The notes beneath the pieces were generated by a model. That model was not told the DNA's origin. It saw nothing but the letters and a program-made list of their open reading frames with translations, and searched no databases. Shown in pieces: positions 1 to 64,000 of a DNA stretch of 64,000 bases. How positions within the stretch are numbered: the stretch's first letter is position 1; each line of letters begins with the position of its first letter. This DNA comes from Crossaster papposus. Taxonomy: Eukaryota > Echinodermata > Asteroidea > Velatida > Solasteridae. Both the position numbers and the translations under genes were made by a program. The stretch lies in assembly GCA_037893245.1 (NCBI GenBank), contig JBAIAA010000413.1:186001-250000 (forward strand), written 5' to 3'.

Positions 1-481
1 GTCTCACTCATCCTGCTCAGAAGGAACAGCAGAGGTAGAAGACAGAGATATAGTATATCCACGTGTCTCACTCAGCCTGCTCAGAAGGAACAGCAAAGGT
101 AGAAGACAGAGATATAGTATATCCACGTGTCTCACGCAGCCTGCTCAGAAGGAACAGCATAGGTAGAAGACAGAGATATAGTATATCCACGTGTCTCACT
201 CAGCCTGCTCAGAAGGAACAGCAGAGGTAGAAGACAGAGATAGAGTATATCCACGTGTCTGATCTACACCTCACTCAGCCTGCTCAGAAGGAACACCAGA
301 GGTAGAAGACAGATATAGAGTATATCCACGTGTCTGATCTACACCTCACCCAGCCTGCTCAGAAGGAACAGCAGAGGTATAAGACAGAGATAGAGTATAT
401 CCACGTGTCTGATCTACACCTCACTCAGCCTGCTCAGAAGGAACAGCAGAGGTAGAAGACAGAGATAGAGTATATCCACGT

Positions 482-609
482 GTCTCACTCAACCTGCTCA
501 GAAATAACAGCAGAGGTAGAAGACAGAGACAGAGTATATCCACGTGTCTCACTCAGCTTGCTCAGTAGGAACACCAGAGGTAGAAGACAGAGATAGAGTA
601 TATCCACGT
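482..609 (+). repeat. Obligate dimer: gacagag S followed by cttgctcagtagg S
   Basis: Units with gaaataacag or gaaagaacaacag and the gacagagacagag ending are almost always followed by an S with cagcttgctcagtagg. The pair recurs dozens of times across all domains except the interior of D. Rare breaks (43,818; 45,230; the chimera near 42,219) stand out as rearrangement points. Confidence 0.85.
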
Positions 610-1346
610 GTCTGATCTACACCTCACTCAGCCTGCTCAGAAGAAACAGCAGAGGTAGAAGACAGATATATAGTATATCCACGTGTCTCACTCAGCCTGC
701 TCAGAAGGAACACCAGAGGTAGAAGACAGAGATAGAGTATATCCACGTGTCTCACTCAGCCTGCTCAGAAAGAACAACAGAGGTAGAAGACAGAGATAGA
801 GTATATCCACGTGTCTCACTCAGCCTGCTCAGAAGGAACAGCAGAGGTAGAAGACAGAGATAAAGTATATCCACGTGTCTGATCTACACCTCACTCAGCC
901 TGCTCAGAAGGAACACCAGAGGTAGAAGACAGAGATAGAGTATATCCACGTGTCTCACTCAGCCTGCTCAGTAGGAACAGCAGAGGTAGAAGACAGAGAT
1001 ATAGTATATCCACGTGTCTCACTCAGCCTGCTCAGAAGGAACAGCAGAGGTAGAAGACAGAGATAAAGTATATCCACGTGTCTCACTCAGCCTGCTCAGA
1101 AGGAACAGCAGAGGTAGAAGACAGATATAGAGTATATCCACGTGTCTCACTCAGCCTGCTCAGAAGGAACACCAGAGGTAGAAGACAGAGATATAGTATA
1201 TCCACGTGTCTGATCTACACCTCACTCAGCCTGCTCAGGAGGAACAGCAGAGGTAGAAGACAGATATATAGTATATCCACGTGTCTCACTCAGCCTGCTC
1301 AGAAGGAACACCAGAGGTAGAAGACAGAGATATAGTATATCCACGT

Positions 1347-1410
1347 GTCTCACTCAGCCTGCTCAGAAGGAACAGCAGAGGTAGAAGACAGAGATAGAGT
1401 ATATCCACGT
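1347..1410 (+). repeat. Reference short monomer (S, 64 bp)
   Basis: A clean example of the commonest unit. It starts gtctcactcagcc, contains ctgctcagaaggaacagcag, then aggtagaagacagagatag, and ends agtatatccacgt. About 31 of 64 bases are G or C. Variants differ at a few recurrent sites: cag/cat before cctgc, gaagg/gaaag/gaaat, cagcag/caccag/caacag, gaggtag/gcggtag/gtataag/gtacaag, and gatagag/gatatag/gatatagag-type/gataaag/gacagag. These sites serve as the unit-type signature. Confidence 0.97.
1359..1378. other. Short inverted repeat inside monomer (representative)
   Basis: CTGCT at 1359-1363 is the reverse complement of AGCAG at 1374-1378, with a 10-base loop (cagaaggaac). This could form a 5-bp stem in single-stranded DNA or RNA. 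It recurs in every unit with the cagcag signature. It is weakened by one mismatch in the caccag and caacag variants. The stem is short and may have no function. Confidence 0.4.
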
Positions 1411-1411
1411 G
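1406..1411. promoter_or_regulatory. CACGTG palindrome at unit junction (representative)
   Basis: CACGTG spans the junction of two consecutive units and recurs at nearly every junction in the window, spaced 64 or 75 bp apart. CACGTG is the canonical E-box bound by basic helix-loop-helix leucine-zipper proteins (Myc/Max, USF, MITF/TFE, Cbf1 types). The motif is directly visible; any binding is inference. Deviations exist: CCAAGTG (about 24,411, 24,871, 26,838, 27,295, 30,459), CACATG (many sites in domains C and D) and TACGTG (before most caact-type L units after 31 kb). Confidence 0.6.
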
Positions 1412-1485
1412 TCTGATCTACACCTCACTCAGCCTGCTCAGAAGGAACAGCAGAGGTAGAAGACAGAGATAGAGTATATCCACGT
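1411..1485 (+). repeat. Reference long monomer (L, 75 bp)
   Basis: Identical in plan to the 64-bp unit but with gatctacacct inserted between gtct and cactcagcc, which adds exactly 11 bp. L units make up about one third of all units (10 of 31 in the first HOR copy). They occur singly or in runs of two to four. Because 75 is a multiple of 3 and 64 is not, L units keep the reading frame and S units shift it; this fully explains the pattern of accidental open frames. Confidence 0.97.
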
Positions 1486-1624
1486 GTCTGATCTACACCT
1501 CACTCAGCCTGCTCAGAAGGAACAGCAGAGGTAGAAGACAGAGATAGAGTATATCCACGTGTCTCACTCAGCCTGCTCAGAAAGAACAGCAGAGGTAGAA
1601 GACAGAGACAGAGTATATCCACGT

Positions 1625-1687
1625 GTCTCACTCAGCTTGCTCAGTAGGAACAGCAGAGGTAGAGACAGAGATAGAGTATATCCACGT
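1625..1687 (+). repeat. 63-bp variant monomer (1-bp deletion)
   Basis: A cttgctcagtagg unit with gtagagacag instead of gtagaagacag, which is one base shorter. It recurs at the same HOR position in copies 3, 5, 6 and 7 (5812, 9081, 11238, 13331) and in domain B at 19836; a different 1-bp deletion (gtagaaacag) occurs at 19025. It is absent from copies 2 and 4 and from domains C-E. It is a good lineage marker, and being a multiple of 3 it creates the minus-strand open frames here. Confidence 0.9.
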
Positions 1688-1890
1688 GTCTCACTCAGCC
1701 TGCTCAGAAGGAACAGCAGAGGTAGAAGACAGATATAGAGTATATCCACGTGTCTCACTCAGCCTGCTCAGAAGGAACACCAGAGGTAGAAGACAGAGAT
1801 AGAGTATATCCACGTGTCTGATCTACACCTCACTCAGCCTGCTCAGAAGGAACAGCAGAGGTAGAAGACAGAGATAGAGTATATCCACGT

Positions 1891-1965
1891 GTGTGATCTA
1901 CAACTCACTCAGCCTGCTCAGAAGGAACAGCAGCGGTAGAAGACAGAGATAGAGTATATCCACGT
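1891..1965 (+). repeat. caactc/cagcgg L subtype (representative)
   Basis: An L unit with gtgtgatctacaactc in place of gtctgatctacacctc, and gcggtag in place of gaggtag. The linked changes recur together in domains A-C (for example 3985, 6078, 7649, 9347, 11504, 13458 and near 17,101, 20,571, 28,317, 37,300, 41,510, 51,490, 54,246). After 31 kb it is nearly always preceded by tatctacgt, which converts CACGTG to TACGTG. It is absent from domain D. Confidence 0.88.
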
Positions 1966-2093
1966 GTCTCACTCAGCCTGCTCAGAAGGAACAGCAGAGG
2001 TAGAAGACAGAGATATAGTATATCCACGTGTCTCACTCAGCCTGCTCAGAAGGAACAGCAGAGGTAGAAGACAGATATATAGTATATCCACGT

Positions 2094-4187
2094 GTCTCAC
2101 TCATCCTGCTCAGAAGGAACAGCAGAGGTAGAAGACAGAGATATAGTATATCCACGTGTCTCACTCAGCCTGCTCAGAAGGAACAGCAAAGGTAGAAGAC
2201 AGAGATATAGTATATCCACGTGTCTCACGCAGCCTGCTCAGAAGGAACAGCATAGGTAGAAGACAGAGATATAGTATATCCACGTGTCTCACTCAGCCTG
2301 CTCAGAAGGAACAGCAGAGGTAGAAGACAGAGATAGAGTATATCCACGTGTCTGATCTACACCTCACTCAGCCTGCTCAGAAGGAACACCAGAGGTAGAA
2401 GACACATATAGAGTATATCCACGTGTCTGATCTACACCTCACCCAGCCTGCTCAGAAGGAACAGCAGAGGTATAAGACAGAGATAGAGTATATCCACGTG
2501 TCTGATCTACACCTCACTCAGCCTGCTCAGAAGGAACAGCAGAGGTAGAAGACAGAGATAGAGTATATCCACGTGTCTCACTCAACCTGCTCAGAAATAA
2601 CAGCAGAGGTAGAAGACAGAGACAGAGTATATCCACGTGTCTCACTCAGCTTGCTCAGTAGGAACACCAGAGGTAGAAGACAGAGATAGAGTATATCCAC
2701 GTGTCTGATCTACACCTCACTCAGCCTGCTCAGAAGGAACAGCAGAGGTAGAAGACAGATATATAGTATATCCACGTGTCTCACTCAGCCTGCTCAGAAG
2801 GAACACCAGAGGTAGAAGACAGAGATAGAGTATATCCACGTGTCTCACTCAGCCTGCTCAGAAAGAACAACAGAGGTAGAAGACAGAGATAGAGTATATC
2901 CACGTGTCTCACTCAGCCTGCTCAGAAGGAACAGCAGAGGTAGAAGACAGAGATAAAGTATATCCACGTGTCTCACTCAGCCTGCTCAGAAAGAACAACA
3001 GAGGTAGAAGACAGAGACAGAGTATATCCACGTGTCTCACTCAGCTTGCTCAGTAGGAACAGCAGAGGTAGAAGACAGAGATAGAGTATATCCACGTGTC
3101 TCACTCAGCCTGCTCAGAAGGAACAGCAGAGGTAGAAGACAGAGATAAAGTATATCCACGTGTCTCACTCAGCCTGCTCAGAAGGAACATCAGAGGTAGA
3201 AGACAGATATAGAGTATATCCACGTGTCTCACTCAGCCTGCTCAGAAGGAACACCAGAGGTAGAAGACAGAGATAGAGTATATCCACGTGTCTGATCTAC
3301 ACTTCACTCAGCCTGCTCAGAAGGAACAGCAGAGGTAGAAGACAGATATATAGTATATCCACGTGTCTCACTCAGCCTGCTCAGAAGGAACACCAGAGGT
3401 AGAAGACAGAGATATAGTATATCCACGTGTCTCACTCAGCCTGCTCAGAAGGAACAGCAGAGGTAGAAGACAGAGATAGAGTATATCCACGTGTCTGATC
3501 TACACCTCACTCAGCCTGCTCAGAAGGAACAGCAGAGGTAGAAGACAGAGATATAGTATATCCACGTGTCTCACTCAGCCTGCTCAGAAGGAACAGCAGA
3601 GGTAGAAGACAGAGATAGAGTATATCCACGTGTCTCACGCAGCCTGCTCAGAAGGAACAGCATAGGTAGAAGACAGAGATATAGTATATCCACGTGTCTC
3701 ACTCAGCCTGCTCAGAAGGAACAGCAGAGGTAGAAGACAGAGATAGAGTATATCCACGTGTCTGATCTACACCTCACTCAGCCTGCTCAGAAGGAACACC
3801 AGAGGTAGAAGACAGAGATAGAGTATATCCACGTGTCTGATCTACACCTCACTCAGCCTGCTCAGAAGGAACAGCAGAGGTAGAAGACAGAGATAGAGTA
3901 TATCCACGTGTCTGATCTACACCTCACTCAGCCTGCTCAGAAGGAACAGCAGAGGTAGAAGACAGAGATAGAGTATATCCACGTGTGTAATCTACAACTC
4001 ACTCAGCCTGCTCAGAAGGAACAGCAGCGGTAGAAGACAGAGATAGAGTATATCCACGTGTCTCACTCAGCCTGCTCAGAAGGAACAGCAGAGGTAGAAG
4101 ACAGAGATATAGTATATCCACGTGTCTCACTCAGCCTGCTCAGACGGAACAGCAGAGGTAGAAGACAGATATAGAGTATATCCACGT
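2094..4187 (+). repeat. Domain A HOR copy 2, 2,094 bp, second half rearranged
   Basis: Units 1-13 match copy 1 in order and variant signature. From 2970 the order differs: an aacaacag/gacagag S and a cttgc S (3034) replace the L of copy 1. A second cacgcagcc/cataggt unit appears at 3632, and four L units run from 3760 to 4059. Total composition is still 21 S + 10 L. The fourth L (3985) carries gtgtaatct instead of gtgtgatct. The changed half resembles the unit order at 13.6-14.2 kb, suggesting exchange with a domain-B-like array. Confidence 0.88.
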
Positions 4188-6344
4188 GTCTCACTCATCC
4201 TGCTCAGAAGGAACAGCAGAGGTAGAAGACAGAGATATAGTATATCCACGTGTCTCACTCAGCCTGCTCAGAAGGAACAGCAAATGTAGAAGACAGAGAT
4301 ATAGTATATCCACGTGTCTCACGCAGCCTGCTCAGAAGGAACAGCATAGGTAGAAGACAGAGATATAGTATATCCACGTGTCTCACTCAGCCTGCTCAGA
4401 AGGAACAGCAGAGGTAGAAGACAGAGATAGAGTATATCCACGTGTCTGATCTACACCTCACTCAGCCTGCTCAGAAGGAACACCAGAGGTAGAAGACAGA
4501 TATAGAGTATATCCACGTGTCTGATCTACACCTCACCCAGCCTGCTCAGAAGGAACAGCAGAGGTATAAGACAGAGATAGAGTATATCCACGTGTCTGAT
4601 CTACACCTCACTCAGCCTGCTCAGAAGGAACAGCAGAGGTAGAAGACAGAGATAGAGTATATCCACGTGTCTCACTCAACCTGCTCAGAAATAACAGCAG
4701 AGGTAGAAGACAGAGACAGAGTATATCCACGTGTCTCACTCAGCTTGCTCAGTAGGAACACCAGAGGTAGAAGACAGAGATAGAGTTTATCCACGTGTCT
4801 GATCTACACCTCACTCAGCCTGCTCAGAAGGAACAGCAGAGGTAGAAGACAGATATATAGTATATCCACGTGTCTCACTCAGCCTGCTCAGAAGGAACAC
4901 CAGAGGTAGAAGACAGAGATAGAGTATATCCACGTGTCTCACTCAGCCTGCTCAGAAAGAACAACAGAGGTAGAAGACAGAGATAGAGTATATCCACGTG
5001 TCTCACTCAGCCTGCTCAGAAGGAACAGCAGAGGTAGAAGACAGAGATAAAGTATATCCACGTGTCTGATCTACACCTCACTCAGCCTGCTCAGAAGGAA
5101 CACCAGAGGTAGAAGACAGAGATAGAGTATATCCACGTGTCTCACTCAGCCTGCTCAGTAGGAACAGCAGAGGTAGAAGACAGAGATAGAGTATATCCAC
5201 GTGTCTCACTCAGCCTGCTCAGAAGGAACAGCAGAGGTAGAAGACAGAGATAAAGTATATCCACGTGTCTCACTCAGCCTGCTCAGAAGGAACAGCAGAG
5301 GTAGAAGACAGATATAGAGTATATCCACGTGTCTCACTCAGCCTGCTCAGAAGGAACACCAGAGGTAGAAGACAGAGATAGAGTATATCCACGTGTCTGA
5401 TCTACACCTCACTCAGCCTGCTCAGAAGGAACAGCAGAGGTAGAAGACAGATATATAGTATACCCACGTGTCTCACTCAGCCTGCTCAGAAGGAACACCA
5501 GAGGTAGAAGACAGAGATATAGTATATCCACGTGTCTCACTCAGCCTGCTCAGAAGGAACAGCAGAGGTAGAAGACAGAGATAGAGTATATCCACGTGTC
5601 TGATCTACACCTCACTCAGCCTGCTCAGAAGGAACAGCAGAGGTAGAAGACAGAGATAGAGTATATCCACGTGTCTGATCTACACCTCACTCAGCCTGCT
5701 CAGAAGGAACAGCAGAGGTAGAAGACAGAGATAGAGTATATCCACGTGTCTCACTCAGCCTGCTCAGAAAGAACAGCAGAGGTAGAAGACAGAGACAGAG
5801 TATATCCACGTGTCTCACTCAGCTTGCTCAGTAGGAACAGCAGAGGTAGAGACAGAGATAGAGTATATCCACGTGTCTCACTCAGCCTGCTCAGAAGGAA
5901 CAGCAGAGGTAGAAGACAGATATAGAGTATATCCACGTGTCTCACTCAGCCTGCTCAAAAGGAACACCAGAGGTAGAAGACAGAGATAGAGTATATCCAC
6001 GTGTCTGATCTACACCTCACTCAGCCTGCTCAGAAGGAACAGCAGAGGTAGAAGACAGAGATAGAGTATATCCACGTGTGTGATCTACAACTCACTCAGC
6101 CTGCTCAGAAGGAACAGCAGCGGTAGAAGACAGAGATATAGTATATCCACGTGTCTCACTCAGCCTGCTCAGAAGGAACAGCAGAGGTAGAAGACAGATA
6201 TAGAGTATATCCACGTGTCTCACTCATCCTGCTCAGAAGGAACAGCAGAGGTAGAAGACAGAGATATAGTATATCCACGTGTCTCACTCAGCCTGCTCAG
6301 AAGGAACAGCAGAGGTAGAAGACAGATATAGAGTATATCCACGT
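4188..6344 (+). repeat. Domain A HOR copy 3, 2,157 bp
   Basis: Same order as copy 1 with a net gain of one S unit. After the caactc L at 6078, a pair of S units (tcatcc at 6217, gatatagag-type at 6281) is added while one S is lost. Private substitutions include cagcaaatg near 4,273 and gagtttatcc near 4,786. It carries the tataccca variant near 5,461, which is shared with copies 4 and 5. Confidence 0.88.
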
Positions 6345-7915
6345 GTCTCACTCATCCTGCTCAGAAGGAACAGCAGAGGTAGAAGACAGAGATATAGTAT
6401 ATCCACGTGTCTCACTCAGCCTGCTCAGAAGGAACAGCAAAGGTAGAAGACAGAGATATAGTATATCCACGTGTCTCACGCAGCCTGCTCAGAAGGAACA
6501 GCATAGGTAGAAGACAGAGATATAGTATATCCACGTGTCTCACTCAGCCTGCTCAGAAGGAACAGCAGAGGTAGAAGACAGAGATAGAGTATATCCACGT
6601 GTCTGATCTACACCTCACTCAGCCTGCTCAGAAGGAACACCAGAGGTAGAAGACAGATATAGAGTATATCCACGTGTCTGATCTACACCTCACCCAGCCT
6701 GCTCAGAAGGAACAGCAGAGGTATAAGACAGAAATAGAGTATATCCACGTGTCTGATCTACACCTCACTCAGCCTGCTCAGAAGGAACAGCAGAGGTAGA
6801 AGACAGAGATAGAGTATATCCACGTGTCTCACTCAACCTGCTCAGAAATAACAGCAGAGGTAGAAGACAGAGACAGAGTATATCCACGTGTCTCACTCAG
6901 CTTGCTCAGTAGGAACACCAGAGGTAGAAGACAGAGATAGAGTATATCCACGTGTCTGATCTACACCTCACTCAGCCTGCTCAGAAGGAACAGCAGAGGT
7001 AGAAGACAGATATATAGTATATCCACGTGTCTCACTCAGCCTGCTCAGAAGGAACACCAGAGGTAGAAGACAGAGATAGAGTATATCCACGTGTCTGATC
7101 TACACCTCACTCAGCCTGCTCAGAAGGAACAGCAGAGGTAGAAGACAGATATATAGTATACCCACGTGTCTCACTCAGCCTGCTCAGAAGGAACACCAGA
7201 GGTAGAAGACAGAGATATAGTATATCCACGTGTCTCACTCAGCCTGCTCAGAAGGAACAGCAGAGGTAGAAGACAGAGATAGAGTATATCCACGTGTCTG
7301 ATCTACACCTCACTCAGCCTGCTCAGAAGGAACAGCAGAGGTAGAAGACAGAGATAGAGTATATCCACGTGTCTGATCTACACCTCACTCAGCCTGCTCA
7401 GAAGGAACAGCAGAGGTAGAAGACAGAGATAGAGTATATCCACGTGTCTCACTCAGCCTGCTCAGAAGGAACAGCAGAGGTAGAAGACAGATATAGAGTA
7501 TATCCACGTGTCTCACTCAGCCTGCTCAAAAGGAACACCAGAGGTAGAAGACAGAGATAGAGTATATCCACGTGTCTGATCTACACCTCACTCAGCCTGC
7601 TCAGAAGGAACAGCAGAGGTAGAAGACAGAGATAGAGTATATCCACGTGTGTGATCTACAACTCACTCAGCCTGCTCAGAAGGAACAGCAGCGGTAGAAG
7701 ACAGAGATATAGTATATCCACGTGTCTCACTCAGCCTGCTCAGAAGGAACAGCAGAGGTAGAAGACAGATATAGAGTATATCCACGTGTCTCACTCATCC
7801 TGCTCAGAAGGAACAGCAGAGGTAGAAGACAGAGATATAGTATATCCACGTGTCTCACTCAGCCTGCTCAGAAGGAACAGCAGAGGTAGAAGACAGATAT
7901 AGAGTATATCCACGT
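6345..7915 (+). repeat. Domain A HOR copy 4, 1,571 bp (two internal deletions)
   Basis: Relative to copy 3 it lacks units 12-18 (6 S + 1 L, 459 bp; junction at 7093) and units 24-25 (127 bp, including the 63-bp unit; junction at 7446). 2,157 - 459 - 127 = 1,571, matching the measured length exactly. Both deletions remove whole units and preserve register. The extra tcatcc/gatatagag pair is present at 7788-7915. Confidence 0.88.
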
Positions 7916-9613
7916 GTCTCACTCATCCTGCTCAGAAGGAACAGCAGAGGTAGAAGACAGAGATATAGTATATCCACGTGTCTCACTCAGCCTGCTCAGA
8001 AGGAACAGCAAAGGTAGAAGACAGAGATATAGTATATCCACGTGTCTCACGCAGCCTGCTCAGAAGGAACAGCATAGGTAGAAGACAGAGATATAGTATA
8101 TCCACGTGTCTCACTCAGCCTGCTCAGAAGGAACAGCAGAGGTAGAAGACAGAGATAGAGTATATCCACGTGTCTGATCTACACCTCACTCAGCCTGCTC
8201 AGAAGGAACACCAGAGGTAGAAGACAGATATAGAGTATATCCACGTGTCTGATCTACACCTTACCCAGCCTGCTCAGAAGGAACAGCAGAGGTATAAGAC
8301 AGAAATAGAGTATATCCACGTGTCTGATCTACACCTCACTCAGCCTGCTCAGAAGGAACAGCAGAGGTAGAAGACAGAGATAGAGTATATCCACGTGTCT
8401 CACTCAACCTGCTCAGAAATAACAGCAGAGGTAGAAGACAGAGACAGAGTATATCCACGTGTCTCACTCAGCTTGCTCAGTAGGAACACCAGAGGTAGAA
8501 GACAGAGATAGAGTATATCCACGTGTCTGATCTACACCTCACTCAGCCTGCTCAGAAGGAACAGCAGAGGTAGAAGACAGATATATAGTATATCCACGTG
8601 TCTCACTCAGCCTGCTCAGAAGGAACACCAGAGGTAGAAGACAGAGATAGAGTATATCCACGTGTCTGATCTACACCTCACTCAGCCTGCTCAGAAGGAA
8701 CAGCAGAGGTAGAAGACAGATATATAGTATACCCACGTGTCTCACTCAGCCTGCTCAGAAGGAACACCACAGGTAGAAGACAGAGATATAGTATATCCAC
8801 GTGTCTCACTCAGCCTGCTCAGAAGGAACAGCAGAGGTAGAAGACAGAGATAGAGTATATCCACGTGTCTGATCTACACCTCACTCAGCCTGCTCAGAAG
8901 GAACAGCAGAGGTAGAAGACAGAGATAGAGTATATCCACGTGTCTGATCTACACCTCACTCAGCCTGCTCAGAAGGAACAGCAGAGGTAGAAGACAGAGA
9001 TAGAGTATATCCACGTGTCTCACTCAGCCTGCTCAGAAAGAACAGCAGAGGTAGAAGACAGAGACAGAGTATATCCACGTGTCTCACTCAGCTTGCTCAG
9101 TAGGAACAGCAGAGGTAGAGACAGAGATAGAGTATATCCACGTGTCTCACTCAGCCTGCTCAGAAGGAACAGCAGAGGTAGAAGACAGATATAGAGTATA
9201 TCCACGTGTCTCACTCAGCCTGCTCAAAAGGAACACCAGAGGTAGAAGACAGAGATAGAGTATATCCACGTGTCTGATCTACACCTCACTCAGCCTGCTC
9301 AGAAGGAACAGCAGAGGTAGAAGACAGAGATAGAGTATATCCACGTGTGTGATCTACAACTCACTCAGCCTGCTCAGAAGGAACAGCAGCGGTAGAAGAC
9401 AGAGATATAGTATATCCACGTGTCTCACTCAGCCTGCTCAGAAGGAACATCAGAGGTAGAAGACAGATATAGAGTATATCCACGTGTCTCACTCATCCTG
9501 CTCAGAAGGAACAGCAGAGGTAGAAGACAGAGATATAGTATATCCACGTGTCTCACTCAGCCTGCTCAGAAGGAACAGCAGAGGTAGAAGACAGATATAG
9601 AGTATATCCACGT
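7916..9613 (+). repeat. Domain A HOR copy 5, 1,698 bp (one internal deletion)
   Basis: It shares the 12-18 unit deletion with copy 4 (junction at 8664) but retains units 24-25 (9017 and 9081). 1,571 + 127 = 1,698, as measured. Shared deletion, shared tataccca variant and shared terminal unit pair show copies 4 and 5 descend from one deleted ancestor. Private changes include acctta in the L near 8,260 and accacagg near 8,766. Confidence 0.88.
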
Positions 9614-11706
9614 GTCTCACTCATCCTGCTCAGAAGGAACAGCAGAGGTAGAAGACAGAGATATAGTATATCCACGTGTCTCACTCAGCCTGCTCAGAAG
9701 GAACAGCAAAGGTAGAAGACAGAGATATAGTATATCCACGTGTCTCACGCAGCCTGCTCAGAAGGAACAGCATAGGTAGAAGACAGAGATATAGTATATC
9801 CACGTGTCTCACTCAGCCTGCTCAGAAGGAACAGCAGAGGTAGAAGACAGAGATAGAGTATATCCACGTGTCTGATCTACACCTCACTCAGCCTGCTCAG
9901 AAGGAACACCAGAGGTAGAAGACAGATATAGAGTATATCCACGTGTCTGATCTACACCTCACCCAGCCTGCTCAGAAGGAACAGCAGAGGTATAAGACAG
10001 AAATAGAGTATATCCACGTGTCTGATCTACACCTCACTCAGCCTGCTCAGAAGGAACAGCAGAGGTAGAAGACAGAGATAGAGTATATCCACGTGTCTCA
10101 CTCAACCTGCTCAGAAATAACAGCAGAGGTAGAAGACAGAGACAGAGTATATCCACGTGTCTCACTCAGCTTGCTCAGTAGGAACACCAGAGGTAGAAGA
10201 CAGAGATAGAGTATATCCACGTGTCTGATCTACACCTCACTCAGCCTGCTCAGAAGGAACAGCAGAGGTAGAAGACAGATATATAGTATATCCACGTGTC
10301 TCACTCAGCCTGCTCAGAAGGAACACCAGAGGTAGAAGACAGAGATAGAGTATATCCACGTGTCTCACTCAGCCTGCTCAGAAAGAACAACAGAGGTAGA
10401 AGACAGAGATAGAGTATATCCACGTGTCTCACTCAGCCTGCTCAGAAGGAACAGCAGAGGTAGAAGACAGAGATAAAGTATATCCACGTGTCTGATCTAC
10501 ACCTCACTCAGCCTGCTCAGAAGGAACACCAGAGGTAGAAGACAGAGATAGAGTATATCCACGTGTCTCACTCAGCCTGCTCAGTAGGAACAGCAGAGGT
10601 AGAAGACAGAGATAGAGTATATCCACGTGTCTCACTCAGCCTGCTCAGAAGGAACAGCAGAGGTAGAAGACAGAAATAAAGTATATCCACGTGTCTCACT
10701 CAGCCTGCTCAGAAGGAACAGCAGAGGTAGAAGACAGATATAGAGTATATCCACGTGTCTCACTCAGCCTGCTCAGAAGGAACACCAGAGGTAGAAGACA
10801 GAGATAGAGTATATCCACGTGTCTGATCTACACCTCACTCAGCCTGCTCAGAAGGAACAGCAGAGGTAGAAGACAGATATATAGTATATCCACGTGTCTC
10901 ACTCAGCCTGCTCAGAAGGAACACCAGAGGTAGAAGACAGAGATATAGTATATCCACGTGTCTCACTCAGCCTGCTCAGAAGGAACAGCAGAGGTAGAAG
11001 ACAGAGATAGAGTATATCCACGTGTCTGATCTACACCTCACTCAGCCTGCTCAGAAGGAACAGCAGAGGTAGAAGACAGAGATAGAGTATATCCACGTGT
11101 CTGATCTACACCTCACTCAGCCTGCTCAGAAGGAACAGCAGAGGTAGAAGACAGAGATAGAGTATATCCACGTGTCTCACTCAGCCTGCTCAGAAAGAAC
11201 AGCAGAGGTAGAAGACAGAGACAGAGTATATCCACGTGTCTCACTCAGCTTGCTCAGTAGGAACAGCAGAGGTAGAGACAGAGATAGAGTATATCCACGT
11301 GTCTCACTCAGCCTGCTCAGAAGGAACAGCAGAGGTAGAAGACAGATATAGAGTATATCCACGTGTCTCACTCAGCCTGCTCAGAAGGAACACCAGAGGT
11401 AGAAGACAGAGATAGAGTATATCCACGTGTCTGATCTACACCTCACTCAGCCTGCTCAGAAGGAACAGCAGAGGTAGAAGACAGAGATAGAGTATATCCA
11501 CGTGTGTGATCTACAACTCACTCAGCCTGCTCAGAAGGAACAGCAGCGGTAGAAGACAGAGATAGAGTATATCCACGTGTCTCACTCAGCCTGCTCAGAA
11601 GGAACAGCAGAGGTAGAAGACAGAGATATAGTATATCCACGTGTCTCACTCAGCCTGCTCAGAAGGAACAGCAGAGGTAGAAGACAGATATAGAGTATAT
11701 CCACGT
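9614..11706 (+). repeat. Domain A HOR copy 6, full 31 units, 2,093 bp
   Basis: Full-length copy with the same length as copy 1 and the same unit order, including the 63-bp unit at 11238. Only scattered substitutions separate them (for example gaaataaag near 10,672 and gaaatagag near 10,001, the latter also in copies 4, 5 and 7). Full-length copies flanking the deleted copies 4 and 5 argue for unequal exchange inside the array. Confidence 0.9.
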
Positions 11707-13532
11707 GTCTCACTCATCCTGCTCAGAAGGAACAGCAGAGGTAGAAGACAGAGATATAGTATATCCACGTGTCTCACTCAGCCTGCTCAGAAGGAACAGC
11801 AAAGGTAGAAGACAGAGATATAGTATATCCACGTGTCTCACGCAGCCTGCTCAGAAGGAACAGCATAGGTAGAAGACAGAGATATAGTATATCCACGTGT
11901 CTCACTCAGCCTGCTCAGAAGGAACAGCAGAGGTAGAAGACAGAGATAGAGTATATCCACGTGTCTGATCTACACCTCACTCAGCCTGCTCAGAAGGAAC
12001 ACCAGAGGTAGAAGACAGATATAGAGTATATCCACGTGTCTGATCTACACCTCACCCAGCCTGCTCAGAAGGAACAGCAGAGGTATAAGACAGAAATAGA
12101 GTATATCCACGTGTCTGATCTACACCTCACTCAGCCTGCTCAGAAGGAACAGCAGAGGTAGAAGACAGAGATAGAGTATATCCACGTGTCTCACTCAACC
12201 TGCTCAGAAATAACAGCAGAGGTAGAAGACAGAGACAGAGTATATCCACGTGTCTCACTCAGCTTGCTCAGTAGGAACACCAGAGGTAGAAGACAGAGAT
12301 AGAGTATATCCACGTGTCTGATCTACACCTCACTCAGCCTGCTCAGAAGGAACAGCAGAGGTAGAAGACAGATATATAGTATATCCACGTGTCTCACTCA
12401 GCCTGCTCAGAAGGAACACCAGAGGTAGAAGACAGAGATAGAGTATATCCACGTGTCTCACTCAGCCTGCTCAGAAAGAACAACAGAGGTAGAAGACAGA
12501 GATAGAGTATATCCACGTGTCTCACTCAGCCTGCTCAGAAGGAACAGCAGAGGTAGAAGACAGAGATAAAGTATATCCACGTGTCTGATCTACACCTCAC
12601 TCAGCCTGCTCAGAAGGAACACCAGAGGTAGAAGACAGAGATAGAGTATATCCACGTGTCTCACTCAGCCTGCTCAGTAGGAACAGCAGAGGTAGAAGAC
12701 AGAGATAGAGTATATCCACGTGTCTCACTCAGCCTGCTCAGAAGGAACAGCAGAGGTAGAAGACAGAAATAAAGTATATCCACGTGTCTCACTCAGCCTG
12801 CTCAGAAGGAACAGCAGAGGTAGAAGACAGATATAGAGTATATCCACGTGTCTCACTCAGCCTGCTCAGAAGGAACACCAGAGGTAGAAGACAGAGATAG
12901 AGTATATCCACGTGTCTGATCTACACCTCACTCAGCCTGCTCAGAAGGAACAGCAGAGGTAGAAGACAGATATATAGTATATCCACGTGTCTCACTCAGC
13001 CTGCTCAGAAGGAACACCAGAGGTAGAAGACAGAGATATAGTATATCCACGTGTCTCACTCAGCCTGCTCAGAAGGAACAGCAGAGGTAGAAGACAGAGA
13101 TAGAGTATATCCACGTGTCTGATCTACACCTCACTCAGCCTGCTCAGAAGGAACAGCAGAGGTAGAAGACAGAGATAGAGTATATCCACGTGTCTGATCT
13201 ACACCTCACTCAGCCTGCTCAGAAGGAACAGCAGAGGTAGAAGACAGAGATAGAGTATATCCACGTGTCTCACTCAGCCTGCTCAGAAAGAACAGCAGAG
13301 GTAGAAGACAGAGACAGAGTATATCCACGTGTCTCACTCAGCTTGCTCAGTAGGAACAGCAGAGGTAGAGACAGAGATAGAGTATATCCACGTGTCTCAC
13401 TCAGCCTGCTCAGAAGGAACAGCAGAGGTAGAAGACAGAGATAGAGTATATCCACGTGTGTGATCTACAACTCACTCAGCCTGCTCAGAAGGAACAGCAG
13501 CGGTAGAAGACAGAGATAGAGTATATCCACGT
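11707..13532 (+). repeat. Domain A HOR copy 7, partial, 1,826 bp
   Basis: Units 1-26 follow the copy 1 order (1,751 bp), then the caactc/cagcgg L (13458) follows directly. The caccag S and the L that should precede it are missing. After 13,532 the unit order no longer follows the 31-unit pattern (for example the private caggctgctcagaaggg unit at 13533), so I place the end of domain A here. Confidence 0.8.
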
Positions 13533-16500
13533 GTCTCACTCAGGCTGCTCAGAAGGGACAGCAGAGGTAGAAGACAGAGATATAGTATATCCACGTGTCT
13601 CACTCAGCCTGCTCAGAAGGAACAGCAGAGGTAGAAGACAGAGATAGAGTATATCCACGTGTCTCACGCAGCCTGCTCAGAAGGAACAGCATAGGTAAAA
13701 GACAGAGATATAGTATATCCACGTGTCTCACTCAGCCTGCTCAGAAGGAACAGCAGAGGTAGAAGACAGAGATAGAGTATATCCACGTGTCTGATCTACA
13801 CCTCACTCAGCCTGCTCAGAAGGAACACCAGAGGTAGAAGACAGAGATAGAGTATATCCACGTGTCTGATCTACACCTCACTCAGCCTGCTCAGAAGGAA
13901 CAGCAGAGGTAGAAGACAGAGATAGAGTATATCCACGTGTCTGATCTACACCTCACTCAGCCTGCTCAGAAGGAACAGCAGAGGTAGAAGACAGAGATAG
14001 AGTATATCCACGTGTGTGATCTACAACTCACTCAGCCTGCTCAGAAGGAACAGCAGCGGTAGAAGACAGAGATAGAGTATATCCACGTGTCTCACTCAGC
14101 CTGCTCAGAAGGAACAGCAGAGGTAGAAGACAGAGATATAGTATATCCACGTGTCTCACTCAGCCTGCTCAGAAGGAACAGCAGAGGTAGGAGACAGATA
14201 TAGAGTATATCCACGTGTCTCACTCATCCTGCTCAGAAGGAACAGCAGAGGTAGAAGACAGAGATATAGTATATCCACGTGTCTCACTCAGCCTGCTCAG
14301 AAGGAACAGCAGAGGTAGAAGACAGAGATAGAGTATATCCACGTGTCTCACTCAGCCTGCTCAGAAATAATAGCAGAGGTAGAAGACAGAGACAGAGTAT
14401 ATCCACGTGTCTCACTCAGCTTGCTCAGTAGGAACAGCAGAGGTAGAAGACAGAGATAGAGTATATCCACGTGTCTCACTCAGCCTGCTCAGAAGGAACA
14501 GCAGAGGTAGAAGACAGAGATAGAGTATATCCACGTCTGTGATCTACAACTCACTCAGCCTGCTCAGAAGGAACAGCAGCGGTAGAAGACAGAGATAGAG
14601 TATATCCACGTGTCTCACTCAGCCTGCTCAGAAGGAACAGCAGAGGTAGAAGACAGATATAGAGTATATCCACGTGTCTCACTCAGCCTGCTCAGAAGGA
14701 ACACCAGAGGTAGAAGACAGAGATAGAGTATATCCACGTGTCTGATCTACACCTCACTCAGCCTGCTCAGAAGGAACAGCAGAGGTAGAAGACAGATATA
14801 TAGTATATCCACGTGTCTCACTCAGCCTGCTCAGAAGGAACACCAGAGGTAGAATACAGAGATAGAGTATATCCACGTGTCTCACTCAGCCTGCTCAGAA
14901 AGAACAACAGAGGTAGAAGACAGAGACAGAGTATATCCACGTGTCTCACTCAGCTTGCTCAGTAGGAACAGCAGAGGTAGAAGACAGATATAAAGTATAT
15001 CCACGTGTCTCACTCAGCCTGCTCAGAAGGAACAGCAGAGGTAGAAGACAGATATAGAGTATATCCACGTGTCTCACTCAGCCTGCTCAGAAGGAACACC
15101 AGAGGTAGAAGACAGAGATAGAGTATATCCACGTGTCTGATCTACACCTCACTCAGCCTGCTCAGAAGGAACAGCAGAGGTAGAAGACAAATATATAGTA
15201 TATCCACGTGTCTCACTCAGCCTGCTCAGAAGGAACACCAGAGGTAGAAGACAGAGATATAGTATATCCACGTGTCTCACTCAGCCTGCTCAGAAGGAAC
15301 AGCAGAGGTAGAAGACAGAGATAGAGTATATCCACGTGTCTGATCTACACCTCACTCAGCCTGCTCAGAAGGAACAGCAGAGGTAGAAGACAGAGATAGA
15401 GTATATCCACGTGTCTGATCTACACCTCACTCAGCCTGCTCAGAAGGAACAGCAGCGGTAGAAGACAGAGATAGAGTATATCCACGTGTCTCACTCAGCC
15501 TGCTCAGAAGGAACACCAGAGGTACAAGACAGAGATAGAGTATATCCACGTGTCTGATCTACACCTCACTCAGCCTGCTCAGAAGGAACAGCAGAGGTAG
15601 AAGACAGATATATAGTATATCCACGTGTCTCACTCAGCCTGCTCAGAAGGAACACCAGAGGTAGAAGACAGAGATAGAGTATATCCACGTGTCTCACTCA
15701 GCCTGCTCAGAAAGAACAACAGAGGTAGAAGACAGAGACAGAGTATATCCACGTGTCTCACTCAGCTTGCTCAGTAGGAACAGCAGAGGTAGAAGACAGA
15801 GATAGAGTATATCCACGTGTCTCACTCAGCCTGCTCAGAAGGAACAGCAGAGGTAGAAGACAAAGATAGAGTATATCCACGGGTGTGATCTACAACTCAC
15901 TCAGCCTGCTCAGAAGGAACAGCAGCGGTAGAAGACAGAGATAGAGTATATCCACGTGTCTCACTCAGCCTGCTCAGAAGGAACAGCAGAGGTAGAAGAC
16001 AGATATAGAGTATATCCACGTGTCTCACTCAGCCTGCTCAGAAGGAACACCAGAGGTAGAAGACAGAGATAGAGTATATCCACGTGTCTGATCTACACCT
16101 CACTCAGCCTGCTCAGAAGGAACAGCAGAGGTAGAAGACAGATATATAGTATATCCACGTGTCTCACTCAGCCTGCTCAGAAGGAACACCAGAGGTAGAA
16201 GACAGAGATAGAGTATATCCACGTGTCTCACTCAGCCTGCTCAGAAAGAACAACAGAGGTAGAAGACAGAGACAGAGTATATCCACGTGTCTCACTCAGC
16301 TTGCTCAGTAGGAACAGCAGAGGTAGAAGACAGATATAAAGTATATCCACGTGTCTCACTCAGCCTGCTCAGAAGGAACAGCAGAGGTAGAAGACAGATA
16401 AAGAGTATATCCACGTGTCTCACTCAGCCTGCTCAGAAGGAACACCAGAGGTAGAAGACAGAGATAGAGTATATCCACGTGTCTAATCTACACCTCACTC

Positions 16501-18960
16501 AGCCTGCTCAGAAGGAACAGCAGAGGTAGAAGACAAATATATAGTATATCCACGTGTCTCACTCAGCCTGCTCAGAAGGAACACCAGAGGTAGAAGACAG
16601 AGATATAGTATATCCACGTGTCTCACTCAGCCTGCTCAGAAGGAACAGCAGAGGTAGAAGACAGAGATAGAGTATATCCACGTGTCTGATCTACACCTCA
16701 CTCAGCCTGCTCAGAAGGAACACCAGAGGTAGAAGACAGAGATAGAGTATATCCACGTGTCTGATCTACACCTCACTCAGCCTGCTCAGAAGGAACAGCA
16801 GAGGTAGAAGACAGAGATAGAGTATATCCACGTGTCTGATCTACACCTCACTCAGCCTGCTCAGAAGGAACAGCAGAGGTAGAAGACAGAGATAGAGTAT
16901 ATCCACGTGTCTCACTCAGCCTGCTCAGAAATAACAGCAGAGGTAGAAGACAGAGACAGAGTATATCCACGTGTCTCACTCAGTTTTCTCAGTAGGAACA
17001 GCAGAGGTAGAAGACAGAGATAGAGTATATCCACGTGTCTCACTCAGCCTGCTCAGGAGGAACAGCAGAGGTAGACGACAGAGATAGAGTATATCCACGT
17101 GTGTGATCTACAACTCACTCAGCCTGCTCAGAAGGAACAGCAGCGGTAGAAGACAGAGATAGAGTATATCCACATGTCTCACTCAGCCTGCTCAGAAGGA
17201 ACAGCAGAGGTAGAAGACAGATATAGAGTATATCCACGTGTCTCACTCAGCCTGCTCAGAAGGAACACCAGAGGTAGAAGACAGAGATAGAGTATATCCA
17301 CGTGTCTGATCTACACCTCACTCAGCCTGCTCAGAAGGAACAGCAGAGGTAGAAGACAGATATATAGTATATCCACGTGTCTCACTCAGCCTGCTCAGAA
17401 GGAACACCAGAGGTAGAAGACAGAGATATAGTATATCCACGTGTCTCACTCAGCCTGCTCAGAAGGAACAGCAGAGGTAGAAGACAGAGATAGAGTATAT
17501 CCACGTGTCTCACTCAGCCTGCTCAAAAAGAACAACAGAGGTAGAAGACAGAGACAGAGTATATCCACGTGTCTCACTCAGCTTGCTCAGTAGGAACAGC
17601 AGAGGTAGAAGACAGAGATAGAGTATATCCACGTGTCTGATCTACACCTCACTCAGCCTGCTCAGAAGGAACAGCAGAGGTAGAAGACAGATATATAGTA
17701 TATCCACGTGTCTCACTCAGCCTGCTCAGAAGGAACACCAGAAGTAGAAGACAGAGATATAGTATATCCACGTGTCTCACTCAGCCTGCTCAGAAGGAAC
17801 AGCAGAGGTAGAAGACAGAGATAGAGTATATCCACGTGTCTGATCTACACCTCACTCAGCCTGCTCAGAAGGAACAGCATAGGTAGAAGACAGAGATAGA
17901 GTATATCCACGTGTCTCACTCAGCCTGCGCAGAAGGAACAGCAGAGGTAGAAGACAGAGCTAGAGTATATCCACGTGTCTCACTCAGCCTGCTCAGCAGG
18001 AACTGTAGAGGTAGAAGAAAGATATAGAGTATATCCACGTGTCTGATCTATACCTCACTCAGCCTGCTCAGAAGGAACAGCAGAGGTAGAAGACAGAGAT
18101 AGAGTATATCCACGTGACTCACTCAGCCTGCTCAGAAGGAACAGCAGAGGTAGAAGACAGAGATAGAGTATATCCACGTGTCTGATCTACACCTCACTCA
18201 GCCTGCTCAGAAGGAACAGCAGAGGTAGAAGACAGATATAGAGTATATCCACGTGTCTCACTCAGCCTGCTCAGAAGGAACAGCAGAGGTAGAAGACAGA
18301 GATAGAGTATATTCACGTGTCTGATCTACACCTCGCTCAGCCTGCTCAGAAGGAACACCAGAGGTAGAAGACAGAGATAGAGTATACCCACGTGTCTGAT
18401 CTACACCTCACTCAGCCTGCTCAAAAGGAACAGCAGAGGTAGAAGGCAGAGATAGAGTATATCCACGTGTCTCACTCAGCCTGCTCAGAAGAAACACCAG
18501 AGGTATAAGATAGAGATAGAGTATATCCACGTGTCTGATCTACACCTCACTCAGCCTGCTCAGAAGGAACAGCAGAGGTAGAAGACAGAGATATAGTATA
18601 TCCACGTGTCTCACTCATCCTGCTCAGAAGGAACAGCAGAGGTAGAAGACAGAGATATAGTATATCCACGTGTATCACTCAGCCTGCTCAGAAGGAACAG
18701 CAGAGGTAGAAGACAGAGATAGAGTATATCCACGTGTTTGATCTACACCTCACTCAGCCTGCTCAGAAGGAACACCAGAAGTAGAAGACAGAGATAGAGT
18801 ATATCCACGTGTCTGATCTACACCTCACTCAGCCTGCTCAGAAGGAACAGCAGATGTAGAAGACAGAGATATAGTATATCCACGTGTCTGATCTACACCT
18901 CACTCAGCCTGCTCAGAAGGAACAGCAGAGGTAGAAGACAGAGATAGAGTATATCCACGT

Positions 18961-19961
18961 GTCTCACTCAGCCTGCTCAGAAAGAACAGCAGAGGTAGAA
19001 GACAGAGACAGAGTATATCCACGTGTCTCACTCGGCTTGCTCAGTAGGAACAGCAGAGGTAGAAACAGAGATAGAGTATATCCACGTGTCTCACTCAGCC
19101 TGCTCAGAAGGAACAGCAGAGGTAGAAGACAGAGATAGAGTATATCCACGTGTGTGATCTACAACTCACTCAGCCTGCTCAGAAGGAACAGCAGCGGTAG
19201 AAGACAGAGATAGAGTATATCCACGTGTCTCACTCAGCCTGCTCAGAAGGAACAGCAGAGGTAGAAGACAGAGATATAGTATATCCACGTGTCTCACTCA
19301 GCCTGCTCAGAAGGAACAGCAGAGGTAGAAGACAGAGATAGAGTATATCCACGTGTCTCACTCATCCTGCTCAGAAGGAACAGCAGAGGTAGAAGACAGA
19401 GATATAGTATATCCACGTGTCTCACTCAGCCTGCTCAGAAGGAACAGCAGAGGTAGAAGACAGAGATATAGTATATCCACGTGTTTCACTCAGCCTGCTC
19501 AGAAGGAACAGCAGAGGTAGAAGACAGAGATAGAGTATATCCACGTGTTTGATCTACACCTCACTCAGCCTGCTCAGAAGGAACACCAGAAGTAGAAGAC
19601 AGAGATAGAGTATATCCACGTGTCTGATCTACACCTCACTCAGCCTGCTCAGAAGGAACAGCAGATGTAGAAGACAGAGATAGAGTATATCCACGTGTCT
19701 GATCTACACCTCACTCAGCCTGCTCAGAAGGAACAGCATAGGTAGAAGACAGAGATAGAGTATATCCACGTGTCTCACTCAGCCTGCTCAGAAAGAACAG
19801 CAGAGGTAGAAGACAGAGACAGAGTATATCCACGTGTCTCACTCAGCTTGCTCAGTAGGAACAGCAGAGGTAGAGACAGAGATAGAGTATATCCACGTGT
19901 CTCACTCAGCCTGCTCAGAAGGAACAGCAGAGGTAGAAGACAGAGATAGAGTATATCCACG
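18961..19961 (+). repeat. 811-bp-offset block repeat within domain B
   Basis: The sequence agaaagaacagcag/gacagag, then a 63-bp cttgc unit, then a gatagag S, then a caact L occurs at 18,961 and again 811 bp later at about 19,772. Each copy is followed by similar S units and a tcatcc unit (19,355 and 20,166, again 811 bp apart). In the first copy the 63-bp unit carries ctcggcttgc and gtagaaacag; in the second it carries the domain A form gtagagacag and the L has gatttacaac. Confidence 0.7.
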
Positions 19962-20710
19962 TGTGTGATTTACAACTCACTCAGCCTGCTCAGAAGGAAC
20001 AGCAGCGGTAGAAGACAGAGATAGAGTATATCCACGTGTCTCACTCAGCCTGCTCAGAAGGAACAGCAGAGGTAGAAGACAGAGATATAGTATATCCACG
20101 TGTCTCACTCAGCCTGCTCAGAAGGAACAGCAGAGGTAGAAGACAGAGATAGAGTATATCCACGTGTCTCACTCATCCTACTCAGAAGGAACAGCAGAGG
20201 TAGAAGACAGAGATATAGTATATCCACGTGTCTCACTCAGCCTGCTCAGAAGGAACAGCAGAGGTAGAAGACAGAGATAGAGTATATCCACGTGTTTCAC
20301 GCAGCCTGCTCAGAAGGAACAGCATAGGTAGAAGACAGAGATATAGTATATCCACGTGTCTCACTCAGCCTGCTCAGAAGGAACAGCAGAGGTAGAAGAC
20401 AGAGATAGAGTATATCCACGTGTCTGATCTACACCTCACTCAGCCTGCTCAGAAGGAACACCAGAGGTATAATACAGAGATAGAGTATATCCACGTGTCT
20501 GATCTACACCTCACTCAGCCTGCTAGGAAGGAACAACAGAGGTAGAAGACAGAGATAGAGTATATCCACGTGTGTGATCTACAACTCACTCAGCCTGCTC
20601 AGAAGGAACAGCAGCGGTAGAAGACAGAGATAGAGTATATCCACGTGTCTCACTCAGCCTGCTCAGAAGGAACAGCAGAGGTAGAAGACAGATATAGAGT
20701 ATATCCACGT

Positions 20711-21928
20711 GTCTCACACATCCTGCTCAGAAGGAACAGCAGAGGTAGAAGACAGAGATATAGTATATCCACGTGTCTCACTCAGCCTGCTCAGAAGGAA
20801 CAGCAGAGGTAGAAGACAGAGATAGAGTATATCCACGTGTCTCACGCAGCCTGCTCAGAAGGAACAGCATAGGTAGAAGACAGAGATATAGTATATCCAC
20901 GTGTCTCACTCAGCCTGCTCAGAAGGAACAGCAGAGGTAGAAGACAGAGATAGAGTATATCCACGTGTCTGATCTACACCTCACTCAGCCTGCTCAGAAG
21001 GAACACCAGAGGTAGAAGACAGATATAGAGTATATCCACGTGTCTGATCTACACCTCACCCAGCCTGCTCAGAAGGAACAGCAGAGGTAGAAGACAGAGA
21101 TAGAGTATATCCACGTGTCTGATCTACACCTCACTCAGCCTGCTCAGAAGGAACAGCAGAGGTAGAAGACAGAGATAGAGTATATCCACGTGTCTCACTC
21201 AGCCTGCTCAGAAATAACAGCAGAGGTAGAAGACAGAGACAGAGTATATCCACGTGTCTCACTCAGCTTGCTCAGTAGGAACAGCAGAGGTAGAAGACAG
21301 AGATAGAGTATATCCACGTGTCTCACTCAGCCTGCTCAGAAGGAACAGCAGAGGTAGAAGACAGAGATATAGTATATCCACGTGTCTCACTCAGCCTGCT
21401 CAGAAGGAACAGCAGAGGTAGAAGACAGAGATAGAGTATATCCACGTGTCTCACGCAGCCTGCTCAGAAGGAACAGCATAGGTAGAAGACAGAGATATAG
21501 TATATCCACGTGTCTCACTCAGCCTGCTCAGAAGGAACAGCAGAGGTAGAAGACAGAGATAGAGTATATCCACGTGTCTGATCTACACCTCACTCAGCCT
21601 GCTCAGAAGGAACACCAGAGGTAGAAGACAGATATAGAGTATATCCACGTGTCTGATCTACACCTCACCCAGCCTGCTCAGAAGGAACAGCAGAGGTAGA
21701 AGACAGAGATAGAGTATATCCACGTGTCTGATCTACACCTCACTCAGCCTGCTCAGAAGGAACAGCAGAGGTAGAAGACAGAGATAGAGTATATCCACGT
21801 GTCTCACTCAGCCTGCTCAGAAATAACAGCAGAGGTAGAAGACAGAGACAGAGTATATCCACGTGTCTCACTCAGCTTGCTCAGTAGGAACAGCAGAGGT
21901 AGAAGACAGAGATAGAGTATATCCACGT
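20711..21928 (+). repeat. 609-bp tandem duplication (9 units x 2)
   Basis: Block 20,711-21,319 is followed immediately by 21,320-21,928 with the same unit order: S, S, cacgcagcc S, S, L caccag, L acccag, L, aataac/gacagag S, cttgc S. Six S plus three L equal 609 bp exactly. The first unit differs: the first copy has a private cacacatcc form, the second an ordinary cactcagcc form. The rest is nearly identical, so this is a recent tandem event. Confidence 0.85.
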
Positions 21929-24064
21929 GTCTCACTCAGCCTGCTCAGAAGGAACAGCAGAGGTAGAAGACAGAGATAGAGTATATCCACGTGTGTGATC
22001 TACAACTCACTCAGCCTGCTCAGAAGGAACAGCAGCGGTAGAAGACAGAGATAGAGTATATCCACGTGTCTCACTCAGCCTGCTCAGAAGGAACAGCAGA
22101 GGTAGAAGACAGAGATATAGTATATCCACGTGTCTCACTCAGCCTGCTCAGAAGGAACACCAGAGGTAGAAGACAGAGATAGAGTATATCCACGTGTCTG
22201 ATCTACACCTCACTCAGCCTGCTCAGAAGGAACAGCAGAGGTAGAAGACAGATATATAGTATATCCACGTGTCTCACTCAGCCTGCTCAGAAGGAACACC
22301 AGAGGTAGAAGACAGAGATATAGTATATCCACGTGTCTCACTCAGCCTGCTCAGAAGGAACAGCAGAGGTAGAATACAGAGATAGAGTATATCCACGTGT
22401 CTCACTCAGCCTGCTCAGAAAGAACAACAGAGGTAGAAGACAGAGACAGAGTATATCCACGTGTCTCACTCAGCTTGCTCAGTAGGAACAGCAGAGGTAG
22501 AAGACAGAGATAGAGTATATCCACGTGTCTCACTCAGCCTGCTCAGAAGGAACAGCAGAGGTAGAAGACAGAGATAAAGTATATCCACGTGTCTCACTCA
22601 GCCTGCTCAGAAGGAACAGCAGAAGTAGAAGACAGATATAGAGTATATCCACGTGTCTCACTCAGCCTGCTCAGAAGGAACACCAGAGGTAGAAGACAGA
22701 GATAGAGTATATCCACGTGTCTGATCTACACCTCACTCAGCCTGCTCAGAAGGAACAGCAGAGGTAGAAGACAGATATATAGTATATCCACGTGTCTCAC
22801 TCAGCCTGCTCAGAAGGAACACCAGAGGTAGAAGACAGAGATATAGTATATCCACGTGTCTCACTCAGCCTGCTCAGAAGGAACAGCAGAGGTAGAAGAC
22901 AGAGATAGAGTATATCCACGTGTCTGATCTACACCTCACTCAGCCTGCTCAGAAGGAACAGCAGCGGTAGAAGACAGAGATAGAGTATATCCACGTGTCT
23001 CACTCAGCCTGCTCAGAAGGAACAGCAGAGGTAGAAGACAGAGATATAGTATATCCACGTGTCTCACTCAGCCTGCTCAGAAGGAACAGCAGAGGTAGAA
23101 GACAGAGATAGAGTATATCCACGTGTCTCACTCATCCTGCTCAGAAGGAACAGCAGAGGTAGAAGACAGAGATATAGTATATCCACGTGTCTCACTCAGC
23201 CTGCTCAGAAGGAACAGCAGAGGTAGAAGACAGAGATAGAGTATATCCACGTGTCTCACGCAGCCTGCTCAGAAGGAACAGCATAGGTAGAAGACAGAGA
23301 TATAGTATATCCACGTGTCTCACTCAGCCTGCTCAGAAGGAACAGCAGAGGTACAAGACAGAGATAGAGTATATCCACGTGTCTGATCTACACCTCAATC
23401 AGCCTGCTCAGAAGGAACACCAGAGGTAGAAGACAGAGATAGAGTATATCCACGTGTCTGATCTACACCTCACTCAGCCTGCTCAGAAGGAACAGCAGAG
23501 GTAGAAGACAGAGATAGAGTATATCCACGTGTCTGATCTACACCTCACTCAGCCTGTTCAGAAGGAACAGCAGAGGTAGAAGACAGAGATAGAGTATATC
23601 CACGTGTGTGATCTACAACTCACTCAGCCTGCTCAGAAGGAACAGCAGCGGTAGAAGACAGAGATAGAGTATATCCACGTGTCTCACTCAGCCTGCTCAG
23701 AAGGAACAGCAGAGGTAGAAGACAGAGATATAGTATATCCAAGTGTCTCACTCAGCCTGCTCAGAAGGAACAGCAGAGGTAGAAGACAGATATAGAGTAT
23801 ATCCACGTGTCTCATTCATCCTGCTCAGAAGGAACAGCAGAGGTAGAAGACAGAGATATAGTATATCCACGTATCTCACTCAGCCTGCTCAGAAGGAACA
23901 GCAGAGGTAGAAGACAGAGATAGAGTATATCCACGTGTCTCACGCAGCCTGCTCAGAAGGAACAGCATAGGTAGAAGACAGAGATATAGTATATCCACGT
24001 GTCTCACTCAGCCTGCTCAGAAGGAACAGCAGAGGTAGAAGACAGAGATAGAGTATATCCACGT

Positions 24065-25004
24065 GTCTGATCTACACCTCACTCAGCCTGCTCAGAAGGA
24101 ACACCAGAGGTAGAAGACAGATATAGAGTATATCCACGTGTCTGATCTACACCTCACCCAGCCTGCTCAGAAGGAACAGCAGAGGTAGAAGACAGAGATA
24201 GAGTATATCCACGTGTCTGATCTACACCTCACTCAGCCTGCTCAGAAGGAACAGCAGAGGTAGAAGACAGAGATAGAGTATATCCACGTGTCTCACTCAG
24301 CCTGCTCAGAAAGAACAACAGAGGTAGAAGACAGAGACAGAGTATATCCACGTGTCTCACTCAGCTTGCTTAGTAGGAACAGCAGAGGTAGAAGACAGAG
24401 ATAGAGTATATCCAAGTGTCTCACTCAGCCTGCTCAGAAGGAACAGCAGAGGTAGAAGACAGAGATAAAGTATATCCACGTGTCTCACTCAGCCTGCTCA
24501 GAAGGAACACCAGAGGTAGAAGACAGAGATAGAGTATATCCACGTGTCTGATCTACACCTCACTCAGCCTGCTCAGAAGGAACAGCAGAGGTAGAAGACA
24601 GATATATAGTATATCCACGTGTCTCACTCAGCCTGCTCAGAAGGAACACCAGAGGTAGAAGACAGAGATATAGTATATCCACGTGTCTCACTCAGCCTGC
24701 TCAGAAGGAACAGCAGAGGTAGAAGACAGAGATAGAGTATATCCACGTGTCTCACTCAGCCTGCTCAGAAAGAACAACAGAGGTAGAAGACAGAGACAGA
24801 GTATATCCACGTGTCTCACTCAGCTTGCTTAGTAGGAACAGCAGAGGTAGAAGACAGAGATAGAGTATATCCAAGTGTCTCACTCAGCCTGCTCAGAAGG
24901 AACAGCAGAGGTAGAAGACAGAGATAAAGTATATCCACGTGTCTCACTCAGCCTGCTCAGAAGGAACAGCAGAGGTAGAATACAGATATAGAGTATATCC
25001 ATGT
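24065..25004 (+). repeat. 940-bp block, copy 1 of a 2,425-bp-offset duplication
   Basis: This block and 26,490-27,429 share unit order and rare linked variants at a constant offset of 2,425 bp (25 S + 11 L = 36 units). Shared rare features are aacaacag/gacagag followed by gcttgcttag and then ccaagtg. Inside each block a 459-bp (6 S + 1 L) sub-duplication is present (starts 24,290 and 24,749; 26,715 and 27,174). This shows the sub-duplication preceded the larger one. Confidence 0.8.
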
Positions 25005-25805
25005 GTCTCACTCAGCCTGCTCAGAAGGAACACCAGAGGTAGAAGACAGAGATAGAGTATATCCACGTGTCTGATCTACACCTCACTCAGCCTGCTCAGA
25101 AGGAACAGCAGAGGTAGAAGACAGATATATTGTATATCCACGTGTCTCACTCAGCCTGCTCAGAAGGAACACCAGAGGTAGAAGACAGAGATATAGTATA
25201 TCCACGTGTCTCACTCAGCCTGCTCAGAAGGAACAGCAGAGGTAGAAGACAGAGATAGAGTATATCCACGTGTCTGATCTACACCTCACTCAGCCTGCTC
25301 AGAAGGAACAGCAGCGGTAGAAGACAGAGATAGAGTATATCCACGTGTCTCACTCAGCCTGCTCAGAAGGAACAGCAGAGGTAGAAGACAGAGACAGAGT
25401 ATATCCACGTGTCTCACTCAGCTTGCTCAGTAGGAACAGCAGAGGTAGAAGACAGAGATAGAGTATATCCACGTGTCTCACTCAGCCTGCTCAGAAGGAA
25501 CAGCAGAGGTAGAAGACAGAGATAGAGTATATCCACGTGTCTAATATACACCTCACTCAGCCTGCTCAGAAGGAACAGCAGCGGTAGAAGACAGAGATAG
25601 AGTATATCCACGTGTCTCACTCAGCCTGCTCAGAAGGAACAGCAGAGGTAGAAGACAGAGATATAGTATATCCACGTGTCTCACTCAGCCTGCTCAGAAG
25701 GAACAGCAGAGGTAAAAGGCAGAGATAGAGTATATCCACGTGTCTCACTCATCCTGCTCAGAAGGAACAGCAGAGGTAGAAGACAGAGATATAGTATATC
25801 CACGT

Positions 25806-26489
25806 GTCTCACTCAGCCTGCTCAGAAGGAACAACAGAGGTAGAAGACAGAGATAGAGTATATCCACGTGTCTCACGCAGCCTGATCAGAAGGAACAGCA
25901 TAGGTAGAAGACAGAGATATAGTATATCCACGTGTCTCACTCAGCCTGCTCAGAAGGAACAGCAGAGGTAGAAGACAGAGATAGAGTATATCCACGTGTC
26001 TGATCTACACCTCAATCAGCCTGCTCAGAAGGAACACCAGAGGTAGAAGACAGAGATAGAGTATATCCACGTGTCTGATCTACACCTCACTCAGCCTGCT
26101 CAGAAGGAACAGCAGAGGTAGAAGACAGAGATATAGTATATCCACGTGTCTCACTCAGCCTGCTCAGAAGGAACAACAGAGGTAGAAGACAGAGATAGAG
26201 TATATCCACGTGTCTCACGCAGCCTGCTCAGAAGGAACAGCATAGGTAGAAGACAGAGATATAGTATATCCACGTGTCTCACTCAGCCTGCTCAGAAGGA
26301 ACAGCAGAGGTAGAAGACAGAGATAGAGTATATCCACGTGTCTGATCTACACCTCAATCAGCCTGCTCAGAAGGAACACCAGAGGTAGAAGACAGAGATA
26401 GAGTATATCCACGTGTCTGATCTACACCTCACTCAGCCTGCTCAGAAGGAACAGCAGAGGTAGAAGACAGAGATAGAGTATATCCACGT
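25806..26489 (+). repeat. 342-bp tandem duplication (5 units x 2)
   Basis: 25,806-26,147 and 26,148-26,489 share the order aacaacag S, cacgcagcc/cataggt S, S, L with cctcaatcag and caccag, L. Three S plus two L equal 342 bp. The rare cctcaatcag L and the aacaacag/gatagag S are present in both. One copy has cctgatcag in the cacgcag unit, and the last L differs (gatatag versus gatagag). Confidence 0.82.
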
Positions 26490-27429
26490 GTCTGATCTAC
26501 ACCTCACTCAGCCTGCTCAGAAGGAACACCAGAGGTAGAAGACAGATATAGAGTATATCCACGTGTCTGATCTACACCTCACCCAGCCTGCTCAGAAGGA
26601 ACAGCAGAGGTAGAAGACAGAGATAGAGTATATCCACGTGCCTGATCTACACCTCACTCAGCCTGCTCAGAAGGAACAGCAGAGGTAGAAGACAGAGATA
26701 GAGTATATCCACGTGTCTCACTCAGCCTGCTCAGAAAGAACAACAGAGGTAGAAGACAGAGACAGAGTATATCCACGTGTCTCACTCAGCTTGCTTAGTA
26801 GGAACAGCAGAGGTAGAAGACAGAGATAGAGTATATCCAAGTGTCTCACTCAGCCTGCTCAGAAGGAACAGCAGAGGTAGAAGACAGAGATAAAGTATAT
26901 CCACGTGTCTCACTCAGCCTGCTCAGAAGGAACACCAGAGGTAGAAGACAGAGATAGAGTATATCCACGTGTCTGATCTACACCTCACCCAGCCTGCTCA
27001 GAAGGAACAGCAGAGGTAGAAGACAGATATATAGTATATCCACGTGTCTCACTCAGCCTGCTCAGAAGGAACACCAGCGGTAGAAGACAGAGATATAGTA
27101 TATCCACGTGTCTCACTCAGCCTGCTCAGAAGGAACAGCAGAGGTAGAAGACAGAGATAGAGTATATCCACGTGTCTCACTCAGCCTGCTCAGAAAGAAC
27201 AACAGAGGTAGAAGACAGAGACAGAGTATATCCACGTGTCTCACTCAGCTTGCTTAGTAGGAACAGCAGAGGTAGAAGACAGAGATAGAGTATATCCAAG
27301 TGTCTCACTCAGCCTGCTCAGAAGGAACAGCAGAGGTAGAAGACAGAGATAAAGTATATCCACGTGTCTCACTCAGCCTGCTCAGAAGGAACAGCAGAGG
27401 TAGAAGACAGATATAGAGTATATCCACGT
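26490..27429 (+). repeat. 940-bp block, copy 2 of a 2,425-bp-offset duplication
   Basis: Partner of 24,065-25,004. It keeps the double gcttgcttag/ccaagtg signature at 459-bp spacing. Private changes include gtgcctgatc at about 26,639 and caccagcgg near 27,073. The match ends where the first copy continues with a caccag S and this copy continues with an L. Confidence 0.8.
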
Positions 27430-28455
27430 GTCTGATCTACACCTCACTCAGCCTGCTCAGAAGGAACAGCAGAGGTAGAAGACAGATATATAGTATATCC
27501 ACGTGTCTCACTCAGCCTGCTCAGAAGGAACACCAGAGGTAGAAGACAGAGATATAGTATATCCACGTGTCTCACTCAGCCTGCTCAGAAGGAACAGCAG
27601 AGGTAGAAGACAGAGATAGAGTATATCCACGTGTCTGATCTACACCTCACTCAGCCTGCTCAGAAGGAACAGCAGCGGTAGAAGACAGAGATAGAGTATA
27701 TCCACGTGTCTCACTCAGCCTGCTCAGAAGGAACAGCAGAGGTAGAAGACAGAGATATAGTATATCCACGTGTCTCACTCAGCCTGCTCAGAAGGAACAG
27801 CAGAGGTAGAAGACAGAGATAGAGTATATCCACGTGTCTCACTCATCCTGCTCAGAAGGAACAGCAGAGGTAGAAGACAGAGATATAGTATATCCACGTG
27901 TCTCACTCAGCCTGCTCAGAAGGAACAGCAGAGGTAGAAGACAGAGATAGAGTATATCCACGTGTCTCACGCAGCCTGCTCAGAAGGAACAGCATAGGTA
28001 GAATACAGAGATATAGTATATCCACGTGTCTCACTCAGCCTGCTCAGAAGGAACAGCAGAGGTAGAAGACAGAGATAGAGTATATCCACGTGTCTGATCT
28101 ACACCTCAATCAGCCTGCTCAGAAGGAACACCAGAGGTAGAAGACAGAGATAGAGTATATCCACGTGTCTGATCTACACCTCACTCAGCCTGCTCAGAAG
28201 GAACAGCAGAGGTAGAAGACAGAGATAGAGTATATCCACGTGTCTGATCTACACCTCACTCAGCCTGTTCAGAAGGAACAGCAGAGGTAGAAGACAGAGA
28301 TAGAGTATATCCACGTGTGTGATCTACAACTCACTCAGCCTGCTCAGAAGGAACAGCAGCGGTAGAAGACAGAGATAAAGTATATCCACGTGTCTCACTC
28401 AGCCTGCTCAGAAGGAACAGCAGAGGTAGAAGACAGATATAGAGTATATCCACGT

Positions 28456-30207
28456 GTCTCACTCATCCTGCTCAGAAGGAACAGCAGAGGTAGAAGACAG
28501 AGATATAGGCTATCCACGTGTCTCACTCAGCCTGCTCAGAAGGAACAGCAGAGGTAGAAGACAGAGATAGAGTATATCCACGTGTCTCACGCAGCCTGCT
28601 CAGAAGGAACAGCATAGGTAGAAGACAGAGATATAGTATATCCACGTGTCTCACTCAGCCTGCTCAGAAGGAACAGCAGAGGTAGAAGACAGAGATAGAG
28701 TATATCCACGTGTCTGATCTACACCTCACTCAGCCTGCTCAGAAGGAACACCAGAGGTAGAAGACAGATATAGAGTATATCCACGTGTCTGATCTACACC
28801 TCACCCAGCCTGCTCAGAAGGAACAGCAGAGGTAGAAGACAGAGATAGAGTATATCCACGTGTCTCACTCAGCCTGCTCAGAAATAACAGCAGAGGTAGA
28901 AGACAGAGACAGAGTATATCCACGTGTCTCACTCAGCTTGCTCAGTAGGAACAGCATAGGTAGAAGACAGAGATAGAGTATATCCACGTGTCTCACTCAG
29001 ACTGCTCAGAAGGAACAGCAGAGGTAGAAGACAGAGATAGAGTATATCCACGTGTGTGATCTACAACTCACTCAGCCTGCTCAGAAGGAACAGCAGCGGT
29101 AGAAGACAGAGATAGAGTATATCCACGTGTCCCACTCAGCCTGCTCAGAAGGAACAGCAGAGGTATAAGACAGATATAGAGTATATCCACGTGTCTCACT
29201 CAGCCTGCTCAGAAGGAACACCAGAGGTAGAAGACAGAGATAGAGTATATCCACGTGTCTGATCTACACCTCACTCAGCCTGCTCAGAAGGAACAGCAGA
29301 GGTAGAAGACAGAGATATAGTATATCCACGTGTCTCACTCATCCTGCTCAGAAGGAACAGCAGAGGTAGAAGACAGAGATATAGGCTATCCACGTGTCTC
29401 ACTCAGCCTGCTCAGAAGGAACAGCAGAGGTAGAAGACAGAGATAGAGTATATCCACGTGTCTCACGCAGCCTGCTCAGAAGGAACAGCATAGGTAGAAG
29501 ACAGAGATATAGTATATCCACGTGTCTCACTCAGCCTGCTCAGAAGGAACAGCAGAGGTAGAAGACAGAGATAGAGTATATCCACGTGTCTGATCTACAC
29601 CTCACTCAGCCTGCTCAGAAGGAACACCAGAGGTAGAAGACAGATATAGAGTATATCCACGTGTCTGATCTACACCTCACCCAGCCTGCTCAGAAGGAAC
29701 AGCAGAGGTAGAAGACAGAGATAGAGTATATCCACGTGTCTCACTCAGCCTGCTCAGAAATAACAGCAGAGGTAGAAGACAGAGACAGAGTATATCCACG
29801 TGTCTCACTCAGCTTGCTCAGTAGGAACAGCATAGGTAGAAGACAGAGATAGAGTATATCCACGTGTCTCACTCAGACTGCTCAGAAGGAACAGCAGAGG
29901 TAGAAGACAGAGATAGAGTATATCCACGTGTGTGATCTACAACTCACTCAGCCTGCTCAGAAGGAACAGCAGCGGTAGAAGACAGAGATAGAGTATATCC
30001 ACGTGTCCCACTCAGCCTGCTCAGAAGGAACAGCAGAGGTATAAGACAGATATAGAGTATATCCACGTGTCTCACTCAGCCTGCTCAGAAGGAACACCAG
30101 AGGTAGAAGACAGAGATAGAGTATATCCACGTGTCTGATCTACACCTCACTTAGCCTGCTCAGAAGGAACAGCAGAGGTAGAAGACAGATATATAGTATA
30201 TCCACGT
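28456..30207 (+). repeat. 876-bp tandem duplication (13 units x 2)
   Basis: 28,456-29,331 and 29,332-30,207 share the order tcatcc S, S, cacgcagcc S, S, L, L acccag, aataac S, cttgc S, S, caactc L, S, S, L. Nine S plus four L equal 876 bp. Private substitutions are shared by both copies: ataggctatcc (28,505 and 29,381), cagactgctc (about 29,000 and 29,876), cataggt in the cttgc unit, and gtcccactcag followed by gtataag. The copies diverge only in the last unit. Confidence 0.9.
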
Positions 30208-30655
30208 GTCTCACTCAGCCTGCTCAGAAGGAACACCAGAGGTAGAAGACAGAGATATAGTATATCCACGTGTCTCACTCAGCCTGCTCAGAAGGAACAG
30301 CAGAGGTAGAAGACAGAGATAGAGTATATCCACGTGTCTCACTCAGCCTGCTCAGAAAGAACAACAGAGGTAGAAGACAGAGACAGAGTATATCCACGTG
30401 TCTCACTCAGCTTGCTTAGTAGGAACAGCAGAGGTAGAAGACAGAGATAGAGTATATCCAAGTGTCTCACTCAGCCTGCTCAGAAGGAACAGCAGAGGTA
30501 GAAGACAGAGATAAAGTATATCCACGTGTCTCACTCAGCCTGCTCAGAAGGAACAGCAGAGGTAGAATACAGATATAGAGTATATCCACGTGTCTCACTC
30601 AGCCTGCTCAGAAGGAACACCAGAGGTAGAAGACAGAGATAGAGTATATCCACGT

Positions 30656-30730
30656 GTGTGATCTACAACTTACTCAGCCTGCTCAGAAGGAACAGCAGAG
30701 GTAGAAGACAGAGATAGAGTATATCCATGT
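30656..30730 (+). repeat. Chimeric L unit (caactt left half, gaggtag right half)
   Basis: It has the gtgtgatctacaact left side of the caactc subtype but lacks the linked gcggtag, carrying gaggtag instead. It sits at the B/C domain boundary. Reciprocal chimeras, with an ordinary acctc left side and gcggtag right side, are at 15413-15487, 22922-22996, 25272-25346, 25539-25613 and 27633-27707. Confidence 0.7.
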
Positions 30731-33700
30731 GTCTGATCTACACCTCACTCAGCCTGCTCAGAAGGAACAGCAGAGGTAGAAGACAGAGATAGAGTATATC
30801 CACGTGTCTGATCTACACCTCACTCAGCCTGCTCAGAAGGAACAGCAGAGGTAGAAGACAGAGATAGAGTATATCCACGTGTCTGATCTACACCTCACTC
30901 AGCCTGCTCAGAAGGAACAGCAGAGGTAGAAGACAGAGATAGAGTATATCCACGTGTCTGATCTACACCTCACTCAGCCTGCTCAGAAGGAACAGCAGAG
31001 GTAGAAGACAGATATAGAGTATATCCACGTGTCTCACTCAGCCTGCTCAGAAATAACAGCAGAGGTAGAAGACAGAGACAGAGTATATCCACGTGTCTCA
31101 CTCAGCTTGCTCAGTAGGAACAGCAGAGGTAGAAGACAGAGATAGAGTATATCCACGTGTCTCACTCAGCCTGCTCAGAAGGAACAGCAGAGGTAGAAGA
31201 CAGAGATAGATTATATCTACGTGTGTGATCTACAACTCACTCAGCCTGCTCAGAAGGAACAGCAGCGGTAGAAGACAGAGACAGAGTATATCCACGTGTC
31301 TCACTCAGCCTGATCAGAAATAACAGCAGAGGTAGAAGACAGAGACAGAGTATATCCACGTGTCTCCCTCAGCCTGCTCAGAAGGAACAGCAGAGGTAGA
31401 AGACAGAGATAGAGTATATCCACGTGTCTGATCTACACCTCACTCAGCCTGCTCAGAAGGAACAGCAGAGGTAGAAGACAGAGATAGAGTATATCCACGT
31501 GTCTCACTCAGCCTGCTCAGAAGGAACACCAGAGGTAGAAGACAGAGATAGAGTATATTCACGTGTCTGATCTACACCTCACTCAGCCTGCTCAGAAGGA
31601 ACAGCAGAGGTAGAAGACAGAGATATAGTATATCCACGTGTCTCACTCATCCTGCTCAGAAGGAACAGCAGAGGTAGAAGACAGAGATATAGTATATCCA
31701 CGTGTCTCACTCAGCCTGCTCAGAAGGAACAGCAGAGGTAGAAGACAGAGATAGAGTATATCCACGTGTCTGATCTACACCTCACTCAGCCTGCTCAGAA
31801 GGAACAGCAGAGGTAGAAGACAGAGATAGAGTATATCCACGTGTCTGATCTACACCTCACTCAGCCTGCTCAGAAGGAACAGCAGAGGTAGAAGACAGAG
31901 ATAGAGTATATCCACGTGTCTGATCTACACCTCACTCAGCCTGCTCAGAAGGAACAGCAGAGGTAGAAGACAGATATAGAGTATATCCACGTGTCTCACT
32001 CAGCCTGCTCAGAAATAACAGCAGAGGTAGAAGACAGAGACAGAGTATATCCACGTGTCTCACTCAGCTTGCTCAGTAGGAACAGCAGAGGTAGAAGACA
32101 GAGATAGAGTATATCCACGTGTCTCACTCAGCCTGCTCAGAAGAAACAGCAGAGGTAGAAGACAGAGATAGAGTATATCTACGTGTGTGATCTACAACTC
32201 ACTCAGCCTGCTCAGAAGGAACAGCAGCGGTAGAAGACAGAGATAGAGTATATCCACGTGTCTCACTCAGCCTGCTCAGAAGGAACAGCAGAGGTAGAAG
32301 ACAGATATAGAGTATATCCACGTGTCTCACTCAGCCTGCTCAGAAGGAACACCAGAGGTAGAAGACAGAGATAGAGTATATCCACGTGTCTGATCTACAC
32401 CTCAATCAGCCTGCTCAGAAGGAACAGCAGAGGTAGAAGACAGATATATAGTATATCCACGTGTCTCACTCAGCCTGCTCAGAAGGAACAGCAGAGGTAG
32501 AAGACAGAGATAGAGTATATCCACGTGTCTCACTCAGCCTGCTCAGAAAAAACAACAGAGGTAGAAGACAGAGACAGAGTATATCCACGTGTCTCACTCA
32601 GCTTGCTCAGTAGGAACAGCAGAGGTAGAAGACAGAGATAGAGTATATCCACGTGTCTCACTCAGCCTGCTCAGAAGGAACAGCAGAGGTAGAAGACAGA
32701 GATAGAGTATATCCACGTGCCTCACTCAACCTGCTCAGAAGGAACAGCAGAGGTAGAAGACAGATATACAGTATATCCACGTGTCTCACTCAGCCTGCTC
32801 AGAAGGAACACCAGAGGTAGAAGACAGAGATAGAGTATATCCACGTGTCTGATCTACACCTCACTCAGCCTGCTCAGAAGGAACAGCAGAGGTAGAAGAC
32901 ACATATATAGTATATCCACGTGTCTCACTCAGCCTGCTCAGAAGGAACACCAGAGGTAGAAGACAGATATATAGTATATCCACGTGTCTCACTCAGCCTG
33001 CTCAGAAGGAACAGCAGAGGTAGAAGAAAGAGATAGAGTATATCCACGTGTCTGATCTACACCTCACTCAGCCTGCTCAGAAGGAACAGCAGAGGTAGAA
33101 GACAGAGATATAGTATATCCACGTGTCTCACTCATCCTGCTCAGAAGGAACAGCAGAGGTAGAAGACAGAGATATAGTATATCCACGTGTCTCACTCAGC
33201 CTGCTCAGAAGGAACAGCAGAGGTAGAAGACAGAGATAGAGTATATCCACGTGTCTGATCTACACCTCACTCAGCCTGCTCAGAAGGAAGAGCAGAGGTA
33301 GAAGACAGAGATAGAGTATATCCACGTGTCTGATCTACACCTCACTCAGCCTGCTCAGAAGGAACAGCAGAGGTAGAAGACAGAGATAGAGTATATCCAC
33401 GTGTCTGATCTACACCTCACTCAGCCTGCTCAGAAGGAACAGCAGAGGTAGAAGACAGATATAGAGTATATCCACGTGTCTCACTCAGCCTGCTCAGAAA
33501 TAACAGCAGAGGTAGAAGACAGAGACAGAGTATATCCACGTGTCTCACTCAGCTTGCTCAGTAGGAACAGCAGAGGTAGAAGACAGAGATAGAGTATATC
33601 CACGTGTCTCACTCAGCCTGCTCAGAAGGAACAGCAGAGGTAGAAGACAGAGATAGAGTATATCTACGTGTGTGATCTACAACTCACTCAGCCTGCTCAG

Positions 33701-33744
33701 AAGGAACAGCAGCGGTAGAAGACAGAGATAGAGTATACCCACGT

Positions 33745-36700
33745 GTCTCACTAAGCCTGCTCAGAAGGAACAGCAGAGGTAGAAGACAGATATAGAGTAT
33801 ATCCACGTGTCTCACTCAGCCTGCTCAGAAGGAACACCAGAGGTAGAAGACAGAGATAGAGTATATCCACGTGTCTGATCTACACCTCACTCAGCCTGCT
33901 CAGAAGGAACAGCAGAGGTAGAAGACAGATATATAGTATATCCACATGTCTCACTCAGCCTGCTCAGAAGGAACACCAGAGGTAGAAGACAGAGATATAG
34001 TATATCCACGTGTCTCACTCAGCCTGCTCAGAAGGAACAGCAGAGGTAGAAGACAGAGATAGAGTATATCCACGTGTCTCACTCAGCCTGCTCAGAAAGA
34101 ACAACAGAGGTAGAAGACAGAGACAGAGTATATCCACGTGTCTCACTCAGCTTGCTCAGTAGGAACAGCAGAGGTAGAAGACAGAGATAGAGTATATCCA
34201 CGTGTCTCACTCAGCCTGCTCAGAAGGAACAGCAGAGGTAGAAGACAGAGATAGAGTATATCCACGTGCCTCACTCAACCTGCTCAGAAGGAACAGCAGA
34301 GGTAGAAGACAGATATATAGTATATCCACGTGTCTCACTCAGCCTGCTCAGAAGGAACACCAGAGGTAGAAGACAGAGATAGAGTATATCCACGTGTCTG
34401 ATCTACACCTCACTCAGCCTGTTCAGAAGGAACAGCAGAGGTAGAAGACACATATATAGTATATCCACGTGTCTCACTCAGCCTGCTCAGAAGGAACACC
34501 AGAGGTAGAAGACAGAGATATAGTATATCCACGTGTCTCACTCAGCCTGCTCAGAAGGAACAGCAGAGGTAGAAGACAGAGATAGAGTATATCCACGTGT
34601 CTGATCTACACCTCACTCAGCCTGCTCAGAAGGAACAGCAGAGGTAGAAGACAGAGATAGAGTATATCCACGTCTCTCACACAGCCTGCTCAGAAGAAAC
34701 ACCAGAGGTAGAAGACAGAGATAGAGTATATCCACGTGTCTGATCTACACCTCACTCAGCCTGCTCAGAAGGAACAGCAGAGGTAGAAGACAGAGATATA
34801 GTATATCCACGTGTCTCACTCATCCTGCTCAGAAGGAACAGCAGAGGTAGAAGACAGAGATATAGTATATACACGTGTCTCACTCAGCCTGCTCAGAAGG
34901 AACAGCAGAGGTAGAAGACAGATATAGAGTATATCCACGTGTCTCACTCAGCCTGCTCAGAAGGAACACCAGAGGTAGAAGACAGAGATAGAGTATATCC
35001 ACGTGTCTGATCTACACCTCACTCAGCCTGCTCAGAAGGAACAGCAGAGGTAGAAGACAGATATATAGTATATCCACGTGTCTCACTCAGCCTGCTCAGA
35101 AGGAACACCAGAGGTAGAAGACAGAGATATAGTATATCCACGTGTCTCACTCAGCCTGCTCAGAAGGAACAGCAGAGGTAGAAGACAGAGATAGAGTATA
35201 TCCACGTGTCTGATCTACACCTCACTCAGCCTGCTCAGAAGGAACAGCAGAGGTAGAAGACAGAGATAGAGTATATCCACGTGTCTCACTCAGCCTGCTC
35301 AGAAGGAACACCAGAGGTAGAAGACAGAGATAGAGTATATCCACGTGTCTGATCTACACCTCACTCAGCCTGCTCAGAAGGAACAGCAGAGGTAGAAGAC
35401 AGATATATAGTATATCCACATGTCTCACTCAGCCTGCTCAGAAGGAACACCAGAGGTAGAAGACAGAGATATAGTATATCCACGTGTCTCACTCAGCCTG
35501 CTCAGAAGGAACAGCAGAGGTAGAAGACAGAGATAGAGTATATCCACGTGTCTCACTCAGCCTGCTCCGAAAGAACAACAGAGGTAGAAGACAGAGACAG
35601 AGTATATCCACGTGTCTCACTCAGCTTGCTCAGTAGGAACAGCAGAGGTAGAAGACAGAGATAGAGTATATCCACGTGTCTCACTCAGCCTGCTCAGAAG
35701 GAACAGCAGAGGTAGAAGACAGAGATAGAGTATATCCACGTGCCTCACTCAACCTGCTCAGAAGGAACAGCAGAGGTAGAAGACAGATATATAGTATATC
35801 CACGTGTCTCACTCAGCCTGCTCAGAAGGAACACCAGAGGTAGAAGACAGAGATAGAGTATATCCACGTGTCTGATCTACACATCACTCAGCCTGCTCAG
35901 AAGGAACAGCAGAGGTAGAAGACACATATATAGTATATCCACGTGTCTCACTCAGCCTGCTCAGAAGGAACACCAGAGGTAGAAGACAGAGATATAGTAT
36001 ATCCACGTGTCTCACTCAGCCTGCTCAGAAGGAACAGCAGAGGTAGAAGACAGAGATAGAGTATATCCACGTGTCTGATCTACACCTCACTCAGCCTGCT
36101 CAGAAGGAACAGCAGAGGTAGAAGACAGAGATAGAGTATATCCACGTGTCTCACTCAGCCTGCTCAGAAGGAACACCAGAGGTAGAAGACAGAGATAGAG
36201 TATATCCACGTGTCTGATCTACACCTCACTCAGCCTGCTCAGAAGGAACAGCAGAGGTAGAAGACAGAGATATAGTATATCCACGTGTCTCACTCATCCT
36301 GCTCAGAAGGAACAGCAGAGGTAAAAGACAGAAATATAGTATATACACGTGTCTCACTCAGCCTGCTAAGAAGGAACAGCAGAGGTAGAAGACAGAGATA
36401 GAGTATATCCACGTGTCTCACTCAGCCTGCTCAGAAGGAACAGCAGAGGTAGAAGACAGATATAGAGTATATCCACGTGTCTCACTCAGCCTGCTCAGAA
36501 GGAACACCAGAGGTAGAAGACAGAGATAGAGTATATCCACGTGTCTGATCTACACCTCACTCAGCCTGCTCAGAAGGAACAGCAGAGGTAGAAGACAGAT
36601 ATATAGTATATCCACGTGTCTCACTCAGCCTGCTCAGAAGGAACACCAGAGGTAGAAGACAGAGATATAGTATATCCACGTGTCTCACTCAGCCTGCTCA

Positions 36701-36940
36701 GAAGGAACAGCAGAGGTAGAAGACAGAGATATAGTATATCCACGTGTCTGATCTACACCTCACTCAGCCTGCTCAGAAGGAACAGCAGAGGTAGAAGACA
36801 GAGATAGAGTATATCCACGTGTCTCACTCAGCCTGCTCAGAAGGAACACCAGAGGTAGAAAACAGAGATAGAGTATATCCACGTGTCTGATCTACACCTC
36901 ACTCAGCCTGCTCAGAAGGAACAGCAGAGGTAGAAGACAG
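33745..36940 (+). repeat. 3.2-kb block, copy 1 of a 13,376-bp-offset duplication
   Basis: Recurs at 47,121-50,316 with a constant offset of 13,376 bp (equal to 134 S + 64 L). Anchors at the same offset include gtgcctcactcaacc (34,267/47,643), the unique cgtctctcacacagcc unit (34,671/48,047), gctccgaaag (35,564/48,940) and gtagaaaacag (36,855/50,231). Differences are sparse. The block contains about two turns of a 1,474-bp HOR (16 S + 6 L), seen as gtgcct units at 34,267 and 35,741. Confidence 0.88.
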
Positions 36941-37685
36941 AGATAGAGTATATCCACGTGTCTGATCTACACCTCACTCAGCCTGCTCAGAAGGAACAGC
37001 AGAGGTAGAAGACAGAGATAGAGTATATCCACGTGTCTGATCTACACCTCACTCAGCCTGCTCAGAAGGAACAGCAGAGGTAGAAGACAGATATAGAGTA
37101 TATCCACGTGTCTCACTCAGCCTGCTCAGAAATAACAGCAGAGGTAGAAGACAGAGACAGAGTATATCCACGTGTCTCACTCAGCTTGCTCAGTAGGAAC
37201 AGCAGAGGTAGAAGACAGAGATAGAGTATATCCACGTGTCTCACTCAGCCTGCTCAGAAGGAACAGCAGAGGTAGAAGACAGAGATAGAGTATATCTACG
37301 TGTGTGATCTACAACTCACTCAGCCTGCTCAGAAGGAACAGCAGCGGTAGAAGACAGAGATAGAGTATATCCACTTGTCTCACTCAGCCTTCTCAGAAGG
37401 AACAGCAGAGGTAGAAGACAGATATAGAGTATATCCACGTGTCTCACTCAGCCTGCTCAAAAGAAACACCAGAGGTAGAAGACAGAGATAGAGTATATCC
37501 ACGTGTCTGATCTACATCTCACTCAGCCTGCTCAGAAGGAACAGCAGAGGTAGAAGACAGAGATATAGTATATCCACGTGTCTCACTCATCCTGCTCAGA
37601 AGGAACAGCAGAGGTAGAAGACAGAGATATAGTATATACACGTGTCTCACTCAGCCTGCTCAGAAGGAACAGCAGAGGTAGAAGA
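35945..37685 (+). repeat. 1.74-kb block, copy 1 of a 2,500-bp-offset duplication
   Basis: Matches 38,445-40,185 at exactly 2,500 bp offset (25 S + 12 L). Shared rare variants are gctaagaagg (36,361/38,861 region), gaaatatag with tatatacacg, and gtagaaaacag (36,855/39,355). This copy has private changes such as ccacttgtc and cttctcag near 37,375, and gctcaaaagaaacacc near 37,460. Confidence 0.87.
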
Positions 37686-38444
37686 CAGATATAGAGTATA
37701 TCCACGTGTCTCACTCAGCCTGCTCAGAAGGAACACCAGAGGTAGAAGACAGAGATAGAGTATATCCACGTGTCTGATCTACACCTCACTCAGCCTGCTC
37801 AGAAGGAACAGCAGAGGTAGAAGACAGATATATAGTATATCCACGTGTCTCACTCAGCCTGCTCAGAAGGAACACCAGAGGTAGAAGACAGAGATATAGT
37901 ATATCCACGTGTCTCACTCAGCCTGCTCAGAAGGAACAGCAGAGGTAGAAGACAGAGATAGAGTATATCCACGTGTCTGATCTACACCTCACTCAGCCTG
38001 CTCAGAAGGAACAGCAGAGGTAGAAGACAGAGATAGAGTATATCCACGTGTCTCACTCAGCCTGCTCAGAAGGAACACCAGAGGTAGAAGACAGAGATAG
38101 AGTATATCCACGTGTCTGATCTACACCTCACTCAGCCTGCTCAGAAGGAACAGCAGAGGTAGAAGACAGATATATAGTATATCCACATGTCTCACTCAGC
38201 CTGCTCAGAAGGAACACCAGAGGTAGAAGACAGAGATATAGTATATCCACGTGTCTCACTCAGCCTGCTCAGAAGGAACAGCAGAGGTAGAAGACAGAGA
38301 TAGAGTATATCCACGTGTCTCACTCAGCCTGCTCCGAAAGAACAACAGAGGTAGAAGACAGAGACAGAGTATATCCACGTGTCTCACTCAGCTTGCTCAG
38401 TAGGAACAGCAGAGGTAGAAGACAGAGATAGAGTATATCCACGT

Positions 38445-40185
38445 GTCTCACTCAGCCTGCTCAGAAGGAACACCAGAGGTAGAAGACAGAGATATAGTAT
38501 ATCCACGTGTCTCACTCAGCCTGCTCAGAAGGAACAGCAGAGGTAGAAGACAGAGATAGAGTATATCCACGTGTCTGATCTACACCTCACTCAGCCTGCT
38601 CAGAAGGAACAGCAGAGGTAGAAGACAGAGATAGAGTATATCCACGTGTCTCACTCAGCCTGCTCAGAAGGAACACCAGAGGTAGAAGACAGAGATAGAG
38701 TATATCCACGTGTCTGATCTACACCTCACTCAGCCTGCTCAGAAAGAACAGCAGAGGTAGAAGACAGAGATATAGTATATCCACGTGTCTCACTCATCCT
38801 GCTCAGAAGGAACAGCAGAGGTAGAAGACAGAAATATAGTATATACACGTGTCTCACTCAGCCTGCTAAGAAGGAACAGCAGAGGTAGAAGACAGAGATA
38901 GAGTATATCCACGTGTCTCACTCAGCCTGCTCAGAAGGAACAGCAGAGGTAGAAGACAGATATAGAGTATATCCACGTGTCTCACTCAGCCTGCTCAGAA
39001 GGAACACCAGAGGTAGAAGACAGAGATAGAGTATATCCACGTGTCTGATCTACACCTCACTCAGCCTGCTCAGAAGGAACAGCAGAGGTAGAAGACAGAT
39101 ATATAGTATATCCACGTGTCTCACTCAGCCTGCTCAGAAGGAACACCAGAGGTAGAAGACAGAGATATAGTATATCCACGTGTCTCACTCAGCCTGCTCA
39201 GAAGGAACAGCAGAGGTAGAAGACAGAGATATAGTATATCCACGTGTCTGATCTACACCTCACTCAGCCTGCTCAGAAGGAACAGCAGAGGTAGAAGACA
39301 GAGATAGAGTATATCCACGTGTCTCACTCAGCCTGCTCAGAAGGAACACCAGAGGTAGAAAACAGAGATAGAGTATATCCACGTGTCTGATCTACACCTC
39401 ACTCAGCCTGCTCAGAAGGAACAGCAGAGGTAGAAGACAGAGATAGAGTATATCCACGTGTCTGATCTACACCTCACTCAGCCTGCTCAGAAGGAACAGC
39501 AGAGGTAGAAGACAGAGATAGAGTATATCCACGTGTCTGATCTACACCTCACTCAGCCTGCTCAGAAGGAACAGCAGAGGTAGAAGACAGATATAGAGTA
39601 TATCCACGTGTCTCACTCAGCCTGCTCAGAAATAACAGCAGAGGTAGAAGACAGAGACAGAGTATATCCACGTGTCTCACTCAGCTTGCTCAGTAGGAAC
39701 AGCAGAGGTAGAAGACAGAGATAGAGTATATCCACGTGTCTCACTCAGCCTGCTCAGAAGGAACAGCAGAGGTAGAAGACAGAGATAGAGTATATCTACG
39801 TGTGTGATCTACAACTCACTAAGCCTGCTCAGAAGGAACAGCAGCGGTAGAAGACAGAGATAGAGTATATCCACGTGTCTCACTCAGCCTGCTCAGAAGG
39901 AACAGCAGAGGTAGAAGACAGATATAGAGTATATCCACGTGTCTCACTCAGCCTGCTCAGAAGGAACACCAGAGGTAGAAGACAGAGATAGAGTATATCC
40001 ACGTGTCTGATCTACACCTCACTCAGCCTGCTCAGAAGGAACAGCAGAGGTAGAAGACAGAGATATAGTATATCCACGTGTCTCACTCATCCTGCTCAGA
40101 AGGAACAGCAGAGGTAGAAGACAGAGATATAGTATATCCACGTGTCTCACTCAGCCTGCTCAGAAGGAACAGCAGAGGTAGAAGA
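38445..40185 (+). repeat. 1.74-kb block, copy 2 of a 2,500-bp-offset duplication
   Basis: Partner of 35,945-37,685. The left boundary lies at a unit junction after a cttgctcagtagg unit, whereas the first copy is preceded by a cacatatatag L. The right boundary lies in the unit at 40,144, where gatagag replaces gatatagag-type. Private change: cactaagcc in the caactc L near 39,820. Confidence 0.87.
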
Positions 40186-43100
40186 CAGAGATAGAGTATA
40201 TCCACGTGTCTGATCTACACCTCACTCAGCCTGCTCAGAAGGAACAGCAGAGGTAGAAGACAGAGATAGAGTATATCCACGTGTCTGATCTACACCTCAC
40301 TCAGCCTGCTCAGAAGGAACAGCAGAGGTAGAAGACAGAGATAGAGTATATCCACGTGTCTGATCTACACCTCACTCAGCCTGCTCAGAAGGAACAGCAG
40401 AGGTAGAAGACAGATATAGAGTATAATCACGTGTCTCACTCAGCCTGCTCAGAAATAACAGCAGAGGTAGAAGACAGAGACAGAGTATATCCACGTGTCT
40501 CACTCAGCTTGCTCAGTAGGAACAGCAGAGGTAGAAGACAGAGATAGAGTATATCCACGTGTCTCACTCAGCCTGCTCAGAAGGAACAGCAGAGGTAGAA
40601 GACAGAGATAGAGTATATCTACGTGTGTGATCTACAACTCACTCAGCCTGCTCAGAAGGAACAGCAGCGGTAGAAGACAGAGATAGAGTATATCCACGTG
40701 TCTCACTCAGCCTGCTCAGAAGGAACAGCAGAGGTAGAAGACAGATATAGAGTATATCCACGTGTCTCACTCAGCCTGCTCAGAAGGAACACCAGAGGTA
40801 GAAGACAGAGATAGAGTATATCCACGTGTCTGATCTACACCTCAATCAGCCTGCTCAGAAGGAACAGCAGAGGTAGAAGACAGATATATAGTATATCCAC
40901 ATGTCTTACTCAGCCTGCTCAGAAGGAACAGCAGAGGTAGAAGACAGAGATATAGTATATCCACGTGTCTCACTCATCCTGCTCAGAAGGAACAGCAGAG
41001 GTAGAAGACAGAGATATAGTATATCCACGTGTCTCACTCAGCCTGCTCAGAAGGAACAGCAGAGGTAGAAGACAGAGATAGAGTATATCCACGTGTCTGA
41101 TCTACACCTCACTCAGCCTGCTCAGAAGGAACAGCAGAGGTAGAAGACAGAGATAGAGTATATCCACGTGTCTGATCTACACCTCACTCAGCCTGCTCAG
41201 AAGGAACAGCAGAGGTAGAAGACAGAGATAGAGTATATCCACGTGTCTGATCTACACCTCACTCAGCCTGCTCAGAAGGAACAGCAGAGGTAGAAGACAG
41301 ATATAGAGTATATCCACGTGTCTCACTCAGCCTGCTCAAAAATAACAGCAGAGGTAGAAGACAGAGACAGAGTATATCCACGTGTCTCACTCAGCTTGCT
41401 CAGTAGGAACAGCAGAGGTAGAAGACAGAGATAGAGTATATCCACGTGTCTCACTCAGCCTGCTCAGAAGGAACAGCAGAGGTAGAAGACAGAGATAGAG
41501 TATATCTACGTGTGTGATCTACAACTCACTCAGCCTGCTCAGAAGGAACAGCAGCGGTAGAAGACAGAGATAGAGTATATCCACGTGTCTCACTCAGCCT
41601 GCTCAGAAGGAACAGCAGAGGTAGAAGACAGATATAGAGTATATCCACGTGTCTCACTCAGCCTGCTCAGAAGGAACACCAGAGGTAGAAGACAGAGATA
41701 GAGTATATCCACGTGTCTGATCTACACCTCACTCAGCCTGCTCAGAAGGAACAGCAGATGTAGAAGACAGAGATATAGTATATCCACGTGTCTCACTCAT
41801 CCTGCTCAGAAGGAACAGCAGAGGTAGAAGACAGAGATATAGTATATCCACGTGTCTCACTCAGCCTGCTCAGAAGGAACAGCAGAGGTAGAAGACAGAG
41901 ATAGAGTATATCCACGTGTCTGATCTACACCTCACTCAGCCTGCTCAGAAGGAACAGCAGAGGTAGAAGACAGAGATAGAGTATATCCACGTGTCTGATC
42001 TACACCTCACTCAGCCTGCTCAGAAGGAACAGCAGAGGTAGAAGACAGAGATAGAGTATATCCACGTGTCTGATCTACACCTCACTCAGCCTGCTCAGAA
42101 GGAACAGCAGAGGTAGAAGACAGATATAGAGTATATCCACGTGTCTCACTCAGCCTGCTCAGAAATAACAGCAGAGGTAGAAGACAGAGACAGAGTATAT
42201 CCACGTGTCTCACTCAGCTTGCTCAGAAGGAACACCAGAGGTAGAAGACAGAGATAGAGTATATCCACGTGTCTGATCTACACCTCACTCAGCCTGCTCA
42301 GAAGGAACAGCAGAGGTAGAAGACAGATATATAGTATATCCACATGTCTCACTCAGCCTGCTCAGAAGGAACACCAGAGGTAGAAGACAGAGATATAGTA
42401 TATCCACGTGTCTCACTCAGCCTGCTCAGAAAGAACAACAGAGGTAGAAGACAGAGACAGAGTATATCCACGTGTCTCACTCAGCTTGCTCAGTAGGAAC
42501 AGCAGAGGTAGAAGACAGAGATAGAGTATATCCACGTGTCTCACTCAGCCTGCTCAGAAGGAACAGCAGAGGTAGAAGACAGAGATAGAGTATATCCACG
42601 TGCCTCACTCAACCTGCTCAGAAGGAACAGCAGAGGTAGAAGACAGATATAGAGTATATCCACGTGTCTCACTCAGCCTGCTCAGAAGGAACACCAGAGG
42701 TAGAAGACAGAGATAGAGTATATCCACGTGTCTGATCTACACCTCACTCAGCCTGCTCAGAAGGAACAGCAGAGGTAGAAGACAGAGATATAGTATATCC
42801 ACGTGTCTCACTCATCCTGCTCAGAAGGAACAGCAGAGGTAGAAGACAGAGATATAGTATATCCACGTGTCTCACTCAGCCTGCTCAGAAGGAACAGCAG
42901 AGGTAGAAGACAGAGATAGAGTATATCCACGTGTCTGATCTACACCTCACTCAGCCTGCTCAGAAGGAACAGCAGAGGTAGAAGACAGAGATAGAGTATA
43001 TCCACGTGTCTGATCTACACCTCACTCAGCCTGCTCAGAAGGAACAGCAGAGGTAGAAGACAGAGATAGAGTATATCCACGTGTCTGATCTACACCTCAC

Positions 43101-46100
43101 TCAGCCTGCTCAGAAGGAACAGCAGAGGTAGAAGACAGATATAGAGTATATCCACGTGTCTCACTCAGCCTGCTCAGAAATAACAGCAGAGGTAGAAGAC
43201 AGAGACAGAGTATATCCATGTGTCTCACTCAGCTTGCTCAGTAGGAACAGCAGAGGTAGAAGACAGAGATAGAGTATATCCACGTGTCTCACTCAGCCTG
43301 CTCAGAAGGAACAGCAGAGGTAGAAGACAGAGATAGAGTATATCTACGTGTGTGATCTACAACTCACTCAGCCTGCTCAGAAGGAACAGCAGCGGTAGAA
43401 GACAGAGATAGAGTATATCCACGTGTCTCACTCAGCCTGCTCAGAAGGAACAGCAGAGGTAGAAGACAGATATAGAGTATATCCACGTGTCTCACTCAGC
43501 CTGCTCAGAAGGAACACCAGAGGTAGAAGACAGAGATAGAGTATATCCACGTGTCTGATCTACACCTCAATCAGCCTGCTCAGAAGGAACAGCAGAGGTA
43601 GAAGACAGATATATAGTATATCCACATGTCTTACTCAGCCTGCTCAGAAGGAACACCAGAGGTAGAAGACAGAGATATAGTATATCCACGTGTCTCACTC
43701 AGCCTGCTCAGAAGGAACAGCAGAGGTAGAAGACAGAGATAGAGTATATCCACGTGTCTCACTCAGCCTGCTCAGAAAAAACAACAGAGGTAGAAGACAG
43801 AGACAGAGTATATCCACGTGCCTCACTCAACCTGCTCAGAAGGAACAGCAGAGGTAGAAGACAGATATACAGTATATCCACGTGTCTCACTCAGCCTGCT
43901 CAGAAGGAACACCAGAGGTAGAAGACAGAGATAGAGTATATCCACGTGTCTGATCTACACCTCACTCAGCCTGCTCAGAAGGAACAGCAGAGGTAGAAGA
44001 CACATATATAGTATATCCACGTGTCTCACTCAGCCTGCTCAGAAGGAACACCAGAGGTAGAAGACAGAGATATAGTATATCCACGTGTCTCACTCAGCCT
44101 GCTCAGAAGGAACAGCAGAGGTAGAAGAAAGAGATAGAGTATATCCACGTGTCTGATCTACACCTCACTCAGCCTGCTCAGAAGGAACAGCAGAGGTAGA
44201 AGACAGAGATAGAGTATATCCACGTGTCTCACTCAGCCTGCTCAGAAGGAACACCAGAGGTAGAAGACAGAGATAGAGTATATCCACGTGTCTGATCTAC
44301 ACCTCACTCAGCCTGCTCAGAAGGAACAGCAGAGGTAGAAGACAGATATATAGTATATCCACATGTCTCACTCAGCCTGCTCAGAAGGAACACCAGAGGT
44401 AGAAGACAGAGATAAAGTATATCCACGTGTCTCACTCAGCCTGCTCAGAAAGAACAACAGAGGTAGAAGACAGAGACAGAGTATATCCACGTGTCTCACT
44501 CAGCTTGCTCAGTAGGAACAGCAGAGGTAGAAGACAGAGATAGAGTATATCCACGTGTCTCACTCAGCCTGCTCAGAAGGAACAGCAGAGGTAGAAGACA
44601 GAGATAGAGTATATCCACGTGCCTCACTCAACCTGCTCAGAAGGAACAGCAGAGGTAGAAGACAGATATAGAGTATATCCACGTGTCTCACTCAGCCTGC
44701 TCAGAAGGAACACCAGAGGTAGAAGACAGAGATAGAGTATATCCACGTGTCTGATCTACACCTCACTCAGCCTGCTCAGAAGGAACAGCAGAGGTAGAAG
44801 ACAGAGATATAGTATATCCACGTGTCTCACTCATCCTGCTCAGAAGGAACAGCAGAGGTAGAAGACAGAGATATAGTATATCCACGTGTCTCACTCAGCC
44901 TGCTCAGAAGGAACAGCAGAGGTAGAAGACAGAGATAGAGTATATCCACGTGTCTGATCTACACCTCACTCAGCCTGCTCAGAAGGAACAGCAGAGGTAG
45001 AAGACAGAGATAGAGTATATCCACGTGTCTGATCTACACCTCACTCAGCCTGCTCAGAAGGAACAGCAGAGGTAGAAGACAGATATATAGTATATCCACA
45101 TGTCTCACTCAGCCTGCTCAGAAGGAACACCAGAGGTAGAAGACAGAGATATAGTATATCCACGTGTCTCACTCAGCCTGCTCAGAAAGAACAACAGAGG
45201 TAGAAGACAGAGACAGAGTATATCCACGTGTCTCACTCATCCTGCTCAGAAGGAACAGCAGAGGTAGAAGACAGAGATATAGTATATCCACGTGTCTCAC
45301 TCAGCCTGCTCAGAAGGAACAGCAGAGGTAGAAGACAGAGATAGAGTATATCCACGTGTCTGATCTACACCTCACTCAGCCTGCTCAGAAGGAACAGCAG
45401 AGGTAGAAGACAGAGATAGAGTATATCCACGTGTCTGATCTACACCTCACTCAGCCTGCTCAGAAGGAACAGCAGAGGTAGAAGACAGAGATAGAGTATA
45501 TCCACGTGTCTGATCTACACCTCACTCAGCCTGCTCAGAAGGAACAGCAGAAGTAGAAGACAGATATAGAGTATATCTACGTGTCTCACTCAGCCTGCTC
45601 AGAAATAACAGCAGAGGTAGAAGACAGAGACAGAGTATATCCACGTGTCTCACTCAGCTTGCTCAGTAGGAACAGCAGAGGTAGAAGACAGAGATAGAGT
45701 ATATCCACGTGTCTCACTCAGCCTGCTCAGAAGGAACAGCAGAGGTAGAAGACAGAGATAGAGTATATCTACGTGTGTGATCTACAACTCACTCAGCCTG
45801 CTCAGAAGGAACAGCAGCGGTAGAAGACAGAGATAGAGTATATCCACGTGTCTCACTCAGCCTGCTCAGAAGGAACAGCAGAGGTAGAAGACAGATATAG
45901 AGTATATCCACGTGTCTCACTCAGCCTGCTCAGAAGGAACACCAGAGGTAGAAGACAGAGATAGAGTATATCCACGTGTCTGATCTACACCTCACTCAGC
46001 CTGCTCAGAAGGAACAGCAGAGGTAGAAGACAGATATATAGTATATCCACATGTCTCACTCAGCCTGCTCAGAAGGAACACCAGAGGTAGAAGACAGAGA

Positions 46101-47120
46101 TATAGTATATCCACGTGTCTCACTCAGCCTGCTCAGAAGGAACAGCAGAGGTAGAAGACAGAGTTAGAGTATATCCACGTGTCTCACTCAGCCTGCTCAG
46201 AAAGAACAACAGAGGTAGAAGACAGAGACAGAGTATATCCACGTGTCTCACTCAGCTTGCTCAGTAGGAACAGCAGAGGTAGAAGACAGAGATAGAGTAT
46301 ATCCACGTGTCTCACTCAGCCTGCTCAGAAGGAACAGCAGAGGTAGAAGACAGAGATAGAGTATATCCACGTGCCTCACTCAACCTGCTCAGAAGGAACA
46401 GCAGAGGTAGAAGACAGATATATAGTATATCCACGTGTCTCACTCAGCCTGCTCAGAAGGAACACCAGAGGTAGAAGACAGAGATAGAGTATATCCACGT
46501 GTCTGATCTACACCTCACTCAGCCTGCTCAGAAGGAACAGCAGAGGTAGAAGACACATATATAGTATATCAACGTGTCTCACTCAGCCTGCTCAGAAGGA
46601 ACACCAGAGGTAGAAGACAGAGATATAGTATATCCACGTGTCTCACTCATCCTGCTCAGAAGGAACAGCAGAGGTAGAAGACAGAGATATAGTATATCCA
46701 CGTGTCTCACTCAGCCTGCTCAGAAGGAACAGCAGAGGTAGAAGACAGAGATAGAGTATATCCACGTGTCTGATCTACACCTCACTCAGCCTGCTCAGAA
46801 GGAACAGCAGAGGTAGAAGACAGAGATAGAGTATATCCACGTGTCTGATCTACACCTCACTCAGCCTGCTCAGAAGGAACAGCAGAGGTAGAAGACAGAG
46901 ATAGAGTATATCCACGTGTCTGATCTACACCTCACTCAGCCTGCTCAGAAGGAACAGCAGAGGTAGAAGACAGATATAGAGTATATCTACGTGTCTCACT
47001 CAGCCTGCTCAGAAATAACAGCAGAGGTAGAAGACAGAGACAGAGTATATCCACGTGTCTCACTCAGCTTGCTCAGTAGGAACAGCAGAGGTAGAAGACA
47101 GAGATAGAGTATATCCACGT
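40186..47120 (+). repeat. Domain C interior: shuffled modules
   Basis: Only satellite units occur here. Four or more copies of the module ending in the caactc/cagcgg L alternate with gtgcct (42,601, 43,818, 44,630, 46,372) and tcatcc units (40,967, 41,790, 42,805, 44,824, 45,230, 46,640) at irregular spacing (406-2,019 bp). Truncated modules are visible: a gacagag S is followed by gtgcct at 43,818 and by tcatcc at 45,230 instead of its usual cttgc partner. Confidence 0.75.
42217..42280 (+). repeat. Chimeric S unit (cttgc left half, caccag right half)
   Basis: The unit starts like the obligate cttgctcagtagg partner but continues cagaaggaacaccag, the signature of a different S type, and is then followed by the L that normally follows that type. 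This is the expected product of an exchange within the monomer, between about positions 15 and 30 of the unit. Confidence 0.75.
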
Positions 47121-50100
47121 GTCTCACTCAGCCTGCTCAGAAGGAACAGCAGAGGTAGAAGACAGATATAGAGTATATCCACGTGTCTCACTCAGCCTGC
47201 TCAGAAGGAACACCAGAGGTAGAAGACAGAGATAGAGTATATCCACGTGTCTGATCTACACCTCACTCAGCCTGCTCAGAAGGAACAGCAGAGGTAGAAG
47301 ACAGATATATAGTATATCCACATGTCTCACTCAGCCTGCTCAGAAGGAACACCAGAGGTAGAAGACAGAGATATAGTATATCCACGTGTCTCACTCAGCC
47401 TGCTCAGAAGGAACAGCAGAGGTAGAAGACAGAGTTAGAGTATATCCACGTGTCTCACTCAGCCTGCTCAGAAAGAACAACAGAGGTGGAAGACAGAGAC
47501 AGAGTATATCCACGTGTCTCACTCAGCTTGCTCAGTAGGAACAGCAGAGGTAGAAGACAGAGATAGAGTATATCCACGTGTCTCACTCAGCCTGCTCAGA
47601 AGGAACAGCAGAGGTAGAAGACAGAGATAGAGTATATCCACGTGCCTCACTCAACCTGCTCAGAAGGAACAGCAGAGGTAGAAGACAGATATATAGTATA
47701 TCCAGGTGTCTCACTCAGCCTGCTCAGAAGGAACACCAGAGGTAGAAGACAGAGATAGAGTATATCCACGTGTCTGATCTACACCTCACTCAGCCTGCTC
47801 AGAAGGAACAGCAGAGGTAGAAGACACATATATAGTATATCCACGTGTCTCACTCAGCCTGCTCAGAAAGAACACCAGAGGTAGAAGACAGAGATATAGT
47901 ATATCCACGTGTCTCACTCAGCCTGCTCAGAAGGAACAGCAAAGGTAGAAGACAGAGATAGAGTATATCCACGTGTCTGATCTACACCTCACTCAGCCTG
48001 CTCAGAAGGAACAGCAGAGGTAGAAGACAGAGATAGAGTATATCCACGTCTCTCACACAGCCTGCTCAGAAGAAACACCAGAGGTAGAAGACAGAGATAG
48101 AGTATATCCACGTGTCTGATCTACACCTCACTCAGCCTGCTCAGAAGGAACAGCAGAGGTAGAAGACAGAGATATAGTATATCCACGTGTCTCACTCATC
48201 CTGCTCAGAAGGAACAGCAGAGGTAGAAGACAGAGATATAGTATATACACGTGTCTCACTCAGCCTGCTCAGAAGGAACAGCAGAGGTAGAAGACAGATA
48301 TAGAGTATATCCACGTGTCTCACTCAGCCTGCTCAGAAGGAACACCAGAGGTAGAAGACAGAGATAGAGTATATCCACGTGTCTGATCTACACCTCACTC
48401 AGCCTGCTCAGAAGGAACAGCAGAGGTAGAAGACAGATATATAGTATATCCACGTGTCTCACTCAGCCTGCTCAGAAGGAACACCAGAGGTAGAAGACAG
48501 AGATATAGTATATCCACGTGTCTCACTCAGCCTGCTCAGAAGGAACAGCAGAGGTAGAAGACAGAGATAGAGTATATCCACGTGTCTGATCTACACCTCA
48601 CTCAGCCTGCTCAGAAGGAACAGCAGAGGTAGAAGACAGAGATAGAGTATATCCACGTGTCTCACTCAGCCTGCTCAGAAGGAACACCAGAGGTAGAAGA
48701 CAGAGATAGAGTATATCCACGTGTCTGATCTACACCTCACTCAGCCTGCTCAGAAGGAACAGCAGAGGTAGAAGACAGATATATAGTATATCCACATGTC
48801 TCACTCAGCCTGCTCAGAAGGAACACCAGAGGTAGAAGACAGAGATATAGTATCTCCACGTGTCTCACTCAGCCTGCTCAGAAGGAACAGCAGAGGTAGA
48901 AGACAGAGATAGAGTATATCCACGTGTCTCACTCAGCCTGCTCCGAAAGAACAACAGAGGTAGAAGACAGAGACAGAGTATATCCACGTGTCTCACTCAG
49001 CTTGCTCAGTAGGAACAGCAGAGGTAGAAGACAGAGATATAGTATATCCACGTGTCTCACTCAGCCTGCTCAGAAGGAACAGCAGAGGTAGAAGACAGAG
49101 ATAGAGTATATCCACGTGCCTCACTCAACCTGCTCAGAAGGAACAGCAGAGGTAGAAGACAGATATATAGTATATCCACGTGTCTCACTCAGCCTGCTCA
49201 GAAGGAACACCAGAGGTAGAAGACAGAGATAGAGTATATCCACGTGTCTGATCTACACCTCACTCAGCCTGCTCAGAAGGAACAGCAGAGGTAGAAGACA
49301 CATATATAGTATATCCACGTGTCTCACTCAGCCTGCTCAAAAGGAACACCAGAGGTAGAAGACAGAGATATAGTATATCCACGTGTCTCACTCAGCCTGC
49401 TCAGAAGGAACAGCAGAGGTAGAAGACAGAGATAGAGTATATCCACGTGTCTGATCTACACCTCACTCAGCCTGCTCAGAAGGAACAGCAGAGGTAGAAG
49501 ACAGAGATAGAGTATATCCACGTGTCTCACTCAGCCTGCTCAGAAGGAACACCAGAGGTAGAAGACAGAGATAGAGTATATCCACGTGTCTGATCTACAC
49601 CTCACTCAGCCTGCTCAGAAGAAACAGCAGAGGTAGAAGACAGAGATATAGTATATCCACGTGTCTCACTCATCCTGCTCAGAAGGAACAGCAGAGGTAG
49701 AAGACAGAAATATAGTATATACACGTGTCTCACTCAGCCTGCTCAGAAGGAACAGCAGAGGTAGAAGACAGAGATAGAGTATATCCACGTGTCTCACTCA
49801 GCCTGCTCAGAAGGAACAGCAGAGGTAGAAGACAGATATAGAGTATATCCACGTGTCTCACTCAGCCTGCTCAGAAGGAACACCAGAGGTAGAAGACAGA
49901 GATAGAGTATATCCACGTGTCTGATCTACACCTCACTCAGCCTGCTCAGAAGGAACAGCAGAGGTAGAAGACAGATATATAGTATATCCACGTGTCTCAC
50001 TCAGCCTGCTCAGAAGGAACACCAGAGGTAGAAGACAGAGATATAGTATATCCACGTGTCTCACTCAGCCTGCTCAGAAGGAACAGCAGAGGTAGAAGAC

Positions 50101-50316
50101 AGAGATATAGTATTTCCACGTGTCTGATCTACACCTCACTCAGCCTGCTCAGAAGGAACAGCAGAGGTAGAAGACAGAGATAGAGTATATCCACGTGTCT
50201 CACTCAGCCTGCTCAGAAGGAACACCAGAGGTAGAAAACAGAGATAGAGTATATCCACGTGTCTGATCTACACCTCACTCAGCCTGCTCAGAAGGAACAG
50301 CAGAGGTAGAAGACAG
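47121..50316 (+). repeat. 3.2-kb block, copy 2 of a 13,376-bp-offset duplication
   Basis: Partner of 33,745-36,940. Contains two turns of the 1,474-bp HOR (gtgcct units at 47,643 and 49,117; tcatcc units at 48,189 and 49,663). Private differences include gaggtggaag near 47,487, ccaggtgtc at about 47,704, cagcaaagg near 47,939 and tatctccacg near 48,851. Upstream of 47,121 the caactc L seen before the first copy is missing, so the left edge is a deletion or exchange junction. Confidence 0.87.
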
Positions 50317-53300
50317 AGATATAGTATATCCACGTGTCTCACTCATCCTGCTCAGAAGGAACAGCAGAGGTAGAAGACAGAGATATAGTATATCCACGTG
50401 TCTCACTCAACCTGCTCAGAAGGAACAGCAGAGGTAGAAGACAGATATACAGTATATCCACGTGTCTCACTCAGCCTGCTCAGAAGGAACACCAGAGGTA
50501 GAAGACAGAGATAGAGTATATCCACGTGTCTGATCTACACCTCACTCAGCCTGCTCAGAAGGAACAGCAGAGGTAGAAGACACATATATAGTATATCCAC
50601 GTGTCTCACTCAGCCTGCTCAGAAGGAACACCAGAGGTAGAAGACAGAGATATAGTATATCCACGTGTCTCACTCAGCCTGCTCAGAAGGAACAGCAGAG
50701 GTAGAAGAAAGAGATAGAGTATATCCACGTGTCTGATCTACACCTCACTCAGCCTGCTCAGAAGGAACAGCAGAGGTAGAAGACAGAGATAGAGTATATC
50801 CACGTGTCTCACTCAGCCTGCTCAGAAGGAACACCAGAGGTAGAAGACAGAGATAGAGTATATCCACGTGTCTGATCTACACCTCACGCAGCCTGCTCAG
50901 AAGGAACAGCAGAGGTAGAAGACAGAGATATAGTATATCCACGTGTCTCACTCATCCTGCTCAGAAGGAACAGCAGAGGTAGAAGACAGAGATATAGTAT
51001 ATCCACGTGTCTCACTCAGCCTGCTCAGAAGGAACAGCAGAGGTAGAAGACAGAGATAGAGTATATCCACGTGTCTGATCTACACCTCACTCAGCCTGCT
51101 CAGAAGGAACAGCAGAGGTAGAAGACAGAGATAGAGTATATCCACGTGTCTGATCTACACCTCACTCAGCCTGCTCAGAAGGAACAGCAGAGGTAGAAGA
51201 CAGAGATAGAGTATATCCACGTGTCTGATCTACACCTCACTCAGCCTGCTCAGAAGGAACAGCAGAGGTAGAAGACAGATATAGAGTATATCTACGTGTC
51301 TCACTCAGCCTGCTCAGAAATAACAGCAGAGGTAGAAGACAGAGACAGAGTATATCCACGTGTCTCACTCAGCTTGCTCAGTAGGAACAGCAGAGGTAGA
51401 AGACAGAGATAGAGTATATCCACGTGTCTCACTCAGCCTGCTCAGAAGGAACAGCAGAGGTAGAAGACAGAGATAGAGTATATCTACGTGTGTGATCTAC
51501 AACTCACTCAGCCTGCTCAGAAGGAACAGCAGCGGTAGAAGACAGAGATAGAGTATATCCACGTGTCTCACTCAGCCTGCTCAGAAGGAACAGCAGAGGT
51601 AGAAGACAGATATAGAGTATATCCACGTGTCTCACTCAGCCTGCTCAGAAGGAACACCAGAGGTAGAAGACAGAGATAGAGTATATCCACGTGTCTGATC
51701 TACACCTCACTCAGCCTGCTCAGAAGGAACAGCAGAGGTAAAAGACACATATATAGTATATCCACGTGTCTCACTCAGCCTGCTCAGAAGGAACACCAGA
51801 GGTAGAAGACAGAGATATAGTATATCCACGTGACTCACTCAGCCTGCTCAGAAGGAACAGCAGAGGTAGAAGACAGAGATAGAGTATATCCACGTGTCTG
51901 ATCTACACCTCACTCAGCCTGCTCAGAAGGAACAGCAGAGGTAGAAGACAGAGATAGAGTATATCCACGTGTCTCACTCAGCCTGCTCAGAAGGAACACC
52001 AGAGGTAGAAGACAGAGATAGAGTATATCCACGTGTCTGATCTACACCTCACTCAGCCTGCTCAGAAGGAACAGCAGAGGTAGAAGACAGAGATATAGTA
52101 TATCCACGTGTCTCACTCATCCTGCTCAGAAGGAACAGCAGAGGTAGAAGACAGATATATAGTATATCCACGTGTCTCACTCAGCCTGCTCAGAAGGAAC
52201 ACCAGAGGTAGAAGACAGAGATATAGTATATCCACGTGTCTCACTCAGCCTGCTCAGAAGGAACAGCAGAGGTAGAAGACAGAGATAGAGTATATCAACG
52301 TGTCTGATCTACACCTCACTCAGCCTGCTCAGAAGGAACAGCAGAGGTAGAAGACAGAGATAGAGTATATCCACGTGTCTCACTCAGCCTGCTCAGAAGG
52401 AACACCAGAGGTAGAAGACAGAGATAGAGTATATCCACGTGTTTGATCTACACCTCACTCAGCCTGCTCAGAAGGAACAGCAGAGGTAGAAGACAGATAT
52501 ATAGTATATCAACATGTCTCACTCAGCCTGCTCAGAAGGAACACCAGAGGTAGAAGACAGAGATATAGTATATCCACGTGTCTCACTCAGCCTGCTCAGA
52601 AGGAACAGCAGAGGTAGAAGACAGAGATAGAGTATATCCACGTGTCTCACTCAGCCTGCTCAGAAAGAACAACAGAGGTAGAAGACAGAGACAGAGTATA
52701 TCCACGTGTCTCACTCAGCTTGCTCAGTAGGAACAGCAGAGGTAGAAGACAGAGATAGAGTATATCCACGTGTCTCACTCAGCCTGCTCAGAAGGAACAG
52801 CAGAGGTAGAAGACAGAGATAGAGTATATCCACGTGCCTCACTCAACCTGCTCAGAAGGAACACCAGAGGTAGAAGACAGAGATAGAGTATATCCACGTG
52901 TCTGATCTACACCTCACTCAGCCTGCTCAGAAGGAACAGCAGAGGTAGAAGACACATATATAGTATATCCACGTGTCTCACTCAGCCTGCTCAGAAGGAA
53001 CACCAGAGGTAGAAGACAGAGATATAGTATATCCACGTGACTCACTCAGCCTGCTCAGAAGGAACAGCAGAGGTAGAAGACAGAGATAGAGTATATCCAC
53101 GTGTCTGATCTACACCTCACTCAGCCTGCTCAGAAGGAACAGCAGAGGTAGAAGACAGAGATAGAGTATATCCACGTGTCTCACTCAGCCTGCTCAGAAG
53201 GAACACCAGAGGTAGAAGACAGAGATAGAGTATATCCACGTGTCTGATCTACACCTCACTCAGCCTGCTCAGAAGGAACAGCAGAGGTAGAAGACAGAGA

Positions 53301-56114
53301 TATAGTATATCCACGTGTCTCACTCATCCTGCTCAGAAGGAACAGCAGAGGTAGAAGACAGAAATATAGTATATACACGTGTCTCACTCAGCCTGCTCAG
53401 AAGGAACAGCAGAGGTAGAAGACAGAGATAGAGTATATCCACGTGTCTCACTCAGCCTGCTCAGAAGGAACAGCAGAGGTAGAAGACAGATATAGAGTAT
53501 ATCCACGTGTCTCACTCAGCCTGCTCAGAAGGAACACCAGAGGTAGAAGACAGAGATAGAGTATATCCACGTGTCTGATCTACACCTCACTCAGCCTGCT
53601 CAGAAGGAACAGCAGAGGTAGAAGACAGATATATAGTATATCCACGTGTCTCACTCAGCCTGCTCAGAAGGAACACCAGAGGTAGAAGACAGAGATATAG
53701 TATATCCACGTGTCTCACTCAGCCTGCTCAGAAGGAACAGCAGAGGTAGAAGACAGAGATATAGTATATCCACGTGTCTCACTCATCCTGCTCAGAAGGA
53801 ACAGCAGAGGTAGAAGACAGAGATATAGTATATCCACGTGTCTCACTCAGCCTGCTCAGAAGGAACAGCAGAGGTAGAAGACAGATATAGAGTATATCCA
53901 CGTGTCTGATCTACACCTCACTCAGCCTGCTCAGAAGGAACAGCAGAGGTAGAAGACAGAGATAGAGTATATCCACGTGTCTGATCTACACCTCACTCAG
54001 CCTGCTCAGAAGGAACAGCAGAGGTAGAAGACAGATATAGAGTATATCCACGTGTCTCACTCAGCCTGCTCAGAAATAACAGCAGAGGTAGAAGACAGAG
54101 ACAGAGTATATCCACGTGTCTCACTCAGCTTGCTCAGTAGGAACAGCAGAGGTAGAAGACAGAGATAGAGTATATCCACGTGTCTCACTCAGCCTGCTCA
54201 GAAGGAACAGCAGAGGTAGAAGACAGAGATAGAGTATATCTACGTGTGTGATCTACAACTCACTCAGCCTGCTCAGAAGGAACAGCAGCGGTAGAAGACA
54301 GAGATAGAGTATATCCACGTGTCTCACTCAGCCTGCTCAGAAGGAACAGCAGAGGTAGAAGACAGATATAGAGTATATCCACGTGTCTCACTTAGCCTGC
54401 TCAGAAGGAACACCAGAGGTAGAAGACAGAGATAGAGTATATCCACGTGTCTGATCTACACCTCACTCAGCCTGCTCAGAAGGAACAGCAGAGGTAGAAG
54501 ACAGATATATAGTATATCCACATGTCTCACTCAGCCTGCTCAGAAGGAACACCAGAGGTAGAAGACAGAGATATAGTATATCCACGTGTCTCACTCAGCC
54601 TGCTCAGAAAGAACAACAGAGGTAGAAAACAGAGACAGAGTATATCCACGTGTCTCACTCAGCTTGCTCAGTAGGAACAGCAGAGGTAGAAGACAGAGAT
54701 AGAGTATATCCACGTGTCTCACTCAGCCTGCTCAGAAGGAACAGCAGAGGTAGAAGACAGAGATAGAGTATATCCACGTGCCTCACTCAACCTGCTCAGA
54801 AGGAACAGCAGAGGTAGAAGACAGATATATAGTATATCCACGTGTCTCACTCAGCCTGCTCAGAAGGAACACCAGAGGTAGAAGACAGAGATAGAGTATA
54901 TCCACGTGTCTGATCTACACCTCACTCAGCCTGCTCAGAAGGAACAGCAGAGGTAGAAGACACATATATAGTATATCCACGTGTCTCACTCAGCCTGCTC
55001 AGAAGGAACACCAGAGGTAGAAGACAGAGATATAGTATATCCACGTGTCTCACTCAGCCTGCTCAGAAGGAACAGCAGAGGTAGAAGACAGAGATAGAGT
55101 ATATCCACGTGTCTGATCTACACCTCACTCAGCCTGCTCAGAAGGAACAGCAGAGGTAGAAGACAGAGATAGAGTATATCCACGTGTCTCACTCAGCCTG
55201 CTCAGAAGGAACACCAGAGGTAGAAGACAGAGATAGAGTATATCCACGTGTCTGATCTACACCTCACTCAGCCCGCTCAGAAGGAACAGCAGAGGTAGAA
55301 GACAGAGATATAGTATATCCACGTGTCTCACTCATCCTGCTCAGAAGGAACAGCAGAGGTAGAAGACAGAGATAGAGTATATCCACGTGTCTCACTCAGC
55401 CTGCTCAGAAGGAACAGCAGAGGTAGAAGACAGATATAGAGTATATCCACGTGTCTCACTCAGCCTGCTCAGAAGGAACACCAGAGGTAGAAGACAGATA
55501 TAGAGTATATCCACGTGTCTCACTCAGCCTGCTCAGAAGGTACACCAGAGGTAGAAGACAGAGATAGAGTATATCCACGTGTCTGATCTACACCTCACTC
55601 AGCCTGCTCAGAAGGAAAAGCAGAGGTAGAAGACAGAGATAGAGTATATCCACGTGTCTCACTCAGCCTGCTCAGAAGGAACACCAGAGGTAGAAGACAG
55701 AGATAGAGTATATCCACGTGTCTGATCTACACCTCACTCAGCCTGCTCAGAAGGAACAGCAGAGGTAGAAGACAGATATATAGTATATCCACATGTCTCA
55801 CTCAGCCTGCTCAGAAGGAACACCAGAGGTAGAAGACAGAGATATAGTATATCCACGTGTCTCACTCAGCCTGCTCAGAAAGAACAACAGAGGTAGAAGA
55901 CAGAGACAGAGTATATCCACGTGTCTCACTCAGCTTGCTCAGTAGGAACAGCAGAGGTAGAAGACAGAGATAGAGTATATCCACGTGCCTCACTCAACCT
56001 GCTCAGAAGGAACAGCAGAGGTAGAAGACAGATATATAGTATATCCACGTGTCTCACTCAGCCTGCTCAGAAGGAACACCAGAGGTAGAAGACAGAGATA
56101 GAGTATATCCACGT
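50317..56114 (+). repeat. Domain C right part: module copies with 1,207-bp recurrences
   Basis: Satellite only. tcatcc units at 52,110 and 53,317, and again at 55,325 and 56,532, are 1,207 bp apart, echoing 37,580-38,787. cacatatatag L units lie near 50,580, 51,746, 52,951 and 54,960. The L at about 50,870 has cctcacgcagcc, a long-unit echo of the domain A/B cacgcag S. E-box-altering changes include tatcaacgtg near 52,297 and tatcaacatg near 52,510. Confidence 0.72.
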
Positions 56115-58006
56115 GTCTGATCTACACCTCACTCAGCCTGCTCAGGAGGAACAGCAGAGGTAGAAGACACATATATAGTATATCCACGTGTCTCACTCAG
56201 CCTGCTCAGAAGGAACACCAGAGGTAGAAGACAGAGATATAGTATATCCACGTGTCTCACTCAGCCTGCTCAGAAGGAACAGCAGAGGTAGAAGACAGAG
56301 ATAGAGTATATCCACGTGTCTGATCTACACCTCACTCAGCCTGCTCAGAAGGAACAGCAGAGGTAGAAGACAGAGATAGAGTATATCCACGTGTCTCACT
56401 CAGCCTGCTCAGAAGGAACACCATAGGTAGAAGACAGAGATAGAGTATATCCACGTGTCTGATCTACACCTCACTCAGCCTGCTCGGAAGGAACAGCAGA
56501 GGTAGAAGACAGAGATATAGTATATCCACGTGTCTCACTCATCCTGCTCAGAAGGAACAGCAGAGGTAGAAGACAGAGATATAGTATATACACGTGTCTC
56601 ACTCAGCCTGCTCAGAAGGAACAGCAGAGATAGAAGACAGAGATAGAGTATATCCACGTGTCTCACTCAGCCTGCTCAGAAGGAACAGCAGAGGTAGAAG
56701 ACAGATATAGAGTATATCCACGTGTCTCACTCAGCCTGCTCAGAAGGAACACCAGAGGTAGAAGACAGAGATAGAGTATATCCACGTGTCTGATCTACAC
56801 CTCACTCAGCCTGCTCAGAAGGAGCAGCAGAGGTACAAGACAGATATATAGTATATCCACGTGTCTCACTCAGCCTGCTCAGAAGGAACACCAGAGGTAG
56901 AAGACAGTGATATAGTATATCCACGTGTCTCACTCAGCCTGCCTCAGAAGGAACAGCAGAGGTAGAAGACACAGATAGAGTATATCCACGTGTCTGATCT
57001 ACACCTCACTCAGCCTACTCAGAAGGAACAGCAGAGGTAGAAGACATAGATAGAGTATATCCACGTGTCTCACTCAGCCTGCTCAGAAGGAACACCAGAG
57101 GTAGAAGACAGAGATAGAGTATATCCACGTGTCTGACCTACACCTCACTCAGCCTGCTCAGAAGGAACAGCAGAGGTAGAAGACAGATATATAGTATATC
57201 CACATGTCTCACTCAGCCTGCTCAGAAGGAACAGCAGAGGTAGAAGACAGAGATATAGTATATCCACGTGTCTCACTCATCCTGCTCAGAAGGAACAGCA
57301 GAGGTAGAAGACAGAGATATAGTATATACACGTGTCTCACTCAGCCTGCTCAGAAGGAACAGCAGAGATAGAAGACAGAGATAGAGTATATCCACGTGTC
57401 TCACTCAGCCTGCTTAGAAGGAACAGCAGAGGTAGAAGACAGATATAGAGTATATCCACGTGTCTCACTCAGCCTGCTCAGAAGGAACACCAGAGGTAGA
57501 AGACAGAGATAGAGTATATCCACGTGTCTGATCTACACCTCACTCAGCCTGCTCAGAAGGAGCAGCAGAGGTACAAGACAGATATATAGTATATCCACGT
57601 GTCTCACTCAGCCTGCTCAGAAGGAACACCAGAGGTAGAAGACAGAGATATAGTATATCCACGTGTCTCACTCAGCCTGCTCAGAAGGAACAGCAGAGGT
57701 AGAAGACAGAGATAGAGTATATCCACGTGTCTGATCTACACCTCACTCAGCCTGCTCAGAAGGAACAGCAGAGGTAGAAGACAGAGATAGAGTATATCCA
57801 CGTGTCTGATCTACACCTCACTCAGCCTGCTCAGAAGGAGCAGCAGAGGTACAAGACAGAGATAGAGTATATCCACGTGTCTCACTCATCCTGCTCAGAA
57901 GGAACAGCAGAGGTAGAAGACAGAGATATAGTATATCCACGTGTCTCACTCAGCCTGCTCAGAAGGAACAGCAGAGGTAGAAGACAGAGATAGAGTATAT
58001 CTACGT
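56115..58006 (+). repeat. Domain D HOR copy a, 1,892 bp (28 units)
   Basis: Begins with the cacatatatag L and carries markers found at a constant offset in the next copy: accatagg (56,421/58,313), gcagagatag, the 65-bp gcctgcctcag unit (56,927/58,819), gtctgacctac L (57,131/59,023), and gagcag/gtacaag L units. 19 S + 9 L + 1 extra base equals 1,892 bp. Private changes include gacacagatag near 56,970 and gacatagatag near 57,045. Confidence 0.88.
56927..56991 (+). repeat. 65-bp variant monomer (1-bp insertion)
   Basis: An S unit with cctgcctcag instead of cctgctcag, one base longer. It recurs at 58,819-58,883 and 60,658-60,722 and nowhere else that I noticed, so it diagnoses domain D HOR copies. 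Confidence 0.9.
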
Positions 58007-59845
58007 GTCTGATCTACACCTCACTCAGCCTGCTCAGAAGGAACAGCAGAGGTAGAAGACACATATATAGTATATCCACGTGTCTCACTCAGCCTGCTCA
58101 GAAGGAACACCAGAGTTAGAAGACAGAGATATAGTATATCCACGTGTCTCACTCAGCCTGCTCAGAAGGAACAGCAGAGGTAGAAGACAGAGATAGAGTA
58201 TATCCACGTGTCTGATCTACACCTCACTCAGCCTGCTCAGAAGGAACAGCAGAGGTAGAAGACAGAGATAGAGTATATCCACGTGTCTCACTCAGCCTGC
58301 TCAGAAGGAACACCATAGGTAGAAGACAGAGATAGAGTATATCCACGTGTCTGATCTACACCTCACTCAGCCTGCTCAGAAGGAACAGCAGAGGTAGAAG
58401 ACAGAGATATAGTATATCCACGTGTCTCACTCATCCTGCTCAGAAGGAACAGCAGAGGTAGAAGACAGAGATATAGTATATACACGTGTCTCACTCAGCC
58501 TGCTCAGAAGGAACAGCAGAGATAGAAGACAGAGATAGAGTATATCCACGTGTCTCACTCAGCCTGCTCAGAAGGAACAGCAGAGGTAGAAGACAGATAT
58601 AGAGTATATCCACGTGTCTCACTCAGCCTGCTCAGAAGGAACACCAGAGGTAGAAGACAGAGATAGAGTATATCCACGTGTCTGATCTACACCTCACTCA
58701 GCCTGCTCAGAAGGAGCAGCAGAGGTACAAGACAGATATATAGTATATCCACGTGTCTCACTCAGCCTGCTCAGAAGGAACACCAGAGGTAGAAGACAGT
58801 GATATAGTATATCCACGTGTCTCACTCAGCCTGCCTCAGAAGGAACAGCAGAGGTAGAAGACAGAGATAGAGTATATCCACGTGTCTGATCTACACCTCA
58901 CTCAGCCTGCTCAGAAGGAACAGCAGAGGTAGAAGACAGAGATAGAGTATATCCACGTGTCTCACTCAGCCTGCTCAGAAGGAACACCAGAGGTAGAAGA
59001 CAGAGATAGAGTATATCCACGTGTCTGACCTACACCTCACTCAGCCTGCTCAGAAGGAACAGCAGAGGTAGAAGACAGATATATAGTATATCCACATGTC
59101 TCACTCAGCCTGCTCAGAAGGAACACCAGAGGTAGAAGACAGATATATAGTATATCCACGTGTCTCACTCAGCCTGCTCAGAAGGAACACCAGAGGTAGA
59201 AGACAATGATAGAGTATATCCACGTGTCTGATCTACACCTCACTCAGCCTGCTCAGAAGGAGCAGCAGAGGTACAAGACAGATATATAGTATATCCACGT
59301 GTCTCACTCAGCCTGCTCAGAAGGAACACCAGAGGTAGAAGACAGAGATATAGTATATCCACGTGTCTCACTCAGCCTGCTCAGAAGGAACAGCAGAGGT
59401 AGAAGACAGAGATAGAGTATATCCACGTGTCTGATCTACACCTCACTCAGCCTGCTCAGAAGGAACAGCAGAGGAAGAAGACAGAGATAGAGTATATCCA
59501 CGTGTCTGATCTACACCTCACTCAGCCTGCTCAGAAGGAGCAGCAGAGGTACAAGACAGAGATAGAGTATATCCACGTGTCTCACTCATCCTGCTCAGAA
59601 GGAACAGCAGAGGTAGAAGACAGAGATATAGTATATCCACGTGTCTCACTCAGCCTGCTCAGAAGGAACAGCAGAGGTAGAAGACAGAGATAGAGTATAT
59701 CCACGTGTCTGATCTACACCTCACTCAGCCTGCTCAGAAGGAACAGCAGAGGTAGAAGACAGAGATAGAGTATATCCACGTGTCTCACTCAGCCTGCTCA
59801 GAAGGAACACCAGAGGTAGAAGACAGAGATAGAGTATATCTACGT
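58007..59845 (+). repeat. Domain D HOR copy b, 1,839 bp (27 units)
   Basis: Starts with an L preceded by tatctacgt, as does copy c, so b and c share a junction variant that a lacks. Relative to a it lacks four S units (256 bp) and gains one S (64 bp) and an S-L pair (139 bp): 1,892 - 256 + 64 + 139 = 1,839, as measured. Private changes: gacaatgatag near 59,206 and gaggaagaag near 59,475. Confidence 0.87.
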
Positions 59846-61801
59846 GTCTGATCTACACCTCACTCAGCCTGCTCAGAAGGAACAGCAGAGGTAGAAGACA
59901 CATATATAGTATATCCACGTGTCTCACTCAGCCTGCTCAGAAGGAACACCAGAGGTAGAAGACAGAGATATAGTATATCCACGTGTCTCACTCAGCCTGC
60001 TCAGAAGGAACAGCAGAGGTAGAAGACAGAGATAGAGTATATCCACGTGTCTGATCTACACCTCACTCAGCCTGCTCAGAAGGAACAGCAGAGGTAGAAG
60101 ACAGAGATAGAGTATATCCACGTGTCTCACTCAGCCTGCTCAGAAGGAACACCATAGGTAGAAGACAGAGATAGAGTATATCCACCTGTCTGATCTACAC
60201 CTCACTCAGCCTGCTCAGAAGGAACAGCAGAGGTAGAAGACAGAGATATAGTATATCCACGTGTCTCACTCATCCTGCTCAGAAGGAACAGCAGAGGTAG
60301 AAGACAGAGATATAGTATATACACGTGTCTCACTCAGCCTGCTCAGAAGGAACAGCAGAGATAGAAGACAGAGATAGAGTATATCCACGTGTCTCACTCA
60401 GCCTGCTCAGAAGGAACAGCAGAGGTAGAAGACAGATATAGAGTATATCCACGTGTCTCACTCAGCCTGCTCAGAAGGAACACCAGAGGTAGAAGACAGA
60501 GATAGAGTATATCCACGTGTCTGATCTACACCTCACTCAGCCTGCTCAGAAGGAGCAGCAGAGGTACAAGACAGATATATAGTATATCCACGTGTCTCAC
60601 TCAGCTTGCTCAGAAGGAACACCAGAGGTAGAAGACAGTGATATAGTATATCCACGTGTCTCACTCAGCCTGCCTCAGAAGGAACAGCAGAGGTAGAAGA
60701 CAGAGATAGAGTATATCCACGTGTCTGATCTACACCTCACTCAGCCTGCTCAGAAGGAACAGCAGAGGTAGAAGACAGAGATAGAGTATATCCACGTGTC
60801 TCACTCAGCCTGCTCAGAAGGAACACCAGAGGTAGAAGACAGAGATAGAGTATATCCACGTGTCTGACCTACACCTCACTCAGCCTGCTGAGAAGGAACA
60901 GCAGAGGTAGAAGACAGATATATAGTATATCCACATGTCTCACTCAGCCTGCTCAGAAGGAACACCAGAGGTAGAAGACAGATATATAGTATATCCACGT
61001 GTCTCACTCAGCCTGCTCAGAAGGAACAGCAGAGGTAGAAGACAGAGATATAGTATATCCACGTGTCTCACTCATCCTGCTCAGAAGGAACAGCAGAGGT
61101 AGAAGACAGAGATATAGTATATACACGTGTCTCACTCAGCCTGCTCAGAAGGAACAGCAGAGATAGAAGACAGAGATAGAGTATATCCACGTGTCTCACT
61201 CAGCCTGCTCAGAAGGAACAGCAGAGGTAGAAGACAGATATAGAGTATATCCACGTGTCTCACTCAGCCTGCTCAGAAGGAACACCAGAGGTAGAAGACA
61301 GAGATAGAGTATATCCACGTGTCTGATCTACACCTCACTCAGCCTGCTCAGAACGAGCAGCAGAGGTACAAGACAGATATATAGTATATCCACGTGTCTC
61401 ACTCAGCCTGCTCAGAAGGAACACCAGAGGTAGAAGACAGAGATATAGTATATCCACGTGTCTCACTCAGCCTGCTCAGAAGGAACAGCAGAGGTAGAAG
61501 ACAGAGATAGAGTATATCCACGTGTCTGATCTACACCTCACTCAGCCTGCTCAGAAGGAACAGCAGAGGTAGAAGACAGAGATAGAGTATATCCACGTGT
61601 CTGATCTACACCTCACTCAGCCTGCTCAGAAGGAGCAGCAGAGGTACAAGACAGAGATAGAGTATATCCACGTGTCTCACTCATCCTGCTCAGAAGGAAC
61701 AGCAGAGGTAGAAGACAGAGATATAGTATATCCACGTGTCTCACTCAGCCTGCTCAGAAGGAACAGCAGAGGTAGAAGACAGAGATAGAGTATATCCACG
61801 T
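59846..61801 (+). repeat. Domain D HOR copy c, 1,956 bp (29 units)
   Basis: The first part matches b at 1,839-bp offset (accatagg 60,152; 65-bp unit 60,658; gtctgacc L 60,862). From 61,001 it follows copy a instead, at 3,795-bp offset (tcatcc at 61,065 and 61,674 versus 57,270 and 57,879), with one more S than a. It is therefore a mosaic of b-like and a-like halves. Private change: gaacgagcag near 61,352. Confidence 0.86.
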
Positions 61802-64000
61802 GTCTGATCTACACCTCACTCAGCCTGCTCAGAAGGAACAGCAGAGGTAGAAGACAGAGATAGAGTATATCCACGTGTCTCACTCAGCCTGCTCAGAAGG
61901 AACACCAGAGGTAGAAGACAGAGATAGAGTATATCCACGTGTCTGATCTACACCTCACTCAGCCTGCTCAGAAGGAACAGCAGAGGTAGAAGACAGATAT
62001 ATAGTATATCCACATGTCTCACTCAGCCTGCTCAGAAGGAACACCAGAGGTAGAAGACAGAGATATAGTATATCCACGTGTCTCACTCAGCCTGCTCAGA
62101 AAGAACAACAGAGGTAGAAGACAGAGACAGAGTATATCCACGTGTCTCACTCAGCTTGCTCAGTAGGAACAGCAGAGGTAGAAGACAGAGATAGAGTATA
62201 TCCACGTGTCTCACTCAGCCTGCTCAGAAGGAACAGCAGAGGTAGAAGACAAAGATAGAGTATATCCACGTGCCTCACTCAACCTGCTCAAAAGGAACAG
62301 CAGAGGTAGAAGACAGATATATAGTATATCCACGTGTCTCACTCAGCCTGCTCAGAAGGAACACCAGAGGTAGAAGACAGAGATAGAGTATATCCACGTG
62401 TCTGATCTACACCTCACTCAGCCTGCTCAGAAGGAACAGCAGAGGTAGAAGACACATATATAGTATATCCACGTGTCTCACTCAGCCTGCTCAGAAGGAA
62501 CACCAGAGGTAGAAGACAGAGATATAGTATATCCACGTGTCTCACTCAGCCTGCTCAGAAGGAACAGCAGAGGTAGAAGACAGAGATAGAGTATATCCAC
62601 GTGTCTGATCTACACCTCACTCAGCCTGCTCAGAAGGAACAGCAGAGGTAGAAGACAGAGATAGAGTATATCCACGTGTCTCACTCAGCCTGCTCAGAAG
62701 GAACACCAGAGGTAGAAGACAGAGATAGAGTATATCCACGTGTCTGATCTACACCTCACTCAGCCTGCTCAGAAGGAACCGCAGAGGTAGAAGACAGAGA
62801 TATAGTATATCCACGTGTCTCACTCATCCTGCTCAGAAGGAACAGCAGAGGTAGAAGACAGAGATATAGTATATACACGTGTCTCACTCAGCCTGCTCAG
62901 AAGGAACAGCAGAGATAGAAGACAGAGATAGAGTATATCCACGTGTCTCACTCAGCCTGCTCAGAAGGAACAGCAGAGTTAGAAGACAGATATAGAGTAT
63001 ATCCACGTGTCTCACTCAGCCTGCTCAGAAGGAACACCAGAGGTAGAAGACAGAGATAGAGTATATCCACGTGTCTGATCTACACCTCACTCAGCCTGCT
63101 CAGAAGGAGCAGCAGAGGTACAAGACAGATATATAGTATATCCACGTGTCTCACTCAGCCTGCTCAGAAGGAACACCAGATGTAGAAGACAGAGATATAG
63201 TATATCCACGTGTCTCACTCAGCCTGCTCAGAAGGAACAGCAGAGGTAGAAGACAGAGATAGAGTATATCCACGTGTCTGATCTACACCTCACTCAGCCT
63301 GCTCAGAAGGAACAGCAGAGGTAGAAGACAGAGATAGAGTATATCCACGTGTCTCACTCAGCCTGCTCAGAAGGAACACCAGAATTAGAAGACAGAGATA
63401 GAGTATATCCACGTGTCTGATCTACACCTCACTCAGCCTGCTCAGAAGGAACAGCAGAGGTAGAAGACAGAGATATAGTATATCCACGTGTCTCACTCAT
63501 CCTGCTCAGAAGGAACAGCAGAGGTAGAAGACAGAGATATAGTATATCCACGTGTCTCACTCAGCCTGCTCAGAAGGAACAGCAGAGGTAGAAGACAGAG
63601 ATAGAGTATATCCACGTGTCTGATCTACACCTCACTCAGCCTGCTCAGAATGAACACCAGAGGTAGAAGACAGAGATAGAGTATATCCACGTGTCTGATC
63701 TACACCTCACTCAGCCTGCTCAGAAGGAACATCAGAGGTAGAAGACAGAGATAGAGTATATCCACGTGTCTCACTCATCCTGCTCAGAAGGAACAGCAGA
63801 GGTAGAAGACAGAGATATAGTATATCCACGTGTCTCACTCAGCCTTCTCAGAAGGAACAGCAGAGGTAGAAGACAGAGATATAGTATATCCACGTGTCTC
63901 ACTCAGCCTGCTCAGAAGGAACAGCAGAGGTAGAAGACATATATAGTATATCCACGTGTCTCACTCAGCCTGCTCAGAAGGAACACCAGAGGTAGAAGAC
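61802..64000 (+). repeat. Domain E: return to domain-C-type units
   Basis: After copy c the order reverts to domain C style: gatatatag L with CACATG, aacaacag/gacagag S, cttgc S, S, gtgcctcactcaacc S (62,270), cacatatatag L (about 62,454), tcatcc S (62,817), and a tatatacacg S. A gagcag/gtacaag L at about 63,091 still shows domain D ancestry. The array continues beyond the window end. Confidence 0.75.
63896..63957 (+). repeat. 62-bp variant monomer (2-bp deletion)
   Basis: An S unit with gaagacatatatag in place of gaagacagatatatag, two bases shorter. I saw it only once, near the right end of the window. It may be private to this copy or a sequencing error. Confidence 0.8.

Follow-up and report, generated by a model that had tools for sequence, protein, structure and literature searches.

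Does the short-unit satellite at this Crossaster papposus locus carry a strict higher-order repeat (HOR), as the original prediction proposed for positions 1 to 13532, or is the 31-unit pattern seen there a local feature of a larger array? Decomposition into units revealed that this satellite, here termed satA, fills the whole stretch of DNA that was analyzed (the window, 64,000 nucleotides of contig C413). It forms a single head-to-tail array on the forward strand (positions 1 to 64000), consisting of 947 units and a 43-base tail without interruption. Two unit types were distinguished, S of 64 bp and L of 75 bp, the latter corresponding to S plus 11 bp. Of these lengths there were 631 and 305 units, respectively, and the remaining units measured 63 bp (7 units), 65 bp (3 units) or 62 bp (1 unit). 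The array continues past the window on both sides, and 188,060 uninterrupted bases of C413 were resolved into 2,777 pieces. A coding repeat was rejected, since 64 cannot be divided by 3 and the window contains no open reading frame of at least 150 amino acids. A structured RNA or hairpin satellite was rejected as well, as positions 1 to 6000, the part searched, gave no Rfam match at the gathering score and the S and L consensus sequences folded at shuffle level (z of −0.49 and −0.42). Phage, plasmid, IMG/VR and GTDB origins were dismissed because neither a 25-base pattern nor positions 1 to 2093 yielded a match. Being head-to-tail, abundant, noncoding and arranged in long arrays, the satA array is gene-free, noncoding satellite DNA, which is probably packaged as heterochromatin.

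At the left end of the window, the arithmetic of the original prediction proved exact: copy 1 (positions 1 to 2093) comprises 31 S and L units, 20 × 64 + 63 + 10 × 75 = 2,093 bp, and the next copy begins at 2,094. Seven copies, all on the forward strand, could be delineated, with successive starts spaced by 2093, 2094, 2157, 1571, 1698 and 2093 bp. Copy 2 (2094 to 4187, 31 units) contains units 1 to 22, with S instead of L at unit 14, followed by a stretch of nine units most similar to units 2 to 6 and 28 to 31. Copy 3 (4188 to 6344, 32 units) retains units 1 to 31 with unit 30 duplicated. The same duplication occurs in copy 4 (6345 to 7915, 23 units), which lacks units 12 to 18 and 24 to 25, and in copy 5 (7916 to 9613, 25 units), which lacks units 12 to 18. 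Copy 6 (9614 to 11706) displays the exact order of units 1 to 31 and overlaps the longest exact duplicated run of the window. Finally, copy 7 (11707 to 13596, 28 units) carries units 1 to 26, 29 and 30 without 27, 28 and 31, and here the register ends. The exact order is thus found only in copies 1 and 6, that is, in one of the six copies other than the reference, and the swapped, duplicated or deleted units of the others do not allow the repeat to be called strict.

The order of units nevertheless recurs far beyond chance. Among units 1 to 200, exact unit identity at a lag of 31 units reached 0.36, compared with a shuffle maximum of 0.14 (lags 1 to 99, 200 order shuffles); lags of 142 (0.67) and 111 (0.44) units scored above it. 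Exact duplication in the window extends over at most 26 units, at lag 31 (starts at 9550 and 11643), while 30 shuffles produced maxima of 3 to 5 units. Tiling of units 32 to 199 with copy 1 had a cost of 111, whereas none of 50 shuffles cost less than 451, confirming that the S/L order is not random. The predicted recurrence of S/L order and variants in later copies held closely when whole-unit shifts were allowed: S/L type then agreed in 167 of these 168 units and 67.9% of the units were identical, whereas in a fixed register the agreement fell to 120/168 and the identity to 38/168. Cognate units were 99.4% identical to those of copy 1 (shifts allowed), compared with 95.8% among the units within copy 1 (minimum of 89.1%; 64 shared positions), so that similarity is greater between cognates than inside a copy, as in an HOR, though by a small gap. 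Regular tandem copies of the block throughout the array were not observed, as the seven copies, two of them in exact order, are confined to positions 1 to 13,596. The array therefore does have a higher-order arrangement, although one limited to a local patch whose copies are mostly edited, with other lags elsewhere. The predicted right boundary lies near the end of the 31-unit register (approximately 13,457 to 13,596), while the satellite itself fills the window and extends beyond it.

To the right of this zone the register is lost and other local repeats dominate. Exact identity at lag 31 was only 0.098 over the whole window, which led us to reject a window-wide 31-unit periodicity. Local repeat lengths elsewhere in the array include 19, 13, 37, 68, 44 and 217 units, and the lag changes along the array. 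On the forward strand, for instance, 46 units at 33809 to 36884 are matched at 47185 to 50260 (lag of 198 units), and 20 units at 35945 to 37301 are matched at 38445 to 39801 (lag of 37 units). The window contains 45 duplicated blocks scoring at least 8, against none in each of five shuffles, and when the 188-kb array was divided into 69 successive blocks of 40 units, 65 of them matched another part of it with a value higher than the best from one shuffled array. A repeat with a lag of 217 units (approximately 14.66 kb) in the same array is both larger and more exact than the 31-unit one. Collectively, these data revealed that the 31-unit pattern is a local, much-edited patch and not the organizing unit of the array.

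The locus occurs a second time in the assembly. The satB|satA junction pattern had exactly two matches in the genome, on contigs C413 and C1008, and in one stretch compared across the junction 5,153 of 5,158 bases were identical without a gap; the comparison rests on 8,958 bases of C1008. The 63-bp unit, which is the 25th of copy 1 (positions 1625 to 1687, forward strand), recurs exactly in the window at 5812, 9081, 11238, 13331 and 19836, and its exact matches in the genome are limited to C413 (64) and C1008 (8). It cannot serve as a marker of the 31-unit block alone, given that only 5 of the 64 exact C413 matches lie inside the 31-unit zone; it marks the locus and its second copy. Spacings of 10383, 4187, 2157 and 2093 between these markers are common to both contigs. 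Within the 31-unit zone, one spacing differs, 3269 on C413 against 1206 + 1623 on C1008, and this difference consists of whole units: 53 units could be paired, 48 of them identical, which leaves 8 units of the window and 2 of C1008 without a partner and gives a net difference of 440 bp. Outside the zone, the distance from the junction to the first marker differs by 139, equal to 64 + 75, and one spacing measures 6505 on one contig and 6503 on the other, a 2-bp change that no whole unit accounts for. C1008 probably represents the other haplotype, although a segmental duplication of recent origin or an error of the assembly could also account for it.

We consider it likely that the array with its 31-unit patch arose in an ordinary way, by unequal exchange or by slippage that kept to the unit register. 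Because S and L units are approximately 96% alike, sister chromatids or homologues could align with an offset of whole units at almost any point. Blocks of units would then be duplicated and deleted by repeated rounds of unequal exchange (or of slippage or break-induced replication). In this way a 31-unit block may have been tandemly duplicated to seven copies within the first 13.6 kb and these copies altered afterwards as more whole units were lost or duplicated, while blocks of different lengths would have expanded elsewhere in the same array. The whole-unit edits in the seven copies and the whole-unit differences from C1008 count in favor of unequal exchange. Furthermore, in 14 of 171 pairs among 19 variant sites each of the four possible combinations was present in 8 or more units, as expected from exchange between units, although recurrent mutation can also yield them. 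The structure, the lags, the seven edited copies and the near-identical copy on C1008 are observed; the exchange itself is what we infer, and the present evidence fits exchange, slippage, gene conversion and rolling-circle reinsertion alike.

A centromeric role, with the 31-unit zone as a young, homogenized, CENP-A-bearing core like that of human alpha satellite, appears unlikely. It would suit the abundance of satA, extrapolated to 19 to 30 Mb of the 1.02-Gb genome, its presence on 11 contigs (32,794 exact 59-mer matches in the genome), its 188 kb of uninterrupted array and its local HOR-like patches. However, the patch spans only about 13.6 kb and is surpassed by the lag-217 repeat of the same array. 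Since exact matches to unit 25 (the 63-bp unit) are confined to this locus and to C1008, a complete exact 31-unit block is absent elsewhere, and the best match to the 2,093-bp block on other contigs was 92% (21 of 3,141 candidates scored). Nor is satA the sole centromere candidate, because one of the two satellites flanking it on C413 (of 199 bp and approximately 486 bp), the adjoining 199-bp one, is of comparable abundance. Kinship of satA with satB or satC was rejected on raw local scores of 10 and 9. CENP-B boxes are present in some centromeric satellites but are not a requirement; a CENP-B-box pattern had no match in the window at 0 or 1 mismatch. At two mismatches there were 39 matches against a mean of 18.7 and a largest value of 31 in 100 shuffles, nearly all of them repeats of two unit variants that shuffling breaks up.

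We regard as improbable that the S/L order was selected to phase nucleosomes, even though S-S-L amounts to 203 bp, near the nucleosome repeat, and the 11 bp by which L exceeds S approximate one helical turn. Against 500 shuffles of the window, SSL and LSS (178 each versus 140, standard deviation [SD] of 6) and SLS (160 versus 140, SD of 10) were overrepresented, and LSL (35 versus 67, SD of 7) and SSS (249 versus 294, SD of 11) were rarer. The autocorrelation of A+T dinucleotides was higher at 203 bp (0.39) than at 139 bp (0.33), but lower than at 64 bp (0.48). Local block duplication alone gives such triplet biases, however, and the shuffle control destroys block structure; 203 bp is also the commonest three-unit sum expected at these S/L proportions. 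Least probable of all is that the regularity arose by assembly from a collapsed or misjoined repeat: C413 and C1008 do differ within a very self-similar zone, but the four shared marker spacings are alike on two contigs and many small variants distinguish the copies. A combined scenario, in which satA is (peri)centromeric, its order weakly selected for approximately 203-bp phasing and the C413/C1008 pair an HOR turnover caught between haplotypes, strikes us as quite unlikely. If its haplotype reading were true, the block zone would already have been altered by whole units at base changes of approximately 0.1% in the compared stretch.

Compared with known systems, satA resembles alpha-satellite HORs in that a block of many units was amplified together and cognates are more alike than units within the block. 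Alpha-satellite units are described as 70 to 90% alike within a block and more than 95% between copies (PMC5615363). By that description, satA departs from them in its unit length (64/75 bp, not approximately 170 bp) and its within-block similarity (95.8%, not 70 to 90%), and thus falls outside the alpha-satellite type of HOR; it differs further in that its seven copies lie within 13.6 kb and are mostly edited, and in that its centromere link is putative. WaluSat, a human 64-bp Alu-associated satellite of chromosomes 14 and 22, shares the 64-bp unit and an expanded array (PMC9186530). Identity with it was rejected, as the local score against the published 64-nt probe (PMC12746033) was 10, compared with a mean of 9.9 for 300 shuffled probes. 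The 112-64 dimer arrays of mouse minor satellite, likened to HORs by their authors, are likewise built from two unit lengths; as described, they differ from satA in being dimers, and CENP-B boxes and CENP-A enrichment are reported for them (PMC10880262). Smith's unequal-crossover model, a process rather than a family, matches satA in its shifting local periods and whole-unit gains and losses, and against the model as described we noted no satA feature beyond what the process would give (PMC8122249). None of the literature matches listed describes satA, and six short monomer words had no literature match; going by those matches, satA is a new satellite formed by a process of a known kind. Its value is modest, as a well-resolved case of blocks of very similar short units arising and decaying, for which the near-identical second copy allows comparison. 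If satA were centromeric, it would also provide a handle on the centromere DNA of this species.

Cutting the window at a conserved word of its satellite (satA) yielded 947 units and a 43-base tail, and Tandem Repeats Finder reported a single array spanning positions 1 to 64000. The units were predominantly of two lengths, 64 bp (S; n = 631) and 75 bp (L; n = 305), the remainder measuring 63 (n = 7), 65 (n = 3) or 62 bp (n = 1); 11 extra bases following GTCT turn S into L. A total of 210 distinct units were found, with an average pairwise distance of 2.8 per 64 shared positions.

The unit decomposition bore out the original prediction that the first block at the window start comprises 31 units and 2,093 bp. 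Seven consecutive copies of this block begin at 1, 2094, 4188, 6345, 7916, 9614 and 11707, the last ending at 13,596. The order proved less strict than had been claimed: only copy 6 repeats the exact order of copy 1, the reference, and the other five are edited, with units swapped, unit 30 present twice, or units 12-18, 24-25, or 27, 28 and 31 missing. Compared with copy 1 in fixed register, units 32-199 agreed in S/L type at 120 of 168 positions and in the exact unit at 38 of 168. When shifts were allowed, agreement rose to 167 of 168 and 67.9%, respectively, values that are flattered because such a fit minimises differences. The fair control is therefore the cost of tiling these units with copy 1, which was 111, whereas none of 50 shuffles cost less than 451. 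Cognate units, again with shifts allowed, were 99.4% identical, compared with 95.8% among units within copy 1. The top lags in units 1-200 were 142 (0.67), 111 (0.44) and 31 (0.36); the first two equal the unit distances that separate copy 6 from copies 1 and 2, and thus arise from the same copy family.

To the right of 13.6 kb, lag 31 was lost and different lags took over. Across the window, 45 duplicated blocks scored at least 8, compared with 0 in each of five shuffles, and together covered 643 of the 947 units. Immediately left of copy 1 (C413:181-186 kb, on the contig carrying the window) lies a 19-unit repeat built from similar units. The part of the array that we read (C413:171,941-360,000; 2,777 pieces) consists of satA in one orientation without interruption, and 65 of its 69 successive 40-unit blocks had a match in the same array that exceeded the top value from a single shuffle (0.20). 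The most exact repeat lies at a lag of 217 units (~14.66 kb), where C413:303,409-319,244 and 318,070-333,896 share 81% exactly identical units. The 31-unit zone is therefore one patch of many and not the most exact. The lag-217 duplication (C413:303409-333896) is both larger and cleaner.

A near-identical copy of the locus was found on contig C1008. A pattern spanning the junction between satA and the neighbouring 199-bp satellite (satB) had two exact matches in the genome, at C413:171929 and C1008:35593 (reverse), and a C1008 stretch (L007) was identical to C413:170546-175704 at 5,153 of 5,158 bases, gap-free. The 63-bp unit, unit 25 of copy 1, had 72 exact genome matches, 64 on C413 and 8 on C1008; since only 5 of the 64 fall inside the 31-unit zone, it marks the locus rather than the block. 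Its successive spacings on C413/C1008 were 10383/10383, 4187/4187, 3269/1206+1623, 2157/2157, 2093/2093 and 6505/6503. From the junction to the first marker, the distances were 5329 and 5190 bp, a difference of 139 bp (64 + 75) located outside the 31-unit zone. C1008:12601-16400 contained 55 whole units, of which 53 paired with window units, 48 of them identically; eight window units and two C1008 units had no partner, all of them inside the 3269 interval and giving a net difference of 440 bp, gap placement in such a repeat alignment being ambiguous. C1008 is likeliest the other haplotype of the locus, a duplication or an assembly error being less likely readings. Cognate units of the block diverge by 0.6%, compared with 0.1% between the two contigs (in L007), so the block likely predates the split of the C413 and C1008 copies.

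For the 31-unit zone, the most likely explanation involves recombination or replication and needs no assumed function. Near-identical short units could re-pair at whole-unit offsets, which would duplicate and delete blocks of units, and the zone would then represent a block expansion with erosion already under way. The higher-order repeat criteria applied here and the unequal-crossover models were taken from PMC5615363 and PMC8122249, respectively, and comparisons with WaluSat and the mouse dimer drew on PMC9186530 and PMC12746033 and on PMC10880262, respectively. As far as the literature searched shows, the satA sequence represents a new satellite family of an already known type. A centromeric or heterochromatic role may be supposed.

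The window corresponds to C413:186001-250000 in a 1.02-Gb assembly of 1,841 contigs, in which a 59-base satA pattern had 32,794 exact matches. Extrapolation gave totals of 19.1 Mb by window density (110 matches in 64 kb), 23.4 Mb by density in the 188-kb array (264 matches) and ~30 Mb from the first 100 listed matches on C30 (91 kb). satA occurs on at least 11 contigs (C30, C49, C62, C124, C151, C171, C375, C413, C611, C820 and C1008), and on C62 and C124 it is present on both strands.

On C413, satB lies directly left of satA, with a sharp junction near 171,940. All ten stretches read between C413:1 and the junction (L009-L016, L029 and L030; 10,001-50,000 and 52,001-100,000 left out) have 82-100% of their 14-mers in common with L015, itself one of the ten (100% by construction), and satB copies match each other at 96-98% in Tandem Repeats Finder rows. 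A 39-base satB pattern had 79,608 exact matches genome-wide, giving a lower figure of ~15.8 Mb (79,608 × 199 bp). The right end of satA falls between 362.6 kb, the last marker, and 400 kb. Neither satA nor satB was present in any of 16 two-kb samples from C413 400 kb-1.35 Mb (L031-L046, 400001-1352000). Between 91 and 100% of the 14-mers in each of these samples recur in L036, a member of the set that consists of a 486-bp repeat (satC), so that satC apparently extends over nearly 1 Mb; the samples taken at 1.40 and 1.45 Mb do not reach this level of sharing. satC lies between satA and a gene for histone H2A, which is located close to the end of the contig, past the satellites (L048, C413:1448561-1458560, 8001-8567, minus strand). 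The stretch beginning at C413:1400001 carries a short repeat, GCCGCCATGCCCACC, at its start.

Echinoderms and flatworms use genetic code 9, and bindin is an echinoderm sperm protein. Contig C1841 (16,330 bases) carries COX1 with 13 in-frame TGA codons. Translated with code 9, this gene reached 839.5 bits with its top-scoring PDB chain, versus 808.3 with code 5, the two codes compared in PDB. Bindin (PF02084) matched at a single place, on C356 (E value of 9.5e-32), and had no match in 14 control genomes. The source animal is probably an echinoderm. COX1 matches without in-frame stops were found at C8:5208663-5210009 and C8:2872001-2873343; this contig of at least 5.2 Mb, whose COX1 is unlike the 13-TGA copy on the 16-kb contig, probably derives from a bacterial symbiont or contaminant.
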